The notes under the pieces: generated by a model | Seen by the model: only the letters and a program-made list of their open reading frames with translations | What the model was told of the DNA's origin: nothing | Database searches by the model: none | Position numbers and translations under genes: made by a program | Source of the DNA: Desulforamulus ruminis DSM 2154 | Lineage (GTDB): Bacteria; Bacillota; Desulfotomaculia; Desulfotomaculales; Desulfotomaculaceae | NCBI RefSeq assembly: GCF_000215085.1 | Contig: NC_015589.1 | Location: forward strand, 1,860,001 to 1,924,000 | Length of the DNA stretch: 64,000 nucleotides | Direction: 5' to 3' | Shown: positions 1 to 64,000 of the stretch, in pieces | Position numbering within the stretch: the stretch's first letter is position 1 | How the letters are laid out: the number at the start of each line of letters is the position of its first letter

Positions 1-2
1 GG

Positions 3-668
3 ATTGAAATTCTGGAAGTTCAAACCTCTCAAAACATCAGCCGCTGCCGGGTGAAATATCCCGGAGGCGAAATAACTCTGTCGGTCAATACGCCGGGTTT
101 TTATAACCTATATAATGCGCTGGCAGCTTTTTCAGTGGGATATTTGAAGAATTTGCCGCCCCAGTCCATCCTCCAGGGACTGCTGCACTATACTCCCGCC
201 ATCGGCAGAATGGAGACCTTCACTTATAAAGGAAAGCCGGTACTGTTGAATTTGGTTAAAAATCCCACGGGATACAATGAAGGCATCGCCAGCCTGTTAG
301 ACATGGAGGGTTCCAAAAACGTATTTATGGCTGTTAATGATAATGATGCGGACGGCAGGGATATTTCCTGGCTCTGGGATGTGGATTTTGAACATCTGGC
401 CCTGCATCAAGACCGCATTGCCCAATTTGTCTGCTCGGGCCTCCGGGGTGCGGAGATGGCCCTGCGGCTAAAGTACGCCGGCGTGGCACTGGAGAAGATT
501 ACCGTTGTGGAGAGCATGGAAGAGGCCATTCGTAGAACTCTGGAAGGATCCGGGGGGCTTAGTTATTTATTTTCCACTTATACCGCTCTCTGGCCGGCCC
601 AAAAGATATTACTGGAACTGGCAGTAAAGGAGGATTCCCATGCTCAAAATTTGTCATCTGTATCCTGA
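3..668 (+). CDS. murT: Lipid II isoglutaminyl synthase subunit MurT, C-terminal part (5' end outside window)
   Basis: The frame is open from the first bases of the window, so the Mur-ligase-like N-terminal half is missing. The visible part carries the MurT C-terminal domain (DUF1727), including the signature LVKNPTGYNE and the stretch VNDNDADGRDISWLWDVDFE. MurT activates the alpha-carboxylate of D-Glu in lipid II with ATP, and the partner GatD supplies ammonia, giving D-isoglutamine in the stem peptide. It acts at the cytoplasmic face of the membrane. It overlaps gatD by 29 bases, which implies coupled translation and fits the obligate heterodimer. Identification is firm; the true start cannot be seen. 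Confidence 0.93.
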   Translation: MEILEVQTSQNISRCRVKYPGGEITLSVNTPGFYNLYNALAAFSVGYLKNLPPQSILQGLLHYTPAIGRMETFTYKGKPVLLNLVKNPTGYNEGIASLLDMEGSKNVFMAVNDNDADGRDISWLWDVDFEHLALHQDRIAQFVCSGLRGAEMALRLKYAGVALEKITVVESMEEAIRRTLEGSGGLSYLFSTYTALWPAQKILLELAVKEDSHAQNLSSVS

Positions 669-1362
669 TCTGCTCAATTTATACGGTGACAGGGGAAATG
701 TGATTGCCTTTGTGCAGCGCTGCCGCTGGCGGGGAATTGCGGTGGAAGTAATGGAAATCAATATTGGGGAACCGGTAGATTTTTCAGAAGTGGACTTCCT
801 GTTCCTGGGGGGAGGTTCCGATAGGGAACAAACCCTGATGGCCCAGGACCTGATGACTCGGAAAGAGGGGCTGCAGGCAGCCATTGAAAATGATTTGGTG
901 GTGCTGGCCATTTGTGGCGGTTACCAAATGCTTGGCCAATACTATTTAACCCAGGAAGGACAGGAAATTCCCGGTCTGGGCTTGTTAAACCTGTATACCC
1001 GGGCTGGAACTAAAAGGCTGATCGGGAATGCGGTTATTGAAATGATGATCCATGGCGAAAGGGTTCAGGTGGCTGGTTTTGAAAATCATTCCGGTCAAAC
1101 CTTTATCAATGAACTTGAATCCTTGGGCAAAGTACTTTCCGGTTATGGGAATAACGGGCAGGACGGTACCGAAGGAGCAAGATATAAAAATGTCTTTTGC
1201 TCCTATTTGCACGGACCCCTGCTGCCTAAAAACAGCAGATTGACAGACTTATTCATTGGTCTGGCCTTGGCCCGCAGGGGACTGGATAATCGGCTTACAC
1301 CCCTGAATGATGAATTGGAGCAAATGGCTGCCGGGGTGATTACTAAGCGGCTTTTAAAATGA
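640..1362 (+). CDS. gatD: Lipid II isoglutaminyl synthase glutaminase subunit GatD
   Basis: A 240-residue class I glutamine amidotransferase of the CobB/CobQ-like type. The nucleophile is Cys92 in LAICGGYQMLG, and the catalytic His lies in SYLHGPLLPKN near residue 191. An AGGAGG-like site inside the end of murT precedes ATG 640. GatD hydrolyses glutamine and channels ammonia to MurT for amidation of lipid II. Length and motifs agree with GatD rather than with cobyric acid synthase, which is much longer. No clear terminator follows; a separate promoter serves the next short gene. Confidence 0.95.
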   Translation: MLKICHLYPDLLNLYGDRGNVIAFVQRCRWRGIAVEVMEINIGEPVDFSEVDFLFLGGGSDREQTLMAQDLMTRKEGLQAAIENDLVVLAICGGYQMLGQYYLTQEGQEIPGLGLLNLYTRAGTKRLIGNAVIEMMIHGERVQVAGFENHSGQTFINELESLGKVLSGYGNNGQDGTEGARYKNVFCSYLHGPLLPKNSRLTDLFIGLALARRGLDNRLTPLNDELEQMAAGVITKRLLK

Positions 1363-1415
1363 GGTACCGTAAAGGGCGGAAGGTTAACTCCAGGTAAAAA
1401 ATTTAAAAATAAGCA

Positions 1416-1444
1416 TTGTCAGCCACCTTGCAATTTGATAAAAT
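1416..1444 (+). promoter_or_regulatory. Sigma-A promoter for the short gene at 1489
   Basis: TTGTCA at 1416-1421 and TAAAAT at 1439-1444 are separated by exactly 17 bases. This is a near-consensus housekeeping promoter about 45 bases upstream of the ATG at 1489. It supports the short downstream reading frame being expressed. Confidence 0.7.
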
Positions 1445-1488
1445 AGTCACAAGAAGGAATACTGTATACAGGATACGGGGGTGGCGTT

Positions 1489-1635
1489 ATGCAATATTTA
1501 CTCACCTGGATCGAAGGTGAAGAGGTTTTTTACCGCCTTGTTCCCACTTTAGAATATGATCATTTGCTGCTGGAAGGCAAAAACTTAATTATTACTAAAC
1601 TGGATGAACCGGAATGTGAGAAAGTAACCCATTAA
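1489..1635 (+). CDS. Short hypothetical protein (48 aa)
   Basis: ATG 1489 follows a G-rich site (GGGGGTGG, 1477-1484) and encodes 48 residues beginning MQYLLTWIEGEEVFYRLVP and ending at TAA 1633-1635. A sigma-A promoter lies just upstream and an intrinsic terminator just downstream (1698-1719), so it looks like a complete one-gene transcription unit. The product is acidic and soluble, with no membrane segment, Cys cluster or recognisable domain. I do not recognise the family. The alternative is a non-coding RNA with a chance reading frame. Confidence 0.55.
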   Translation: MQYLLTWIEGEEVFYRLVPTLEYDHLLLEGKNLIITKLDEPECEKVTH

Positions 1636-1697
1636 TAGGATGGGTGCTGATAAAATTCTGTAAACATTTTTATGATGAACAACCCCGTGAGATCAAT

Positions 1698-1719
1698 ACC
1701 ACCCTTGGGTGGTTTTTTT
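1698..1719 (+). terminator. Intrinsic terminator after the short gene
   Basis: ACCACCC (1698-1704) pairs with GGGTGGT (1707-1713) and runs straight into seven T residues. The apparent loop is only two bases, so the inner pairs probably open to form it. It separates the 1489 unit from the prkA operon. Confidence 0.75.
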
Positions 1720-1896
1720 GTTTTCCGGGGTTTATCTACGTTAACGGGCTGTTTCATCCGAGGCTTGTCCCGCCAAATATTCTTTTATCGAGTAACGCTT
1801 TATTGGAATAAGGAATAGGATGATGCAGGCTACCTAAAAACGGTAAAAAACGCCGTATTGTTCCAAGCTGAGACCCTGTTACTTTTAGTACAAACC

Positions 1897-1926
1897 GTCT
1901 TTTTGAGTACCCGGCGGCATATAAAT
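1897..1926 (+). promoter_or_regulatory. Candidate sigma-E-type sporulation promoter for prkA
   Basis: GTCTTTTT (1897-1904), 13 bases, then CATATAAAT (1918-1926) resembles the Bacillus sigma-E pattern (GTCATATT, 13-15 bases, CATACAAT). It lies 49 bases before the prkA start. The functional context (a sporulation-linked operon) supports it, but the -35 half is imperfect. The remainder of 1720-1974 shows no gene. Confidence 0.35.
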
Positions 1927-1974
1927 TAGTTAATTACCCGCCTGATTAATTGCCATAAAGGAGTGATCAAATAA

Positions 1975-3870
1975 GTGGATTTTTTAAAACGCCTGGAAGA
2001 ATACAGATCATTGGAAAAAAGTTTGTCCTGGGAAGGAACTTTTCAGGATTATCTCGCCATAGTTAAAGAGAAACCTTATATTACCCAGCTTGCCCACGCA
2101 AGAATATACAACATGATTAAAGATGCCGGGGTTGAAGAGAAGGAAAATGGCAAAGTTTATAAATTTTTTTCCAAGGAAATATTCGGGCTTGATAAAACAC
2201 TTGAAAAATTTGTAGAAGAATATTTCCACCCGGCCGCCAGGCGCCTGGATGTTAGAAAAAGAATCCTGCTGTTAATGGGACCGGTCAGTGGGGGCAAATC
2301 CACCTTAGTAGCTATGCTCAAGCGAGGTCTGGAACAGTACTCCAGAACAGAAAAGGGAGCCATTTACGGGATTAAAGGCTGCCCCATGCATGAGGAACCC
2401 CTGCACCTGATACCAAAGGAACTGCGGCCGGAATTTGAAAAGGAATACAATGTTTATATTGAAGGGGAGCTTTGTCCTTCTTGCCGTATGCGCCTTGAGA
2501 CAGAATTTGGAGGATGCATCGAAAAGATTCCTGTGGAAAGGGTCTTTCTTTCGGAGGATAATCGCGTGGGCATCGGAACCTTCACTCCTTCGGATCCGAA
2601 GTCCCAGGATATTGCGGACTTAACCGGCAGCATTGATTTTTCAACCATTGCGGAATACGGTTCGGAATCAGATCCCAGGGCTTACCGCTTCGATGGAGAG
2701 CTAAATATCTCCAACCGGGGCTTAATGGAATTCCAGGAAATGCTGAAATGCGATGAAAAATTTCTTTGGAACCTATTGTCCCTTTCCCAGGAGGGAAATT
2801 TTAAAGCCGGCAGATTTGCTCTCATCTATGCCGATGAGATGATCATGGCCCATACCAATGAAAATGAATACCGGGCATTTATCAGCAATAAAAAGAATGA
2901 AGCCCTGCAATCCCGCATTATTGTAATGAAAATACCCTACAACCTGAAGGTGAGCGATGAAGTTAAGATCTACGAAAAGCTGATTAAGCAAAGTGATTTA
3001 AGTCAGATTCATATCGCTCCCCATGCTCTCAAAGTGGCCAGTATTTTCTCGGTGCTCTCAAGGCTAAAGGAGTCCAAAAAACAGGGCATGGATATTGTGA
3101 AAAAAATGAAACTTTACGATGGGGAAGATGTAGAAGGTTTTAAACAAAAAGATCTTAAAGAGCTGCAAAATGAAGCCATTGACGAAGGCATGAGCGGGGT
3201 GGATCCCCGTTATGTGATCAACCGCCTGTCATCGGCCCTCATTCGCACCAACACCCAGTGCATTAACCCTCTGGATGTTTTAAGAGCTATTAAAGACGGT
3301 TTGGATCAGCATGCTTCCATTACCCAGGAAGAAAAGGAAAGACTGTTAAATTACATTTCCATTGCCAGAAAAGAATACGACGAAATGGCCAAGAAAGAAG
3401 TCCAGAAAGCCTTCGTCTACTCCTTTGAGGAGTCGGCCAAAGTATTGTTTAATAATTATCTGGATAACGTAGAGGCCTATTGCAATGGCGTAAAAATAAA
3501 AGATCCCATTACCGATGAAGAAATGGATCCCGATGAAAAGTTAATGAGGTCCATTGAGGAACAAATCGGTATTTCCGAAAATGCCAAAAAGACTTTCCGG
3601 GAAGAAATACTGATTCGCCTATCCATCTATGCCAGAAAAAATCGGAAATTTAATTATGACAGTCATGAAAGACTGAGGGAAGCCATTGAAAAGAAACTCT
3701 TTGCCGATCTGAAGGATGTGGTCAAAATCACCACCTCCAGCAAGACTCCGGACGGGGAACAACTGAAGCGAATTAATGAGGTCAGCGCGCGGCTGATTGC
3801 TGAACACGGTTATTGCCCGGTTTGTGCTAATGAATTGTTGAAATACGTAGGAAGCTTGTTGAGCCGTTAG
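1975..3870 (+). CDS. prkA: PrkA family serine protein kinase / AAA+ protein
   Basis: 631 residues, the family's usual length. An N-terminal AAA+ domain carries the Walker A motif GPVSGGKST at residues 102-110, the altered P-loop typical of PrkA. A Cys pair (CPSC, residues 167-170) follows, and a second CPVC pair sits near the C-terminus. GTG 1975 is chosen because AAAGGAG lies 10 bases upstream. In Bacillus PrkA supports sporulation; in E. coli the homologue YeaG acts with YeaH in starvation responses. Here it heads prkA-yhbH-spoVR, the same three families. The spacing to yhbH is about 11 bases, so co-transcription is near certain. Confidence 0.96.
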   Translation: MDFLKRLEEYRSLEKSLSWEGTFQDYLAIVKEKPYITQLAHARIYNMIKDAGVEEKENGKVYKFFSKEIFGLDKTLEKFVEEYFHPAARRLDVRKRILLLMGPVSGGKSTLVAMLKRGLEQYSRTEKGAIYGIKGCPMHEEPLHLIPKELRPEFEKEYNVYIEGELCPSCRMRLETEFGGCIEKIPVERVFLSEDNRVGIGTFTPSDPKSQDIADLTGSIDFSTIAEYGSESDPRAYRFDGELNISNRGLMEFQEMLKCDEKFLWNLLSLSQEGNFKAGRFALIYADEMIMAHTNENEYRAFISNKKNEALQSRIIVMKIPYNLKVSDEVKIYEKLIKQSDLSQIHIAPHALKVASIFSVLSRLKESKKQGMDIVKKMKLYDGEDVEGFKQKDLKELQNEAIDEGMSGVDPRYVINRLSSALIRTNTQCINPLDVLRAIKDGLDQHASITQEEKERLLNYISIARKEYDEMAKKEVQKAFVYSFEESAKVLFNNYLDNVEAYCNGVKIKDPITDEEMDPDEKLMRSIEEQIGISENAKKTFREEILIRLSIYARKNRKFNYDSHERLREAIEKKLFADLKDVVKITTSSKTPDGEQLKRINEVSARLIAEHGYCPVCANELLKYVGSLLSR

Positions 3871-3881
3871 GAGTGATGGCT

Positions 3882-5030
3882 GTGGAACAAAACTATATTA
3901 TTACCCGGGAGGACTGGTCCCTTCACCGTAAAGGGGAAGTGGACCAACACCGGCATAAAGAAAAGGTGCGGGAGGCCATCAAAAAAAATCTTGCCGATAT
4001 TGTTACCGAGGAAGGAATTATTTTATCCGATGGACGCAGGACGGTAAAAGTACCCATTCGTTCTTTGGAACAGTTCCGCTTCCAATATGATACCCGCAAG
4101 CAAAAGCATGTGGGGCAGGGGAACGGCAAAACCAAAGTAGGGGACATTATCGGAACGGATCCCCAACAGGGGCCGGGGAAAGGACCCGGAGCCGGGGAAG
4201 AACCCGGGGCGGATTATTATGAGGCCGAGGTAACCATTGATGAAGTAGCACAAATTGTTTTTGAGGATTTGGATTTGCCCAATCTGGAAGAAAAGAGGAA
4301 TAAAAAGCTGGCCTCGGAATCGGTGGAATTCAGAGATGTGAGAAAATACGGGATTCAGAGCAACATTGACCGGAAAAAGACCATCCTTGAAGTACTGAAA
4401 AGAAATGCTCTCAAAGGAAATCCAGGATTACACGGGATTACTCCGGAGGATTTACGCTATAAGACCTGGGAAGTGATTCCCAAATTTGAATCCAGCGCGG
4501 TGGTGCTGGCCATGATGGATACCTCCGGGTCCATGGGTCCCTTTGAAAAATATATTGCCAGAAGCTTTTTCTTCTGGATGGTCAAATTTTTGCGGACAAA
4601 GTATGAAAATGTGGAAATCGTTTTTCTGGCCCATCATACGGAAGCCAAGGAAGTTACGGAAGATGAATTTTTTACCAAAGGGGAAAGCGGCGGCACCCGG
4701 TGCTCCTCCGTTTATAAATTGGCCCTGGAGATTATTGAATCCCGATATTCAACGGATGATTACAATATCTATGCCTTTCATTTTTCGGACGGCGATAATT
4801 TAAACAGTGACAATGAAGTATGCATTCGTTATATTGATCAGTTGCTGTTGAAATGCAATCTGATCGGCTATGGGGAAATTGAAGGGCCTTATTACTATAC
4901 CAGTACCCTGAATACGCAATACAAGCGAATTAATCATCCCCGTTTTATCAGTGTAAGCATCCGTGATAAATCAGGAGTTTATCCGGCATTAAAGACATTT
5001 TTTAAAAATCAGGACCAAAGGGGAGGGTAA
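3882..5030 (+). CDS. yhbH: YhbH/YeaH family protein (DUF444) with a von Willebrand A-like domain
   Basis: About 382 residues. The N-terminus (EDWSLHRKGEVDQHRHKEKV) is characteristic of the YhbH/YeaH family. A Gly/Pro-rich linker (around residues 90-110) leads to a C-terminal vWA-like domain whose metal site DTSGSMG falls at about residues 213-219. GTG 3882 is preferred because AGGAG (3869-3873) lies 8 bases upstream; GTG 3873 and ATG 3876 are in frame but overlap or crowd that site. The protein is a partner of PrkA/YeaG and required for efficient sporulation in Bacillus. It ends 2 bases before spoVR. Confidence 0.94.
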   Translation: MEQNYIITREDWSLHRKGEVDQHRHKEKVREAIKKNLADIVTEEGIILSDGRRTVKVPIRSLEQFRFQYDTRKQKHVGQGNGKTKVGDIIGTDPQQGPGKGPGAGEEPGADYYEAEVTIDEVAQIVFEDLDLPNLEEKRNKKLASESVEFRDVRKYGIQSNIDRKKTILEVLKRNALKGNPGLHGITPEDLRYKTWEVIPKFESSAVVLAMMDTSGSMGPFEKYIARSFFFWMVKFLRTKYENVEIVFLAHHTEAKEVTEDEFFTKGESGGTRCSSVYKLALEIIESRYSTDDYNIYAFHFSDGDNLNSDNEVCIRYIDQLLLKCNLIGYGEIEGPYYYTSTLNTQYKRINHPRFISVSIRDKSGVYPALKTFFKNQDQRGG

Positions 5031-5032
5031 CC

Positions 5033-6436
5033 ATGGCCGACCAGGTTCTGGAGGAGTTAAAACAACTGGAAACCGCCATTCCACAAATGATAGAAATCGC
5101 CGGGAATTTTAAACTGGATTTTTACCCCATGCGCTTTGAGATTTGTCCAAGTGAAATTATCTATACCTTCGGGGCTTATGGTATGCCGACCCGTTATACA
5201 CACTGGTCCTTTGGCAAGTCCTATCACCGCATGAAAACGCAATATGACTATAATTTAAGCAGAATTTATGAGATGGTGATCAATTCCAATCCCTGCTACG
5301 CTTTCCTATTGGATGGCAATTCCATTATTCAAAATAAAATGGTGGCTGCCCACGTACTGGGACATTGTGATTTTTTTAAAAACAATATTTATTTTAGTTT
5401 TACCAACCCCAAGGATGTGGTTGAATCCATGGCGGTGGCGGCGGACCGGTTCCGAAATTATGAAATGGTGCATGGGCAACAAAAGGTGGAAGCCTTTGTG
5501 GATGATGTCATGGCCATCCAGGAGCATATCGACCCGCACAATCTGATCCGGGGAAAAAACCGGGAAAAGAAAGAAAAGGACGGATGCTGCAAGAGAACCT
5601 CCGGCACGCCCTATGATGATTTATGGGAACTGGATCATAGCCGCTGTGACTGCAAGGGGGGCTGCAGCCGGGAAAAAGGGAAATTTCCGGAGCAGCCGGA
5701 AAAGGATATCTTATTATTTATTATGGAAAACGCCCGGGAAATGGAAGAATGGCAGTTGGATATCCTTTCAACCCTGAGGGATGAAATGTTTTACTTTTGG
5801 CCCCAGATGCAGACTAAAATTATGAATGAGGGCTGGGCTACCTACTGGCACCTGCGCATTATGAGGGAAATGGATTTAACGGAAGCAGAGACCATTGAAT
5901 TTGGGAAAATGCATGCCGGGGTGGTGATACCCTCCCGCAACAGCATCAATCCCTACCATGTGGGTCTGAAAATCTTTGAAGACATTGAAAAGCGATGGGA
6001 TAAAGAATTAGGAGAAGGGGCAGGAAGAGAGAAAATATTCGAAGTCAGGGAAATGGATAACGATATTTCCTTTTTACGCAATTATCTCACCAAAGAACTG
6101 GTGGAAGAACTGGATCTCTATTTATACCGGAAAATTGGGCACGAGTGGAAAATTGTTGAAAAACAGTGGGAAAAGGTGAGGGATTACCTGGTTCACAACT
6201 TAACCAACGTCGGATTTCCCACCATTGTTGTGGAAGACGGGGACTTTGGCAAAAGGGGAGAAATGTACCTGAGGCATTTATTTGAAGACCGGGAATTAAA
6301 TATCCCCTATCTGGAAAAAACCCTGGTCCATGTATACCGGTTGTGGAAACGACCGGTGCATCTGGAAACAAAAATTGATAACAAATCGGTATTGTTTAGC
6401 TATGACGGAGAAAAAGCAAGTAAGAAGTTTATATAA
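5033..6436 (+). CDS. spoVR: SpoVR family protein
   Basis: 467 residues with SpoVR-family signatures, including the C-terminal half DEMFYFWPQMQTKIMNEGWA. A Cys-rich insert (around residues 184-210, DGCCKR...CDCKGGC) is visible and could bind a metal. SpoVR is needed for spore cortex formation in Bacillus; its biochemical activity is not established. AGGGGAGGG lies just upstream of ATG 5033. It is the last gene of the prkA operon, and a palindromic repeat begins 2 bases after its stop. Family assignment is firm, molecular role unknown. Confidence 0.95.
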   Translation: MADQVLEELKQLETAIPQMIEIAGNFKLDFYPMRFEICPSEIIYTFGAYGMPTRYTHWSFGKSYHRMKTQYDYNLSRIYEMVINSNPCYAFLLDGNSIIQNKMVAAHVLGHCDFFKNNIYFSFTNPKDVVESMAVAADRFRNYEMVHGQQKVEAFVDDVMAIQEHIDPHNLIRGKNREKKEKDGCCKRTSGTPYDDLWELDHSRCDCKGGCSREKGKFPEQPEKDILLFIMENAREMEEWQLDILSTLRDEMFYFWPQMQTKIMNEGWATYWHLRIMREMDLTEAETIEFGKMHAGVVIPSRNSINPYHVGLKIFEDIEKRWDKELGEGAGREKIFEVREMDNDISFLRNYLTKELVEELDLYLYRKIGHEWKIVEKQWEKVRDYLVHNLTNVGFPTIVVEDGDFGKRGEMYLRHLFEDRELNIPYLEKTLVHVYRLWKRPVHLETKIDNKSVLFSYDGEKASKKFI

Positions 6437-6437
6437 T

Positions 6438-6567
6438 AAGAACAGGCAGATAACCACCACTGAATAGGAATAGAGCACGGATTGAACGGATGATACTGAT
6501 TCACACGGATTTTAAATAAAGAATTAAAAATCCGTGTGAATCAGTGTTCTATTATTTTATTTTTTGC
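6438..6567 (+). repeat. Palindromic dispersed repeat, copy 1
   Basis: A 130-base element starting AAGAACAGGCAGATAAC and ending GTGTTCTATTATTTTATTTT. Its core is a long inverted repeat: GATTCACACGGATTTT (around 6509-6524) against AAAATCCGTGTGAATC, with an A/T-rich loop. Copy 2 at 16381-16524 has the same left flank, right flank and loop. It encodes nothing and sits right behind spoVR, so it could also act on the 3' end of that transcript. Confidence 0.85.
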
Positions 6568-6746
6568 AAATAAGGGTCTGCGTAATAGGAACCTTTCTGG
6601 GTTCTTTTTGCATAGGCCTGTTTTTTTATTCGGGAGTGACCGGGTTTGCAGTGAACAAAAGGTGGCAGAAAAGACAATTTTCCATTCCGTATCATTGATT
6701 TTTTCCTAAAGGGTATACTACAGGAAAAAATCAGGAGTGAAAAACC

Positions 6747-7574
6747 ATGAGATCCCTCTGGAAAGGGGCCGTCAGCTTTGGTCTGGTATATGTCCCCGTA
6801 AAAATGTACGCTGCCACTGAAAAGAAAAATGTTAAATTTAATTACCTGCATGAAAAATGCAAAACTCCCGTACAATACCGGCGTTATTGTCCCTACTGCG
6901 ATGCGGAAGTGGAGATGGAGGAACTAGTAAAGGGCTATGAATATGAGAAGGGCCAATATGTGGTGATCCGGGAAGAAGATTTTGAGAACCTGCCCGGAGA
7001 AAATACCCGCAGTATTAATATTGTGGATTTCGTGGATTTAACGGAAATTGATCCCCTTTATTTTGATAAGGGATACTATCTGGCGCCGGGAGACGGAGGA
7101 CAGAGAGTTTACGAACTGCTGAAAAAATCCATGGAGGAAACCGGCAAGGTGGCCTTGGCCAAAGTAGTGATTCGTAATAAGGAGTCCCTGGCAGCATTGC
7201 GGGTGGCCGAAGGGGTTATTACCATGAGCACTATGTTTTACCCGGACGAAGTGAGGAAAACCACCGCCATTCCGGAATTGCACTACCAGGTCAGTATTCA
7301 CGACAACGAGCTAAAAATGGCCATTGATTTGATCAATAATCTGGCGGCTCCCTTTCACCCGGAGAAATACACCGATGAATATCGTGAACAATTGATGCAG
7401 GTTATTCAGGCCAAGGTAGCCGGAGAAGGCGTTGAATTGCCGCCGGCCAAGGAATCGGAAAAAGTAGTTGATTTAATGTCCGCTCTCAAAGCCAGCATAG
7501 ACCTAGCCAAACAGGAACGGGACGGCCAAAAGAAAAAGGGCCAAAGGACCAAGAAAAAGGCAGCCGGCATTTAG
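6747..7574 (+). CDS. ku: Non-homologous end-joining protein Ku
   Basis: 275 residues starting MRSLWKGAVSFGLVYVPVKMY, a hallmark of bacterial Ku. The core ring domain spans most of the protein and a short Lys-rich tail (KKKGQRTKKKAAGI) ends it, as is common for DNA-binding tails of bacterial Ku. The homodimer encircles broken DNA ends and recruits LigD. AGGAG stands 9 bases before ATG 6747. It forms an operon with the LigD ligase gene 11 bases downstream. In spore formers this pair repairs breaks during germination; a forespore-specific promoter was looked for but not convincingly found. Confidence 0.97.
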   Translation: MRSLWKGAVSFGLVYVPVKMYAATEKKNVKFNYLHEKCKTPVQYRRYCPYCDAEVEMEELVKGYEYEKGQYVVIREEDFENLPGENTRSINIVDFVDLTEIDPLYFDKGYYLAPGDGGQRVYELLKKSMEETGKVALAKVVIRNKESLAALRVAEGVITMSTMFYPDEVRKTTAIPELHYQVSIHDNELKMAIDLINNLAAPFHPEKYTDEYREQLMQVIQAKVAGEGVELPPAKESEKVVDLMSALKASIDLAKQERDGQKKKGQRTKKKAAGI

Positions 7575-7585
7575 AGGAGGTCTAT

Positions 7586-8536
7586 ATGCGGCAGGAAAAA
7601 GAACTACCCAATTTAAAGCCCATGCTGGCGGTGAAGGCCGCTCCCTTTGACAGTGACGATTACTTGTATGAAATTAAGTGGGACGGCTATAGGGCATTGG
7701 CCTATCTAAATCAACAAACCCTTCTTTATTCCCGCAATCAACTGGATCTTACCAAAAGTTTTCCAGACCTGCAGGGACTGCATCTCAGGGTAAAGCAGAA
7801 ACCCCTCATTTTAGACGGTGAAATTGTGGTATTAAAGGACGGAAAACCTTCCTTCAGCGCTCTACAATCCAGGGGCAAGCTCAGTGATCCTTTGAAGATA
7901 CGCAGGCTTTGCCAACAAAATCCCGCTACTTTTGTGGTCTTTGATGTACTTTTTAGCAACGGGAGGAATTTAATGAACCTTCCCCTTCTCCAGAGGAAAA
8001 AATTTCTGGAGGAAATGGCGGAACAGGGACCGGATTTAATTGTCTCCCAGTATGTGCTGGGTTCCGGTTGTGAGTTCTTTAGGGTGGTTAAAGCCGCAGG
8101 TTTGGAAGGAATGGTAGCTAAAAGACTGGACAGCCCTTACTTACCGGGTAAAAGATCCGGCTACTGGAAAAAAATCCGTTGGGTTCAGTCCGCCGATCTG
8201 GTTATTTGTGGTTGGGAAAAGGGAGAAGGGCAGAGATTGTTGGGAGCACTGATTTTAGGCGTCCCGGAGAAGGGAGGCTGGGTATATATGGGGAAGGTAG
8301 GGACGGGTTTTAGTAGGGAAGAGGAGAAAAGAATCATTACTTTGTTAAAACCTTTGGAAGGACATCCCCCCTTTTCCAGCCTGCCGGATGAGGATTTTCG
8401 GAAAACCGTCTGGGTTTGTCCGGAATTAGTTTGCGAGGTTACCTTTAGTGAGATCAGCCCGGAGGGGCGGTTGAGGCACCCAAGTTACAAGGGGCTGCGC
8501 AAAGATAAAAAGGCGGAAGAATGCGGCCACCTATAA
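7586..8536 (+). CDS. ligD: ATP-dependent DNA ligase (stand-alone LigD ligase domain)
   Basis: 316 residues. The nucleotidyltransferase motif I is EIKWDGYRA with catalytic Lys31. LDGEIVVL (motif III area) and MVAKRLDSPY...GYWKKIR (motifs IV-V) follow. The C-terminal OB domain ends around residue 310. AGGAGG precedes ATG 7586. Only the ligase domain is present; the polymerase domain is a separate gene at 17227-18141 and no phosphoesterase domain is seen in this window. The gene follows ku in one operon and ends at a bidirectional terminator. Confidence 0.95.
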   Translation: MRQEKELPNLKPMLAVKAAPFDSDDYLYEIKWDGYRALAYLNQQTLLYSRNQLDLTKSFPDLQGLHLRVKQKPLILDGEIVVLKDGKPSFSALQSRGKLSDPLKIRRLCQQNPATFVVFDVLFSNGRNLMNLPLLQRKKFLEEMAEQGPDLIVSQYVLGSGCEFFRVVKAAGLEGMVAKRLDSPYLPGKRSGYWKKIRWVQSADLVICGWEKGEGQRLLGALILGVPEKGGWVYMGKVGTGFSREEEKRIITLLKPLEGHPPFSSLPDEDFRKTVWVCPELVCEVTFSEISPEGRLRHPSYKGLRKDKKAEECGHL

Positions 8537-8570
8537 AAGCACATAATCCTTAAAATTATGTGCTTTGTTA
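8536..8570. terminator. Bidirectional terminator between ligD and the response regulator
   Basis: AAAGCACATAAT (8536-8547) pairs perfectly with ATTATGTGCTTT (8555-8566) around a 7-base loop. The gene pair is convergent and A/T runs flank both sides, so the hairpin can stop transcripts from either strand. Confidence 0.8.
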
Positions 8571-8571
8571 T

Positions 8572-9933
8572 TTAAAGTTTAATTTTATATTTTTGGGCTC
8601 TATAAAGGAGTGCGGAACGGGTGATGCCCAGCAAATTGGAAGCTTTGGTTTGATTGCCATTGCTTTTTTCCAAGGCCTTTAACAGCAGTTCCTTTTCAAC
8701 TTCTTCAAAAGAAATGCCCTCATCAGGAAAATTCAAGATCAGTCCTTTAGAAGAAGCCTCTTTTTTCGGGTCATCGCTTTTTTGAATTTCCTTGGAAAGA
8801 TGATGTTCTTTAATTTCATTGCCCTGGGAAAGGATGACCGCCCGTTCAATTACATTTTGCAATTCGCGGATATTTCCGGGCCACTCATAAGCACACAGCA
8901 GACCCATGGCGCCGGGAGTAATTTGCGGTTCCCGGTTGGGATTAAATTTATTTAAAAAATGCAGTACCAGCAAAGGAATATCTTCAACCCTTTCCCTTAA
9001 GGGGGGAAGGTGAATGGGCAGGACATTTAAACGATAATATAAATCCTCCCGAAAGGTTCCCCTTTTGATGCAATCCACCGGGTCGCGGTTGGTGGCGGCA
9101 ATGACCCGGACATCCACTTTAATGCTCCCGGTGCCGCCCACCCTTTCAAAGGTCCTCTCCTGTAAAACCCGTAAGAGTTTCACTTGCATGGACAGGGGCA
9201 TCTCGGTCACCTCGTCCAGAAAAAGAGTTCCTTCATTGGCTAACTCAAAGCGACCCAGTTTGCGGGCCACCGCCCCGGTAAAAGCACCTTTTTCATGGCC
9301 AAACAACTCACTTTCCAGTAATGATTCAGGCAGGGCGGCGCAATTAATGGGCACAAAAGGCTTATCCCGCCGGGAACCGGACTGGTGAATGGACAAAGCG
9401 GTAACTTCTTTGCCGGTGCCGCTTTCGCCGGTTATCAAGACCGTGGCGCTGCTGTCCGCGACCTTTTCAATCAAGGCGCATACGTCTTGAATGGCTTGGC
9501 TGTTGCCGACAATCTGGCCGTATTTTTTATTCAGTTCTAAACGCAGAAAAGTCACTTCGCTTTGCAGATGGCTCACCATTAAGGCCTGCTTCACCACCAT
9601 TTTCAGCTCGTCCAGGTCGAAAGGCTTGGTGATGTAATCGGTGGCCCCGTGCTTCATGGCTTCAATGGCGGTGTCGATGGTGCCGTGGGCTGTAATCATA
9701 ATGACCGGAAGCTTGGGATAGAGGTCCTTGGCTGCGGTTAAAACCTCCAGACCGTCCATTTCCGGCATTTTTAAATCCAGGATTACCAGAGAGGGAACTT
9801 CATTGCGGATGACTTCTAGCCCCTCCTTGGACCGGGTGGCTGTCAGCACTTGATAACCTTCCTGACGCAGGCCTTTTTCCAGTGCCCAGCACATATGCTC
9901 CTCATCATCAATAATTAAAATCTTATTGCTCAT
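8572..9933 (-). CDS. NtrC-family sigma-54-dependent response regulator
   Basis: 453 residues with three domains. The receiver has acidic residues DDEE near the start and the phospho-acceptor Asp53 in LVILDLKMPEMDG. The AAA+ domain carries Walker A GESGTGKE (about 169-176) and the sigma-54 contact loop GAFTGA (about 216-221). A Fis-type HTH ends the protein (KASNLLGITRSALLYRAQKY). ATG 9933 is chosen because GGAAGG lies a suitable distance upstream; GTG 9942 overlaps that site. It overlaps the upstream kinase gene by 11 bases. Its likely target is the sigma-54 promoter at 11662-11677, the only one seen in the window. Confidence 0.95.
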   Translation of the reverse strand: MSNKILIIDDEEHMCWALEKGLRQEGYQVLTATRSKEGLEVIRNEVPSLVILDLKMPEMDGLEVLTAAKDLYPKLPVIMITAHGTIDTAIEAMKHGATDYITKPFDLDELKMVVKQALMVSHLQSEVTFLRLELNKKYGQIVGNSQAIQDVCALIEKVADSSATVLITGESGTGKEVTALSIHQSGSRRDKPFVPINCAALPESLLESELFGHEKGAFTGAVARKLGRFELANEGTLFLDEVTEMPLSMQVKLLRVLQERTFERVGGTGSIKVDVRVIAATNRDPVDCIKRGTFREDLYYRLNVLPIHLPPLRERVEDIPLLVLHFLNKFNPNREPQITPGAMGLLCAYEWPGNIRELQNVIERAVILSQGNEIKEHHLSKEIQKSDDPKKEASSKGLILNFPDEGISFEEVEKELLLKALEKSNGNQTKASNLLGITRSALLYRAQKYKIKL

Positions 9934-11461
9934 ACAAAACACTTCCTTCCCCTGGGGTGCATTTCGGCAGGCTTACATTAAAGATGGTTCCATTGGGAGA
10001 GGTTTGTACAACCCGAATGGTGCCCTGGTGCATGTGTATTATTTGATGGCTGATGGACAAGCCCAGGCCGGATCCGTCGTCCTTGGTGGTATAAAAGGGA
10101 TCGAAAATTCGCGGCAAATCCTTACTCTCAATGCCCTTTCCGGTATCCATAAAGTCTACCTGGACCGTACCGTTTTCAGCATAGGTTTTTATGGTTAATT
10201 TTCCTCCCTCGGGCATAGCCTGAATGGCATTTAACATTAAATTTACAAAAACTTGTTTGATCCGGTCCGCATCAATGGCTGCCAGCGGCAGTCCGCTAGA
10301 CAACTCTTTGACCAGCGTAATTTTGTTTTGTCTGAGCATGGGGGAGATAAAAGTAAGGACCGAATCCAACAAGGAGTTGAGATCTGTTGGATGGATGATC
10401 GGCTTACTTGGACGTCCAAAATCCAGTAACTCCTGGATGACTTTATTTCCCCGGTCAATCTGATCGCAAACCACGCTGGTGTATTCCCGAATACCCGGCA
10501 GTGCCTTGTATTCACCCTCCATGACCTGAACGGTGGCCTTGACAATGCCTAAAGGATTGCGAAGTTCATGGGCGATCCCGGTTACCAGACGACCTAAGGC
10601 CACCAAACGTTCAGAACGCAGCAGCTCTTCTTCCAGTCTTTTCTTTTCCTTTAAATGATCCGCCATGTTGTTGATGGCCTGAACCACTTCCCCCATTTCT
10701 CCCGGCATGGACGGCAGCCGTTGAGAGATGTCCTCTTCCATTCCCAGCAACCCTTTTTTGATTACACTCACCTCGGCAGCCAGATTATGGATCACATAAA
10801 GGGCTGCCAGCAATCCAAAAATGAGCCCGAACAAAGTGAGGTATCTGGCCACTAAACTGAATTGCCTGCTTTGGGCAAAGACCGGGTGTACTTGTTCGTC
10901 CGCCCAGGCGATAGCAATAAGTTTATCATTGTTCATAACCGGGATGAGATATTCAAAGGTTTGATCTCCCAAGGAACCGGTAATGCGGGATAAAGGTTCT
11001 TTGGTGGCGGATACGGCCGTTAAACCGGAGGAAGCTTCGTTAAAAATACGTCTTTCACGGGCTTCAATTTCCTCCTGGGAAAAGGGACGGTAGCGGTGTA
11101 AAAAACCATGAACAAAAATATCATGGGTTTTTGGAATATAGAGACCCAGACGAACGCCAGGATTTGCCTCCGCCAAAGGTTTAGCCGTAATTTCAAAGGC
11201 GCTGCTGAGCATGGCCACTCCCGCCGGGGAAGTAAGGAGCGTGTCTTTTTGCGGATGCTCATTCAGAAAATCATGCAGACCGTTTACCGTGGCTTTGACG
11301 ATGGTTCCCAGGCGTTCTTCCTTGGTCTTTAATAACATTTCATCCTTGGTGCCCACGAAAAAAATGTCGTAGATCATGACCAGGATGGGAATCAACATAA
11401 TGACGGATATGGTAATGGTAATTTGGGTAGCAAAGGACCTATTTCGTAAGATTTTTAGCAA
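9923..11461 (-). CDS. Membrane sensor histidine kinase of the NtrB/AtoS type
   Basis: About 512 residues from TTG 11461, chosen because AAGGGGG lies about 6 bases upstream; longer in-frame starts give an unlikely Cys-rich leader. It has TM1 (about 13-36), an extracytoplasmic sensor region (about 37-205), TM2 (about 207-225), HAMP, a HisKA box with His298 in GIAHELRNPLG, and an HATPase domain with NLMLNAIQAMPEGG and DTGKGIESKDLPRIFDPFYTTK. It phosphorylates the partner regulator encoded by the overlapping downstream gene. The ligand cannot be read from the sequence; the SulP gene in the facing operon suggests an anion or related metabolite, which is only inference. Confidence 0.93.
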   Translation of the reverse strand: MLKILRNRSFATQITITISVIMLIPILVMIYDIFFVGTKDEMLLKTKEERLGTIVKATVNGLHDFLNEHPQKDTLLTSPAGVAMLSSAFEITAKPLAEANPGVRLGLYIPKTHDIFVHGFLHRYRPFSQEEIEARERRIFNEASSGLTAVSATKEPLSRITGSLGDQTFEYLIPVMNNDKLIAIAWADEQVHPVFAQSRQFSLVARYLTLFGLIFGLLAALYVIHNLAAEVSVIKKGLLGMEEDISQRLPSMPGEMGEVVQAINNMADHLKEKKRLEEELLRSERLVALGRLVTGIAHELRNPLGIVKATVQVMEGEYKALPGIREYTSVVCDQIDRGNKVIQELLDFGRPSKPIIHPTDLNSLLDSVLTFISPMLRQNKITLVKELSSGLPLAAIDADRIKQVFVNLMLNAIQAMPEGGKLTIKTYAENGTVQVDFMDTGKGIESKDLPRIFDPFYTTKDDGSGLGLSISHQIIHMHQGTIRVVQTSPNGTIFNVSLPKCTPGEGSVLYEQ

Positions 11462-11484
11462 AGGGGATCCCCCTTTCTGATAAA

Positions 11485-11500
11485 TGCTTGTTAACAAGCA
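11485..11500. promoter_or_regulatory. Perfect 16-bp palindrome upstream of the kinase gene
   Basis: TGCTTGTTAACAAGCA is fully self-complementary and lies between the kinase start and the sigma-54 promoter. A related, looser dyad, TTGCTT-N5-AAGCAA, lies about 107 bp away at 11591-11607. Both are candidate binding sites for the NtrC-like regulator. Confidence 0.5.
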
Positions 11501-11514
11501 AAAAGAATTACAAG

Positions 11515-11632
11515 TGTACAAAAACATACAAAACCTTTGGATAAGGTTGTTTCTGTTAAAAAGGGAGGGTCAAGGAGTAATAAAAAAATATTGCTTCTCT
11601 TAAGCAAAGCAAAAGGTGTTTAAAAACGTACA
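11515..11632. promoter_or_regulatory. Candidate upstream activating sites (GTACAAAA-type dyads)
   Basis: TGTACAAAAACATACA (11515-11530) and TGTTTAAAAACGTACA (11617-11632) have TGT/ACA ends, and their centres are 102 bp apart, close to ten helical turns. They sit about 140 and 40 bp upstream of the -24 element. Enhancer sites for NtrC-type activators are usually paired dyads at about this range. The regulator's true site is not known. Confidence 0.45.
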
Positions 11633-11661
11633 AAAATATTTGCTCTATAGCTATTTATTAT

Positions 11662-11677
11662 TGGCACGAGCCTTGCA
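11662..11677 (+). promoter_or_regulatory. Sigma-54 (-24/-12) promoter
   Basis: TGGCAC (11662-11667), five bases, then TTGCA (11673-11677) matches the sigma-54 consensus exactly, with GG and GC 10 bases apart. It reads toward the CBS-domain gene and leaves a leader of about 185 bases. The NtrC-type activator gene on the other strand supports it strongly. Confidence 0.92.
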
Positions 11678-11780
11678 TAATGTAATGACAAAATGAAAAG
11701 ACAAAATTCACAATATGCATGACAAAACTACCTTAATTATAACATATCACTTTTAAAGCTTTAAAGTAGAGGGCGGGAAT

Positions 11781-11830
11781 GTTTGTAAAAAAATTTACAA
11801 ACAAAATTTTACACCGCTTTTTGTACAAAA
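11781..11830. promoter_or_regulatory. Inverted repeats in the leader of the CBS gene
   Basis: GTTTGTAAA (11781-11789) and TTTACAAAC (11794-11802) form a perfect 9-bp inverted repeat. TTTTGTACAAAA (11819-11830) is a perfect 12-bp palindrome sharing GTACAAAA with the sites upstream of the promoter. They may be operator sites or an RNA hairpin. Confidence 0.4.
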
Positions 11831-11871
11831 TCAAACAGGTATTGCTGCGGATACAGGAGGGTGAGTCCTGC

Positions 11872-12366
11872 ATGCCGGGTTGTATGGAAAAGAAGGTTAA
11901 GGACATTATGCTCCCAATACAGGACTATGCCACGGTATTTTTAGAAAATACCCTGCGGGATGCCGTGTTTGTTCTTAAAAATACATTCTATGCCGGTTGT
12001 GCGGAAGGATCCCAGGCACACCGATCTGTTTTGGTATTTAACAGTAAAAAAAAACTTGTGGGAACTTTAGGCTTTAAAGAGGTTATGCATTTGCTGCGGT
12101 TATCCAAGGAAATGCCTAAAAACCGGGATGAACTTTTTATCTCTTTGTGTATCAGTCAATCGGGCAAAAAGGTTAAGGATGTTATGGCACCCATTGGGAG
12201 CGAATTTGTAAATGCTGAAGACAGTGTTTTGGATGCTGCTCATCTTTTAATCCATTCGGGCTTGGATTTAATACCGGTTTTGGAGAAAGGGAATGTCGTC
12301 GGTATGATCCGCTCGGCAGAGATATTTAAGGAAGTTAGTCAATTGCTTGAGGAAAACACCTTTTAA
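11872..12366 (+). CDS. CBS-domain pair protein
   Basis: 164 residues from ATG 11872, 11 bases after AGGAGG; an in-frame extension to 11779 would translate the inverted repeats and is rejected. Two CBS motifs are visible: KVKDIMLPIQDYATVFLENT...VGTLGFKEVM and KVKDVMAPIGSEFVNAEDSVLDAAHLLIHSGLDLIPVLEKGNVVGMI. CBS pairs (Bateman modules) usually bind adenosyl ligands such as AMP, ATP or SAM. It is the first gene behind the sigma-54 promoter and sits 15 bases before the next gene. Its partner is unknown; the SulP transporter or the HTH protein downstream are candidates. Confidence 0.85.
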   Translation: MPGCMEKKVKDIMLPIQDYATVFLENTLRDAVFVLKNTFYAGCAEGSQAHRSVLVFNSKKKLVGTLGFKEVMHLLRLSKEMPKNRDELFISLCISQSGKKVKDVMAPIGSEFVNAEDSVLDAAHLLIHSGLDLIPVLEKGNVVGMIRSAEIFKEVSQLLEENTF

Positions 12367-12381
12367 GGGGTGGGAGACCTG

Positions 12382-12702
12382 TTGAATTTTGAAATGCTGA
12401 AACATTATTTTACTGCTTCCCTGGATTCCGAAAAGATGAATGAATATTGGCGCAATGCACAAACAGCCAGTGAATTGGCGGATACTTATCCACATTTGAA
12501 TAAAGAGCTAGTTATCTACTGTACTTTTTTGCTGCCCTTGGTCAAGCAAGGGATAATAAACATTCATAATCCCCGTGATGTAATGGATTTGTTTACTGAA
12601 GCAAATTGGGAGCAGGGTCTGCAGGTATATCATGCGCTGATCCATTCCCAGGGGGCCTTTGCTACCGGTGAAGCTAGGGTTGCTCAGCATTTTTGGCAAT
12701 AA
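12382..12702 (+). CDS. Hypothetical protein (106 aa) in the sigma-54 operon
   Basis: TTG 12382 is preferred because GGTGGGAG lies about 6 bases upstream; GTG 12370 is in frame but too near its own site. The product is mostly helical, beginning MNFEMLKHYFTASLDSEKM, with Trp and Tyr residues spread along it and no membrane segment or Cys cluster. I do not recognise a family. Close packing between the CBS gene and the HTH gene suggests it belongs to the same regulatory unit. Confidence 0.75.
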   Translation: MNFEMLKHYFTASLDSEKMNEYWRNAQTASELADTYPHLNKELVIYCTFLLPLVKQGIINIHNPRDVMDLFTEANWEQGLQVYHALIHSQGAFATGEARVAQHFWQ

Positions 12703-12720
12703 AACAAACATGTCAGTGGG

Positions 12721-13521
12721 GTGGTGACTGTGGAAAAAAAGTATTTTAAGAAGATCAAACATAATCATTCCCGGAACTTAAAAGTGGTGTTGAGAGAGCT
12801 GCGTCGATGCAGCGAACAAGGGGGGGCGTCCCTGGAGTATTTGGCACAAAAATGCGGAGTCAGCACCCGGCAGATTTATCGCTATTTAAATGAATTACAG
12901 GCCATGGGTTTTGAAATATTGAGATCGTCGAACCTGCCTCCCGGGGAACGCGGCGGTTATACCGTAAGGGAACCGGAAAACGCTAAAAACGGGCCGGAGT
13001 TTGGTTTAATGTCGATTTTGGTTGAATTAAATCAATATAAAAATGAACTCCAGGCAGCCAAGGTGTTTATTAAAGAATGGCTTTTACGAGTCTGGTTAAG
13101 CCAGTTGGGGATTGTTCTTCCTTTAACACAGCCCATCATTTTTTATGATCTTAACGATGCCGTCCATGTGAGTCGGCAGACCATGGTATTTTCGGATTCA
13201 GCCGAGGAACTGGTAGAGGATGTGAAATTAAAGGTATCACCTAAAGTTGTAACCAGTGTATCCAGGGCGTTCATGCCCGAAATGGTTTCCAAACAAAGAT
13301 ATTCTGATGGAAGCTATATTATCAACTTAAAAACAAAACGTCCGGCGGAATTAAGCGGGTTGCTGGTGCAGTGGGGTCATGATGTGGAAATATTGGAACC
13401 CGGCTGGTTGCAGCACCGGTTAATTGAAAACTGCAAGGCCATTTTGTTTGCCCACCGGCAAAGGAAAATTGCCAAAACAAGTCTGTATTCTCCGGAAGAT
13501 AAAATGCTATTTAGTTATTAA
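12721..13521 (+). CDS. HTH-domain protein with unassigned C-terminal region
   Basis: 266 residues (263 if GTG 12730 is used, which has better spacing to GGGGTGGTG). The N-terminus (about 20-75) is a DeoR/HTH_11-like winged helix: LEYLAQKCGVSTRQIYRYLNELQAMGFEI. The rest (about 90-265) lacks a recognisable WYL or sugar-binding domain. It is 18 bases after the 106-aa gene. It probably regulates its own operon or the sulP gene 218 bases downstream. The class of N-terminal domain is fairly sure, the function is inferred. Confidence 0.85.
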   Translation: MVTVEKKYFKKIKHNHSRNLKVVLRELRRCSEQGGASLEYLAQKCGVSTRQIYRYLNELQAMGFEILRSSNLPPGERGGYTVREPENAKNGPEFGLMSILVELNQYKNELQAAKVFIKEWLLRVWLSQLGIVLPLTQPIIFYDLNDAVHVSRQTMVFSDSAEELVEDVKLKVSPKVVTSVSRAFMPEMVSKQRYSDGSYIINLKTKRPAELSGLLVQWGHDVEILEPGWLQHRLIENCKAILFAHRQRKIAKTSLYSPEDKMLFSY

Positions 13522-13739
13522 TCTGAAACGGGGAAGAGGAGGGAGCGTGGGAATAAGTTGAGGGCGGAAGAATCCCTTGACTCTTGAGAGACTATGAGCA
13601 GCTAGTCATTCTATTAACGAAAGAAAAAGTGCCTTGTTTTTTTAAAGATATAAATGCAAACTTTCACAATCCATTCCTAAACAGCAACAGGATTACAGCA
13701 CCTTGTGGGTTACAAAAATTCGGTTTGGGGGCTAAATTT

Positions 13740-15476
13740 ATGAATATCCTTAAATTTATACCTATTTTGGACACCTTGCGTCATTATAACAAAAGTGACT
13801 TTAAGTTTGATCTTACCGCCGCTTTAACCGTTGCGGTGGTGGCCCTGCCGCAAACCATGGCTTACGCCATGATTGCAGGAGTTCACCCGGCTTACGGGTT
13901 GTATTCGGGGATTGTGCTGACCATCCTGGCGTCCTCCTTTGGCAGTTCCAACCAGCTTGCCACCGGTCCCACCAACGCCATCTGTTTGTTAATTGCCGCT
14001 TACATGGTTCCTTTTGTGGGTCAGGACAACTTCTTTGCCAATTTGTTTTTACTGACCTTTATGGTGGGGGCAATTCAATTTGCCATGGGCGTATTTAGGC
14101 TGGGTTCCCTTGTGAATTATGTATCTCACGCAGTGATTGTGGGTTTTACAGCCGGAGCCGGTATCATCATTGCCATGGGACAGCTCAATAATTTGCTGGG
14201 CGTTAAACTTCCCGGCGGCCACCTTTCCAGCATTGATAAAGTGGTCATTTGTTTTCAGAGTCTGGACAAAATGAATTATACCGCCTTTGGTATAGGCCTC
14301 TTTACCATCGCAGTGATTATTTTATGCAAAAAGATTAGCAAAAATATTCCCGGGGCCTTGTTGGGAGTTGTTTTTTCGGTTATTTTAGTGGTAGCTCTTG
14401 ATTTGGAAAAATATGGGGTGAAAATTGTAGGTGAAATACCCAAGGCCATCCCTCCCCTGAGCATGCCGAACTTTAGCCTCTCGGCGGTATCGGACTTATC
14501 TGCCGGGGCGCTGGTGATCGCCATTATCGGTCTGGTGGAGGCTGTTTCCATATCCAAGGCCATTGCTTCCCAGACCCAGCAAAAAATTAATCCCAATCAG
14601 GAGTTTATTGGTCAGGGTATAGCCAACATGGGCGGCTCCTTTTTTAGCTGTATCGCGGGCTCCGGTTCCTTTACCCGCTCCGCCATTACCTTTCAGAACG
14701 GCGGCAGAACCAGACTGACCGGAGTCCTGGTTGGATTCATTATCCTGATCGTATTATTCTTCTTTGCGCCCTATGCCAAGTATATTCCCAATGCCAGCCT
14801 GGCCGGCGTGATCATGGTGGTTGCCTATTCCATGATTGATAAGAAGGCCATGGTTAAGGTGCTGAAGACCAACCGAAATGACGCGGTTGTTTTATTGGTC
14901 ACCATGCTTACCACCATCTTTGCCCCGGAACTGGAGTACGCCATCTATGCCGGCGTGGCCCTCTCCCTGCTGTTATACTTAAAGGACTCCGGGGTGGCCA
15001 GTGTTCGAACCCTGGCTCCTATACAAGCCAGTGATGGAAGATTTGTGGAGCGGGAAATTAATGGAGAGAAAAATACAGCGGAAGCCCAATCCATCTCGAT
15101 TATCCAGTTGGAAGGAAATCTTTATTTTGGATCTGCCTCAGACCTGGAGAAAAAGCTGAGTGAGGCGTACAATGATTCCAAAGTATATCTTATTCGCTTC
15201 AAAGGAGGGGCGATCATCGATATTACCGCCCTGGAAGTGATCGAATCCTTTATCAACCGGGCCATGGGCGATGGGAGAAGAATCATCCTTTCAGGAGTTA
15301 CCCCCAAGCTTCATAAAATGCTGGATAAGATGCATATTATTCATCATGTTGGTGAAGAAAACATTTTCATGGAGGACGACGAGGTCTTTGCATCCTCCGG
15401 TAAAGCCCTGGATGAAGCCAGCTCTTTTGTGAGAAAGATCAGTTATAATGTTCAGGAGAAAGCCGTTCAGATATAA
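13740..15476 (+). CDS. SulP family anion transporter with STAS domain
   Basis: 578 residues from ATG 13740, with GGGGG 8 bases upstream. An in-frame extension to 13584 has no ribosome site and non-conserved content. The SulP signature region ALTVAVVALPQTMAYAMIAGVHPAYGLYSG starts near residue 32, followed by about 12-14 membrane segments. The C-terminal STAS domain (about 440-550) includes IRFKGGAIIDITALEVIESF. SulP proteins carry sulfate, bicarbonate or other anions; the substrate cannot be told here. It lies in line with the sigma-54 operon, but 218 bases separate it from the HTH gene and no clear promoter was seen in that gap. Confidence 0.93.
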   Translation: MNILKFIPILDTLRHYNKSDFKFDLTAALTVAVVALPQTMAYAMIAGVHPAYGLYSGIVLTILASSFGSSNQLATGPTNAICLLIAAYMVPFVGQDNFFANLFLLTFMVGAIQFAMGVFRLGSLVNYVSHAVIVGFTAGAGIIIAMGQLNNLLGVKLPGGHLSSIDKVVICFQSLDKMNYTAFGIGLFTIAVIILCKKISKNIPGALLGVVFSVILVVALDLEKYGVKIVGEIPKAIPPLSMPNFSLSAVSDLSAGALVIAIIGLVEAVSISKAIASQTQQKINPNQEFIGQGIANMGGSFFSCIAGSGSFTRSAITFQNGGRTRLTGVLVGFIILIVLFFFAPYAKYIPNASLAGVIMVVAYSMIDKKAMVKVLKTNRNDAVVLLVTMLTTIFAPELEYAIYAGVALSLLLYLKDSGVASVRTLAPIQASDGRFVEREINGEKNTAEAQSISIIQLEGNLYFGSASDLEKKLSEAYNDSKVYLIRFKGGAIIDITALEVIESFINRAMGDGRRIILSGVTPKLHKMLDKMHIIHHVGEENIFMEDDEVFASSGKALDEASSFVRKISYNVQEKAVQI

Positions 15477-15562
15477 AAATTAAATATAATAGAACGTACT
15501 AATTAAGTCAAGTTCAGATTTTTTTTTACAGGTTTTATTAAAAAAATGAAAAAGTATTTTAT

Positions 15563-15590
15563 AAAGCAGCTCCATGGGGGCTGCTTTTTT
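15563..15590 (+). terminator. Intrinsic terminator after sulP
   Basis: AAAGCAGC (15563-15570) pairs with GCTGCTTT (15580-15587) and is followed by a T run. It closes the sulP transcription unit. Confidence 0.8.
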
Positions 15591-15607
15591 ATACGATTAT
15601 TCAAAAA

Positions 15608-15676
15608 TATAAGCTGTAGGGATGAAATTTCGCCAGGGGAACAGCCAAAATTTTCTCAGGCAAAGGGATAAAAAGA
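15608..15676 (+). ncRNA. Weak glycine-riboswitch-like segment
   Basis: The stretch TTTTCTCAGGCAAAGGGAT (around 15650-15668) resembles the conserved 3' part of glycine aptamers (CUCUCAGGCAAAAGGAC), and GCCAGGGGAACAGCC before it loosely resembles their central core. The 5' pairing half is poor and no glycine gene follows, so it is at best a degenerate or unusual aptamer. Confidence 0.2.
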
Positions 15677-15839
15677 TTTTTTAGAGTAGTGTATAATTGG
15701 CAGATAAAGCATGTGACTGAAAGAAAAATAGAGATAAGTCCCAAAAATTGCTTCTTATGGCGTTGTACAAAATATTTATTAAAAGTTATCTTAAGAAAAA
15801 ATAAAAGTACCTTCTTTTTAAAGACTTGTGAATTATTTC

Positions 15840-15934
15840 TGTTATGGCGGACAGGGTGCGAAGCGATGGCTTGGCATTGGGTAGGCCAGCATTTTTTACG
15901 GATGTTTCATCCGTTTCCTAATGCTGGTTTTTTT
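15840..15934 (+). promoter_or_regulatory. Structured leader ending in an intrinsic terminator
   Basis: CCAGCATT (15886-15893) pairs with AATGCTGG (15920-15927), enclosing a second hairpin ACGGATG/CATCCGT, and seven T residues follow. TTGGCATT (15871-15878) could pair with the same AATGCTGG using three wobble pairs, an arrangement like an antiterminator. The G-rich sequence before it (15845-15885) matches no riboswitch class I know. The next gene starts at 16054. Confidence 0.45.
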
Positions 15935-16053
15935 GTTTTACTAAATTTATATTCTTTAAGGTAGTATAAGTACAACCGGAATTGGTCTGAATCAAAGGTA
16001 GCTTAAGTGAATGATGATGTTATTTATTTGGTAATTTTGAGAGGGGGAAAAGG

Positions 16054-16336
16054 AATGGTCGGAGGAGCGAAGTGTGGAAAATGCGTGTATAAAGAACAGT
16101 GTGATATTCGCCATCATCTTAATGAAATTATAAAAACAGCCATTGAAAAAGCGGAAAGTTATGTTAAAGAGTTAGCCCCCAGGGAAATTGATTATATGAT
16201 TGTTACCGATATCTCGGTTATCCCTACCCGGTGTGAAAGATTCCGCTGTATTGAGGAAAGTCCGGAAAAAGACCTGGGCCGTAATGAGGAAAGCTTATTT
16301 ATTCTGGGCCGCAGGCTGGCTCCCACAGCAATATAA
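16054..16336 (+). CDS. Small Cys-motif hypothetical protein (93 aa)
   Basis: ATG 16054 follows GAGGGGG with suitable spacing; an upstream in-frame ATG at 16007 lacks a site. The N-terminus carries CGKCVYKEQC, a possible metal or Fe-S binding cluster, with two more Cys in TRCERFRCIE. The middle is helical (HHLNEIIKTAIEKAESYVKEL). I do not recognise the family. It lies downstream of the terminator-ended leader at 15840-15934, which may control it. Confidence 0.7.
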
Positions 16337-16345
16337 GATTTACGT

Positions 16346-16370
16346 AAAGAGAGTGTGCAAAGCTCTTTTT
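16346..16370 (+). terminator. Weak intrinsic terminator
   Basis: AAAGAG (16346-16351) pairs with CTCTTT (16363-16368) and is followed by T residues. The short stem makes it uncertain; it ends the 16054 gene just before repeat copy 2. Confidence 0.4.
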
Positions 16371-16380
16371 AATAGCGCCC

Positions 16381-16524
16381 AAGAACAGGCAGATAACACA
16401 AACAATCAATGGAACACGAATTTAACGGATTATACGGATTTGCGCGGATTTGAAATAAAGATTAAAAGATCCGCGTGAATCCGTGAAATCCGTATAATCC
16501 GTGTTCTATTATTTTTATTTTTGG
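16381..16524 (+). repeat. Palindromic dispersed repeat, copy 2
   Basis: It starts AAGAACAGGCAGATAAC and ends GTGTTCTATTATTTTTATTT, the same ends as copy 1 at 6438-6567. The core inverted repeat is longer: GGATTATACGGATTT...GCGCGGAT against ATCCGCGTGAATCCGTG...GTATAATCC, with the same AAATAAAGATTAA-like loop. The stems differ in sequence between copies while pairing is kept, which suggests selection for structure or parallel origin from one family. Confidence 0.85.
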
Positions 16525-16730
16525 CTGCAGTAAAAAGAATATCAAAACGGTGGAAACGAGAGCAGTAAAACCATTATGAAAGAATAAGTGCAAAAAATCA
16601 CTAAATCAACTTAAAATGACCCTGTACATTAATTTTTTGTTTTATTACATTAGTACCACAATGACAGAGAGATTTGTCAACAGATACGGCTTTGGTTTGT
16701 CACAAAAAGTGTAAAGGGGGCTGTTTGAAG

Positions 16731-17108
16731 ATGCAGTCCGTTATGGAGAAAAAGATTTGCGATGAATTTATAAAGTTTCAAAAAAATCTGGTTGGCCGGG
16801 GGCCCGAATGCACCAGAGTCATGATTTGTCGGGATATGGTCATCATCCGGTCTTCCGGGGTTTTGACCAAGGAAGAGAAACATGTTTGTGGAACCCCCAA
16901 GGGCAGATCCCTGGTAAAGCAGTTGCGCTTGGAACTGCGGGATACGTATATTAATCAAATTGAATCCCTGATCAAGAGCATTACCTTTTGTAAAGTTAAC
17001 AGCAGCCACGGAGATATTTCCATTCGCACCGGGGAACACATTGAAGTTTTTATCCTGGACCAAGATCTGGAAAAGCGGCTGCAAACCGGCGGAATGAGTC
17101 AGCGGTAA
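16731..17108 (+). CDS. DUF2294 family protein
   Basis: 125 residues from ATG 16731, 10 bases after AAAGGGGG. The pattern GRGPECTRVMICRDMVIIRSSGVLTKEEK...GRSLVKQLRLELRDTY matches the DUF2294 family, small Firmicutes proteins of unknown role. No membrane segment is seen. The terminator at 17152-17173 closes it as a single-gene unit. In-frame sequence upstream to 16674 has no ribosome site and is left out. Confidence 0.85.
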   Translation: MQSVMEKKICDEFIKFQKNLVGRGPECTRVMICRDMVIIRSSGVLTKEEKHVCGTPKGRSLVKQLRLELRDTYINQIESLIKSITFCKVNSSHGDISIRTGEHIEVFILDQDLEKRLQTGGMSQR

Positions 17109-17151
17109 AAGATTGATTGCGGAAAATAATGAAGAAATATCAATAAATCAT

Positions 17152-17180
17152 GCCCGGTTTGAATAAACCGGGCTATTCTA
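17152..17180 (+). terminator. Hairpin after the DUF2294 gene
   Basis: GCCCGGTTT (17152-17160) pairs perfectly with AAACCGGGC (17165-17173) around a 4-base loop. The following T-rich run is interrupted, so termination may be partial. Confidence 0.65.
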
Positions 17181-17226
17181 TTGCCTGCTGGGGAAGATTA
17201 TAGTAAAAAAACAGGGAGGCAGTGGA

Positions 17227-18141
17227 ATGGCCGCAAAAGGTTCCACCGAGGTTTCCATTAACGGAAGAGTGCTTAAGCTTACCAATCTGGATAAACAATT
17301 GTGGCCCGAGGGGTTGACCAAAGCGCATCTGGTAAAGTATTATACGGACATTGCGCCATACCTGTTGCCCCTAATTAAGGATCGTCCTCTGGTGATGAAA
17401 AGATATCCCCACGGCATCGAAGGGGAATATTTTTATCAAAAAGAATGTCCGGAATATGCGCCCGAATGGATCCACAAGGAAAAAATTTCCCATTCGGGGA
17501 AAGATGTCCGATACGTTATTTGCAATGACCTGCCGACATTGATCTGGCTGATCAACCAAGGGTGCATTGAGATTCATGGCTGGCTGTCCAAAAGAGGAGC
17601 CATTGAATATCCGGATGTGGCTGTCATTGATTTGGACCCTGGCAAGGATGTTTCTTTCCAGGGGGTTATGGAAGTGGCCCTGGTGGTTAAAAAAACCCTG
17701 GATCAGCTCGGTTTAAAAGGTTTTCCCAAAACCTCCGGCGCCAGCGGCATTCATGTTTTTATTCCCTTAGAACCAGGATATACTTTCCGGGAGGCAACCA
17801 AGGCCATGGGCTGGGTCGCCAAGCTGGTAACCGGAGCCTTTCCTGAAAAGGCCACCATTGAGAGGGTACTGACCAAAAGGAGACCGGATAAGGTTTATGT
17901 GGATTATTTACAAAATACCCGGGGCAAAACCATGGCCTGGACCTACAGTCTGCGGCCGCTGCCGGGCGCACCGGTTTCCACACCGTTGTTATGGGAGGAA
18001 ATTGAAAAATTTTCAATTCATCCCGCCCAATTTACCATGGACTCCATTTTTCACCGTATAAAAATCTTTGGCGACATTGCTGCTGCCATGAATTTGCAGA
18101 GGCAAACCTTGGATTCTATAAGGCCAATGGTCTCATTTTAA
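17227..18141 (+). CDS. ligD: LigD polymerase/primase domain protein
   Basis: 304 residues, the stand-alone LigPol (archaeo-eukaryotic primase-like) domain. Early motif LTNLDKQLWPEGLTKAHLVKYY and the metal-binding DLDPG at about residues 138-142 are visible, as is KTSGASGIHVFIPL. It fills gaps and adds ribonucleotides at breaks before sealing. AGGGAGG precedes ATG 17227. It lies 8.7 kb from ku and the ligase gene, so the NHEJ polymerase is not in their operon. The short gap to dprA suggests shared transcription. Confidence 0.95.
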   Translation: MAAKGSTEVSINGRVLKLTNLDKQLWPEGLTKAHLVKYYTDIAPYLLPLIKDRPLVMKRYPHGIEGEYFYQKECPEYAPEWIHKEKISHSGKDVRYVICNDLPTLIWLINQGCIEIHGWLSKRGAIEYPDVAVIDLDPGKDVSFQGVMEVALVVKKTLDQLGLKGFPKTSGASGIHVFIPLEPGYTFREATKAMGWVAKLVTGAFPEKATIERVLTKRRPDKVYVDYLQNTRGKTMAWTYSLRPLPGAPVSTPLLWEEIEKFSIHPAQFTMDSIFHRIKIFGDIAAAMNLQRQTLDSIRPMVSF

Positions 18142-18173
18142 GGTTTTTTTTATCGGTTGGAAGGAAAAACCAA

Positions 18174-19319
18174 ATGACATCCCGAAAGTGGAAGGAATGT
18201 TTCCATCGGGGTGATTTTTTGAACAATCGCCAATTCTATATTTGCTGGCAATTATTACTGCCGGGCTATGGCCGGCGAATTTGGGAAATCATCGACTTTT
18301 TTGGCTCTCCCCGGCAAGCCTGGGAAGCTTCCGAAAAAGATTTATCCCAAATATCCTTTTTGGGCTCCCAAGGAGCCCAAAGGCTGATCAGACAAAGAGA
18401 AAATATAAATTATGAGCATATCATACAGCATTGTGAAAATATTGGCTGCAGCATCGTAACCATGGTGGATGAAAGTTATCCCCCGTTGCTAAAAGCCATT
18501 TATGATCCACCGCCGGCCCTGTTTGTCCGGGGCCGGCTTCCCCGGGAAAAGGCAGCCGTTGCCGTGGTGGGTTCCCGGCGGCCAACGCCCTATGGTCTGG
18601 CTGCTTCCGAAGCCATGGCCGGAGAACTGGCCATGGCCGGTTTGGTCATTGTCAGCGGCATGGCCAGAGGAATTGACAGTGCCGCTCACCGGGGAGCTCT
18701 TAAAGTGAAGGGAGATACGGTAGCCGTATTGGGTTGCGGTCCGGATATTGTATATCCCAGGGAAAATGGCTGTTTAATGAAGCAAATCATTGATCAGGGT
18801 GCGGTGGTCACCGAGTTTCCACCGGGAAGCCCTCCGGTGGGGTGGCATTTTCCCAGCCGCAACCGGATTATCAGCGGCTTAAGTGCCGCGGTGCTGGTGG
18901 TTGAGGCGGCGGAAAAAAGCGGCGCGTTGATTACCGCAGACCTGGCCTTGGAACAGGGAAGAGAGGTTTTGGCCATACCCGGGAATATTACCAGTTTGCA
19001 AAGTTCCGGCACCAATACATTAATTAAGGAAGGTGCCCGCTTGGTTGCCGGTCCGCTGGATGTTTTAGAGCCTTTGGGATTAGGGGAGCTTTTCATTCAT
19101 CCCCAACCGCAAGATCCTCCTTTGGCTCCTGAGGAGAAAAAGGTGTATACTTGTCTTTCCTATCTGCCGCAATCCCTGGAAGAAATTGTTGCAGAAAGCC
19201 ATTTAAAACCTCAAGAGGCTGCCGCAGCTCTAACCTTGCTGGAGGTAAAAGGGCTTATCCGGATTGTACAGGGTAAAATGTACGTCCGGGCCGGGCAACC
19301 CGGTTTGCCGATGTTCTAA
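18174..19319 (+). CDS. dprA: DNA-processing protein DprA
   Basis: 381 residues. The Rossmann-like core runs from VAVVGSRRPTPYGLAASEAMA through SGMARGIDSAAHRGAL and FPSRNRIISGLS to AIPGNI (about residues 125-285). A C-terminal winged-helix domain (LPQSLEEIVAESHLKPQEAAAALTLLEVKG) is present. DprA binds single-stranded DNA and loads RecA in transformation. GGAAGG lies 9 bases before ATG 18174. The order dprA-topA-trmFO-xerC is the usual Firmicutes one. Confidence 0.96.
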   Translation: MTSRKWKECFHRGDFLNNRQFYICWQLLLPGYGRRIWEIIDFFGSPRQAWEASEKDLSQISFLGSQGAQRLIRQRENINYEHIIQHCENIGCSIVTMVDESYPPLLKAIYDPPPALFVRGRLPREKAAVAVVGSRRPTPYGLAASEAMAGELAMAGLVIVSGMARGIDSAAHRGALKVKGDTVAVLGCGPDIVYPRENGCLMKQIIDQGAVVTEFPPGSPPVGWHFPSRNRIISGLSAAVLVVEAAEKSGALITADLALEQGREVLAIPGNITSLQSSGTNTLIKEGARLVAGPLDVLEPLGLGELFIHPQPQDPPLAPEEKKVYTCLSYLPQSLEEIVAESHLKPQEAAAALTLLEVKGLIRIVQGKMYVRAGQPGLPMF

Positions 19320-19449
19320 AATAAAGTCTTTTGGGATACATTTTTAAAAAGATATCGGAAGGCAATACTAACGTTATTAACCGAGTCTAGTCGTAATAAG
19401 AAAGGTTATGCTATTCATAACAAAGGTTTCATAAAATGAGGTGTACCAA

Positions 19450-21636
19450 TTGAGTAAAACATTAGTTATTGTTGAATCTCCCGCCAAGGCGAAAAGCATT
19501 GGTAAATATTTAGGAAGAAATTTTACAGTTAAAGCTTCTATGGGGCATGTGCGGGATTTGCCGAAAAGCCAATTTGGTGTCGATATAGACCAGGAATTCT
19601 CACCCAAATATATTACTATCCGGGGAAAGGGAGATATTATCAAAGAACTGCGTTCGGCAGTGAAAAAATCCGATCGAATTTTACTGGCTTCTGACCCGGA
19701 TCGTGAAGGAGAAGCCATTGCCTGGCATTTAACCAAACTTTTGGATATTGATGAGCAAAGTCCCTGCCGCATTGAATTTAACGAAATTACTAAAAATGCC
19801 ATTCAGCAGGCAGTGAAAAATCCCCGGCCCATCGATCAGGATCGGGTGAATGCTCAACAGGCCCGAAGAATTTTAGACCGCCTGGTGGGTTACAATTTAA
19901 GTCCTCTGCTCTGGCGGAAAGTAAAAAAAGGACTGTCCGCCGGCAGGGTGCAGTCGGTGGCCGTGCGCTTGATCTGCGACCGGGAAGACGAAATACAGGC
20001 TTTTATACCGGAAGAATACTGGACCCTGATGGGCAAATTTGTAAAGTCAGGGAAGTCTCCCTTTGAAGCGAAGCTACACAAATATAAAAACAAAAAGATA
20101 GAAATTCCCAACCAGGAAATGATGGATAAAATTCTGGGGGATTTAAAGGGTGCTTCCTATCAGGTAGCCACGGTCAGCAAAAAGGAAAAACAGAGAAATC
20201 CGGCAGCGCCCTTTACCACCAGTTCCTTGCAGCAGGAAGCTTCCAGAAAACTAAACTTTACCTCCCGTAAGACCATGGTGGTTGCTCAGCAGCTTTACGA
20301 AGGTTTGGATTTAGGCAAAGAAGGACCGGCGGGTTTGGTAACCTATATCCGTACGGATTCCACCCGGGTTTCCGAAACAGCGTCGGAAGAAGCCAAGAAA
20401 TTTATTTTGGATCGCTTTGGCCCGGCTTATGTTCCCAAACAGCCCAGGCAAACGGTGGCCAAGGGCAAGGTTCAAGATGCCCACGAGGCCATTCGTCCAA
20501 CTTCCATTGAAAGAGATCCGGAAAATATAAAGCAATACTTAACCAATGACCAGTATAAATTATATAAATTGATCTGGTCCAGATTTCTGGCCAGTCAGAT
20601 GGCATCGGCGGTGATGGACACCACCAGCCTGGATATTGCCGCTGGTGATTATGTGTTCCGGGCTACGGGCTCGGTGATTAAATTCCCCGGTTTTATGCAG
20701 GTGTATATTGAGGGGAACGATGACGGCAGCAAAGAAGAGGAAAGACTCTTGCCGGAACTGTCGGAAGGAGATAAGGTAGAGGCTAAAAACCTGACACCCA
20801 AACAGCATTTTACTCAACCGCCTCCGCGCTATACCGATGCAACCCTGGTAAAAATTCTGGAGGAAAAGGGCATTGGACGTCCCAGTACTTATGCTCCCAT
20901 TGTTGACACCATTCAGAAACGGGGTTATGTGGTCCGGGAAAATAAACAATTTTATCCCACGGAGCTTGGCATCGTGGTGATTGATTTGTTAAAGAATTAT
21001 TTTCCGGACATTATCAATATCGAATTTACCGCGGAAATGGAAGAAAAGCTGGATAAGGTGGCGGAAGGCGACGAGCGATGGGTGGGGATTTTAAAGGATT
21101 TTTACCAACCCTTTCAAGAAACCTTGGAAAATGCCGATGAAAAGATTGGCAAGGTACAAGTAGCCGATGAAGTTACCGATGAAAAATGTGAGTTATGCGG
21201 TCGCAACATGGTGATTAAGCTGGGGCGCTATGGCAAATTTCTTGCTTGCCCGGGCTTTCCGGATTGTCGCAATACCAAACCCCTGCTGGAACCCACCGGG
21301 GTGGGATGTCCCAAATGTTCCGGTGAAATGGTACTGCGCCGCAGTAAAAAAGGCCGCAAGTTCTATGGCTGCAGCCGCTATCCGGAGTGTGATTTTGTTA
21401 CCTGGGATGTGCCCACTCAGGAAAAATGTCCCCAGTGCGGCGGAATGATGGTGGAGAAAAACAGCCGCGGCAAGGAAAAGCGCACAGAGTGCATCAATGA
21501 AAAATGTCCCGGCAAAGAATATAAAGCCTCAGAGCAGACCAAGAAAGAAGCTGGGGCAGTTTCCGGCAAGACTGCTGCCAAGGCCGGGAAAAAGACGCCC
21601 CAGCGAAACCGCAAAAAAGCAAATCCATCCGGTTAA
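19450..21636 (+). CDS. topA: DNA topoisomerase I
   Basis: 728 residues from TTG 19450, with GAGGTG 7 bases upstream; the in-frame GTG 19441 overlaps that site. The Toprim domain opens with [18 protein letters not shown] and has [14 protein letters not shown]. The catalytic tyrosine is Y299 in [11 protein letters not shown]. Three C-terminal zinc-ribbon units follow (CELCG...CPGFPDC, CPKC...CSRYPEC, CPQC...CINEKC) and a basic tail. It relaxes negative supercoils. The length is typical for Firmicutes TopA. Confidence 0.97.
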
Positions 21637-21646
21637 TATAAAAAAA

Positions 21647-21682
21647 CCATGCCGCCCGGTTAAAGGGACAGGGGCGGCATGG
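21647..21682. other. Stem-loop between topA and trmFO
   Basis: CCATGCCGCCC (21647-21657) pairs with GGGCGGCATGG (21672-21682), an 11-bp stem. No T run follows on the plus strand; an A run precedes it. It could trim or stabilise mRNA, or act as a partial terminator. Confidence 0.6.
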
Positions 21683-21729
21683 CTGCATAATAAGGTAAGT
21701 TCTATTCGCGTACAGGAGGCATGGAACGG

Positions 21730-23061
21730 ATGACAGAAGACAAGGTTACCGTGATCGGAGCGGGATTGGCAGGTTCGGAAGCTGCCTGGCAACTGGCCCG
21801 GAGGGGGATCAGGGTGGACCTTTATGAAATGAGACCCCACACCTTTACGCCTGCCCATCATACCCCTCTTTTTTCCGAGTTGGTGTGCAGTAATTCCCTA
21901 AGAGCCGCAGCAGTTGAAAACGCCGTAGGATTACTGAAGGAAGAAATGCGGCAACTGGGCTCTTTAATTATGTCCAGGGCAGACGCCCACCAAGTGCCTG
22001 CCGGAGGAGCCCTGGCGGTGGACCGCTTAGGTTTTTCCGCTGCTGTCACAGAGGCTTTGGAGCAGCATCCTTTGGTCCATATTTACCGTGAGGAAATAAC
22101 GAAAATACCGGAGCGGGGAATGGTCATCATTGCCACCGGCCCCCTTACTTCCCCGGCGCTCTCTGAAGAAATCGCCCGATTGACGGGAGATCGTCATCTT
22201 TATTTTTATGACGCCGCCGCGCCCATTGTGGCGCTGGAATCCTTGGACATGACCAAGGTTTTCAGGGCCTCCCGCTACGGCAAAGGGGAGGAGGCCTATC
22301 TAAATTGCCCCATGAACCGTGAAGAATACGATGTTTTTTATGATGCCCTGATTCAGGCCGAAAGGGCTCCGCAAAAAGAATTTGAAAAACAAATTCATTT
22401 CGAGGGCTGCATGCCGGTAGAGGTCCTTGCTTCCCGGGGAAAGGAGACCCTGCTTTACGGTCCTTTAAAACCGGTTGGACTGACGGATCCCCGTACTGGA
22501 AAACGCCCCCATGGGGTTGTGCAGTTGCGCCAGGATAATGCGGAAGGGACCCTTTATAATCTGGTAGGATTTCAGACAAACCTTAAATGGGGGGAACAAA
22601 AAAGGGTATTCAGCCTGATTCCCGGGCTGGAAGAGGCGGAATTTGTGCGTTTTGGCGTGATGCACCGGAATACCTATATTAATTCTCCGGTTTTATTAAA
22701 ACCAACGCTGCAGTTTAAGCAACAGGAAAATCTGTTTTTTGCCGGACAGATGACCGGGGTGGAAGGATATGTAGAGTCTGCGGCCTCCGGTCTGGTGGCC
22801 GGAATCAATGCCGCCAGACTGTTAAAGGGAGAAGAATTGCTGGAATGGCCAAGGGAAACAGCCCATGGTTCCCTGCTTCATTATATTACTTCCACACCCA
22901 CGGGAAATTTTCAACCCATGAATGTAACCTTCGGATTGTTTCCGGAACTGCCGGTCAAAATTAAAGGCAAAAGAGAAAGAGGAAAAGCCCATGCCCAGCG
23001 TGCTTTGCAAAAGCTGGCAGACTGGGTAAATAAAGAGAAAATTGAAATTGTCAAAAGGTAG
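21730..23061 (+). CDS. trmFO: Methylenetetrahydrofolate-tRNA-(uracil-5-)-methyltransferase TrmFO
   Basis: 443 residues from ATG 21730, 10 bases after AGGAGG; ATG 21721 is only one base from that site. The N-terminal FAD-binding motif is [10 protein letters not shown] (residues 10-19). Typical TrmFO stretches include [11 protein letters not shown] and [19 protein letters not shown]. It methylates U54 of tRNA with methylenetetrahydrofolate and FADH2. Length and position next to topA and xerC match Firmicutes (old name gid). Confidence 0.97.
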
Positions 23062-23131
23062 TTGCAATTTCAATCTTTAGTATGCTATATTTTGTTTAAT
23101 GTCATATTTCGACATTGGATGTGTTCGCTGC

Positions 23132-24028
23132 ATGTATGTTTTAGTGGATGATTTTATTCATTTTTTAAAAGTACAAAAGAATTTTTCCAATTTAACCGTA
23201 GAAGCTTATCAAAAAGACCTGTTTGAAGGAATTGATTTCTTCGCCAAGGCTTTGAACTGTTCCGACGAATCCCTGGAACCGAAAGAAATCAATACCCGTT
23301 TGATGCGGGGGTTTTTGTCCCACCTACAGAAAAAAGGACTGAGCCGGGCCACCATTGCCAGAAAGTTGGCTGCCTGGCGCTCTTTTTTCCGGTTCTTGTT
23401 TCGGGAAAACCGGGTTAAGGGCAATCCCATGGTCCGGATGACCAATCCCAAGCAGGAGAAAAGACTGCCCCAATTCCTTTATCAGGAAGAGGCCCGGGTA
23501 TTGATTGAATCACCGGACAGCTCGCTCCTGGGAATCCGGGACAGGGCCCTGCTGGAACTGCTTTATGCCACAGGAATCCGGGTTTCTGAGCTGGTATCAA
23601 TGGATTTGGCCCAATTGGACCTCCACCGGGGTTATGTCCTGGTCAGCGGCAAAGGATCCAAGGAAAGAATGGTGCCTCTTCATGACCGGGCCGTTCAAGC
23701 CATAGAAAAATATTTGCATACCAGCCGACCGAAATTGGCTGCCATGAATTGTTCAGCGGTTTTTGTGAATTATAAAGGAAACAGAATCAGTGACCGGGCT
23801 GTTCGTAAAATACTGGTAAAATACTGTCGGCAGGTTCATTTTAAAAAAGAGATCGGTCCCCATGTCATCCGCCATTCCTTTGCTACCCACCTGCTGGATA
23901 ACGGGGCGGATTTACGAAGTGTGCAGGAACTATTGGGGCATGTATCCCTGTCAACAACCCAGATTTACACCCATGTTACCAGGCAGAAGCTTAAGAAAAT
24001 ATACCGCTTGGCTCATCCCAGGGCCTGA
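23132..24028 (+). CDS. xerC: Tyrosine recombinase XerC/CodV
   Basis: 298 residues from ATG 23132. No good ribosome site is seen; ATG 23099 and GTG 23144 are other possible starts. The N-terminal SAM-like DNA-binding domain is followed by the catalytic domain with ATGIRVSEL (Arg), GKGSKER (Lys), HVIRHSFATH (His-x-x-Arg), LGHVSLSTTQIYTHV (His and nucleophile Tyr). It resolves chromosome dimers at dif. The position before hslV-hslU-codY is the same as codV in Bacillus subtilis. Confidence 0.94.
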   Translation: MYVLVDDFIHFLKVQKNFSNLTVEAYQKDLFEGIDFFAKALNCSDESLEPKEINTRLMRGFLSHLQKKGLSRATIARKLAAWRSFFRFLFRENRVKGNPMVRMTNPKQEKRLPQFLYQEEARVLIESPDSSLLGIRDRALLELLYATGIRVSELVSMDLAQLDLHRGYVLVSGKGSKERMVPLHDRAVQAIEKYLHTSRPKLAAMNCSAVFVNYKGNRISDRAVRKILVKYCRQVHFKKEIGPHVIRHSFATHLLDNGADLRSVQELLGHVSLSTTQIYTHVTRQKLKKIYRLAHPRA

Positions 24029-24055
24029 GCGATATAAAAAGAGGAAGGGATTTGT

Positions 24056-24586
24056 ATGTTTCACGCAACCACCATTGTTGCTGTTAAAAGAGGAAACCAG
24101 GTTGCTTTAGCCGGAGACGGACAGGTGACCTTTGGCCAAAACACCATTATGAAACATTCAGCCCGAAAGGTCAGGCGTCTGCATCAGGATAAAGTGATTG
24201 CAGGATTTGCCGGATCGGTGGCGGATGCCTTTACTTTATTTGAGAAGTTTGAAGGAAAACTGGAAGAATATCACGGCAACTTAATGAGAGCGACGGTTGA
24301 ACTGGCTAAGATTTGGCGTACCGATAAATATCTAAGGGCCTTGGAAGCCATGTTAATTGTGGCAGACTCAGAACATCTGCTGGTTTTATCGGGAAACGGT
24401 GAAGTGATTGAGCCGGATGAGGGGGTAACGGCCATTGGTTCAGGCGGTCCTTACGCTCTGGCCGCGGCCAGAGCTCTGGTAAAACACACCCAGATGTCGC
24501 CCGGTGAAGTTGTCAGAGAAGCCTTAACCATTGCTGCGGATATCTGTGTTTACACCAATCACAACATTGTTGTTGAAGAAATATAG
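24056..24586 (+). CDS. hslV: ATP-dependent protease subunit HslV (ClpQ)
   Basis: 176 residues. After a 4-residue propeptide (MFHA) comes [24 protein letters not shown], placing the catalytic N-terminal Thr at position 5, as in classic HslV rather than the Ser form of Bacillus ClpQ. Twelve HslV subunits form the peptidase core capped by HslU rings. It follows xerC by 27 bases and precedes hslU. Confidence 0.97.
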
Positions 24587-24635
24587 AGGTTAACCGTTTT
24601 GAATTCGTAAACCGAATTCGGAAGGAGTGAGTTGT

Positions 24636-26036
24636 TTGGAAGCCCTTACGCCCCGGGAGATCGTGGTAGAGCTGGATAAGTATATTGTGGGTCAAAAGCA
24701 GGCCAAGAAAGCGGTGGCGGTTGCTTTAAGGAATCGTTACCGCAGAAGTAAACTGCCGGAAGAATTAATGGATGAAGTGGTTCCCAAAAATATTTTAATG
24801 ATTGGACCCACCGGTGTTGGGAAAACGGAAATAGCCCGGCGTCTGGCCAAATTGGTCAAAGCACCCTTTGTCAAAGTGGAGGCCACGAAATTTACCGAAG
24901 TAGGTTATGTGGGACGGGACGTTGAGTCCATGGTCCGGGACCTTGTAGAAACTGCCATTCGCATGCTTAAGCAGGAAAAAATGGAAAAAGTGGAAGAAAG
25001 GGCCCGGAAGATGGCCAATGAGCGTATTGTGGAAATGCTGGCACCTCTTCCAAACCGGTCGACTCAAAGCCGTAATCCGCTGGAAATGCTGTTTGGCGGT
25101 GTCCAGGAAAATCAGCCGGATAATCAGAACCTGGATCAGCAAAACAGCCGGATTAAATTTGAGCGGGAGACCCTGCGGGAGAAGCTGGCGCAGGGAAAAC
25201 TGGAGGACGAGGTGCTGGAAATTGAGGTGGAGGACAGCAGTATGCCCATGCTGGAGGTATTTAACAATACCGGGGCGGAAGAAATGGGCTTACAGATGCA
25301 GGATGTCCTCGGCAGCATCTTTCCCAAGAAAAAACGAAAACGAAAAGTAAGCGTCAGTGAGGCCCGCAAGATTCTGATCAATCAGGAAGCGCAAAAATTA
25401 ATTGATATGGATGAGCTGACCTCCGAGGCGGTAAAACGGGCTGAAAATCACGGGATTATCTTTTTAGACGAAATTGATAAAATTGCCGTCCAGGAGGGAA
25501 GTTCCGGCGGAGCGGATGTCTCCCGGGGAGGCGTACAGCGGGATATTCTGCCCATCGTGGAAGGTTCCACCATTATGACCAAGTATGGTCCGGTGAAAAC
25601 CGATCATATCCTTTTTATTGCAGCCGGCGCCTTTCATATTACAAAGCCTTCGGATTTAATTCCGGAACTGCAGGGGCGCTTTCCCATCCGGGTGGAATTG
25701 GAAAGTCTCAGCCGGGAGGATTTTCAACAGATTCTGGTAGAACCCCAAAATTCTTTAATAAAACAATACACAGAGTTGTTAAAGACCGAAGGGGTTATAA
25801 TTGAATTTTCAAAAAATTCACTTGTGGAAATTGCAGAGATCGCTTATACTGTTAATGAACAAAATGAAAACATTGGCGCCAGAAGGCTTCATACCATACT
25901 GGAAAAACTCTTGGAGGACATCTCCTTTGAAGCCCCGGAATTAAAAGAACAGTCACTCACAATTGATAGTGATTATGTTCGTGACAAATTAAAGAATGTT
26001 GTAGCAAATCGAGACCTCAGTCGTTATATCTTATAA
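24636..26036 (+). CDS. hslU: ATP-dependent protease ATPase subunit HslU (ClpY)
   Basis: 466 residues from TTG 24636, 8 bases after AAGGAG; GTG 24627 is in frame but overlaps that site. AAA+ ATPase with Walker A GPTGVGKT at residues 57-64 and Walker [12 protein letters not shown]. The intermediate (I) domain lies between them, and the C-terminus ends with the tail that docks into HslV (DLSRYIL). It unfolds substrates for HslV. It is 19 bases from codY. Confidence 0.97.
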
Positions 26037-26055
26037 AATTAAGGAGAGTGACAAA

Positions 26056-26841
26056 GTGTCGAATTTACTTGATAGAACCAGATCCATTAATAAACTGTTG
26101 CAAAAATCGGCAGGTTACCCGGTGGATTTTGGTGAAATCGCCGAAGTATTGTCCCAGAATATTGTTGCCAACTGCTATATTATTGACCGCCGGGGCCGGG
26201 CTCTGGGTTACCGGTTCATGCCCCAGTTTGCCTGCGATATCATGAAGGACATCGTCGAGGGTTCAAAACGTTTCCCAGAGGAATATAATGATAGCCTGCT
26301 GGATATCAATGAAACCCATGCTAATTTTTGCCAAACAGTGAATGCTTGTGTTTTCTTTAATGAAGAAGAATGCAAAGGAACCAACAAGGTAACCACGGTG
26401 GTTCCCATCGTGGGTGCAGGTTCGCGTCTGGGCACCTTGGTTTTGGCTAAATTTAACCAGGATTTTACTGATGAAGACCTGGTTTTGGCCGAATATGGTG
26501 CCACAGTGGTGGCTATGGAAATTCTCCGCTCCCGGGCCGGGCGCATGGAGGAAGAAGCCCGTAAAAAGGCTGCCGTCCAGATTGCCCTGGGAACCCTTTC
26601 TTATTCCGAACTGGATGCTGTTCAGCATATTTTTGAGCAGTTGGAAGGGGATGAGGGCGTTTTAGTGGCCAGCAAGATCGCCGATCGTGTGGGCATTACC
26701 CGTTCCGTGATCGTGAACGCCCTGCGCAAATTTGAAAGCGCCGGTGTTATTGAGTCTAAATCCTTGGGCATGAAGGGAACCTACATCCGTGTGTTAAATG
26801 ATCGCCTGCTGGAGGAACTGCAAAGACTGAAACATAATTAA
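26056..26841 (+). CDS. codY: GTP- and branched-chain amino acid-sensing repressor CodY
   Basis: 261 residues from GTG 26056, preceded by AAGGAGAG. The N-terminal GAF domain (about 1-155) begins [19 protein letters not shown]. The C-terminal winged helix, [20 protein letters not shown] followed by [13 protein letters not shown], is nearly invariant in CodY. It represses amino-acid, nitrogen and stationary-phase genes when GTP and branched-chain amino acids are high. Last gene of xerC-hslV-hslU-codY; a terminator follows. Confidence 0.97.
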
Positions 26842-26853
26842 CAACGCATTGGA

Positions 26854-26889
26854 AAGTCCACGGCCTTAAGGCCGGGGACTTCTTTACTT
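26854..26889 (+). terminator. Terminator after codY
   Basis: AAGTCC (26854-26859) and GGACTT (26876-26881) enclose an inner CGGCC/GGCCG hairpin; CTTTACTTTC follows. It separates the codY operon from the rpsB promoter. Confidence 0.75.
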
Positions 26890-26956
26890 TCGACCCTGCA
26901 TTTTATAGGAAAAATATTTTATTAATTTGTATAGAAATCCCTTCTTTGGTTAGGAC

Positions 26957-26985
26957 TTGCGCCCCGGGAGGGAATGTGCTAAAAT
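26957..26985 (+). promoter_or_regulatory. rpsB: Sigma-A promoter of rpsB with extended -10
   Basis: TTGCGC (26957-26962), 17 bases, TAAAAT (26980-26985), with TGC directly before the -10. It starts the translation-factor operon and leaves a leader of about 110 bases. Confidence 0.8.
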
Positions 26986-27008
26986 ATGCCTTGGTGTTAA
27001 TTACACAC

Positions 27009-27066
27009 GCTGTCGGATTTGTGCAAGGTTGCCTTCTATAAGGTCTTGCCGGGAATGAGGACAGCG
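27009..27066 (+). promoter_or_regulatory. Structured rpsB leader (candidate S2 autoregulatory RNA)
   Basis: CGCTGTC (27009-27015) pairs with GACAGCG (27060-27066) and encloses GCAAG/CTTGC and GCCTT/AAGG pairings. A closed multi-part hairpin just before rpsB fits an r-protein leader that binds S2. Assignment rests on position and pairing only. Confidence 0.5.
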
Positions 27067-27105
27067 GAGGACTAAAAACAAAGCGGAGAGGAGGTGTAAC
27101 TAGCT

Positions 27106-27804
27106 ATGGCAGTTATCTCCATGAAGCAATTATTGGAAGCCGGCGTTCACTTTGGGCACCAAACCCGTCGCTGGAATCCAAAAATGGCTCCTTATATTTT
27201 TACAGACCGTAACGGTATTTACATTATTGATCTACAGAAAACCGTTAAAAAGGTCGAAGAATGTTATGACTTTGTAAAGCAACTGGCTGCCGACGGTGGT
27301 ACCATTCTTTTTGTCGGAACCAAGAAGCAGGCCCAGGAAGCTGTGAAGGAAGAAGCCGAGCGTTGCGGTATGTTTTTTGTGAACCAGCGCTGGTTGGGTG
27401 GAATGTTAACCAACTTCCAAACCATCCGTAACCGCATTGACCGTTTGCATGAACTGGAGCGCATGGAAGAGGACGGTACCTTTAATGTTCTTCCTAAAAA
27501 GGAAGTTGCCCAGCTTCTGCATGAAAAAGAGAAACTGGATAAATTCCTGGGTGGAATAAAAAATATGCGCCGTCTCCCCGGGGCCCTGTTTGTGATTGAT
27601 CCCCGGAAGGAACGCATCGCGGTGGCAGAGGCCCGCAAACTGGGTGTTCCCATTGTGGCCATTGTGGATACCAACTGCGATCCTGACGAGATTGATTACG
27701 TGATTCCCGGTAACGATGACGCTATTCGGGCAGTAAAACTGCTTACCGCTAAAATGGCCGATGCTGTTTTGGAAGGAAAGCAGGGCGAACAACTCGCAGA
27801 ATAG
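27106..27804 (+). CDS. rpsB: 30S ribosomal protein S2
   Basis: 232 residues starting [32 protein letters not shown], diagnostic of S2. Later motifs include [14 protein letters not shown] and [20 protein letters not shown] strong GGAGAGGAGGTG site precedes ATG 27106. It heads the rpsB-tsf-pyrH-frr cluster and has its own promoter and a likely autoregulatory leader. Confidence 0.98.
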
Positions 27805-27808
27805 AAAT

Positions 27809-27856
27809 GGTAGGTAGAGGGCGTCTAGCACGATTGGGAGGCCCCTACCTTTTTTT
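27809..27856 (+). terminator. Attenuator-type terminator between rpsB and tsf
   Basis: GGTAGG (27809-27814) pairs with CCTACC (27844-27849), followed by seven T residues. Partial read-through here would set the known excess of S2 over EF-Ts transcripts. Confidence 0.65.
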
Positions 27857-27934
27857 ATGTTTGTTAACGGAGGCAATTGGATATAATAGCACGAGATTGT
27901 CAGGATTATGAGGAAAAGGGGGATATTGATTATC

Positions 27935-28588
27935 ATGGCAGAGATTTCTGCAAGTATGGTTAAAGAGTTGAGAGAGCGTACCGGTGCCGGTATGATGGAC
28001 TGTAAAAAGGCTTTGGGTGAAACCAATGGAGACATTGAAAAAGCCATTGAATTCCTGCGTGAAAAGGGGCTGTCTGCTGCGGCTAAAAAGTCCGGCCGAA
28101 TTGCGGCGGAAGGGATTGTAGAAGCCTATATCCACGGCGGGGGACGCATCGGTGTGCTGGTGGAGATCAACTGTGAGACGGATTTTGTGGCAAAAAATGA
28201 AGATTTTCGCGGCCTAGCCAGGGATATTGCCATGCAAATCGCTGCGGCCAAGCCGGAATATGTTCGCCGGGAAGAAGTTGCCAGCGAAGCCATTGAAAAG
28301 GAACGCGAAATTTTGCGTGCTCAGGCCTTGAATGAAGGCAAGCCGGAAAAAATTGTGGAAAAGATGGTTGAAGGCCGCATTGAAAAATATTACAAAGAAG
28401 TATGCCTGTTGGAACAACCCTTTATTAAAGATCCCGATAAAAACGTGCAGCAGGTTGTGAATGAAGTGGTGGCTAAAATTGGCGAAAAGATCGATGTTCG
28501 TCGCTTTACCCGCTATGAAATGGGAGAAGGCCTACAAAAGAGACAAGACGATTTCGCAGCGGAAGTGGCAGCTCAAATTAAATGTTAA
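27935..28588 (+). CDS. tsf: Elongation factor Ts
   Basis: 217 residues from ATG 27935 ([24 protein letters not shown]); an in-frame extension to 27908 is not supported by a ribosome site. The motif [11 protein letters not shown], which contacts EF-Tu, is present. Shorter than the 283-residue E. coli protein because part of the dimerisation region is absent, as in many Firmicutes and Thermus. It recycles EF-Tu-GDP. Confidence 0.97.
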
Positions 28589-28644
28589 TGAATCCGGGTA
28601 GAAATTAGGTCTTTAAGAGGATTTTTAAAATTGTTGTAGAATAA

Positions 28645-29394
<750 letters not shown>

Positions 29395-29395
29395 A

Positions 29396-29950
29396 ATGGT
29401 TAAAGAAATTATTTCGGCAGCGGAAGAAAACCTGAAAAAAAGTGTAGAAGTGGTGCGTAAGGAGTTTGCCTCATTGCGGGCCGGGCGTGCAACACCTGCT
29501 CTGGTTGATAAAGTGACGGTGTCTTATTACGGAACTCCCACTCCGCTAAACCAACTGGCCAATATTTCTGTACCGGAGGCGCGGACCCTGCTGATTCAAC
29601 CCTGGGATAAAAGCGCCATGCCTGAAATTGAGAGAGCCATCTTAAAGTCTGATCTTGGGATTACACCCACCAGTGACGGCACAGTGATTCGTTTAACCAT
29701 ACCCCAGTTAACCCAGGAACGTCGTGTGGAATTAGTAAAATCCGTAAAGAAAAAGGCGGAAGAAGGTCGTGTGGCCATTCGCAATGTCCGCCGGGATATT
29801 AATGATACGCTGAAGAGCAAACAAAAGGAAGGAGTCCCGGAAGACGAAGTAAAGCGTGGTCAAGATGATATGCAGAAACTTACGGATAAATACATCAAGG
29901 AAATTGATGAAATGGTGAAAACCAAGGAACAGGAGATTATGCAAGTTTAA
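29396..29950 (+). CDS. frr: Ribosome recycling factor
   Basis: 184 residues from ATG 29396 with GGGGGGA just upstream. Family motifs EFASLRAGRATPALVDKVTVSYYG and RNVRRDINDTLK are present. It splits post-termination ribosomes together with EF-G. The upstream in-frame GTG at 29369 lies inside pyrH and is rejected. Confidence 0.97.
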   Translation: MVKEIISAAEENLKKSVEVVRKEFASLRAGRATPALVDKVTVSYYGTPTPLNQLANISVPEARTLLIQPWDKSAMPEIERAILKSDLGITPTSDGTVIRLTIPQLTQERRVELVKSVKKKAEEGRVAIRNVRRDINDTLKSKQKEGVPEDEVKRGQDDMQKLTDKYIKEIDEMVKTKEQEIMQV

Positions 29951-29951
29951 T

Positions 29952-30164
29952 ATGGGTATTCCCGATGTTTTAGGTTTTAAACTTGAAGATGCTGTTTCTC
30001 TGCTAAAGGAGTCCGGTTTCACCGTATCCCAGGTGTTAACCAGGCCGCCCCAGGGGAATCCCCAGGGGACTAAGCGGGTAGTAAAACTCCAGCCGGAGGG
30101 AAATGAATCCAGCCCTTTGGTTTTAACAGTGGCTTGTGAGGAGAGGGGAAAGGAGGTGTACTAA
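29952..30164 (+). CDS. Single PASTA-like domain protein (70 aa)
   Basis: MGIPDVLGFKLEDAVSLLKE followed by GFTVSQVLTRPP has the PASTA pattern (P-D-V-x-G...A...L...G). The protein has only this one domain and no membrane segment or kinase. It starts one base after frr and ends as the ferredoxin gene begins, so it is translationally coupled. PASTA domains usually bind muropeptides outside the cell; a lone cytoplasmic copy must do something else. Role unknown. Confidence 0.75.
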   Translation: MGIPDVLGFKLEDAVSLLKESGFTVSQVLTRPPQGNPQGTKRVVKLQPEGNESSPLVLTVACEERGKEVY

Positions 30165-30329
30165 ATGGCCTTCAAGATTACGGATGAATGTCTGGCCTGC
30201 GGTACCTGTTTAGATTCCTGCCCCAACAATGCCATTGAGGAGGGCGAAATTTTTAAAATTACCATGGCATGTGAAAATTGTGGAACGTGCGTGGATGTTT
30301 GTCCCACCGGAGCCATTATTGAAGAGTAA
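30165..30329 (+). CDS. Small 2[4Fe-4S] ferredoxin
   Basis: 54 residues with two complete cluster motifs: Cys9, 12, 15, 19 and Cys36, 39, 42, 46, each ending CP. AAAGGAGGTG gives a strong ribosome site before ATG 30165. It is a low-potential electron carrier of the clostridial type. Its place in an isoprenoid/lipid block that includes ispG, an enzyme needing reduced ferredoxin or flavodoxin, suggests it may supply IspG; this is inference. A terminator follows immediately. Confidence 0.92.
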   Translation: MAFKITDECLACGTCLDSCPNNAIEEGEIFKITMACENCGTCVDVCPTGAIIEE

Positions 30330-30336
30330 CGCAATA

Positions 30337-30368
30337 AACCCCCTTCAAATCCGGAAGGGGGTTGTTAT
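30337..30368 (+). terminator. Hairpin terminator after the ferredoxin gene
   Basis: AACCCCCTTC (30337-30346) pairs perfectly with GAAGGGGGTT (30354-30363). The tail GTTATATT is only moderately T-rich, so uppS may receive read-through. Confidence 0.65.
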
Positions 30369-30381
30369 ATTGGAGGAAGGG

Positions 30382-31170
30382 ATGTTTAAAAAATTAAACG
30401 GCTTGTTTGTTAAAAAAGATAAGCTGGACAATGAAAAAGAACTTCTTCAACGCATTCATCAAGACAGGCTCCCCCGGCATATTGCTATTATCATGGATGG
30501 TAACGGGCGCTGGGCCCAGCGCAAGGGTTTGCCGAGATCCTTTGGACACAGGGCCGGAGTTGAATCCTTGCGAAATATTGTAAAACTCTGTTCGGAACTG
30601 GGAATTAAAGTTTTAACCTGTTATGCTTTTTCTACTGAAAATTGGAAACGTCCCAAAGACGAGGTCTCCATCCTCATGGATCTGCTGGTGGAATATTTAA
30701 ACAAAGAAGTGGACGAACTCCACCGCAATGAGGTAAAAATAAACGCCATCGGCCGCCTGGAAGAATTGCCCCGGCAGGCCCAGGAAGCTTTGCACAGGGC
30801 CTTTGCAATTACCAAAGATAACCAGGGCCTGGTGTTAAATTTAGCCCTTAACTACGGGGGACGCAGTGAAATAACCGATGCCGTGGTTAAGATTGCCGGA
30901 TCTCTTGATAAGGGTGAAATTCAAATATCGGATATTAATGAACAACTTGTTCGTGATTATTTATATACGGCAGGATTACCGGACCCGGACCTGCTGGTTA
31001 GACCTTCCGGAGATTTTCGAATCAGCAATTTTCTGCTGTGGCAGTTGGCCTATACGGAGTTTTGGCTATCGGATGTAATGTGGCCGGATTTTAAAAGAAG
31101 CCATTTGCTGGAAGCAATTATTGATTTTCAACGCCGGGACCGGCGCTTTGGCGGACTAAAGAAAAAATAG
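30382..31170 (+). CDS. uppS: Undecaprenyl diphosphate synthase
   Basis: 262 residues from ATG 30382 with GGAGG 5 bases upstream; an open frame extending to 30229 runs through the ferredoxin gene and terminator and is not used. The cis-prenyltransferase signature IAIIMDGNGRWAQRKG and CYAFSTENWKRP are present. It builds the C55 carrier lipid for peptidoglycan. It is followed by cdsA, as in most bacteria. Confidence 0.97.
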   Translation: MFKKLNGLFVKKDKLDNEKELLQRIHQDRLPRHIAIIMDGNGRWAQRKGLPRSFGHRAGVESLRNIVKLCSELGIKVLTCYAFSTENWKRPKDEVSILMDLLVEYLNKEVDELHRNEVKINAIGRLEELPRQAQEALHRAFAITKDNQGLVLNLALNYGGRSEITDAVVKIAGSLDKGEIQISDINEQLVRDYLYTAGLPDPDLLVRPSGDFRISNFLLWQLAYTEFWLSDVMWPDFKRSHLLEAIIDFQRRDRRFGGLKKK

Positions 31171-31184
31171 GTTGGTGGATAAAA

Positions 31185-31970
31185 TTGCTGCACTTACGAG
31201 TGCTAAGTGCGTTGGTAGGTATACCGGTCATTCTTTTAGCTGCATGGTATGGAAATGAATTTCTTTTACTGCTGACCGCTGTTGCTTACGGTATAGCCAT
31301 TCGTGAGATGATGGTCATCCTCAAAGGACTGGGCATCAATTCAAACCGATGGATCATCCAGGCAGGAGGGCTAATCCTACTTACCAGTGCATACTTATAT
31401 AAAGATGATGGCTTAGCCCATACGCTGATATTCGTTGTGATGGGTAATTTATTTATGATGGCTTTTTTGTACCCCCGGACCACGCCTTTGGACACTTTTG
31501 GCAACATAACAACCACTTTGTACCTGGGGAATTTTATTTTCTTTTATTTGCTAAGGGATTTACCCGGCGGCTGGAGCTGGATCTTATTCCTGCTGGCTGC
31601 AACCTGGGCCAGCGATACCTTTGCCTATTTTGTGGGTAGATCCTTTGGCAAACATAAGCTGGCTCCCCTGCTCAGCCCCAAGAAAACCATTGAAGGCGCT
31701 TTGGGGGGCGTAGCGGGAGCGGTATTGGTGGGTTTTATCTTTACTCTGGTTGTTCCGGGTATGTCCACAGTGGTTATATTGCTGCTGGGCGCACTGATTG
31801 GGGTGGCTTCTTTGCTGGGGGATCTGGTGGAGTCGGCCTTTAAGCGTCAAGCCAAGGTGAAAGACTCGGGACAGATTATACCCGGACACGGGGGTGTGCT
31901 GGACAGGTTTGACAGCCTGCTGGTTACCGCACCGCTGGTATACTACGTTGTAAAATTGTTTATAATTTGA
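31185..31970 (+). CDS. cdsA: Phosphatidate cytidylyltransferase
   Basis: 261 residues from TTG 31185, with about seven or eight membrane segments. The CTP_transf_1 signature is SAFKRQAKVKDSGQIIPGHGGVLDRFDSL near the C-terminus. It makes CDP-diacylglycerol for phospholipid synthesis. Gene order uppS-cdsA-(ytvI-like)-dxr-rseP follows the common Firmicutes order with one insertion. Confidence 0.96.
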   Translation: MLHLRVLSALVGIPVILLAAWYGNEFLLLLTAVAYGIAIREMMVILKGLGINSNRWIIQAGGLILLTSAYLYKDDGLAHTLIFVVMGNLFMMAFLYPRTTPLDTFGNITTTLYLGNFIFFYLLRDLPGGWSWILFLLAATWASDTFAYFVGRSFGKHKLAPLLSPKKTIEGALGGVAGAVLVGFIFTLVVPGMSTVVILLLGALIGVASLLGDLVESAFKRQAKVKDSGQIIPGHGGVLDRFDSLLVTAPLVYYVVKLFII

Positions 31971-31998
31971 ATATCATTTAGTATAGAGGTGAATTTTG

Positions 31999-33087
31999 TT
32001 GCCTACCTGGCTAAAGACCGCCCTAAATGTTGTATTGGCCGGTCTACTTCTTTTAGTGGCGTTTTTTACCCTGGATCGCCTTTGGGACTATGTGGCCAAG
32101 TGGCTTGGTTATCTAATTCCCCTTGCCATTCCTTTTATTGTGGCAATCTTCATGAGTTTTATACTTGAACCCATGGTGGTTATTTTTCAAGAGCGCGGAC
32201 GCATGTCCCGGGGGCCCGCGGTGGCCTTGGCCATGCTGTTGGTGCTGGGTTTTTTTGGCATTATTATTGTTCTTTTATTACTCAAACTGGCTACTGAATT
32301 GTTTAATATATCCAAGGCTTTACCCGGGATCGTCGGCGAAATTCAAATTTGGCTTCAGGAGTCCCTGCCCAAATTAAAACATTTTTACGGAGAACTTCCG
32401 TCCAGCACCACAACCTATATTGAGAGTTCCCTTGGTTCCTTTGCCCAGTCTTTGCAGGGTTTTCTCAGTAAGACCACGGAATCCATTTTAAGTATTTTTA
32501 CAGCGGTTCCCGGTGTGGTTGCATTTATTATTATCAGTTTACTGGCCACTTATTTCATCAGTAAAGACAGACGGTTACTGGCCCGCAAATGGGTCAGTCT
32601 TTGCCCTGCTCCCTATGGCGAGAGAAGTTTGCACATTGTCAGAGAGGTATTTGGGGCTTTCATTTCTTATATTAAGGCCCAGGGAATTTTAGTCAGCATC
32701 ACTACCTTCACCAGCATCGTCGGTTTATACATTATCGGTGCTGAATATGCTTTGACCATGGGTCTTTTAATTGGTTTCTTTGATATTATTCCGGTGCTGG
32801 GTCCGGCTACGGTTTTTATTCCCTGGATTATTTGGGCTTTTATGAGCGGGCCTGCCATTTTTGCCGTTAAACTGCTGATTTTGTACGTAATTGTATTGGT
32901 TACCCGGCAGTTGCTGGAAACCAAAGTGGTGTCCCATAGCCTTGGCTTGCATCCACTAGCCACTCTCGTTGCTTTATTTGTTGGTTTTAAACTTCTGGGT
33001 TTTCTGGGTATGATTTTAGGTCCCATTTTGTTAATTGCAGTGCAGGCTTTTATAAAAGCAGGAATTCCCACCTCAAGGGTGAAATAA
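31999..33087 (+). CDS. YtvI-like / AI-2E-family membrane protein
   Basis: About 362 residues (363 if TTG 31996 is used). Eight membrane segments, with the C-terminal AI-2E transporter-like block GLLIGFFDIIPVLGPATVFIPW and LLGFLGMILGPILLI. The family includes B. subtilis YtvI, a sporulation membrane protein, and general permeases. GAGGTG lies 7-8 bases before TTG 31999. It is inserted between cdsA and dxr. Whether it is the sporulation-specific form cannot be decided from motifs alone. Confidence 0.85.
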   Translation: MPTWLKTALNVVLAGLLLLVAFFTLDRLWDYVAKWLGYLIPLAIPFIVAIFMSFILEPMVVIFQERGRMSRGPAVALAMLLVLGFFGIIIVLLLLKLATELFNISKALPGIVGEIQIWLQESLPKLKHFYGELPSSTTTYIESSLGSFAQSLQGFLSKTTESILSIFTAVPGVVAFIIISLLATYFISKDRRLLARKWVSLCPAPYGERSLHIVREVFGAFISYIKAQGILVSITTFTSIVGLYIIGAEYALTMGLLIGFFDIIPVLGPATVFIPWIIWAFMSGPAIFAVKLLILYVIVLVTRQLLETKVVSHSLGLHPLATLVALFVGFKLLGFLGMILGPILLIAVQAFIKAGIPTSRVK

Positions 33088-33110
33088 AAAAGATTGAGGT
33101 GCCTTTCATT

Positions 33111-34268
33111 ATGAAACAACTTTCCATCCTTGGCAGTACCGGTTCCATTGGCAGGCAGACCCTGGAGGTAGTTGAGCAATTTCCAGAGGAGTTGAAGGTG
33201 GTAGCCCTGGCTGCCGGTCGAAATCGGGATGATTTCTTGAAACAATGCCTTTCTCATCGTCCCCGGGTGGTTTCTCTGGAATTAGAGGAAGATGCGCGCT
33301 GGCTTCGGGAACAACTGCCCGGACAGTATCATCCGGAAATTTATTTTGGTTTAAACGGGTTGGTGGAAGTGGCCACCTGCAGCGAAGCCGCGGTGGTATT
33401 AACGGCATTAAGCGGAGCCGTTGGTCTGATCCCTACCTGTGCCGCCATTGAGGCCGGCAAACAAATTGCTCTGGCCAACAAGGAAACGCTGGTGGCAGCA
33501 GGGGAATATGTAACCGGCCTGGCGGCAAAGAATAAAGTTCAACTGCTGCCGGTGGACAGTGAACATTCCGCCATATTTCAGTGCCTGCACGGGGAATCCA
33601 AACTTTGGGTCCGCAGAATCATACTAACGGCTTCCGGCGGACCTTTCCGGCAGCTGGATCAAAAAGCCCTCTCCCGGGTTACGCCCCAGATGGCCTTAAA
33701 ACATCCCAATTGGTCCATGGGACAAAAGATTACCATTGATTCGGCAACCTTGATGAATAAGGGACTGGAGGTTATTGAAGCCAAGTGGCTTTTTGACTTG
33801 GATTTTGCTGCTATTGATGTGGTGGTGCATCCCCAGAGCCTGATTCACTCCATGGTGGAGTATGGCGACGGATCCATTCTGGCCCACCTGGGGATACCGG
33901 ATATGCGCATCCCCATCCAATACGCTCTCAGTTATCCGGACCGCTGGTTCAATTCCTTACCCCGGTTGGGTTTAACGGAAATAAAGGCCCTGACCTTTGA
34001 GCAGCCGGATACCGGTCGTTTTCCCGCCCTGGCTCTGGCCTATGCGGCCGGGAAGGAAGGCGGCACGGCCCCGGCAGTGATGAACGCCGCCAACGAGATC
34101 GCGGTTCATGCCTTTTTAGCAGGAGAGATTCAATTTTTAGATATACCCCGGGTGGTTGAGAAAACCCTTAACGCCCACCAGACCTTTAAACCATCCAGCC
34201 TGGAAGAGATTATTGAAGTGGACGGCTGGGCCAGAAAAAGGGCTGTACAATTTTTAACAAATATATAG
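33111..34268 (+). CDS. dxr: 1-deoxy-D-xylulose 5-phosphate reductoisomerase
   Basis: 385 residues from ATG 33111, 9 bases after GAGGTG; GTG 33099 overlaps that site. NADPH-binding LGSTGSIGRQTLEV, the metal/substrate region VDSEHSAIFQCL and TASGGPFR are typical. Second step of the MEP isoprenoid pathway. ispG of the same pathway lies two genes downstream. Confidence 0.97.
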   Translation: MKQLSILGSTGSIGRQTLEVVEQFPEELKVVALAAGRNRDDFLKQCLSHRPRVVSLELEEDARWLREQLPGQYHPEIYFGLNGLVEVATCSEAAVVLTALSGAVGLIPTCAAIEAGKQIALANKETLVAAGEYVTGLAAKNKVQLLPVDSEHSAIFQCLHGESKLWVRRIILTASGGPFRQLDQKALSRVTPQMALKHPNWSMGQKITIDSATLMNKGLEVIEAKWLFDLDFAAIDVVVHPQSLIHSMVEYGDGSILAHLGIPDMRIPIQYALSYPDRWFNSLPRLGLTEIKALTFEQPDTGRFPALALAYAAGKEGGTAPAVMNAANEIAVHAFLAGEIQFLDIPRVVEKTLNAHQTFKPSSLEEIIEVDGWARKRAVQFLTNI

Positions 34269-34278
34269 AGGTGAAGAA

Positions 34279-35322
34279 ATGCAAACATTTATCGCTTCGG
34301 TAGTTGTCTTTGGGCTATTGATTTTTTTCCATGAACTGGGTCATTTTTTAGTGGCCAAGCGGGTGGGTATCCTGGTACATGAATTTAGCCTGGGATTTGG
34401 TCCCAAGATTTTTGGGATTCGCCGGGGCGAGACAATTTATAACCTTCGCCTGCTGCCTCTGGGCGGCTTTGTTCGCATGGCGGGGATGGACCCCAATGAA
34501 GAGGAAAACGATATTCCCGTTGAAAAAGCCTTTAATCATAAAACAGCCCTGCAAAGGGCGGCGGTAATTATCGCCGGACCTTTAATGAATTTTGTGCTGG
34601 CTGCGGTGTTATTCGCTTTGGTGATTATGATGCAGGGGATCCCGGTTGCTTCAACCAAAGTGGGAGAGGTTATCAGCGGTTATCCCGCTCAACAGGCCGG
34701 TATGCAAGCCGGAGATAAGATTGTGGCTGTCAACGACAAGCCGGTTCAGGACTGGAACGAACTGGTGGGTGAAGTGAATAAATATCAAGGCGAGCCCGTC
34801 AAATTGAACGTGCTGCGTGACTCTCAGGAACTGCAGCTGACCGTAACCACCATGAAAGATCAAAGCGGCCGCTATATGATCGGTATCCGGGCGGATGAGA
34901 AGGAAACCTTTATTAAAAAAATGAATCCTCTGGCGGCCATGGCGGAAGGAACAGTTTATACCGGCAAGGTTACCGTCTTTATTTTGGTCTACATCGGGCA
35001 AATGATTACCGGCGGCGGTGAAGTGGACTTGGGAGGACCAATCCGGGTGGTTTCGGAAATTAGCAAGGCGGCGGCCTTTGGCCCTTTTCAGGTTATGCAG
35101 CTGGCGGCTTTTCTCAGTATCAACCTGGGGCTGTTTAATCTTTTCCCCATTCCCGCCCTGGACGGCAGTCGGGTTTTATTCCTGCTGTGGGAGAAGATTT
35201 CCGGAAGGCCGGTGGACCCTTCCAGAGAGAGTTTCATTCACCTGGTGGGCTTTGGCCTGCTGCTTTTGTTAATGGTGGTCATTACCTATAACGATGTGGT
35301 ATCCATCATGTTTGATAAATAA
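34279..35322 (+). CDS. rseP: RIP metalloprotease RseP/RasP
   Basis: 347 residues. The zinc site HELGH is at residues 18-22 in the first membrane segment; a PDZ domain covers about 115-200; the second metal ligand region is NLFPIPALDGSR. It is a site-2 protease that cuts anti-sigma factors and signal peptide remnants in the membrane. GAGGTG precedes ATG 34279. Its stop overlaps an unused ATG at 35322. Confidence 0.96.
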   Translation: MQTFIASVVVFGLLIFFHELGHFLVAKRVGILVHEFSLGFGPKIFGIRRGETIYNLRLLPLGGFVRMAGMDPNEEENDIPVEKAFNHKTALQRAAVIIAGPLMNFVLAAVLFALVIMMQGIPVASTKVGEVISGYPAQQAGMQAGDKIVAVNDKPVQDWNELVGEVNKYQGEPVKLNVLRDSQELQLTVTTMKDQSGRYMIGIRADEKETFIKKMNPLAAMAEGTVYTGKVTVFILVYIGQMITGGGEVDLGGPIRVVSEISKAAAFGPFQVMQLAAFLSINLGLFNLFPIPALDGSRVLFLLWEKISGRPVDPSRESFIHLVGFGLLLLLMVVITYNDVVSIMFDK

Positions 35323-35336
35323 TGGCGGAGGCTCCC

Positions 35337-36386
35337 ATGAAATTCAAAAATACCCGTCCGGTGAAAGTCGGCCCGGTGCAAATTGGCGGCGGCGCACCGG
35401 TGATTGTACAATCCATGACCAATACCGATACCCGGGACGCCCGGGCAACCATTGAACAAATCAAAGAGCTGACCGAGGCAGGCTGTGAAGTGATCCGGGT
35501 CGCGGTGCCCGACAGAGAAGCCGCCGGGGCTCTGGCAGCCATCAAGGCCGGTATTGCCATCCCGCTGATCGCAGATATTCACTTTGATTACCGCTTGGCC
35601 CTGGCTGCTTTAGAAGCCGGTGTTGATGGCTTAAGAATTAATCCGGGGAATATCGGGGGCCAAAGGAAGGTTGCCGAAGTGGTGGCCGCGGCCCGGGAAA
35701 GGCTGGTGCCCATTCGCATCGGTGTCAATGCCGGTTCCCTGGAAAAAGAACTCCTAAGCAAATACGGCGGGGTAACCGCCGCTGCCATGGTGGAAAGTGC
35801 CCTGAGACATATTGAAATGCTGGAGGGCCTGAATTACCGGGAAATAAAAATTTCTTTAAAGGCTTCCAACATTCCTTTGATGCTGGAGGCTTATCAAAAG
35901 CTGTCGGCCCAGGTGGAATACCCCATGCATATTGGCGTAACCGAGGCAGGTACCGTCAAGGGCGGCATGATCAAGTCCGCCGTGGGTATCGGGGCCTTGC
36001 TGGCTGCAGGAATTGGCGATACCCTGCGGGTTTCTTTAACCGGACATCCCAAACATGAAGTGTATGTGGCCTGGGAAATCTTAAAAGCCCTGGGGCTGCG
36101 GAGGAGAGGAGTAGAACTGATTTCCTGTCCTACCTGCGGCAGAACCCAGATTAATCTGATTCAGATTGCGGAACAGGTGGAAGAAAAGCTGGCCCGGGTG
36201 GACAAGCCCCTTAAGGTGGCTGTCATGGGCTGTGCGGTGAACGGCCCCGGAGAAGCCCGGGAGGCCGATGTTGGCATTGCCGGAGGGAAAGGGGTTGGCC
36301 TGATCTTTCGTAAAGGGGAAATCATCCGTCAGGTCCCTGAGGAGGATTTGCTGCAAGAATTGCTGAAGGAAATAGAAAAGCTGTAG
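35337..36386 (+). CDS. ispG: 4-hydroxy-3-methylbut-2-en-1-yl diphosphate synthase
   Basis: 349 residues from ATG 35337, 5 bases after CGGAGG. The N-terminal TIM barrel starts [27 protein letters not shown] with typical residues. Fe-S ligands are in SCPTCGR and in [11 protein letters not shown]. This MEP enzyme reduces MEcPP with electrons from ferredoxin or flavodoxin. It is followed at 28 bases by proS. Confidence 0.97.
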
Positions 36387-36414
36387 AATTAGCACTGTCA
36401 GGAGGAGACCATTG

Positions 36415-38121
36415 ATGCGAACAACACAAATGCTGATGCCCACTTTGCGGGAGGTTCCTGCAGAAGCCGAAGTTGTCAGCCACCAGCTTTTACTGCGGGC
36501 AGGCTTTATTCGGAAACTTGCCTCGGGTGTATATACCTATTTGCCTTTGGCCATGCGGGTTTTGCAAAAAATAGAACGAATCGTTCGGGAAGAAATGAAC
36601 CGTCAGGGCGGTCAGGAGCTTTTAATGCCCATTATCCAGCCCGCTGAAATATGGCTGGAATCCGGAAGGTGGCATGTCTATGGCCCGGAACTGTTTCGTT
36701 TAAAAGACCGCCACGACCGTGATTTTTGTTTGGGACCCACCCATGAAGAGGTCATTACCCTTTTGGTGCGGGGTGAAGTAAGATCTTATAAGCAAATGCC
36801 CTTGTTGCTTTATCATATAACCAATAAATACCGTGACGAACGCCGCCCCCGTTTTGGACTGATGCGGGGCCGGGAATTTATTATGAAAGATTTGTATTCC
36901 TTTGACCGTAATGAAGAAGAGCTGGATGTCAGCTATCAAAAGATGCACGAAGCTTACACCAATGTATTTACCCGCTGCGGTCTGAAATTCCGTCCTGTGG
37001 AAGCGGATTCCGGCGCCATTGGAGGCAGCAGCACCCATGAGTTTATGGTCCTGGCGGATTCCGGTGAGGCAGCCATCCTTTATTGCTCCCACTGTGATTA
37101 TGCCGCCAATATTGAAAAGGCTTCCCTGCCTGCCGCAGGACTGGATGCCGCCGTGCCGCCGCTGGAGCTTGAGCAGGTGTCTACGCCGGGTCAGAAGTCT
37201 GCCGCTGAGGTGGCACAGTTTTTTGGCCTGGAAACCAGTCAGGTGATCAAGACCATGATTTACCGTACCGATAAAGAACTGGTGGCGGCCTTGGTACGGG
37301 GTGACCGGGATGTTAACGAAATAAAACTGCTGAATGTCTTAGGAGCCCTGACTGTTGAACTGGCCAGCGAGACCGAGGTTCAGCAGGCCACCGGGGCGCC
37401 AACGGGATATGCCGGTCCGGTGGGTCTTAAAAAAATTCGCATGGTGGCGGACCACGAAGTGATGGCCCTGGTTAATGCCGTTGCAGGCGCCAATCAAGGG
37501 GATGCCCACTATAAAAACGTAAATCCGGACCGCGACTTTAAACCCGACTTGGTAGCAGACATTCGCATGGTGCAGGCCGGTGAGTCCTGTGCCAACTGCG
37601 GGGGAACCCTGGAGGAAGCCCGGGGCATTGAAGTGGGCCAGATTTTCAAGCTGGGCACCAAATACAGCAAGACGTTGGGGGCAACCTATTTAGATGAAAA
37701 CGGCAAGGAGCAGCCCATTGTCATGGGCTGCTACGGGATCGGGGTGAGCCGTACCATGGCTGCGGCCATCGAGCAAAATCACGATGCGGACGGGATTATC
37801 TGGCCGGCCAGTATTGCTCCCTACCATGCGGTGGTGATCCCGGTATCGGCCAAGGATCAGGGACAAATGGAGCTGGCCGGGGACTTATATGATCAACTAA
37901 ACCGTCTGGGAGTGGAAACCATCCTGGATGACCGGGCGGAGCGTCCCGGCGTTAAATTCAAAGATGCGGATCTAATTGGCTATCCCTTGCGCATTGTTGT
38001 AGGTGCCAAGGCCCTCAGTGAAGGCGTGGTAGAGGTCCGGCAGCGCCGTTCAGGACAAGTGGATTTGCTTCCTGTAGATCAGTTGGCGGAAAAAGTTAAA
38101 GAAATACTAACTTCCCTGTAG
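36415..38121 (+). CDS. proS: Prolyl-tRNA synthetase (bacterial type)
   Basis: 568 residues from ATG 36415, 7 bases after GGAGGAG. Class II synthetase with motif 2 [21 protein letters not shown], an editing insertion domain (about 225-380), and motif 3 [12 protein letters not shown]. The anticodon-binding domain ends it. Too little upstream space exists for a T-box leader; it is transcribed with ispG. Confidence 0.97.
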
Positions 38122-38130
38122 GTGTAAATA

Positions 38131-39297
38131 ATGCAATTACAAAGGATTTTGCTGCTGTCCGTCTCCGCCGGGGAAGGCCACATGAGGGCGGCGGCAGCGA
38201 TAAAAGAGGAGATTTTCAGACGCAATCCCGGCGCTACGATAGAGATTCTGGATACCTTCCGTTACGCCAGTCCTTTAATTGAAAAGGTTGTGCTGGGGAC
38301 CTACATGGAAATTATTAAAATGTCCCCGGTGATTTACGGTTACCTTTACCGCCAAGCGGAAAAGGAAAAACCCTTTTCCGGTTTTGCCAAAAAGGAGTTT
38401 AACCGTATCATGAGCCTTTTGGCGGCTCCCAAACTGGAATCTTTGATGAATCAGATGCAGCCTCAGGCCATTGTTTGCACCCATCCTTTCCCTCTGGGCA
38501 TTTTAATTCATTTACGCCAGCAGGGGAAATGCCCAATGCCCATTTTGGGGACAATAACGGACTTTACGGTGCATCCCTTCTGGTTGTTTGAAGAGGTGGA
38601 TTGCTACCTGCTGGCAGCGGAATCTCTGGTAAAATCATTTCAGGAGTACGGGATTGCCAAAGAAAAAATTAAGGCTACGGGAATCCCCATTGATCCAAAC
38701 TTTGCCCTGCCCAAAGAAAGGGCTTCCTTAAGGAACCGTTGGCGCCTGAAGCCGCAGCATCAGGCGGTTTTGGTCATGGGTGGGGGCTTGGGGATGGGCC
38801 CTTTGGAAGAAGTGGTGAAGGATTTGGCTTCTTCCGGGCTGCCCTGCCAAATTGTGGTGGTCTGCGGGCGAAATGAAGAACTAAGGCAGAAATTGTTAAA
38901 AGTAACGCCTCATTTGTCCGGAAATGTTCAGGTGCTGGGTTATGTTACCGAGATACAGGATTTAATGGCCGCCTGCGATTTTATGGTGGGAAAAGCCGGA
39001 GGGCTCACTTCCTCGGAAGCCATGGCCAGCGGGCTGCCGATGTTTATCACCGATCCGATTCCCGGACAGGAAGAGCGGAATGTTGCCTTTCTGGAGGCCG
39101 CCGGGGCGGCAAAACTGGTCAGGAACCCTGAGGATTTAGTTTATCAGGTTAAAAAATACTTGACCGATCCCGTAGCGCAACAGGTTATGAAAGAAAATGC
39201 CCGGAAAATTGGCCGGCCTAGATCGGCGGAGTCTGTGGTGAACGTTATTGAAGAGTTAATCAATCACCGGTTGGCAAGAATAAAAGGATTTGCATGA
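38131..39297 (+). CDS. MGDG synthase/UgtP-like glycosyltransferase
   Basis: 388 residues. N-terminal MGDG-synthase domain with LLSVSAGEGHMRAAAAIKEE, and a GT28-type C-terminal domain with VMGGGLGMGP and GKAGGLTSSEAMASGLP. Such enzymes transfer sugar from UDP-sugar to diacylglycerol, making glycolipids or lipoteichoic acid anchors. The actual sugar is not readable. It sits 9 bases after proS and its end touches the polC frame. Confidence 0.9.
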   Translation: MQLQRILLLSVSAGEGHMRAAAAIKEEIFRRNPGATIEILDTFRYASPLIEKVVLGTYMEIIKMSPVIYGYLYRQAEKEKPFSGFAKKEFNRIMSLLAAPKLESLMNQMQPQAIVCTHPFPLGILIHLRQQGKCPMPILGTITDFTVHPFWLFEEVDCYLLAAESLVKSFQEYGIAKEKIKATGIPIDPNFALPKERASLRNRWRLKPQHQAVLVMGGGLGMGPLEEVVKDLASSGLPCQIVVVCGRNEELRQKLLKVTPHLSGNVQVLGYVTEIQDLMAACDFMVGKAGGLTSSEAMASGLPMFITDPIPGQEERNVAFLEAAGAAKLVRNPEDLVYQVKKYLTDPVAQQVMKENARKIGRPRSAESVVNVIEELINHRLARIKGFA

Positions 39298-39328
39298 TCG
39301 CTTCAGCTTTTCACCTGGGGGGGTTAAC

Positions 39329-42300
39329 TTGACCGTTTCTTTAGTAGAAGTTTTAGATCCATCCAAAATAAATCCCGACTTAACCAAGATTGCAAAGCAA
39401 ATGCAGGTTGTCGGGGTTGTTGTCAATACACAAAAGAAGCAATGGAAATTAAAAATCTTTTTAAATAAACCTTTGACCCGTGAAGTAGAAAACCAATTCA
39501 AAGCGGCCCTGGAACCCCTTACACCGAGGCCGGTTGTTTTAGAAATTGACTTCCACTGCCCAAGGATAATGCCTTGCCAAGAACCGGATATAAGATTTCT
39601 TCAGGAACAATTGGCGGGGCAATATCCGGTTGTTCGGGGTTGGCTGGAGCAGACGGAATGGTTTTGGGAAAAGGACTGCCTGACGGTAACCCTGCCGGAT
39701 GAGGTTAGTCTGGATTTGCTAAAAAGCAGAGAGGGCGACCTCTTTCTTAAAAACCTGATTAAAAGAAATTTTGCGGTTGAAGCAAAAATTGTTTTTGATT
39801 TAAAACCTCAATCCTACTCGGAGGAGGACTGGTGTTCTAGACAGGATCAGTTGGAGCAAGCCCTGCTGGAGAAACTGGCCTCTGAACAAGCGGTGGTTCC
39901 CAAGGAACAAAAGAACGGGGCTGCCAGTAAGGAAAAAGCTCAGGACGATACCGTTATCCTGGGCAGACCCATCAAAGGCGAAGCGGTGCCCATTAAAACC
40001 ATCCAGGAAGAAGAGCGCCAGGCGGTGGTGAAGGGTAAGATCTTTAGCCTGGAAATCAGACAGTTGAAAACCGGCCGGCAAATTTTGACCTTTCATCTGA
40101 CGGACTTTACCGACTCCATTGAAGTAAAAAAATTTCTGGAAGAAACAGATGCGGATACCGCCGAGCAGTTGAAGGAAGGGCAGTGGATCCTGGTCCGGGG
40201 ACCGGTTCAGTACGATAAGTTTACCCAGGAACTAACCCTGATGGCTTACGATATCAATCGAGCAAGCATGCCGGTGCGTTTGGACCTGGCGCCGGAGAAG
40301 AGAGTGGAGCTGCACTTACATACCCGGATGAGTTCTATGGACAGTGTCTGCAGTGCCGCGGAAGCGGTGAAGCAGGCGGCGGCCTGGGGACACCCGGCCG
40401 TGGCCGTTACCGATCATGGTGTGGTTCAGGCCTTCCCCGAGGCCTATGCCGCTGCCAAAAAGGCCGGTATTAAACTCATTTTTGGCCTGGAAGGATATCT
40501 AATTGATGACGGCGCTGCGCTGGTTTTTAATCTTAAAAAGAATGTCCCGTTAAATAACCGGGAATACGTTGTGTTTGACTTTGAGACAACCGGGTTTTCG
40601 CCGCAAAAGGATGATATTATTGAAATTGGTGCTGTTAAATTTCTAAACGGAATAGAGACAGGCCGCTTTGGCACCATGGTGAAACCCGGCCGGGAAATTC
40701 CCTACGAGATAACCAAGCTTACGGGGATTACTCCGGAAATGGTCAAAGATGCCCCGGAACCGGCCCAGGCCCTGGCCGAATTTCGCAGCTTTATTGGCGA
40801 TGCCATCCTGGTGGCCCATAATGCTTCTTTTGATCTGGGGTTTCTGCGGGTAGGATTTGCTAAATATCTGGATGATGAAGTCCGCCATCCGGTCATTGAT
40901 ACCTTGGGGGTAGCCCGGGCTTTATGCCCCGAACTGAAGAATCATAAGCTGGGCACCTTGGTGAAAGAGTTTAAAATCGAGCTGGCCAATCACCACCGGG
41001 CGGTGGATGATGCGGCTGCCACCGGCAAACTGTGGCAAATTTTAATGAATAAAGCCCTGCAAAAGAATGCCGAAGATCTGGAATCCCTGAATGATTTAGG
41101 CCATAAAATCAGCCACGAAAAACTCCGCTCAAGGCATGTTACTTTGCTGGTTAAAGATGAAAAGGGATTAAAAAATCTTTATCAACTGGTTTCCTTATCC
41201 CATCTTGAATATTTTCACCGGCAGCCGCGAATTCCCAAATCAAAACTGGTGAAACTGCGGGAGGGGCTATTGATCGGGTCTGCCTGTGAAGCCGGCGAGT
41301 TATATCAGGCCTTGCTGTCCGGGGTCTCGCCGGAAGAACTGAAAGAGATCGCTTCCTTTTATGATTATCTGGAAATACAACCCCTGGGCAACAATGAATT
41401 TATGGTACGTTCCGGTCAGGTCAATAGTCTGGAGGACCTGAAAAAATTGAACCAAAGGATTGTTGACCTGGGGAATCAGTTAAACATACCGGTGGTGGCC
41501 ACCGGGGATGTGCACTTCATGAATCCGGAGGACGGCATCTACCGCAGTATCTTGATGGCGGGCAAGGGATTTGAAGATGCCGATAACCAAGCGCCCCTTT
41601 ATTTTAAGACCACCGAAGAAATGCTGAAGGACTTTTCTTATCTTGGGCGAAAAACAGCGGAAGAGGTGGTTATCTGGAATCCCCGCAGCATTGCGGAGGC
41701 CATTCAAACCTTTAAACCCATTCCGGACCAGCTTCATCCCCCTTGTATTGAAGGGGCGGAGCAGCAGATTACCGATATGACCCTGGCCCGGGCTGAGGAG
41801 TTGTATGGGAACCCCCTGCCCTTGGTGGTGCAGCAAAGGGTTGATAAAGAGCTTAAATCCATCATTGGCAATGGTTTTGCCGTGTTGTATCTGATTGCTC
41901 ATAAGCTGGTGAAAAGGTCTCTGGATGACGGTTATCTGGTAGGATCCAGGGGCTCCGTCGGGTCCTCCCTGGTGGCCACTTTTACCGGCATCACCGAGGT
42001 CAATCCCTTGCCGCCTCATTACCGCTGCCCGGATTGCCGGCATAGCGAATTTCTTCAGGACGGTTCCGCCGGGTCGGGGGCCGACCTGCCGGACAAAGCC
42101 TGCCCCCACTGCGGTACTGGCTATGTGAAGGACGGACATGACATTCCCTTTGAAGTATTCCTAGGCTTTGAGGGAGATAAGGTCCCGGATATTGATTTGA
42201 ATTTCTCCGGTGAATACCAGCCCAGAGCCCACAAGTTTACGGAAGAATTATTCGGCAAGGATCATGTGTTCCGGGCGGGAACCATTGGCACCATTGCGGA

Positions 42301-43606
42301 AAAAACCGCCTTTGGTTTTGTGAAAAACTATCTGGACGAAAGAAATATTAAAAAGAGGAATGCCGAAATTAAAAGACTGGTAACCGGTTGTGCCGGCGTA
42401 AAGAGAACCACCGGCCAGCATCCCGGCGGGCTGATGGTGGTGCCCTCCAATGCCGACGTGCATATGTTTACGCCGGTGCAGCGGCCTGCGGATGATGTAA
42501 AGTCCGATACCATTACCACTCACTTTGATTATCATTCCATTCATGACAGCCTGGTAAAGCTGGATATTCTGGGCCATGACGATCCAACGGTGATTCGTAT
42601 GCTGGAGGATCTTACGGGGATCAACGCCCGGGAGATTCCCCTGGACGAACCCAAAACCATGAGCCTGTTTTCTTCCACAGAAGCCCTGGGAGTGACGGCG
42701 GAGGAACTGCGGTCTTCGGTGGGCACCTATGCCATTCCCGAGTTTGGCACCAAGTTTGTGCGGCAGATGCTGGTGGATACCAAACCCACCACTTTTTCGG
42801 AACTGGTGCGTATCTCCGGTTTTTCCCATGGTACCGATGTGTGGCTGAACAATGCCCAGGACTTAATTAGGGCGGGAACCTGCCGATTGTCCGAGGCCAT
42901 TTCCGCCCGGGACGATATTATGGTTTATTTGATTTATAAGGGATTACCTCCCAAACAGGCTTTTAAAATCATGGAGGGAGTCCGCAAGGGAAAAGGAGTA
43001 ACGGCAGAGGATGCCGAAATTATGCGGAGCCACCAGGTTCCCCAATGGTATATTGAGTCCTGCCAAAAGATTAAATATATGTTTCCCAAGGCCCACGCCA
43101 CCGCTTATGTGATGATGGCTTTCCGCATCGCCTGGTTCAAGGTGCACCAGCCTGAAGCCTTTTATGCCGCTTATTTTTCCGTACGGGCGGATGATTTTGA
43201 TGCGGAATTGATGGTTCAGGGACCGGGAAAATTACGGCAAGTCATTGAAGAGATTGAAGAAAAGGGAAACGCCGCCTCCCAGAAAGAAAAAAACCTCCTG
43301 ACTATTCTGGAAGTGGTGCTGGAAATGAACTGCCGCGGCTATAAACTGCTGCCGGTAAGCCTGGAACAATCCGATTCCAGCAAATTCCTTATTACCCCTG
43401 AGGGCCTTCTTTCACCCTTTGCAGGCTTACAGGGGGTGGGAAGGACGGCGGCGCAAAGTATTGTGGCGGCCAGGGAAGAAGCGCCCTTTACCTCCATTGA
43501 TGATCTGCGCAACCGGGCCAGGGTTTCCAAGACGGTCATTGAGGTGCTTCAGGAGCACGGCTGCCTTCGTCACCTCCAGGCTTCCGATCAAATGGCGCTC
43601 TTTTAA
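39329..43606 (+). CDS. polC: DNA polymerase III alpha subunit PolC
   Basis: 1425 residues from TTG 39329 with a run of G 5 bases upstream; an in-frame TTG at 39290 overlaps the previous stop. Order of domains: N-terminal region, OB fold, PHP (from about 325), inserted 3'-5' exonuclease with FDFETTGF (about 415), a PHP remainder, a zinc-binding module with CPDC...CPHC (about 900-930), palm PDIDLNFSG (about 953), and fingers. This is the Gram-positive replicase with proofreading in the same chain. Confidence 0.97.
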   Translation: MTVSLVEVLDPSKINPDLTKIAKQMQVVGVVVNTQKKQWKLKIFLNKPLTREVENQFKAALEPLTPRPVVLEIDFHCPRIMPCQEPDIRFLQEQLAGQYPVVRGWLEQTEWFWEKDCLTVTLPDEVSLDLLKSREGDLFLKNLIKRNFAVEAKIVFDLKPQSYSEEDWCSRQDQLEQALLEKLASEQAVVPKEQKNGAASKEKAQDDTVILGRPIKGEAVPIKTIQEEERQAVVKGKIFSLEIRQLKTGRQILTFHLTDFTDSIEVKKFLEETDADTAEQLKEGQWILVRGPVQYDKFTQELTLMAYDINRASMPVRLDLAPEKRVELHLHTRMSSMDSVCSAAEAVKQAAAWGHPAVAVTDHGVVQAFPEAYAAAKKAGIKLIFGLEGYLIDDGAALVFNLKKNVPLNNREYVVFDFETTGFSPQKDDIIEIGAVKFLNGIETGRFGTMVKPGREIPYEITKLTGITPEMVKDAPEPAQALAEFRSFIGDAILVAHNASFDLGFLRVGFAKYLDDEVRHPVIDTLGVARALCPELKNHKLGTLVKEFKIELANHHRAVDDAAATGKLWQILMNKALQKNAEDLESLNDLGHKISHEKLRSRHVTLLVKDEKGLKNLYQLVSLSHLEYFHRQPRIPKSKLVKLREGLLIGSACEAGELYQALLSGVSPEELKEIASFYDYLEIQPLGNNEFMVRSGQVNSLEDLKKLNQRIVDLGNQLNIPVVATGDVHFMNPEDGIYRSILMAGKGFEDADNQAPLYFKTTEEMLKDFSYLGRKTAEEVVIWNPRSIAEAIQTFKPIPDQLHPPCIEGAEQQITDMTLARAEELYGNPLPLVVQQRVDKELKSIIGNGFAVLYLIAHKLVKRSLDDGYLVGSRGSVGSSLVATFTGITEVNPLPPHYRCPDCRHSEFLQDGSAGSGADLPDKACPHCGTGYVKDGHDIPFEVFLGFEGDKVPDIDLNFSGEYQPRAHKFTEELFGKDHVFRAGTIGTIAEKTAFGFVKNYLDERNIKKRNAEIKRLVTGCAGVKRTTGQHPGGLMVVPSNADVHMFTPVQRPADDVKSDTITTHFDYHSIHDSLVKLDILGHDDPTVIRMLEDLTGINAREIPLDEPKTMSLFSSTEALGVTAEELRSSVGTYAIPEFGTKFVRQMLVDTKPTTFSELVRISGFSHGTDVWLNNAQDLIRAGTCRLSEAISARDDIMVYLIYKGLPPKQAFKIMEGVRKGKGVTAEDAEIMRSHQVPQWYIESCQKIKYMFPKAHATAYVMMAFRIAWFKVHQPEAFYAAYFSVRADDFDAELMVQGPGKLRQVIEEIEEKGNAASQKEKNLLTILEVVLEMNCRGYKLLPVSLEQSDSSKFLITPEGLLSPFAGLQGVGRTAAQSIVAAREEAPFTSIDDLRNRARVSKTVIEVLQEHGCLRHLQASDQMALF

Positions 43607-43612
43607 GGACCT

Positions 43613-44917
43613 TTATTCATGGGCGATGAGCATGAAGCCGGGGGGCAGGTACCGGATCAGCCAATCCAGATCCTTTTCCCGCAGGTAAAGGCAACTGTAA
43701 GAGGCCGGCAGGCCCAGTAAAGCATGGATGTCTGCAAAACCTTCCGGTAAAACATGCAGCAGGATATCGGCGTTTAACCTGAACCAGGGCAGGGGGGCGC
43801 CGGCCTTGGCAGTGGAGACTCCGCGATCCTGTTCGTAAAGCGTTCCGATAGGGATATTGTTCCGTGGATGCAGGTTAACCTTTAAGGAGCGGGTGATTTT
43901 ATTGCCTTGATAGACCCACAAGGCGGGCGAAGGGCCCAGTTTCAATTCAACCCAACGGTTGTTTCCCAGATTGGTGGTATGGAAGGAACCCCGATAGGTG
44001 ATCACTTCATTGCTGACAGAGGTTAAGGTTGCGGTTATCGAGTAAGTGGTGTCGGGCAGCATAACTCTCTCAGCCATGAAGGATACCTGGTTTCCGTTAA
44101 TCCTGCTTTGTCCCCGCAGGCCCGGAATGACAATGTCCGCCCTTTTTAGAGGCTGGTTGACGGTAAAAGAGACCGTTCGGGTCAGCCAGATGCCGGTAGA
44201 ACCTGGTTTTGGCTGCATTTGCTGGATATTGAATTCGGGACTGGTTAAAAATTGAACCTTTTGGCTTTGCGTCAAGGCATCACCGGCCAGACTGGAGAGC
44301 CCCTTTTTAATCTCCAGGGTATACCGGAACCGGTTTTTCATTTTTTGATCCGGGTAATAGAGCCACCGGCTAAAGTCGCTTTCTTTGGTTTGCTTATTTA
44401 TGAAGGGTTCCAGTTTTCCCGGTTCCGGGAGAATAATGTGTTTTGGCAGTTGCGAAGGCTGAACCGGGGTATTGAATTGCAGCACCACGGGTCCCCGGGA
44501 GGGTACTGCATCCTGGTTTTCAATGCCGATGAATCTTAGTTTAACCCGGGATTGCCATTCGCCGGAGGACCAGACATAAAAAGGCCAAATCATGGAAGAG
44601 GCCATCTTAAATTGATACCTGTAGCGGAGTCCTCTGGGATATTCCCGCTCCGGGAAGGAAATATGAAGGGTATTGGCGGTAACCCAGTGGTGATGGAAAG
44701 GGACCCTTTGTCCATCGGTGAACCTTTCGATGACCAGTCGGTTAACCGCGGAAGGTTTCATGGGTGTAAGAAACTTAAAACAAACCATTACCTGTCCCTC
44801 GGGGCACTCCAGCAAATCCTGACGGACAAAGGAACCTGTAACCAACCATGAAACGAACATGAAGGTGACAAGGAAGCCTACTTGAACAAGACGTGTCCGG
44901 CGAATATGAACGATCAT
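43613..44917 (-). CDS. Membrane-anchored Ig-like protein with a degenerate YkuD (L,D-transpeptidase-like) C-terminus
   Basis: 434 residues from ATG 44917, 10 bases after GGGAGG. One N-terminal membrane segment (about 11-30) anchors an outside region with Ig-like (Big_5/SbsA-type) patterns such as GPVVLQFNTPVQPSQLP. The last 90 residues follow the YkuD plan: IPIGTLYEQ, then His388, then 17 residues, then SYSC with Cys409, then DLDWLIRYLPPGFMLI. The usual SHGC is SYSC here, so the second catalytic His and the Gly are lost. It faces pdaA divergently, so a cell-wall role is likely. It may be an inactive binding protein. Confidence 0.7.
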   Translation of the reverse strand: MIVHIRRTRLVQVGFLVTFMFVSWLVTGSFVRQDLLECPEGQVMVCFKFLTPMKPSAVNRLVIERFTDGQRVPFHHHWVTANTLHISFPEREYPRGLRYRYQFKMASSMIWPFYVWSSGEWQSRVKLRFIGIENQDAVPSRGPVVLQFNTPVQPSQLPKHIILPEPGKLEPFINKQTKESDFSRWLYYPDQKMKNRFRYTLEIKKGLSSLAGDALTQSQKVQFLTSPEFNIQQMQPKPGSTGIWLTRTVSFTVNQPLKRADIVIPGLRGQSRINGNQVSFMAERVMLPDTTYSITATLTSVSNEVITYRGSFHTTNLGNNRWVELKLGPSPALWVYQGNKITRSLKVNLHPRNNIPIGTLYEQDRGVSTAKAGAPLPWFRLNADILLHVLPEGFADIHALLGLPASYSCLYLREKDLDWLIRYLPPGFMLIAHE

Positions 44918-45081
44918 AAGTACCTGTCCTCCCGGAAAGTATACTTTTCTACAGCTATGGTTGGGCGGGTTGCACAAAAAGGTCCCGTAGTTATATATGC
45001 CAAAGGCATTGGGATATGACTGAAATAACCGGTCTGTGGTCATAATGATAGCACCGTAAAAAATAACCGGGAGGACTTAAG

Positions 45082-46032
45082 ATGACGAAAACCCATAAAA
45101 AGATGGCCCTGCTGTTGACCTTGTTCCTGGTGCTCCTGGGATCCGGCTGCTTATATTCCCGCTCCGTAGATAACCGGACCCCGGCGCCGGTAGGTGCGGA
45201 ACCGAAACAAGAACAACGGCAATCAACGGAGAACAAACAGGCTGAGCTACCCCAAAAGCAACAAGAAGAGACCGAAAAGCCGGCGGCAGAGGCGCCGGAG
45301 GATCAGCAAAAGCCTGCCATCCCCGCGGAAACCACAAAGGCCCAGGATGTTTCCAATGAGAAATACAGTTGGTATTTTAAGCCCAATGACCAACACCTTT
45401 TGCCCGAAGTAAATGCCAAAGGAAAAGAACTTTTAGATCAGTATCAGGGTATTTATCATGGGGATACCTCCGGAAAAAATATTTATCTAACCTTTGACGA
45501 AGGCTATGAAAACGGCTATACCCCAATGATCCTGGATGCCCTTAAAGCAGCCAATGTAAAAGCCGCCTTTTTCATTACCGGGGATTATATCAGGAGGAAT
45601 CCTGAATTGGTGCAAAGGATGGCCAATGAAGGGCACGTTGTGGGCAACCATACGGATCATCATCCCAGCTTGCCCTCGGTGGACGATGCCACCTTGCGCA
45701 AGGAACTGACAAGCCTGAGCGATGCCTATAAACAGTTAACCGGCCGGGAAATGAGCTATTTAAGGCCGCCCATGGGCGAATACAGTGCCAGAACATTAAA
45801 AATAACCAGGGAAATGGGTTATACCAACGTATTTTGGAGTGTGGCCATGAAAGACTGGATCCCCGATGCCGGAACACCCCAGGAGCACCAGACCATGGTT
45901 ATGTCACGGCTGCATAACGGCGCGTTGATTCTCCTGCATGCAGTTAATAAGGCCAATGCGGAAATGCTGCCTTCACTCATTGAGGAATGCCGGCAGCAGG
46001 GCTACCAATTTAAAGCTCTGGACGAAAGATAG
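45082..46032 (+). CDS. pdaA: Polysaccharide deacetylase, PdaA-like (spore cortex muramic lactam)
   Basis: 316 residues. A signal peptide ends in a lipobox-like LLGSGC with Cys23; a charged Gln/Glu/Pro-rich linker runs to about residue 90. The NodB domain has NIYLTFDEGYENGYTP (metal Asp) and GNHTDHHPS (metal His), then RPPMGEYS and LILLHAV. KYSWYFKPN before the domain and TFDEGYENG are typical of PdaA, which makes muramic delta-lactam in spore cortex. GGGAGG precedes ATG 45082. A CATAATGAT box (45042-45050) may be part of a sporulation promoter. Confidence 0.88.
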   Translation: MTKTHKKMALLLTLFLVLLGSGCLYSRSVDNRTPAPVGAEPKQEQRQSTENKQAELPQKQQEETEKPAAEAPEDQQKPAIPAETTKAQDVSNEKYSWYFKPNDQHLLPEVNAKGKELLDQYQGIYHGDTSGKNIYLTFDEGYENGYTPMILDALKAANVKAAFFITGDYIRRNPELVQRMANEGHVVGNHTDHHPSLPSVDDATLRKELTSLSDAYKQLTGREMSYLRPPMGEYSARTLKITREMGYTNVFWSVAMKDWIPDAGTPQEHQTMVMSRLHNGALILLHAVNKANAEMLPSLIEECRQQGYQFKALDER

Positions 46033-46084
46033 ATAAAAGAAAATCCCGGCCTGTGACGAGGTTACTGGAAAATCCAAACTAAAA

Positions 46085-46126
46085 ACAAAGGAACCACTAC
46101 GATACCGAGTGGTTCCTTTGTTTATT
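46085..46126. terminator. Terminator after pdaA
   Basis: ACAAAGGAACCACT (46085-46098) pairs perfectly with AGTGGTTCCTTTGT (46108-46121), followed by TTATT. It marks the end of the conserved block; the AT-rich island starts here. Confidence 0.85.
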
Positions 46127-46233
46127 CAAACTTGTACAGTATTTTTCTTATCTAGTTACAAGTAAAAAAATTTTATTTCAATCCTACTATTTTTTTATTT
46201 CTAACGTCTTAGTTATAAAAGGAAGTGAATTAA

Positions 46234-46758
46234 GTGGATATACCAGAGGAAATTATCCAACGCGTATGCCTTAAGGATGAGAAAGCATATGAAGAATTAT
46301 TCCGACTTGGTTGGGACCAAGCTGTTCGAACCTGTTGGCTGATTCTTAGGCATCAACACGATGCTGAGGAAGTAGCCCAAGATGCGTTCCTTAAACTTTA
46401 TATACATCGGGAACAACTACAAGATATACGCACATTTAGAGGTTGGTTTTACCGAATTTTAGTTAACACAGCATTGGACAGAGTGCGTAAACGAAAGTTT
46501 CTTCTAAACATTGATAAAATTAACCTTTCAAATCAAAGTAACGATATTCTACAGTCTGAACATCGAATGCTTATTGACGAGGCTATGAAACAACTTTCAT
46601 ATAAAGAAAGAATTGCCATTGTATTGGTACACTTTCTTGGATGCACAGAGGCGGAAGCCGCTAAAGCCGCCGGATGGAAATTAGGAAAGCTCAAATATCG
46701 ACTTAATCGAGCACGACAGGTACTCTCTCAAGCGATAGAAGGAGATATGACAACCTAA
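46234..46758 (+). CDS. ECF RNA polymerase sigma factor
   Basis: 174 residues from GTG 46234 (AAGGAAG upstream). Region 2 covers about 15-85 with HDAEEVAQDAFLKLY and TFRGWFYRILVNTALDRVRKRK; region 4 covers about 115-165 with LSYKERIAIVLVHFLGCTEAEAAKAAGW. The following gene encodes a membrane protein with a short cytoplasmic N-terminus, the usual ECF/anti-sigma arrangement. The unit lies in an AT-rich region, so transfer is possible. Its promoter group cannot be named. Confidence 0.93.
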   Translation: MDIPEEIIQRVCLKDEKAYEELFRLGWDQAVRTCWLILRHQHDAEEVAQDAFLKLYIHREQLQDIRTFRGWFYRILVNTALDRVRKRKFLLNIDKINLSNQSNDILQSEHRMLIDEAMKQLSYKERIAIVLVHFLGCTEAEAAKAAGWKLGKLKYRLNRARQVLSQAIEGDMTT

Positions 46759-46825
46759 ACCAACCAAACAACTGTCTCGAGGTGTCAATTTTAGTTGACA
46801 CATTTAAGAAGGAGGTATTTTAAAT

Positions 46826-47908
46826 ATGTCTGATATATTCCATAAAGCATTAGTAAAAGATGCTGCGCATATTAATGTATCCAAGACGACATGGGAACAA
46901 GTAAAACAAGACTATAGACACGTACGTAGAGTGGCTCATTGGAAACGTCGTCTGCTCGTCTATGGAACTAGTGCCGCATTAGTACTAATTGTAGTTATTA
47001 GCACTTTAGGATTCGTTTCACCTATTGTAGCTTCAGCATTGCAGAAAATACCACTCATCGGTGATTTATACTCGTTTAATTACCCAAAACTAGACCAATA
47101 TGCCTTAAAGGCTACTACATCTGCAACAGATAAAGAAATTACTGTGACTGTGCCCAAAGCCTATTATGATGGTAGAAAGTTATCTTTAATTTATATTATC
47201 GAAGTTCCGCAAAAATATAAACCAATTGATCTTCCACAGATTAACCTGACAACCACGAAAATTCAACTGAACGATGAACCGCTTTTTTTTCAAAGTGCTA
47301 TAGGCAGAGATTCTTTGGTGTCGACGAATATGTACCGTGGTGATTGTTATTGGGACTTATCAGCAGATCAGATGTCCCAGAACGGCACTTTGACGATTTC
47401 TATTGACCAAGTAGGTACAATAAAAGGAAATTGGACCCTGTCTGTTCCCGTTTCTAGTGAATCGATAGATGCGGCTACTGAAACTTTGTTTCCACAAAAT
47501 GTAAGCAGCACTTATGATGGAGTCACACTTACCGTCAATAAGGTTAGCAAAGGACCGGTAGATACCACCATTTGGATGCAAGTACGCCAGCAACTACCCC
47601 AAAATACCAAACCAAAATATAAACTAGGTTTTAGAGGAATGAATTTTGTGATTTACACACCAAACCAGCAGGTCATAGGTCCAGGGAAATACGTTGGCAA
47701 GCAACAGCATCATGCAAAAAAAATTGGAGATAAAGAAGTTTGGGATATAGTAATCCAATGTGATACGCCATCTAAAGACGTAAAATCCATTATTGTTGAA
47801 CCCGTTTTGACTATAGAAGATGATGAAGAAGGTAAAACACAATACTGCCCACATTTACCACAACTGGCCGTCACGGTTCCACTTAATGTTGAAAATAATG
47901 ATAAGTAA
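46826..47908 (+). CDS. Probable anti-sigma factor (DUF4179-like membrane protein)
   Basis: 360 residues from ATG 46826 with AAGGAGG upstream. A cytoplasmic N-terminus of about 42 residues, one membrane segment (about 43-65), and a long outside domain (about 70-360) rich in beta pattern with repeated T/V/I runs. Layout and position after an ECF sigma gene match DUF4179/DUF4030-type anti-sigma proteins. It probably holds the sigma factor until a signal outside the cell frees it. Family name is moderately sure. Confidence 0.82.
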   Translation: MSDIFHKALVKDAAHINVSKTTWEQVKQDYRHVRRVAHWKRRLLVYGTSAALVLIVVISTLGFVSPIVASALQKIPLIGDLYSFNYPKLDQYALKATTSATDKEITVTVPKAYYDGRKLSLIYIIEVPQKYKPIDLPQINLTTTKIQLNDEPLFFQSAIGRDSLVSTNMYRGDCYWDLSADQMSQNGTLTISIDQVGTIKGNWTLSVPVSSESIDAATETLFPQNVSSTYDGVTLTVNKVSKGPVDTTIWMQVRQQLPQNTKPKYKLGFRGMNFVIYTPNQQVIGPGKYVGKQQHHAKKIGDKEVWDIVIQCDTPSKDVKSIIVEPVLTIEDDEEGKTQYCPHLPQLAVTVPLNVENNDK

Positions 47909-47978
47909 ATATTATTTATTTTTGATTTAAGAAATGGCCTACACCGCTGTAGGTGAAGGCCATTCCTTTATCAAAGAA

Positions 47979-48287
47979 CTACCAAAGAATATAGAGATAG
48001 CCAGCCCATGTTCCGGATAGATTATTTTTGATATATGCTCTATAATTTCCAGCGAGCATATCCGTAAAAGTAACTTGCGGATTACTAGAATTCGCAGTTT
48101 TAGCGACGGTCCAACGACCAGTGTCGATATTATACAATTGTACACTAAATGACCATGAACCGTTTACTGTAAATTGTACTACCACGGTGTCACCTGAGCC
48201 TAAAACAATCTTGCCCGGTTCGGCAGGAGACCAGACATAATCTGAGAAATTAAAATATGCAGGGCCGTACAGTGCCAAATCAAACAC
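47979..48287 (-). CDS. Small beta-rich hypothetical protein (about 100 aa)
   Basis: The frame opens with GTG 48287 or, with better spacing to GGAAAGGGGG, TTG 48278 (99 residues). The product is rich in Gly, aromatic and Ser/Thr residues in alternating beta pattern (VVVQFTVNGSWSFSVQLYNID) and lacks a signal peptide. I do not recognise a family. It lies just downstream of the split-sigma locus on the same strand, separated by a terminator, and could be one of its targets. Confidence 0.6.
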   Translation of the reverse strand: MFDLALYGPAYFNFSDYVWSPAEPGKIVLGSGDTVVVQFTVNGSWSFSVQLYNIDTGRWTVAKTANSSNPQVTFTDMLAGNYRAYIKNNLSGTWAGYLYILW

Positions 48288-48421
48288 CCCCTTTCCTAGA
48301 ATTTTAAAGAGATTACTGGGAAACGAAGAAATTTTACAGCCGTTTCCAGACTCTTAAAATTTCTTTTCAGTTGATCCCTTCACTTATAAGGTGAACTAGC
48401 TAGTAAAAATACAACCTAAAA

Positions 48422-48661
48422 TTATAAAAATCCCTTTCCTTGGTAAGGGATTTTTAATTTGATCTTTTGCAAAGTCCAATTAATTGCAAAAATTATGATT
48501 GTATGAGCATTCTTGAAAGGTACGAGCATATTAAATGATATTGAGATATTTTTGTGAAAAAATTTTAAAATTAAGGATAGATTCTGATGATTTTTAGCTA
48601 ACGGTAATAGGTTTTGGAACTCAGTTTCTGATATAAAGAATGGAGAATCTTTGTTTTCCAT
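48422..48661 (-). pseudogene. RsoA-like sigma-region-2 small protein, probably decayed copy
   Basis: The first 25 codons match the intact paralogue at 51672-51887 (MENKDSPFFISETEFQNLLPLAK against MERENSPISMSETEFLHLLSLAK). DNA similarity continues to the paralogue's stop region, but small insertions and deletions shift the frame, so the C-terminal residues are unlike it and the last ones are encoded by the terminator hairpin. The family resembles RsoA/HTH_16 proteins that act with a separate region-4 subunit. It overlaps the interrupted sigma-like gene by 64 bases, the arrangement of sigO-rsoA in B. subtilis. Confidence 0.6.
48426..48455. terminator. Terminator of the split-sigma locus
   Basis: AAAAATCCCTT (48426-48436) pairs with AAGGGATTTTT (48445-48455). 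T runs exist on both strands. The reading frame at 48422-48661 runs into this hairpin, a sign that its end is frameshifted. Confidence 0.75.
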
Positions 48662-48881
48662 TTGTTCACCGCTTGTTGACTAATATTCATTTCTTTCGCT
48701 ACCTGTGCTTCTGTTTTGTCATTAAAATAAATCTCTTTAATAATCTTCTTTCCAATATCAGAAGAAATAGAATTGATCAACTGTTGTATGAATATCTTGT
48801 TATCTGAATACTCCGTAAAATTTTTACTGTGAATGTGATCTAATGACCTGCCCCCAGGTTTTGTACCACAGGGGATGTTAG

Positions 48882-49673
48882 TCACGAAATTTGTTCACAG
48901 GTTTTTTTAGCCAGATCTGTAGCATATTCTACTGGTGTTTTGTTGCTCAGTCCGCTATGTGGACGAACTGTATTGTATTCATGACGCCACTCTTCAATAA
49001 TTCGACGAGCCTCACTTACGCCTCTGAACCAGTGTTCATTAAGGCATTCATCTCGGAGTTTTCCATTAAAGCTTTCTACATGGCTATTTTGCATTGGTTT
49101 ACCGGGGTCTATAAACAGTTGGATAACCCTATGTTCATAAGCCCATTGATTCAAGGTCAGTCCTGCAAATTCAGGTCCGTTATCAGAGAGGATTTCTTTG
49201 GGATAACCTCTGTAAATAGCAATTCTATCTAGTACTCTTGTCACACGCCGTCCTGTTATTGAAGTATCCACTTCGCTGGCCAGACACTCTCGAGTTGCTT
49301 CATCAATCACTACAAAAACTCTAAATCGCTGCCCAGTTGCTGTTGAGTCACTAACAAAATCCATAGACCACCTTACATTCGGTTGAGGCGTAACTGTGGG
49401 GGGGCGGCCCCTTCCAGAGAGAACACGTTTTCTTTTGCGGCGACGGACAGCGAGTCCAGCAAGCCGGTATAGCCTATATACTTTCTTGTGGTTAACTTTC
49501 TGTCCTTCACGCTGAAGTAAGGCATGGATTCGTCTATATCCAAAGCGACGCCACTTAAAGGCAAGTTCAGATATTCTCGTTTTCAATGCCTCGTTCTCTT
49601 CTGAAGTAGAAGGAACATATCTATGACTGGAGCGTCCGATACCAACAAGCCTGCACGCTCTGCGTTCACTCAT
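48882..49673 (-). CDS. IS3-family transposase OrfB (DDE integrase)
   Basis: 263 residues from ATG 49673; the same frame stays open upstream to the orfA overlap (QVKPARKRKLVKELQDTFG precedes the ATG), so the natural product is probably an OrfAB fusion. The rve core has Asp in WSMDFVSD, Asp in ILSDNGPEF and Glu in HVESFNGKLRDECLNEHWF. No break is seen. Its stop lies inside the left inverted repeat. Confidence 0.93.
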   Translation of the reverse strand: MSERRACRLVGIGRSSHRYVPSTSEENEALKTRISELAFKWRRFGYRRIHALLQREGQKVNHKKVYRLYRLAGLAVRRRKRKRVLSGRGRPPTVTPQPNVRWSMDFVSDSTATGQRFRVFVVIDEATRECLASEVDTSITGRRVTRVLDRIAIYRGYPKEILSDNGPEFAGLTLNQWAYEHRVIQLFIDPGKPMQNSHVESFNGKLRDECLNEHWFRGVSEARRIIEEWRHEYNTVRPHSGLSNKTPVEYATDLAKKTCEQIS

Positions 49674-49723
49674 ACCAAAAGTATCTTGGAGTTCTTTAAC
49701 AAGCTTTCGCTTGCGAGCAGGCT

Positions 49724-49987
49724 TTACTTGTTTTTTTCAATAACCCACTTTAGAGCCTGGTTGTCGAGGGTTAGTTCACCTACGAGTAGCTTAAGTCTGC
49801 GGTTTTCCTCTTCCAACTGCTTAAGTTTCTTCGCATCACTTGCTTCCATTCCGCCGTATTTAGATTTCCAGCGATAAAAGGTTTGTTCGCTAATGCCATG
49901 TTGCCGAAGAATGTCAGCTACCGGCATCCCATTCTCATGGGAGTTAAGTATTCCAATGATCTGCTCTTCGGTGAAACGTTTTCTCAT
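49724..49987 (-). CDS. IS3-family OrfA (HTH protein)
   Basis: 87 residues. HTH_Tnp_1 domain (EQIIGILNSHENGMPVADILRQHGISEQTFYRWKSKYGG) followed by a leucine-rich coiled coil. Near its end the minus strand reads AAAAAAAC, a slippery run, and OrfB is in the -1 frame, as in programmed IS3 frameshifting. GGAGGGGACAG lies before ATG 49987. Confidence 0.92.
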   Translation of the reverse strand: MRKRFTEEQIIGILNSHENGMPVADILRQHGISEQTFYRWKSKYGGMEASDAKKLKQLEEENRRLKLLVGELTLDNQALKWVIEKNK

Positions 49988-50439
49988 AACTGTCCCCTCC
50001 TGACTTAGTTATACTACATCAGGACTAACATTTCCTTTGGACCAGTTTTCGGGGAGCAGGTCACTAATTCTAAAGGCAGCTCACGTTTTAATGTCACCTT
50101 GGACTTATATTGTAGACGCCAGGCAATTCGTTTTAGTTCTTCTCTGTAAAATTGAATAGCGTTAGATTCTTTTTCCATATTGATTCCTCCCTATTTTTTG
50201 CTTCTATAATATAGGGAGATTTATAGATCGATTTTACAACCCTAAAGGGTGGTTTCATCTTTATATCTTAATAGCTGGACAGTAAAAAAATTTTGTAAAA
50301 AATAACCCATCAAGCGATCTTATGATATCTTGGGTTACTCATACCAGAAAAGAGATCAGATCGCGAAAAGGATTACACCATAGCTTTACACAATTGCCCC
50401 GAATTGATGATACCCATATCCAAATTTCTCAACAAAGTA

Positions 50440-50799
50440 TTATATTCGTTTCAATCTTATTTTTCTCTTAAGTGGCTTGTGATTATCATTCTTGGTCATG
50501 CTACTGTCTGATGATCCAGGGATTACTTTTATCACTGTAATCTCTTTTGGAACATAGCCAGTTATGAAACTTAAACCATTTCTTTCTCGCACGATCGACA
50601 AACCTGACGGATCGTTCGATAGGTGACTTTTCTTCACTATGACCAATATGTCGTAATCTTGATTGACAATAACGTCAAATAAGATAAGGAAGTCCATTTG
50701 CATGCGCGTTGTGAAAAAATGCATCAAAAATCGTAGAATCCACCAAAATGGACTATATCTTACGATATCTGTTTGGCGCGATTGTTTCTCTGGGAACAC
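50440..50799 (-). CDS. Doubtful hypothetical protein (119 aa)
   Basis: An open frame with an aromatic-rich N-terminus and a basic C-terminus (KPLKRKIRLKRI). No ribosome site of quality precedes the start, and no family is recognised. The region around it is AT-rich and full of short broken frames, so it may be a remnant. Confidence 0.25.
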   Translation of the reverse strand: MFPEKQSRQTDIVRYSPFWWILRFLMHFFTTRMQMDFLILFDVIVNQDYDILVIVKKSHLSNDPSGLSIVRERNGLSFITGYVPKEITVIKVIPGSSDSSMTKNDNHKPLKRKIRLKRI

Positions 50800-51229
50800 C
50801 GCAAGTTTTGCTTGTCTTGTTCCTCTAGTTGCAGGATGGGGTGGGCGTATCTTGGGGTGGGGAGAAAAGTCCTATCAGCAATCGATCCAGGTAGTTCAGA
50901 TTAATTGACCAGGGCTTTGCAGGTTCAAAAGCATTCGTCTTAGGCTATCTAGTTGCCGCATCGAATCATCCTATCAATGATGAGAGAGAGGATGTAAACA
51001 GTGTGGTCAAGGATGGAGTCGAATAGAGTACTTTCAACTATTTTTGGAATACCAGCCCTTAAGACTGAACTGAGAAAAGGAGATGGCGGGATGTCTGGTG
51101 ACGGGGACCCCGGGATGAACATCCACTTGTCTAGGATCAACAGACTATTTTTTGTAGTACTTCCTCACCTTCAGGAAGTTTTCTTACCACAAGTGGTGAT
51201 AGTTTGTAGAGAAGATCCGGTAAACGGAT

Positions 51230-51421
51230 TTATTTGGCGAATAGTAGTTTGTGGCAATCTGCCATATCGAATGTGCAAGTATCTAGGTTTTGTCCGCACT
51301 GGATAAAGTGCTCAACCAGAATGTGTGCTGCTGCAGCCGGATGCAAAATCTCCGATTTCTCCAGCTTACGATAGGCGTAGTACTCCACATCATCAATGGC
51401 TATGTTAGGGGAAATTCTATA
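51230..51421 (-). pseudogene. Protein fragment of unknown origin
   Basis: A frame without a good start encodes IAIDDVEYYAYRKLEKSEIL and, after HPAAAAHILVEHFIQC, runs to TAA 51230-51232. The composition looks protein-like, but the frame is stopped upstream by TGA. It may be part of a decayed gene; I cannot name it. Confidence 0.3.
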
Positions 51422-51671
51422 TCAGTTATAAGTTGTAAAATGAACAAAAACGCCGGAAAACTAGACATTTTCACAGCGCATAATAATCTGAGTCTAACAT
51501 ATGAAGTGCTTTATTGTACTTGATATAGGAATTGTTGATGGATCAAAAAACTACATAAAGAAGCGGCTCATGGAAAACCTGATGTTCAAGGAAAAACGGG
51601 AGGGAAATACCTCACGGTCGTCCAAATCTGGGAAAATTATTGAGCCATGAATTTAAAAATTATTCTTTTAT

Positions 51672-51887
51672 TTAATTTGGTTTCTTAAAAAGTTCAATCA
51701 ACCCCAAAATCATGCTTTGTATGGCATCTTCCTGAGTTGTGTTAATGTATTTGCTTAATGTCAAGATATCTTTCTTGAAAAATTCTAATAGTTTAAGGAT
51801 AGATTCTGAATCGTTTTCTTTAGCTAATGATAATAAATGCAGAAACTCAGTTTCTGACATGGAGATTGGGGAATTTTCTCTTTCCAT
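51672..51887 (-). CDS. RsoA-like sigma-region-2 small protein, intact copy
   Basis: 71 residues, MERENSPISMSETEFLHLLSLAK then about 48 residues ending LIELFKKPN. The pattern (helical, AKENDSESILKLLEFF, EDAIQSMI) resembles the HTH_16/RsoA class, co-sigma proteins with similarity to sigma region 2. AGGCGGTGATCTT precedes ATG 51887. No region-4 partner gene is next to it; the only one in the window is the IS-interrupted gene. It may therefore be an orphan. Confidence 0.7.
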   Translation of the reverse strand: MERENSPISMSETEFLHLLSLAKENDSESILKLLEFFKKDILTLSKYINTTQEDAIQSMILGLIELFKKPN

Positions 51888-52549
51888 AAGATCACCGCCT
51901 GTATACAGTGTTTGTTTTCTGTGACCGGGTCTGTTTTTGGTTACATAAATTTAATTAAAATAAAGTAATTAATCGCGAGCTTTGTATAGTATAGCCATTA
52001 AGAGGAACCATAAAAATTAGTCAATGTATATGGTGCAGCATGATACCCTTTTTGAAAGCAGCCTATTTTAATGAAAACCCTATTTTGTAGATCTTGTTTC
52101 CCTGCTCATTTCTTTTTTAAAAAATATTTAAAAATAAATATATATACATCTAATGTAAATAAGTTATATTTTCTAATAGACGGTTTGGATCAAAGGTTTG
52201 TTTCAAAGAATATTAGTAAAATATCTACATGATATCGAGCTGTTTTGAGAGAAAATATTTTTCAGAGTCCGGAATTTACGCAATAGGCGGTTATAAAAAG
52301 ACTTCACCTCTTTTTTTGGTAAAGTTATATAAATACCATCCAATAATCAATCAAAGCATTTAACTTTGATTTTCTAGACCTAATTATTTTAAGAGTTCTA
52401 TTTTAATCTAAATTAATTAAGTTAGGTCCTTGATTTTTCACAATCTTATATTTTTAATAAATTTCTGTTTTGCTATTGATTTATTTAACTAAATTATTTA
52501 TATTGGCTCTGACCCATTAATCCTTCCCAGGAAGAAGAGGAGAAGTTGA
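51888..52549. other. Gene-free AT-rich stretch
   Basis: About 660 bases rich in A/T with stops in all frames. I see no RNA gene, terminator pair or clear promoter, and no repeat shared with the rest of the window. It looks like decayed sequence at the right edge of the island. Confidence 0.6.
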
Positions 52550-52774
52550 ATGATAACCATGGTCCATTCCATATCCAAAGATCAAATTGATCAAATCATG
52601 GAACAAATATTGGCCGATCATCAAAATTTGCACCCGGGCAAAAGAGTCACCATCAAGGTGGACCCGGATCCGTCCACGGTAGATTTTTGCGGGTATATTT
52701 CCAAATCTTTTATTGCCACCATTTCTGTTGAAGATATTCCCGCAGAAGAAGAGTTGGCTGCGGTCGAGTCTTAG
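52550..52774 (+). CDS. Small hypothetical protein (74 aa)
   Basis: ATG 52550 follows GAGGAG at good spacing. The product begins MITMVHSISKDQIDQIMEQI, is acidic at the end (PAEEELAAVES) and has no membrane segment. Base composition is that of the core genome, marking the island's edge. Family not recognised. Confidence 0.7.
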   Translation: MITMVHSISKDQIDQIMEQILADHQNLHPGKRVTIKVDPDPSTVDFCGYISKSFIATISVEDIPAEEELAAVES

Positions 52775-52862
52775 AGAGCGCGGCCTTCGGAAGTACGTTC
52801 GGGGACTGTCTCAAGGGCGGATCCCTGTCTAAAATACTGTAAAAATTGTAAGAGGATTCCAT

Positions 52863-52888
52863 CACCCTGCCGGGTGTTTTCTTTTTTA
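52863..52888 (+). terminator. Intrinsic terminator
   Basis: CACCC (52863-52867), loop, GGGTG (52872-52876), then a T-rich run of about 11. It ends the 74-aa gene. Confidence 0.7.
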
Positions 52889-52907
52889 GATTTCAAGATA
52901 TTACCTT

Positions 52908-52936
52908 TATACATGGGAATGAGATTCGTTTAGAAT
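52908..52936 (+). promoter_or_regulatory. Candidate sigma-A promoter for the PHP gene
   Basis: TATACA (52908-52913), 17 bases, TAGAAT (52931-52936), 34 bases before ATG 52971. Confidence 0.5.
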
Positions 52937-52970
52937 GAAATGGGTGTGAATTTCTCTAATGAGGTGAACC

Positions 52971-54005
52971 ATGTATCATTATTCCGGAGTAGTACATATT
53001 CATACTTGTTATTCCGATGGTTCCAGTGATTTTTCCGGCATCGCCAGAGCGGCTTTGAAATCAGGGGCTCATTTTGTGCTGGTTAATGACCACGATACCC
53101 TGGCGGGTCTGTACCGGGAGGGGGAGAAATATCTGCACGGGGTTTTAGTGCTGGTGGGGTCGGAAATAACTCCTCAAAGAAACCATTTCTTATGTTACGA
53201 TGTGCAAAGGGTTCCCAGCAATAAAATCTCACCCAGGGAATATGTGCGCAAGGTATACCGCCAGGGGGGCTTCGGTTTTTTAGCCCACCCGGATCAAAAG
53301 GAAAACCCTTTATTTCCTGCCAAAATGCATTGGGATCATTGGAATGTGGATATGGAAATGCATTACGGCCTGGAGATATGGAATTTTTTCGCCCAATGGA
53401 TGGGCAGCTTTCAATCGGTATCCGGTCTGATAAAAAACATTTTATTTCCCAAGGCTTTTTTAAAACCACCGAATCCCAAGACTTTGCTCGAGTGGGACAG
53501 GCTGGGAGAAAAAAGGCCGGTGCCTGCCATCGCGGGGGTGGACGCCCACGGAGGCAGAAACCTGGGGTGGCTGCCCACCATTTTAAGCAGCTATGTGCAC
53601 CAGTTTAAAACACTGCGGACCTACGTAATGACTCAAAAGCCGCTGCTGGGAAATGTTCAGCGGGACCGTGTTTTGATTTTGCAGGCTCTCAAAAAAGGAT
53701 GTAGTTATTTAGTTAATCATTATGCCGGACGGGTAAATCATTTCTCCTTTTGTGCCCACTTTGGGGATCATTGCTGCCGCATGGGGGAAGAAGTGGATTA
53801 CGACCCTTCCATGGTTCTGGAAATTGTTCTGCCCGCCAAAGCGCATCTGCGGGTCATTAAAAACGGTTCACTCTATGCACAATGCACCACGGAAAAACTC
53901 AGGCTTCCTAATCCAGGACCGGGAGTTTACAGGGTGGAGGTTTATAAGGGCAAATTCCGGCCCCGCCCCTGGATTTTCTCCAATCACCTTTATCTCAGAG
54001 GATAA
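52971..54005 (+). CDS. PHP-domain phosphoesterase-like protein
   Basis: 344 residues. The PHP fold is marked by VHIHTCYSDGSSDFSG (HxH metal site), VLVNDHDTLAG, and AGVDAHGG in the C-terminal part (about residue 190). GAGGTG precedes ATG 52971. Such CehA/YtkK-like proteins hydrolyse phosphoesters, but the substrate is unknown. The last 100 residues are beta-rich and may be an appended binding domain. It has its own promoter and terminator. Confidence 0.85.
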   Translation: MYHYSGVVHIHTCYSDGSSDFSGIARAALKSGAHFVLVNDHDTLAGLYREGEKYLHGVLVLVGSEITPQRNHFLCYDVQRVPSNKISPREYVRKVYRQGGFGFLAHPDQKENPLFPAKMHWDHWNVDMEMHYGLEIWNFFAQWMGSFQSVSGLIKNILFPKAFLKPPNPKTLLEWDRLGEKRPVPAIAGVDAHGGRNLGWLPTILSSYVHQFKTLRTYVMTQKPLLGNVQRDRVLILQALKKGCSYLVNHYAGRVNHFSFCAHFGDHCCRMGEEVDYDPSMVLEIVLPAKAHLRVIKNGSLYAQCTTEKLRLPNPGPGVYRVEVYKGKFRPRPWIFSNHLYLRG

Positions 54006-54017
54006 ATAATCCATGCT

Positions 54018-54060
54018 AAGACTTCTTTCAGGACATAGGTCCGGGGGAAGTCTTTTTTAG
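54018..54060 (+). terminator. Terminator after the PHP gene
   Basis: AAGACTTC (54018-54025) pairs with GAAGTCTT (54047-54054), with an inner GGAC/GTCC pair, followed by T residues. Confidence 0.75.
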
Positions 54061-54111
54061 AAAAGGAATTTTCCTATTCACAACGAATGAACTAGGTAGA
54101 GGTGTTTGTTG

Positions 54112-54411
54112 ATGCGCTGGGTTCTTTCGCTGGGGGTTGTAGCTTTTTTGACCATTGCCATATTTGCCGTTCAAAATTCAGAGGAGATTACCATCCACTT
54201 TTTGTTCTGGCAGCTTCCCAGTTTTCCGCTGGTGCTGGTAATCCTGGGAGCGGCGGCGACGGGAATGCTGGCTGCCTGGCTTTTTGGTCTTTCCCGGCGG
54301 TTTAAGCTTTATGGTGACATCAAAGAAATGAACCGTTATATTGAAACCCTCCGGGCGGAACTTGTGCAATATAGGAAGAAAGAAGAAAATGAAGGGAACA
54401 AAAATGTATAA
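54112..54411 (+). CDS. LapA-domain (DUF1049) membrane protein
   Basis: 99 residues from ATG 54112, 9 bases after GAGGTG. Two membrane segments (about 4-20 and 38-60), the FAVQNSEEITIHFLFW signature of LapA-type proteins, and a cytoplasmic coiled tail. The role in Firmicutes is not known. It is a single-gene unit just before the rimP promoter. Confidence 0.85.
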   Translation: MRWVLSLGVVAFLTIAIFAVQNSEEITIHFLFWQLPSFPLVLVILGAAATGMLAAWLFGLSRRFKLYGDIKEMNRYIETLRAELVQYRKKEENEGNKNV

Positions 54412-54463
54412 ATGAATCCCATTGGGATAACATAGTTATATCCATTGGCCAGCAGGGCCGTAC

Positions 54464-54492
54464 TTGTCAAGAAATGGTTTCCGTGGTATACT
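54464..54492 (+). promoter_or_regulatory. Sigma-A promoter of the rimP-nusA-infB operon
   Basis: TTGTCA (54464-54469), 17 bases, TATACT (54487-54492). Near-consensus, about 113 bases upstream of rimP. Confidence 0.82.
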
Positions 54493-54542
54493 TAATATGT
54501 TTTTTAGTATGTTCTCTTTTGCGTAATTTTTTGCCAGTAGAG

Positions 54543-54564
54543 GAGTGGGTCTTTCCCACTCTTT
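54543..54564 (+). terminator. Hairpin in the rimP leader (possible attenuator)
   Basis: GAGTGGG (54543-54549) pairs with CCCACTC (54555-54561) and is followed by TTTC. NusA is encoded downstream, so a leader hairpin could allow feedback on its operon. Confidence 0.45.
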
Positions 54565-54604
54565 CGTATTACTCCAGGTAAAAAATAGATAAGGAGGATT
54601 TTCT

Positions 54605-55066
54605 TTGGCTAAAGGTACAGTCGCAGAAAGAGTCAAAGCAGCAGTAGAACCAATTATTGAAGCAGAACATCTGGAGCTAGTGGATGTTGAATATGTAAAA
54701 GAAGGTGGCAATTGGTACCTGCGGATTTATATTGATAAGCTTGGGGGTGTGGATTTAGATGACTGCCAGATGGTGTCGGAAAAGATAGACACCCTGCTGG
54801 ATGAGTTGGATCCCATTCCCCAGGCCTATTTTTTGGAGGTATCATCCCCTGGAATTGAACGGCCTCTGAAAAAGCCTGCTGATTTTGAACGGTTTAAAGG
54901 ACATTTAATCATGGTAAACACCTACACACCCGTTGATGGAGCCAAATCCTTCACCGGAAAATTGGAAAATTATTCGGAAGCAGGAGTTCAATTAAACATT
55001 AAAGGAAAATCCATGGTTATACCCCTTGATAAAGTTGCAGCGTCACGTTTAGCAGTGGAATTCTGA
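54605..55066 (+). CDS. rimP: Ribosome maturation factor RimP
   Basis: 153 residues from TTG 54605 with AAGGAGG upstream. The family pattern GNWYLRIYIDKLGGVDLDDC and YFLEVSSPGIERPL is present. It assists 30S assembly. First gene of the conserved rimP-nusA-ylxR-ylxQ-infB-rbfA cluster. Confidence 0.96.
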   Translation: MAKGTVAERVKAAVEPIIEAEHLELVDVEYVKEGGNWYLRIYIDKLGGVDLDDCQMVSEKIDTLLDELDPIPQAYFLEVSSPGIERPLKKPADFERFKGHLIMVNTYTPVDGAKSFTGKLENYSEAGVQLNIKGKSMVIPLDKVAASRLAVEF

Positions 55067-55089
55067 TTTCAGTACGGGAGGAGCAAAAA

Positions 55090-56256
55090 GTGAATAGCGA
55101 GTTTTTAGAAGCTTTAAAAGACCTTGAAAAGGAAAAAGGCATTGCCGTCGATGTTTTACTGGAAGCCATTGAGGCGGCCTTGTTATCGGCCTATAAGCGG
55201 AATTTTGGTTCCCTGCAAAATGCCCGGGTTCATATTGATAGGAATACCGGTGATTACAAGGTTTACTCCCAACGTACGGTAGTTGAAGAGGTTACGGACG
55301 ACCGGTTGGAAATCAACCTGGAAGAAGCAAGAAAAATCGACCCCCGGTTTAACCTGGGAGACGTGGTGGAAAACGAAGTAACGCCCCGCAATTTTGGCCG
55401 CATTGCCGCACAAACAGCCAAACAAGTGGTGGTTCAGCGCATTCGCGAAGCGGAGAGAAATATTATTTTCGAAGAGTTTGCCAATCGGGAAGGGGATATC
55501 CTCACCGGTGTGGTGCAACGGATTGAAAATAAAAATATTTATATTGAATTAGGCAAAACAGAGGCCATTTTAACCCCTTCGGAGCAAATGCCCGGTGAGG
55601 AATACCGGCATGGGGAGAGGCTGAAAACCTATATTGTAGAAGTGCGGAAAACTACCAAAGGGCCTCAAATATTGGTTTCCCGCACCCACCCCGGACTCCT
55701 GAAACGGTTGTTTGAGCTGGAAGTCCCGGAACTGCATGAAGGGGTGGTGGAACTGAAGTCCATTGCCAGGGAAGCCGGCTACCGCTCCAAAATTGCCGTT
55801 TACTCCAAGGATGAAAATGTTGACCCTGTAGGCGCCTGTGTAGGACCTAAGGGCATGCGGGTGCAAAATATTGTCGGTGAATTAAACGGTGAAAAAATTG
55901 ATATTGTTAAATGGAATCCCGATGCGTCCAAGTTTGTTGCCTCTGCCCTCAGTCCCGCCAAGGTGGTGGCGGTGGAGGTATGGGAAGACGAAAAGGTTGC
56001 CCGGGTGATCGTGCCGGATTATCAGTTATCTCTGGCTATTGGTAAAGAAGGTCAGAACGCCAGACTGGCTGCCAAACTGACCGGTTGGAAAATTGATATA
56101 AAAAGTGAGTCTCAGATGGCTGAGATTTATCCTGAATATGATACTTTTGAACAAAACCTGGACGACATTGAGTTTGCAAGCAACTATTCCCTGGAGGACC
56201 AGGAACTGTTAGAGGATTATGAGGATGAAAGTCAAGGCCGTTCAGAGGATAAATAA
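55090..56256 (+). CDS. nusA: Transcription termination/antitermination protein NusA
   Basis: 388 residues from GTG 55090 (GGGAGGAG upstream). N-terminal RNA polymerase-binding domain, S1 domain (about 135-200), KH1 and KH2 with GPKGMRVQNIVGELNGEKID and AIGKEGQNARLAAKLTGWKIDI, and a short acidic tail. It lacks the C-terminal acidic repeats of E. coli NusA, as usual in Firmicutes. It acts in pausing, termination and antitermination. Confidence 0.97.
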   Translation: MNSEFLEALKDLEKEKGIAVDVLLEAIEAALLSAYKRNFGSLQNARVHIDRNTGDYKVYSQRTVVEEVTDDRLEINLEEARKIDPRFNLGDVVENEVTPRNFGRIAAQTAKQVVVQRIREAERNIIFEEFANREGDILTGVVQRIENKNIYIELGKTEAILTPSEQMPGEEYRHGERLKTYIVEVRKTTKGPQILVSRTHPGLLKRLFELEVPELHEGVVELKSIAREAGYRSKIAVYSKDENVDPVGACVGPKGMRVQNIVGELNGEKIDIVKWNPDASKFVASALSPAKVVAVEVWEDEKVARVIVPDYQLSLAIGKEGQNARLAAKLTGWKIDIKSESQMAEIYPEYDTFEQNLDDIEFASNYSLEDQELLEDYEDESQGRSEDK

Positions 56257-56268
56257 GGGGGAGCCGCA

Positions 56269-56535
56269 ATGCCTAAGGTCAAGAAAGTTCCGCTTAGAAT
56301 GTGTGTAGGATGCCAGGAAATGAAGCCCAAGCGGGAATTGACACGGGTGGTTCGAACCCCTGAAGAGAAGGTTGAAATTGATTTCACCGGGAAGAAATCC
56401 GGCCGAGGAGCCTATCTTTGTCCTAATGCCGACTGTTTGCAAAAGGCGATTAAGGGCAAGCGATTGGAACGTTCCTTGGAGTGTGCCATTTCCCCAGATA
56501 TAATTGAATCTCTCAGGCAGGGATTGATGAAATAA
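56269..56535 (+). CDS. ylxR: YlxR family RNA-binding protein (RnpM)
   Basis: 88 residues. The hallmark RMCVGCQEMKPKRELTRVVR and GRGAYLCPNADCLQKAIK is seen. Homologues bind RNase P RNA and modulate its activity. It starts 12 bases after nusA and is directly followed by ylxQ. Confidence 0.95.
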   Translation: MPKVKKVPLRMCVGCQEMKPKRELTRVVRTPEEKVEIDFTGKKSGRGAYLCPNADCLQKAIKGKRLERSLECAISPDIIESLRQGLMK

Positions 56536-56847
56536 ATGCATGGACCGGTTTTTCAATTATTAGGATTGTGTCAGCGGGCAGGAAAATCCGTGTCCGGGGA
56601 CTTTGCCGTACGGGCCAATATAGCCAAGAAAAAAGTAAAATTGCTTATTGTGGCTGCAGATACTTCAGAAAGAATAAAGCAGGAATATCTTCGTTTAGGT
56701 AAGACTCACAATCTGTTAACGGTGGAGGCTCTTACCAAAGAAGAGATAGGGTTGGCGCTGGGAAAATCTCCCCGTGCTGCAGTGGCAATATTAGACGATA
56801 ATTTTGCCAGAGGAATCAGTCACTCGCTTGAAAGGGGAGAGGTGTAA
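56536..56847 (+). CDS. ylxQ: L7Ae-family ribosomal protein YlxQ
   Basis: 103 residues. L7Ae/L30e fold pattern [14 protein letters not shown]...[14 protein letters not shown] and [13 protein letters not shown]. It binds kink-turn RNA in related proteins. No ribosome site of its own is needed as it abuts ylxR. Position between ylxR and infB is standard. Confidence 0.93.
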
Positions 56848-56884
56848 CAGTTTTCACGGTTGCCAAAATGATGGAGGTGGATGT

Positions 56885-59800
56885 ATGGTAAAAAAACGGG
56901 TCCATGAACTTGCCAGAGAGCTTAACATAGAAAATAAAGAATTGATTCATAAGTTAAGTGAAATCGGTGTAGTGGTTAAATCTCACATGAGTGCCCTGGA
57001 AGATCAGGATATTCAAAGAGTTTATAAAGAATTTGCCAAGACCAAGCAGGGAGAACAGAATAAAAAAACATCTCCCGTGACAGAAGAAAGAAAATCAACA
57101 GAGCGGAGTAGGGGGCAAGGAATGGAAGTCAGAAAAGAAAAAGATCAGTTATTTAGGCCGGATAATGCAAAGGGACCGGGATTGGTGGATCGGGTTCCCA
57201 ACCGACCTCCAGACAGGCGTTATGAAGATAAACCAAAGGCCCCGCAGCGTTCCGTCCAGGACAACCGGCCAAAATCAACGCCCAACAGGCCTGTCCAGGA
57301 AGTAGCCCCCAAAAGTGAAGCCAAGGAGCAAACTTCTCAAAATATAAAGACGGAACGTCCTGTAACTTCAAGCCAACCAGAGGAACGTTTAGAAAAACCC
57401 GGTATGACCGCCCAGGCCAATGAGGGAAACCGTACTGCGACGAAGAGTCAACCAGGCGGAGGAAGAGCTCAGGGGGATCGTCCCGCCCAGGGCGGCCAGG
57501 GTAGACCGCCTTATGGCAATCGCCAGAATCAGGGGCCCCGTCCCCAGGGAGATCGTCCGCCGCAAAGCGGCCAGGGCAGGCCGTCTCGTCCGCCCGGTCA
57601 AGGACCTCAAAATAGACCGCCTTATGGTGACCGTTCCAGTCAGGGCGGGCAGAACAGACCGTATGGCGACCGTTCGGGTCAGCAGGGAGGCCAGAGACCT
57701 CCTTACAGTGGTCAGGGCGGGCAGAACAGACCCCCTTATGGCGACCGTTCAGGTCAGCAGGGAGGCCAAAGACCCCCTTATAGTGGTCAGGGCGGGCAGA
57801 ACAGACCGCCCTATGGCGACCGTTCAGGTCAGCAGGGAGGCCAGAGACCCCCTTACAGTGGTCAGGGCGGACAGAACAGACCCCCTTATGGTGGGCAGGG
57901 CAGACCGCCTTACCAAGGCGGAGGTCCTCGTCCGGCCGGAGGGCGTCCTGCCGGGCCGCCGGCTATTCCCAAGCCGCCGGAACAGGTTACACAGCCCAAA
58001 CCCACCAAGGCGCCCGACAAAACCAAAGGGGATCGCAGGAAGAACTATGAAAAAGACCGCCAGTGGGCCGACGGCAATTTAGAAGCCAAGAAATTAAATA
58101 AAAACCGGTATAATAACAAAGGTAAAAAAGGCAGGGAGAAATCCCCGGCGCCGGTTATTTTAGATAAGAGACCGATACAAATTGCTGAAAGCATCACGGT
58201 TCAGGAACTGGCTGAAAAATTAAAGAAAACAGCGGCGGAAGTTATTAAGAAATTAATGCAGATGGGTATTATGGCTTCCATTAATCAGGAAGTTGACTAC
58301 GATACCGCCACCATTATTGCCGGTGAATTTGGAGTTGAAACAGAATTAAAAGTCGCGGTAGATAAAGAAGCCATCTTAATGGCTGAACCGGAGGATAACG
58401 AAGCAAATCTCATTATCAGGCCGCCGGTGGTCACCATTATGGGCCACGTGGACCACGGGAAGACTTCCCTTTTGGATGCCATCCGGGAGACCAATGTTAC
58501 AGCCGGAGAAGCAGGGGGAATTACCCAGCATATCGGAGCCTATCAGGTGGAACATAACGGGAAAAAGATTACCTTTGTGGATACTCCCGGTCACGCGGCC
58601 TTTACCGCTATGCGGGCCCGGGGCGCTGAAATCACCGATATTGCCATTCTGGTGGTTGCTGCGGATGACGGCGTGATGCCGCAAACCATTGAAGCCATTA
58701 ATCACGCCAAAGCGGCTGAGGTGCCAATTATTGTAGCCATTAACAAAGTGGATAAACCGGAGGCTAACCCGGATAAAGTAAAACAGGAACTAACCCAGCA
58801 TGAACTGGTGGTGGAAGACTGGGGCGGCGATGTGATTGCCGTGCCTGTTTCCGCCAAACAACGTACCGGATTGGATAACTTGCTGGAAATGATTCTGCTG
58901 GTAGCCGAAGTAAACGAGCTAAAAGCCGATCCGGAACGGATGGCCAGAGGCACGGTTATCGAGGCCGAACTGGACAAAGGAAGAGGACCGGTTGCTACGG
59001 TGCTGGTGCAGAATGGTACCCTGCGAATTGGGGATACTATTGTGGCAGGTCATGTTTTAGGACGCGTCAGGGCCATGATTGATGACAAAGGACGCCGGGT
59101 TAAGAAGGCCGGGCCTAGTACACCGGTAGAGATACTGGGCTTGTCCGATGTGCCGGAAGCCGGAGATACCCTGGTGGCGGTTGAGGATGAAAAACTGGCC
59201 CGGGAAGTGGCAGCCAAACGGCAGATTCGTAAGCGGGAAGAGGAACTGAAAGTTACCAACAAAATATCCCTGGATGATTTATTTAAGTATATCCAGGAAG
59301 GACAGATTAAAGAACTGCCCATGATTGTCAAGGCGGATGTTCAGGGTTCCATTGAAGCCCTGGCCCAGGCCCTGGAGAAATTAAGCACCGATGAGGTGAA
59401 GGTTAATATTATCCACAGTGGCGTAGGCGCCATCAATGAAAGGGATATCATGCTGGCCTCCGCCTCCAATGCTCTGGTCATTGGTTTTAATGTCAGACCC
59501 GATATGAGCGTGCGCAAGGTGGCCGAGGCGGAAAAAGTCAGTATCAGCCTTTACCGGGTCATCTATGAAGTCATTGATGACGTTAAAAAGGCTATGAGCG
59601 GTCTGCTGGACCCTGAATTTAAAGAGGTTATCCTGGGTCATGTGGAAGTTCGGAAGACCTTTAAGGCCTCCAAAATTGGCACCATTGCCGGGGGTTATGT
59701 AACTGAAGGCAAAATCACCCGGGACAGCGGTATCAGACTCATTCGTGACGGCATTGTCGTTCATGAAGGGAAACTGGATTCTTTGAAGCGGTTCAAGGAT

Positions 59801-59923
59801 GACGCCAAAGAGGTTGCCCAGGGTTACGAATGCGGTATTACCATTGACGGCTTTAATGATATCCAGGAGGGGGATATTATCGAAGCTTATATTGTAGAAA
59901 CCATTAAAAGAGAGCTTAAATAA
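56885..59923 (+). CDS. infB: Translation initiation factor IF-2
   Basis: 1012 residues from ATG 56885 with GGAGGTGG upstream. N-terminal IF2N domain ([19 protein letters not shown]) and a long disordered linker rich in Gly, Pro, Arg, Gln that includes three tandem 25-residue units (about 256-329). A second IF2N (about 440-490), then the GTPase with GHVDHGKTS (about 519-527) and NKVD (about 619), and domains II-IV. It places fMet-tRNA on the 30S subunit. The linker is longer than in most Firmicutes. Confidence 0.97.
57650..57871 (+). repeat. Tandem 75-bp repeats inside infB
   Basis: Three copies (72, 75, 75 bp), each encoding a Gly/Gln/Pro/Arg-rich unit of 24-25 residues with [13 protein letters not shown] and RPPYSGQGG parts. 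Copies are nearly identical at DNA level, so recent expansion by slippage or recombination is likely. Length is a multiple of 3, keeping the frame. Confidence 0.93.
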
Positions 59924-59954
59924 CCTGCACAATATTACCACAGGAGGTGTGTCT

Positions 59955-60317
59955 ATGTCACACCGGCCGGAACGGATTGCTGAAGCCATAAAAAAAGAAG
60001 TTGCCGACTTGATTTGTCAAGAAGTGAAGGATCCCAGGGTGGGTTTTGTAACCATCACCGGGGTGGAAGTAACCCGCGACTTATCCTATGCCAAAATATT
60101 TGTGAGCGTTATGGGTTCCGAAGAACAACGCCAGGAGACCCTGCAAGCCCTCCAGAAGGTTGCCGGGTTTCTGCGGAGCGAAGTAGGACGCAGAATTAAG
60201 GTTCGGCATGCGCCGGAATTAATTTTTAAACTGGATACTTCTCTGGATCATGGAACCCGGATCATGAAGCTGCTTCATGAAGTGAATAAGCAGGAGGAAA
60301 GCTCCACTAATGAATAA
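59955..60317 (+). CDS. rbfA: Ribosome-binding factor A
   Basis: 120 residues from ATG 59955, 7 bases after AGGAGGTG. Family pattern RIAEAIKKEVADLICQEVKDPRVGFVTITGVEVTRDLSYAKIFVSV. It matures 16S rRNA in the 30S subunit. It overlaps nrnA by 8 bases. Confidence 0.96.
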   Translation: MSHRPERIAEAIKKEVADLICQEVKDPRVGFVTITGVEVTRDLSYAKIFVSVMGSEEQRQETLQALQKVAGFLRSEVGRRIKVRHAPELIFKLDTSLDHGTRIMKLLHEVNKQEESSTNE

Positions 60318-61281
60318 TCTTTCCCAGGTGGCGGAGATCATCAAAGGCGCAAAAAGGCCGCTGTTGTGCGGTCACATTATGCCCGATGGTGACAGCCTTG
60401 GTTCAGTATTGGCCCTGGGCTTAGGGCTCCGAAGGCTAGGCAAGGAAGTGACCATGGTCAGTTCCGATCCCATTCCTGAGGTATATTTGTTTCTTCCCGG
60501 TGTTGAAGAGATTACCGTAGGTCATTTGCCCGAGCGGGATTATGATTTGCTGATTGTTTTGGATTGTTCGGTCAAGGATCGCCCGGGGCCTCTGGTACTC
60601 CCGCTGCTGGAAAGAGATTTGCCGGTGGCGATCCTGGATCATCATGTCAATGACCATCCCTTCGGGAATTATAACTATATTCACACCAGGGCGGCGGCGA
60701 CCGGTGAAATTGTCATGGATCTCCTGGATTTGCTGCAGGTGGATCTCGTGTTGGATATTGCCGTGAATCTTTACACAGCCATTGTTACGGATACGGGTTC
60801 TTTCCGTTACGAAAATACCACGCCGGGGACCCACCAAAAAGTTGCCCGGCTCATCGATCACGGGGTGCCGGTTTCTAAGCTGTCCAATTTAATTTTTGGC
60901 GAGCAGCCTTTGGAATCCATCCGGTTAATGGAGGTGGCCCTGGGAACCTTGGAATTGAGTGAGTGCGGTCAAATTGCCTGGATGAGTATTACCCAGGAGC
61001 AAATTCAAAGGGTCGGAGCCGAAGACCAGCACGTGGACGGGCTAATCAATTATCCGAGGAAGATCAAAGGGGTTGAACTGGCCATTGTCTTCAGAGAACT
61101 GGGCAGCAATCTGGTTAAAGTCAGTTTTCGTTCCAAATATAAAGTGGATGTGAACCTTTTAGCCGGGACCTTCGGCGGCGGAGGCCATGTCCGTGCCTCC
61201 GGATGCACCATCGAGGCTGATTTGGCAAAAGTAAAAGATGAGGTCTTGAAAGAGGCTCACCGGTTATTGCGGGGGTGTTAG
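60310..61281 (+). CDS. nrnA: NrnA-type DHH/DHHA1 phosphoesterase
   Basis: 323 residues. HIMPDGDSLGS (DHH motif I), VLDCSVKDR, LDHHVNDHPFG (DHH), and TDTGSFRYENT; DHHA1 end with FGGGGHVRASGCTIE. NrnA degrades nanoRNA and pAp, and some homologues cleave cyclic dinucleotide products (pGpG/pApA). Starts inside rbfA and ends just before truB. Confidence 0.94.
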   Translation: MNNLSQVAEIIKGAKRPLLCGHIMPDGDSLGSVLALGLGLRRLGKEVTMVSSDPIPEVYLFLPGVEEITVGHLPERDYDLLIVLDCSVKDRPGPLVLPLLERDLPVAILDHHVNDHPFGNYNYIHTRAAATGEIVMDLLDLLQVDLVLDIAVNLYTAIVTDTGSFRYENTTPGTHQKVARLIDHGVPVSKLSNLIFGEQPLESIRLMEVALGTLELSECGQIAWMSITQEQIQRVGAEDQHVDGLINYPRKIKGVELAIVFRELGSNLVKVSFRSKYKVDVNLLAGTFGGGGHVRASGCTIEADLAKVKDEVLKEAHRLLRGC

Positions 61282-61282
61282 C

Positions 61283-62218
61283 TTGGATGGGATCATGAAT
61301 GTTTTAAAACCACCGGGCATGACCTCCCACGATGTTGTTTATTTTATCCGTAGGCTGACGGGAATTAAGAAATGCGGGCATACCGGGACCCTTGACCCCG
61401 GTGCAGCCGGTGTTTTACCGGTTTGCCTGGGGAAGGCCACCCGCCTGACCCGGTTTGTCACCGAAGGGGATAAGACGTACCGGGCAGAATTAACACTGGG
61501 TGTGGCCACCACTTCCCTGGACGCCTTTGGTGAGATTTTGGAAGAACAGGATGCTTCGCGAATCTCACCGGAACAACTGCTGGGGGTTTTACCCTTGTTT
61601 ACAGGGAAAATACAACAAACCCCGCCCATGTCTTCAGCCATTAAAATAAAAGGTAAAAAATTATATCAATTGGAGCGGGCCGGTCAAAAGGTGGAAGTCC
61701 CCTCCAGAATGATTACCATCCATGATTTGCGTTTTATTGCCGGTTGGCATTGGCAAAAACCTCACCCCAGAATATTATTGGATGTCACCTGCTCTAAGGG
61801 GACATATGTGCGAAGCCTTTGCTCGGATATAGGGAAGGCATTGGGCTGCAGCGCTTATATGTCCTTTTTATTGCGTTCCCGGGTGGGTGCCTTTACCTTG
61901 GAAAAGAGCTTTACCTTGGAACAATTAAATTTATTAGCGGAAAACAACCGCCTAGAAGAAGCCCTTTTACCCATGGAGCAGGCCGTAAGCAATTTGCCGG
62001 TGATTGAAATTCATGCTACCGCTTTGAAACCCATTGTTTCGGGATCCACTCTCTTTCCTGCGGGAGTGAAGAAGATTTCCCGCGCAATTCAGGAGCAGGA
62101 AATGGTTCAAGTCCAGCATAATGGTCGCTTGCTGGGTATTTATAAAGCGGTTTTGGACCAACAGGAACAAGGCCTGCGGCAAATATTTAAACCTGAAACG
62201 GTATTATCCTCTGATTGA
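61283..62218 (+). CDS. truB: tRNA pseudouridine(55) synthase
   Basis: 311 residues from TTG 61283 with CGGGGGTG upstream. LKPPGMTSHDVV, GHTGTLDPGAAGVLPVCLGKATRL with the catalytic Asp in TLDPG, then the PUA domain at the C-terminus. It modifies U55 of tRNA. Confidence 0.96.
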   Translation: MDGIMNVLKPPGMTSHDVVYFIRRLTGIKKCGHTGTLDPGAAGVLPVCLGKATRLTRFVTEGDKTYRAELTLGVATTSLDAFGEILEEQDASRISPEQLLGVLPLFTGKIQQTPPMSSAIKIKGKKLYQLERAGQKVEVPSRMITIHDLRFIAGWHWQKPHPRILLDVTCSKGTYVRSLCSDIGKALGCSAYMSFLLRSRVGAFTLEKSFTLEQLNLLAENNRLEEALLPMEQAVSNLPVIEIHATALKPIVSGSTLFPAGVKKISRAIQEQEMVQVQHNGRLLGIYKAVLDQQEQGLRQIFKPETVLSSD

Positions 62219-62303
62219 TTACCAAAGAGAAGTGATTGCCCGGAGAAATCATGGGCATTCTATATAAAAGACGCACTGTTAAAAAACGCAGGGGGTATTG
62301 GCG

Positions 62304-63227
62304 TTGCGTATTTATGAGAGTCTTGAAGGGCTTAAAAATAGATATCCAGGTATCGTTGTAGCCCTGGGAAATTTTGATGGAATTCATCTAGGTCATCAAA
62401 AACTGATCGGTGAAGCGGTAACCAGCGCACACCGCTCCGGCGGTACCGCCGCCGTGTTAACTTTTTATCCGCACCCCCTTCAAGTTTTAAGGCCGGAACG
62501 GACACCACCTATGTTGCTCAGCCGTGAAGCCAAGGAAAACATGATGGCCCAGTTGGGGGTTGATTTACTGCTGATGCTTCCTTTTACCATGGAGTTCGCC
62601 AAACGAAGCCCGGCGGATTTTATAGAAAAAGTGCTTTGGGGGCAACTGTCTGTAAAAGGCATTGTGGTTGGCTATAATTATACTTTTGGTCACCAGGGGC
62701 GTGGAACTCCGGAGACCCTTTGGCAGTACGGTGAAAAATACGATTATTTTTTAAATGTGATTCCACCGGTTAAAGTTGGCGGACAAATTGTAAGCAGTTC
62801 CCTTATTCGCAGCAAGCTGGCGGAGGGGGATGTGGTGTCCGCCAGAAAACTACTGGGATATTACCCTTTTACCGAAGGAACGGTGGTTCTCGGTGAACGG
62901 CGGGGGAATACCCTGGGATTTCCTACGGCCAATGTGGAATGCCCGGAAGGCATGGTGGTTCCGGCCAAAGGCGTTTACAGAGTCAAAGTTGAAGTGGATC
63001 ATGAGATCTATATTGGCGTAACCAATGTAGGAACCAAACCGACCTTTCACAGCAATAGTCAACGAACCAATATTGAGGTGCACTTGCTGGACTTTTGCGG
63101 TGATTTGTATGGCAAAAAAATCCGGGTCAATTACACCCGTCGGTTAAGGGATGAGAAAAAATTTAATTCCGTTACCGATTTAATTCAGCAGATCCGCATG
63201 GATGTACAAAATGCCAGAGTTGATTAA
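62304..63227 (+). CDS. ribF: Bifunctional riboflavin kinase/FAD synthetase
   Basis: 307 residues from TTG 62304, 8 bases after GGGGG; TTG 62298 is too close to that site. ALGNFDGIHLGHQKLI marks the FAD synthetase domain; the riboflavin kinase domain starts after about residue 185 with GRGxxLGFPTAN-like ERRGNTLGFPTANVE. It makes FMN and FAD. No FMN riboswitch is seen upstream. Confidence 0.96.
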   Translation: MRIYESLEGLKNRYPGIVVALGNFDGIHLGHQKLIGEAVTSAHRSGGTAAVLTFYPHPLQVLRPERTPPMLLSREAKENMMAQLGVDLLLMLPFTMEFAKRSPADFIEKVLWGQLSVKGIVVGYNYTFGHQGRGTPETLWQYGEKYDYFLNVIPPVKVGGQIVSSSLIRSKLAEGDVVSARKLLGYYPFTEGTVVLGERRGNTLGFPTANVECPEGMVVPAKGVYRVKVEVDHEIYIGVTNVGTKPTFHSNSQRTNIEVHLLDFCGDLYGKKIRVNYTRRLRDEKKFNSVTDLIQQIRMDVQNARVD

Positions 63228-63290
63228 TTCCCTTACGAATAAAGTCGAATATTCACCGGGTATTCCTAATATATTTATTATTGCCTAACA

Positions 63291-63319
63291 TTTACTTCTT
63301 GTACACGTTATGCTACAAT
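63291..63319 (+). promoter_or_regulatory. Sigma-A promoter with extended -10
   Basis: TTTACT (63291-63296), 17 bases, TACAAT (63314-63319) with TGC directly before it. It drives the small gene at 63365. Confidence 0.7.
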
Positions 63320-63364
63320 GAATGCGGCAAACGTCCCGAGAGAGATTGAAAGGAGACGTTGTCC

Positions 63365-63595
63365 ATGGGATATCCGAAATTTGACACTCCGGAGGAGGAA
63401 GTCAAACGCTGGCTGAATCATATTGCTTTGATTTGCGTCAGTGAGGAGTTCCAAAGTCTCAAGCGAGAGTTGGAATCCCTGTATGTAAAATCCAACCTTG
63501 ACAATGTAAGGATTACGGCCTTTCAAGATGCCTTATATGCCTTCCTGGCCCAGGAGGATGATGAGGATTGCCGTTACCAGTCCCATAGTTGTTAA
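63365..63595 (+). CDS. Small hypothetical protein (76 aa)
   Basis: ATG 63365, 9 bases after AGGAGA. Acidic, helical product beginning MGYPKFDTPEEEVKRWLNHI. No family recognised. It has its own promoter and is followed at 11 bases by the next small gene; both lie before rpsO. Confidence 0.75.
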   Translation: MGYPKFDTPEEEVKRWLNHIALICVSEEFQSLKRELESLYVKSNLDNVRITAFQDALYAFLAQEDDEDCRYQSHSC

Positions 63596-63606
63596 TGGTG
63601 TGATGT

Positions 63607-63828
63607 ATGCGAATCATTATCACAGAGCATGCTCACAAGCGCCTGAGGGATTTTCGTCAGGATAAAATAACAACGACGGATATTATCTGCGCGGCCAGAG
63701 GTATCCCGGGGCGTATTCCCACTGCCACAAGATTTAGAGGTTTTTTTGCCAAATCAGGCCGTATGTTTGATATTGTTGCTAAGGATATTGAAAATGGCCG
63801 TTTGGTGATAACCATAATTGGGAAGTGA
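63607..63828 (+). CDS. Small DUF4258-like / RelE-like protein (73 aa)
   Basis: MRIIITEHAHKRLRDFRQDKI opens like DUF4258 and RelE-type small proteins (T/E-H-A-x-K-R), and the end FDIVAKDIENGRLVITIIGK has the beta-hairpin seen in that fold. Conserved catalytic residues cannot be verified. With the acidic 63365 product it could form a two-gene pair like a toxin-antitoxin module, but a plain housekeeping role is equally possible. Confidence 0.6.
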   Translation: MRIIITEHAHKRLRDFRQDKITTTDIICAARGIPGRIPTATRFRGFFAKSGRMFDIVAKDIENGRLVITIIGK

Positions 63829-63839
63829 TTTTCCATGAA

Positions 63840-63888
63840 CTGTTATCTAGGGAATTTCGTTCACTCCGACGATTGTCTTGGGTAACAG
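63840..63888 (+). promoter_or_regulatory. Candidate S15-binding leader before rpsO
   Basis: CTGTTA (63840-63845) pairs with TAACAG and encloses further weak pairs (CTAGGG region against CTTGG). It stands just before the rpsO ribosome site, where S15 autoregulation is known in other bacteria. Confidence 0.35.
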
Positions 63889-63916
63889 CGATTATTTAGT
63901 TAAGGAGGTGAATCCC

Positions 63917-64000
63917 GTGGCATTAACGGTAGAAAAAAAGAATGAAATTATTCAGACTTTCAAAACCCACGAAAATGATACCGGTTCTCCAGAAGTGCAA
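63917..64000 (+). CDS. rpsO: 30S ribosomal protein S15, N-terminal part (continues beyond window)
   Basis: GTG 63917 after AAGGAGGTG encodes [20 protein letters not shown] and DTGSPEVQ, the diagnostic S15 start. The last codon reaches the window end in frame. S15 binds 16S rRNA early in 30S assembly. Confidence 0.96.

Follow-up and report, generated by a model that had tools for sequence, protein, structure and literature searches.

The locus

The stretch of DNA analysed here, called the window, covers 64 kb of the genome of Desulforamulus ruminis DSM 2154. An NtrC-type kinase and regulator pair on the minus strand (9923-11527, the longest kinase reading frame, and 8572-9942) opposes a plus-strand operon, which runs in the order CBS pair, 106-aa protein, HTH protein and SulP transporter. 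A sigma-54 (-24/-12) promoter at 11662-11677 lies between the pair and the operon. An earlier note on this DNA had listed these operon members and given the second as 106 aa long; the list is borne out, and so is the length, with a start at 12382. The features are as follows.

8572-9942, minus: NtrC-type response regulator; receiver (PF00072), sigma-54 AAA+ (PF00158), Fis-type HTH (PF02954)
9923-11461, minus: sensor histidine kinase; HisKA, HATPase_c, HAMP below cut-off; start inferred
10838-11371, minus: sensor domain of the kinase, PAS/Cache-like in its model (AlphaFold2 pLDDT 83.9)
11485-11500, unstranded: upstream palindrome 1, TGCTTGTTAACAAGCA, perfect; pattern match
11515-11530, unstranded: upstream palindrome 2, 30 bp from palindrome 1; pattern match
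11617-11632, unstranded: upstream palindrome 3; pattern match
11662-11677, plus: sigma-54 (-24/-12) promoter, TGGCACGAGCCTTGCA, read as TGGCACG-AGCC-TTGC-A; 9/9 in the genus
11780-11803, unstranded: perfect inverted repeat in the leader, TGTTTGTAAA-4 nt-TTTACAAACA; core 12/16 against the palindrome consensus
11822-11837, unstranded: downstream palindrome 4, in the untranslated leader; downstream site in 9/9 genus genomes
11872-12366, plus: CBS-pair protein, 164 aa; PF00571, two stretches; start by conservation
12382-12702, plus: 106-aa protein (P110), possible HD-like helical fold, predicted pseudo-HD (AlphaFold2 pLDDT 89.7)
12721-13521, plus: HTH and WCX regulator; PF13730/PF08279, PF25583; genus alignment
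13740-15476, plus: SulP transporter with STAS domain and PAYGLY motif, 578 aa; PF00916 (E 9.9e-98), PF01740
15564-15590, plus: probable intrinsic terminator, AAGCAGC...GCTGCTT and a T run; read by eye
16007-16336, plus: Cys-containing small protein (x109), linked downstream gene; downstream in 8/8 relatives
16674-17108, plus: PF10057 (MpsC/DUF2294) protein, linked downstream gene; E 5.3e-37; downstream in 8/8 relatives

The terminator was not returned by a terminator scan with a loop limit of 8.

The kinase and regulator

The starts in relatives and their alignment place the kinase start at a probable TTG near 11461. Hydrophobic segments, identified by eye, flank an extracytoplasmic domain of about 175 aa, which in its model resembles PAS/Cache-like sensors (Z 13.0 to WalK, about 11 to CitA). 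Among 61 sequences, R74, R105 and W156 of this domain are invariant and H92 is nearly so. The regulator carries GAFTGA in its AAA+ domain between the receiver and the Fis-type HTH, as in sigma-54 enhancer-binding response regulators. TGT and ACA half-sites 10-12 bp apart, described in a passage of PMC6615313 as a site type of such activators and one of several known, are present upstream at the locus.

The earlier description of an NtrB/NtrC-like pair holds for the NtrC type, while NtrB and NtrC proper fall away. Scores were 117.6 against a cut-off of 240 for NR(II) (NF008293), and 453.7 against 558.6 (TIGR01818) and 385.7 against 620 (NF008176) for NtrC. In NCBIfam the pair comes closest to AtoS and AtoC, both below their cut-offs, the regulator falling short of the AtoC equivalog. 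AtoSC- and NtrBC-type systems share with this locus the combination of receiver, AAA+ and Fis-type HTH, palindromic sites upstream and a divergent target operon; they differ in their targets, and the pair here lies under the AtoC, NtrC, AtoS and NR(II) equivalog cut-offs.

Proteins of the operon

The CBS protein most likely starts at 11872. Five of eight alignments to relatives begin there or later, none of the eight needs the first 16 residues of the longer reading frame, and AGGAGGGTGAG lies upstream of this start. As the c-di-AMP-binding protein CbpB it was rejected (NF041630, 34.2 against 125). P110 turned up in eight of 150 relatives, each of them a member of the genus. It has no Pfam match, and a profile search of PDB chains found none. 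Over residues 1-106 its predicted fold may be like that of the HD-domain phosphohydrolases YpgQ and BH2835. Comparison of the model (VIA) gave Z 10.2 to 3dto and 8.9 to YpgQ, with non-HD structures from Z 4.6, though the fold-comparison tool warns of helical bundles and Foldseek matches were weak (best E 0.72). P110 differs from these enzymes in having neither the HD residue pair nor a match at the sequence level. Among eight homologues none of the metal-binding H...HD...D residues is conserved; A29, Y36, V44, E77, G96, E97 and A98 are invariant.

Regulators of the YafY-like kind have an HTH-WYL-WCX architecture. The protein at 12721-13521 has the HTH and WCX in common with them, and a Pfam search at E up to 1 found no WYL domain in it. 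The earlier note was thus right about the HTH, while the C-terminus that it left unassigned is WCX (PF25583, E 1.8e-11).

The start of the SulP gene at 13740 follows the starts of its relatives, and the PAYGLY motif is encoded at 13887. Among solved SulP chains the closest matches are to prestin, to a sulfate transporter from a plant and to one that is sodium-independent, the best at 248 bits, against 136 bits for 6ki1 (BicA). The protein combines Sulfate_transp and STAS domains with a PXYGLY motif, the last being tied in the relevant part of PMC5840216, which does not treat regulatory neighbours, to sulfate-type SulPs (clade C). By motif and domain content this SulP would be assigned to that group, although it scores 366 against the curated cut-off of 380.45 for TIGR00815.

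Promoter and palindromes

The perfect -24/-12 promoter reported earlier was confirmed: 11662-11677 is the sole mismatch-free match in the window. Matches with up to two mismatches occur there at the level of chance (16 found, 15.89 expected), and the significance of the promoter therefore rests on conservation. TGGCA-N6-TTGC stands at the same place in 9/9 Desulforamulus genomes, with the GG and GC dinucleotides at -24/-12 spacing. Class-wide, no more than two shuffles in 100 reached the best -24/-12 score on the operon strand in 44 of 51 regions; on the other strand this held for only 4 of 51.

Around the promoter, four phased TGT-N10-ACA palindromes are present in all nine Desulforamulus genomes, at -177 to -206, -147 to -176, -45 to -67 and +121 to +186 relative to the -24 element. 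The earlier note began its interval at 11485, the first base of palindrome 1. The host genome has 15 matches to the palindrome pattern, against 6 with a reversed control; four of the 15 lie in the kinase-CBS intergenic region and the other 11 are lone. Outside the genus and a second-island group, 37 regulatory regions contain 95 palindromes, compared with 1.4 in shuffles, and 31 of the 37 have at least two. The second-island group has kept the promoter, with four palindromes in six regions and no region with two; in the second island itself a homologue of x109 lies between TSUP and CBS. Since palindromes are also found at loci with no HTH-WCX gene within 7.5 kb, they track the NtrC-type regulator.

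Distribution

The order kinase, regulator, CBS, HTH, SulP is kept in 9/9 Desulforamulus genomes, and the P110 gene is present in eight of them and missing in one. The block is thus not unique to this genome, and the pairing of regulator and transporter recurs across the class. The kinase family was found in 52 of 113 genomes of the host's class, and its 77 loci were examined within a radius of 7.5 kb; 20 activator loci searched in the same way for transporters and CBS genes served as the control. An NtrC homologue is present at 76/77 kinase loci. Anion transporters (TSUP, DASS, SulP, CitMHS) occur at 71/77, compared with 4/20 control loci, and a CBS gene at 45/77, compared with 1/20. The commonest transporter is of the TauE/SafE family (TSUP; 57/77). 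No transporter was found within this radius at six loci and no CBS gene at 32, some of them on short contigs.

The sensor also accompanies dsrA, which scored over cut-off in 51 of the 52 sensor-positive class genomes and in 24 of the 61 sensor-negative ones; a genome 88% complete (G077) has the sensor without dsrA. In a phylum sample, dsrA was present in 11/11 genomes with a strong sensor match (>200 bits), nine of which are class genomes already counted, and in 44/387 others. Because the genomes share ancestry, these counts are not independent. Outside the class, neither of the two strong relatives (L214, L215) has such an anion transporter in about 8 kb on either side, two weak ones (L217, L218) adjoin ABC-transporter genes, and one weak relative (G382) is without dsrA and without such an anion transporter nearby.

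Function of the system

Signalling and anion uptake, the role suggested in the earlier note, is well supported as a working function because the block is kept across the genus and the association of regulator and transporter extends across the class. Domain content, conserved gene order, the promoter, the phased palindromes and the class-wide association with anion transporters and dsrA suggest further that the pair very probably switches on the adjoining sulfate-type transporter gene and its helper genes. The system is probably a sigma-54 two-component switch that serves specifically to control uptake of sulfate, or of a related sulfur oxyanion, in Gram-positive sulfate reducers. In the proposed mechanism, the kinase would read a small external anion, its presumed ligand, through the PAS/Cache-like extracytoplasmic domain and phosphorylate the NtrC-type regulator, activation being the presumed direction of the response. 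The regulator would bind the tandem TGT-N10-ACA palindromes, and sigma-54 RNA polymerase would then open the -24/-12 promoter and transcribe the genes for the CBS protein, the pseudo-HD protein, the WYL-less HTH-WCX regulator and SulP. SulP would import sulfate as the transported ion. Of the accessory parts, CBS, pseudo-HD and STAS probably adjust the activity or abundance of the transporter to the adenylate (APS/ATP/AMP) state of the cell; the likely role of the HTH-WCX protein is to tune transcription of its own operon or a neighbouring one.

The wide range of anions transported by the SulP, TSUP and DASS families counts against a reading specific to sulfate. The predominance of TauE/SafE-family genes beside the kinase would also suit control of efflux or stress involving sulfite or another sulfur oxyanion: the kinase would respond to sulfite or thiosulfate and switch on exporters of this type elsewhere, SulP being a substitute in Desulforamulus. 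This is rather unlikely: passages of PMC5840216 present SulP proteins as carriers for uptake or exchange, call DASS proteins symporters, and group TSUP with CysZ-type candidates for sulfate uptake whose function is not predictable. Uptake of bicarbonate (inorganic carbon) by a BicA-like symporter, under the same sigma-54 control, would draw on the membership of BicA in the SulP family and on the linked "MpsC" gene (PF10057) downstream in the genus. The BicA score is far below its cut-off (NF050096, 223.8 against 880), the nearest solved chains are those given above, the kinase at other loci stands mostly beside TSUP and DASS, and the sensor goes together with dsrA. PAYGLY, present here, is missing from BicA-type clades or weakly conserved in them according to part of PMC5840216. 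Bicarbonate uptake is thus improbable, and sulfate is the more likely anion of the two. Sigma-54 systems of the DctBD type serve carboxylates; import of a C4 or C2 carboxylate, as with these or AtoSC, would agree with the kinship to AtoS and AtoC below cut-off, a sensor model similar in fold to CitA and DcuS, and the carboxylate carriers among CitMHS and DASS, yet is very improbable given the close dsrA link in the class (51/52) and a SulP with PAYGLY that scores far below the DauA cut-off (267.7 against 614).

To return to sulfate uptake, a broader and tentative extension is that this kinase family carries an external sulfate sensor and is the on-switch, through one TGT-N10-ACA palindrome and sigma-54, for the main sulfate carrier of each Gram-positive sulfate reducer in the class, whether SulP, TSUP or DASS. 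The carrier would have been swapped in evolution, the sensor, palindrome and often the CBS partner kept, and CBS and pseudo-HD would form an energy gate on uptake.

Significance and relation to published systems

The choice and control of sulfate uptake concern the first step in the respiration of sulfate reducers, and PMC5840216 calls in one passage for more work at the molecular level to show which of the many candidate transporters act. One sensor family, one site type and one promoter type together indicate the probable carriers genome by genome, and the sensor domain is a testable candidate for sulfate binding. Because the same type of switch stands beside anion transporters across the class, control of sulfate uptake becomes directly testable. 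If true, this would provide one rule for predicting the regulon throughout the class, and a means of acting on sulfide production by genetics.

The earlier note also suggested that the system was undescribed, which is correct in part, since related clusters and operons have been published (PMC11887813; parts of PMC4641369; perhaps XhpR in PMC6615313). As outlined in PMC11887813 (2025), clusters of a two-component system with CBS and DASS, or with SulP, were proposed to control sulfate uptake in Desulfobacteraceae, with sulfate as the proposed effector. Those clusters likewise belong to sulfate reducers and, by description, have a small-molecule extracytoplasmic sensor (Cache there) and CBS beside DASS, much as in the present family; the present locus similarly has a two-component system and a CBS protein beside SulP. 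The regulators described there are WalR-type, a class rejected for the present one, and a TetR repressor is encoded in the SulP clusters. The present system has instead an NtrC-type regulator, a sigma-54 promoter and tandem palindromes; its additional proteins are HTH-WCX, pseudo-HD and, among relatives, one of 47 aa. A term search of the PMC11887813 text available finds no Firmicutes, Desulfotomaculum or NtrC.

In another sulfate reducer, Desulfovibrio vulgaris, sigma-54 activators adjoin transporter operons, nine of them with TSUP or PSE of unknown substrate (PMC4641369, 2015, in part). DVU2956, a case given there, is a single-component activator, unlike the two-component pair here, and a term search of the accessible text finds no mention of SulP or CBS. 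Portions of a 2019 survey of Clostridiales (PMC6615313) describe a sigma-54 regulon, XhpR, in Desulfotomaculum, Desulfosporosinus and Carboxydocella, with a hyp-memP operon of unknown function and a TGT...ACA site type; in other genera XptB drives "sulT, hyp". XhpR may be the present regulator family or a paralogue of it.

A conserved sigma-54 island in Desulforamulus

The window maps to G000:C1:1860001-1924000 of the single-contig 3.97-Mb genome of Desulforamulus ruminis (G000). A sensor kinase and an NtrC-type response regulator there face a divergent operon:

8572-9942, minus strand, NtrC-type response regulator, facing the operon
9923-11527 (longest ORF), minus strand, sensor kinase, facing the operon
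11485, 11515, 11617 and 11822, TGT-N10-ACA palindromes
11662-11677, -24/-12 element without mismatch
about 11872 (true start), plus strand, CBS-pair gene, operon gene 1 in the window
12382-12702, plus strand, P110, a 106-aa protein
12721-13521, plus strand, HTH protein
13740-15476, plus strand, SulP-STAS transporter

The earlier note placed a perfect -24/-12 promoter between the kinase-regulator pair and the operon, and this is borne out: the element is free of mismatches, and TGGCA-N6-TTGC stands at the same place in 9/9 genomes of the genus. Nor is the arrangement of the pair facing CBS, 106-aa, HTH and SulP genes unique to this genome. The order NtrC, kinase and, divergently, CBS, P110, HTH, SulP, x109 (a small Cys-containing protein) and MpsC (PF10057) is present in 8/8 other Desulforamulus genomes examined, with the exceptions of G003 (stretch L039), where P110 is not present, and L041, in which frameshifts break the kinase, HTH and SulP genes.

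In 8/8 relatives (stretches L034-L041) the operon opens with a 46-48-aa gene (MT..QF..W.Q.K...; L034:6051-6194) that has Shine-Dalgarno-like sequences upstream. Its differences per codon position, 0.19/0.11/0.52, mark it as protein-coding. This gene is absent from the window operon (11680-11870), and tblastn of the 64 kb gave no significant match. A second CBS gene precedes SulP in two relatives (L034 and L036). A DASS gene lies no more than 7.5 kb downstream in 6/7 relatives tabulated, and a CitMHS gene in three; neither occurs within 7.5 kb downstream of the window operon. Paralogues of the operon's HTH protein with the HTH part alone are found 6-10 kb downstream in L034 (14990-15421), L035, L037, L038 and L041, with a second MpsC (PF10057) gene near them in L034, L037 and L038.

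One control module, several carriers

A search with the sensor-domain alignment A5 was positive in 52/113 genomes of the class Desulfotomaculia. Eighty stretches (the window, L034-L041, L074-L076 and L108-L175) yielded 77 loci after L041, L150 and L174, with no kinase ORF >900 nt, were dropped; some stretches overlap or share a contig (L118/L119, L120/L160, L146/L155, L123/L166). An NtrC homologue accompanies 76 of the 77 kinase ORFs, and 71 have an anion transporter within 7.5 kb: TSUP (TauE/SafE family) at 57 loci, DASS at 20, CitMHS at 11 and SulP at 9, by labels whose seeds came from the same 77-locus set and were checked against Pfam for 11/11 TSUP, 2/2 SulP, 3/3 DASS and 2/2 CitMHS. A CBS gene is present at 45/77 loci, 5/10 of the corresponding seeds having been checked in this way. 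At 20 other sigma-54 activator loci, hand-picked away from sensor loci (10 in G000, 5 in G007, 5 in G057) and centred on the activator, not the kinase, the figures were 4/20 for a transporter and 1/20 for CBS. At least one of these controls is apparently a further related system: L191 (G057:C1:2835901-2852400) reads NtrC, CBS, TSUP, p220, CBS.

In family f3 (G027, G037 and G053) the SulP gene of the homologous island is replaced by TauE/SafE and DASS or CitMHS, and the kinase, regulator, CBS and HTH-WCX genes are retained. Several other families have a divergent operon of TauE/SafE, a 155-aa protein and a protein of about 220 aa, often with CBS. These layouts indicate that the control module is kept while the carrier changes. 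Proteins of the ~220-aa family (p220), which has no Pfam match, turn up in the TauE operons across several families, for instance at L110:12561-13289 and L121:8810-9481. A second kinase/NtrC pair, paralogous to the first, stands opposite TauE/SafE, an x109 homologue and CBS in L125:6634-11993 (L125 being G000:C1:2033001-2052000), L126, L127, L152 and L153; this second island has a sigma-54 promoter and almost no TGT-N10-ACA sites.

Promoters and palindromes

Regulatory regions were counted where a divergent gene with a label lay no more than 1.6 kb away, which held for 51 of the 77 loci and left out the other 26. Strict -24/-12 matches occurred in 18/51 regions on the operon strand and 1/51 on the other, against 0.0 in shuffles that kept dinucleotides. 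A score with weights set by hand was matched by no more than 2 of 100 shuffles, which kept base composition only, in 44/51 regions on the operon strand and 4/51 on the other. A scan for sigma-70-like promoters was near chance, with 19 found against 13.1 expected (sd 4.2).

Four copies of a 16-bp palindrome, TGT-N10-ACA by a consensus set by hand, surround the promoter in 9/9 genus genomes, against 0.18-0.31 sites per region in shuffles that, like all those used for palindromes, kept base composition only. Measured from the -24 element, two copies in tandem, spaced by about 30 bp, have positions of -177 to -206 for one and -147 to -176 for the other, and the remaining two lie at -45 to -67 and +121 to +186. 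A matrix built from the genus palindromes gave 134 sites in the 51 class-wide regions, against 2.6 in shuffles. Because its training sites came from Desulforamulus, that genus gives no independent test of it and was counted separately, with 35 sites in 8 regions. Six second-island regions (L125-L127, L151-L153) had 4 sites and none had two or more. The 37 regions outside both groups had 95 sites against 1.4 in shuffles, with two or more in 31/37.

Many of the palindrome-bearing loci outside the genus have no HTH-WCX gene within 7.5 kb, and the palindrome was therefore rejected as an operator mainly of the HTH-WCX protein, which may also use it. A different palindrome, TGTATTATAWCATRCA, appears once per region at varying position in L112, L116, L121, L128, L134, L141 and L145, and is perhaps another operator.

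Genome-wide, the pattern TGYHYRWWWWYRDRCA had 15 matches in G000 against 6 for a reversed control, four being the island sites and 11 lone. The other genus genomes had 9-20 matches against 3-9; in G007 there were 9 against 9, with clustering seen among the matches listed. Two of the 11 lone matches are an identical 16-mer, one of which precedes a dsrA copy by about 0.6 kb. Both lie inside a dispersed repeat of about 150 bp with copies about 70% identical (L219:4224-4382, L220:3835-3983, L220:6970-7107), one of which is upstream of a dsrA gene, so they were taken as chance matches and not counted as regulator targets.

Association with sulfate respiration

The sulfate-respiration marker dsrA (TIGR02064) is over cut-off in 75/113 class genomes. 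It is present in 51/52 sensor-positive and 24/61 sensor-negative genomes, figures given, like the other associations here, as raw counts, Fisher tests having been set aside as blind to shared ancestry. The sole sensor-positive genome without it, G077, is 88% complete. Within family f14, G066 and G081 have both dsrA over cut-off and the sensor, and the other nine genomes have neither.

A phylum sample of 398 genomes gave 14 sensor matches, 11 of them strong (>200 bits); nine of these 11 were class genomes already counted. All 11 strong sensor genomes have dsrA, compared with 44/387 others. Two of the three weak matches have dsrA and G382 does not. No TSUP, SulP or DASS gene was labelled by BLAST in about 8 kb on either side of the strong out-of-class loci L214 and L215, nor of L216 (G382). 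The weak, dsrA-positive L217 and L218 adjoin ABC-transporter genes by eye. The transporter link is therefore established within the class alone.

The transported anion

The SulP protein carries PAYGLY. In the accessible text of PMC5840216, PXYGLY is a sign of the sulfate-type SulP clade C and is missing from, or poorly conserved in, the BicA- and DauA-type clades; D. ruminis DL is listed there with 1 SulP, 2 DASS, 1 CysP and 9 CysZ. Scores against BicA and DauA models were far below cut-off. Among solved structures, the closest relatives are prestin, a plant sulfate transporter and a sodium-independent sulfate transporter, all above 6ki1 (BicA). The anion is most likely sulfate; it may instead be sulfite, thiosulfate, bicarbonate or a carboxylate.

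Accessory proteins and sensor

P110 was found in 8/150 relatives, all in the genus. Its model is a confident all-helical fold (pLDDT 89.7). The 22 top VIA rows, at Z 10.2 to 5.1, carry HD-superfamily titles or, in some cases, presumably belong to that superfamily; unrelated rows begin at Z 4.6. Foldseek E-values were weak, the P110 alignment used as a profile matched no PDB entry, and homologues do not conserve the HD residue pair, having LLP/LFP/LRE/VMM at the equivalent stretch (placed by eye). P110 is here called a predicted pseudo-HD protein.

The earlier note left the C-terminus of the HTH protein unassigned. The HTH part stands, and the remainder contains a WCX domain, with no WYL match. 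The single protein found no relative in a protein search of the genome contigs; the alignment found four loci there, in three Desulforamulus (putei, aeronauticus and aquiferis) and in the MAG Desulfotomaculum sp. For the CBS protein, identity with the c-di-AMP-binding CbpB was rejected on score.

The modelled sensor domain is PAS/Cache-like and extracytoplasmic, resembling WalK (Z 13.0), CitA (about 11) and DcuS (10.5). In alignment A7, comprising 61 domains after removal of partial, weak and >80%-identical ones, R74, R105 and W156 are invariant and H92 nearly so; these residues would suit, without proving, an anion ligand.

Proposed mechanism and precedents

The kinase would read the external anion level. 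The phosphorylated regulator, bound to the tandem palindromes, would then activate sigma-54 polymerase so that SulP and its accessory proteins are made, a course suggested by anatomy and conservation. Gating of SulP by adenylate state may fall to the CBS and pseudo-HD proteins, perhaps acting via the STAS domain, and the leader palindrome may serve to limit transcription through the regulator or the HTH-WCX protein.

In the accessible text of PMC11887813, Desulfobacteraceae DASS clusters have two-component systems and CBS proteins, SulP clusters have two-component systems and a TetR repressor, and control is proposed to combine sulfate sensing with an energy-linked level through CBS; the response regulators there are WalR-type, in contrast to the NtrC-type of the window. 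D. vulgaris is described as having nine operons that depend on sigma-54 and contain TSUP or PSE transporters whose substrate is unknown (PMC4641369, in part). In the available portion of PMC6615313, fifteen Clostridiales activator groups have sites of one type, TGT...ACA half-sites 10-12 bp apart. Among these is XhpR, whose regulon in Desulfotomaculum, Desulfosporosinus and Carboxydocella is hyp-memP, of unknown function; XhpR may be the window's regulator family. The parts of the control logic are thus already known. The accessible portions of PMC3333781 make no mention of sulfate permease, SulP or TauE, and those of PMC4759654 none of transporters or sulfate permease; in PMC8586430, as far as accessible, sulfate permease appears only as a figure abbreviation. 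An NtrC-type regulator joined to SulP in Firmicutes sulfate reducers was not found in a literature search that covered open-access main texts. The earlier suggestion of an undescribed signalling and anion-uptake system accordingly holds in part, pieces of its logic being in print; what is new is the SulP/CBS/pseudo-HD/HTH-WCX operon under an NtrC-type pair, the class-wide swap of carrier and the tie to dsrA.

Other features of the island

Upstream of the x109 gene, at window 15864-15940, a nested inverted repeat and its T run can be made out by eye, CCAGCATT...AATGCTGG; in 8000-20000, this repeat included, Rfam gave no match that reached the gathering threshold. Ku and LigD-type genes (ligase and polymerase parts), named by inspection of translations, lie on both sides of the island, at 6747-8536 and 17227-18141, as a split NHEJ set.
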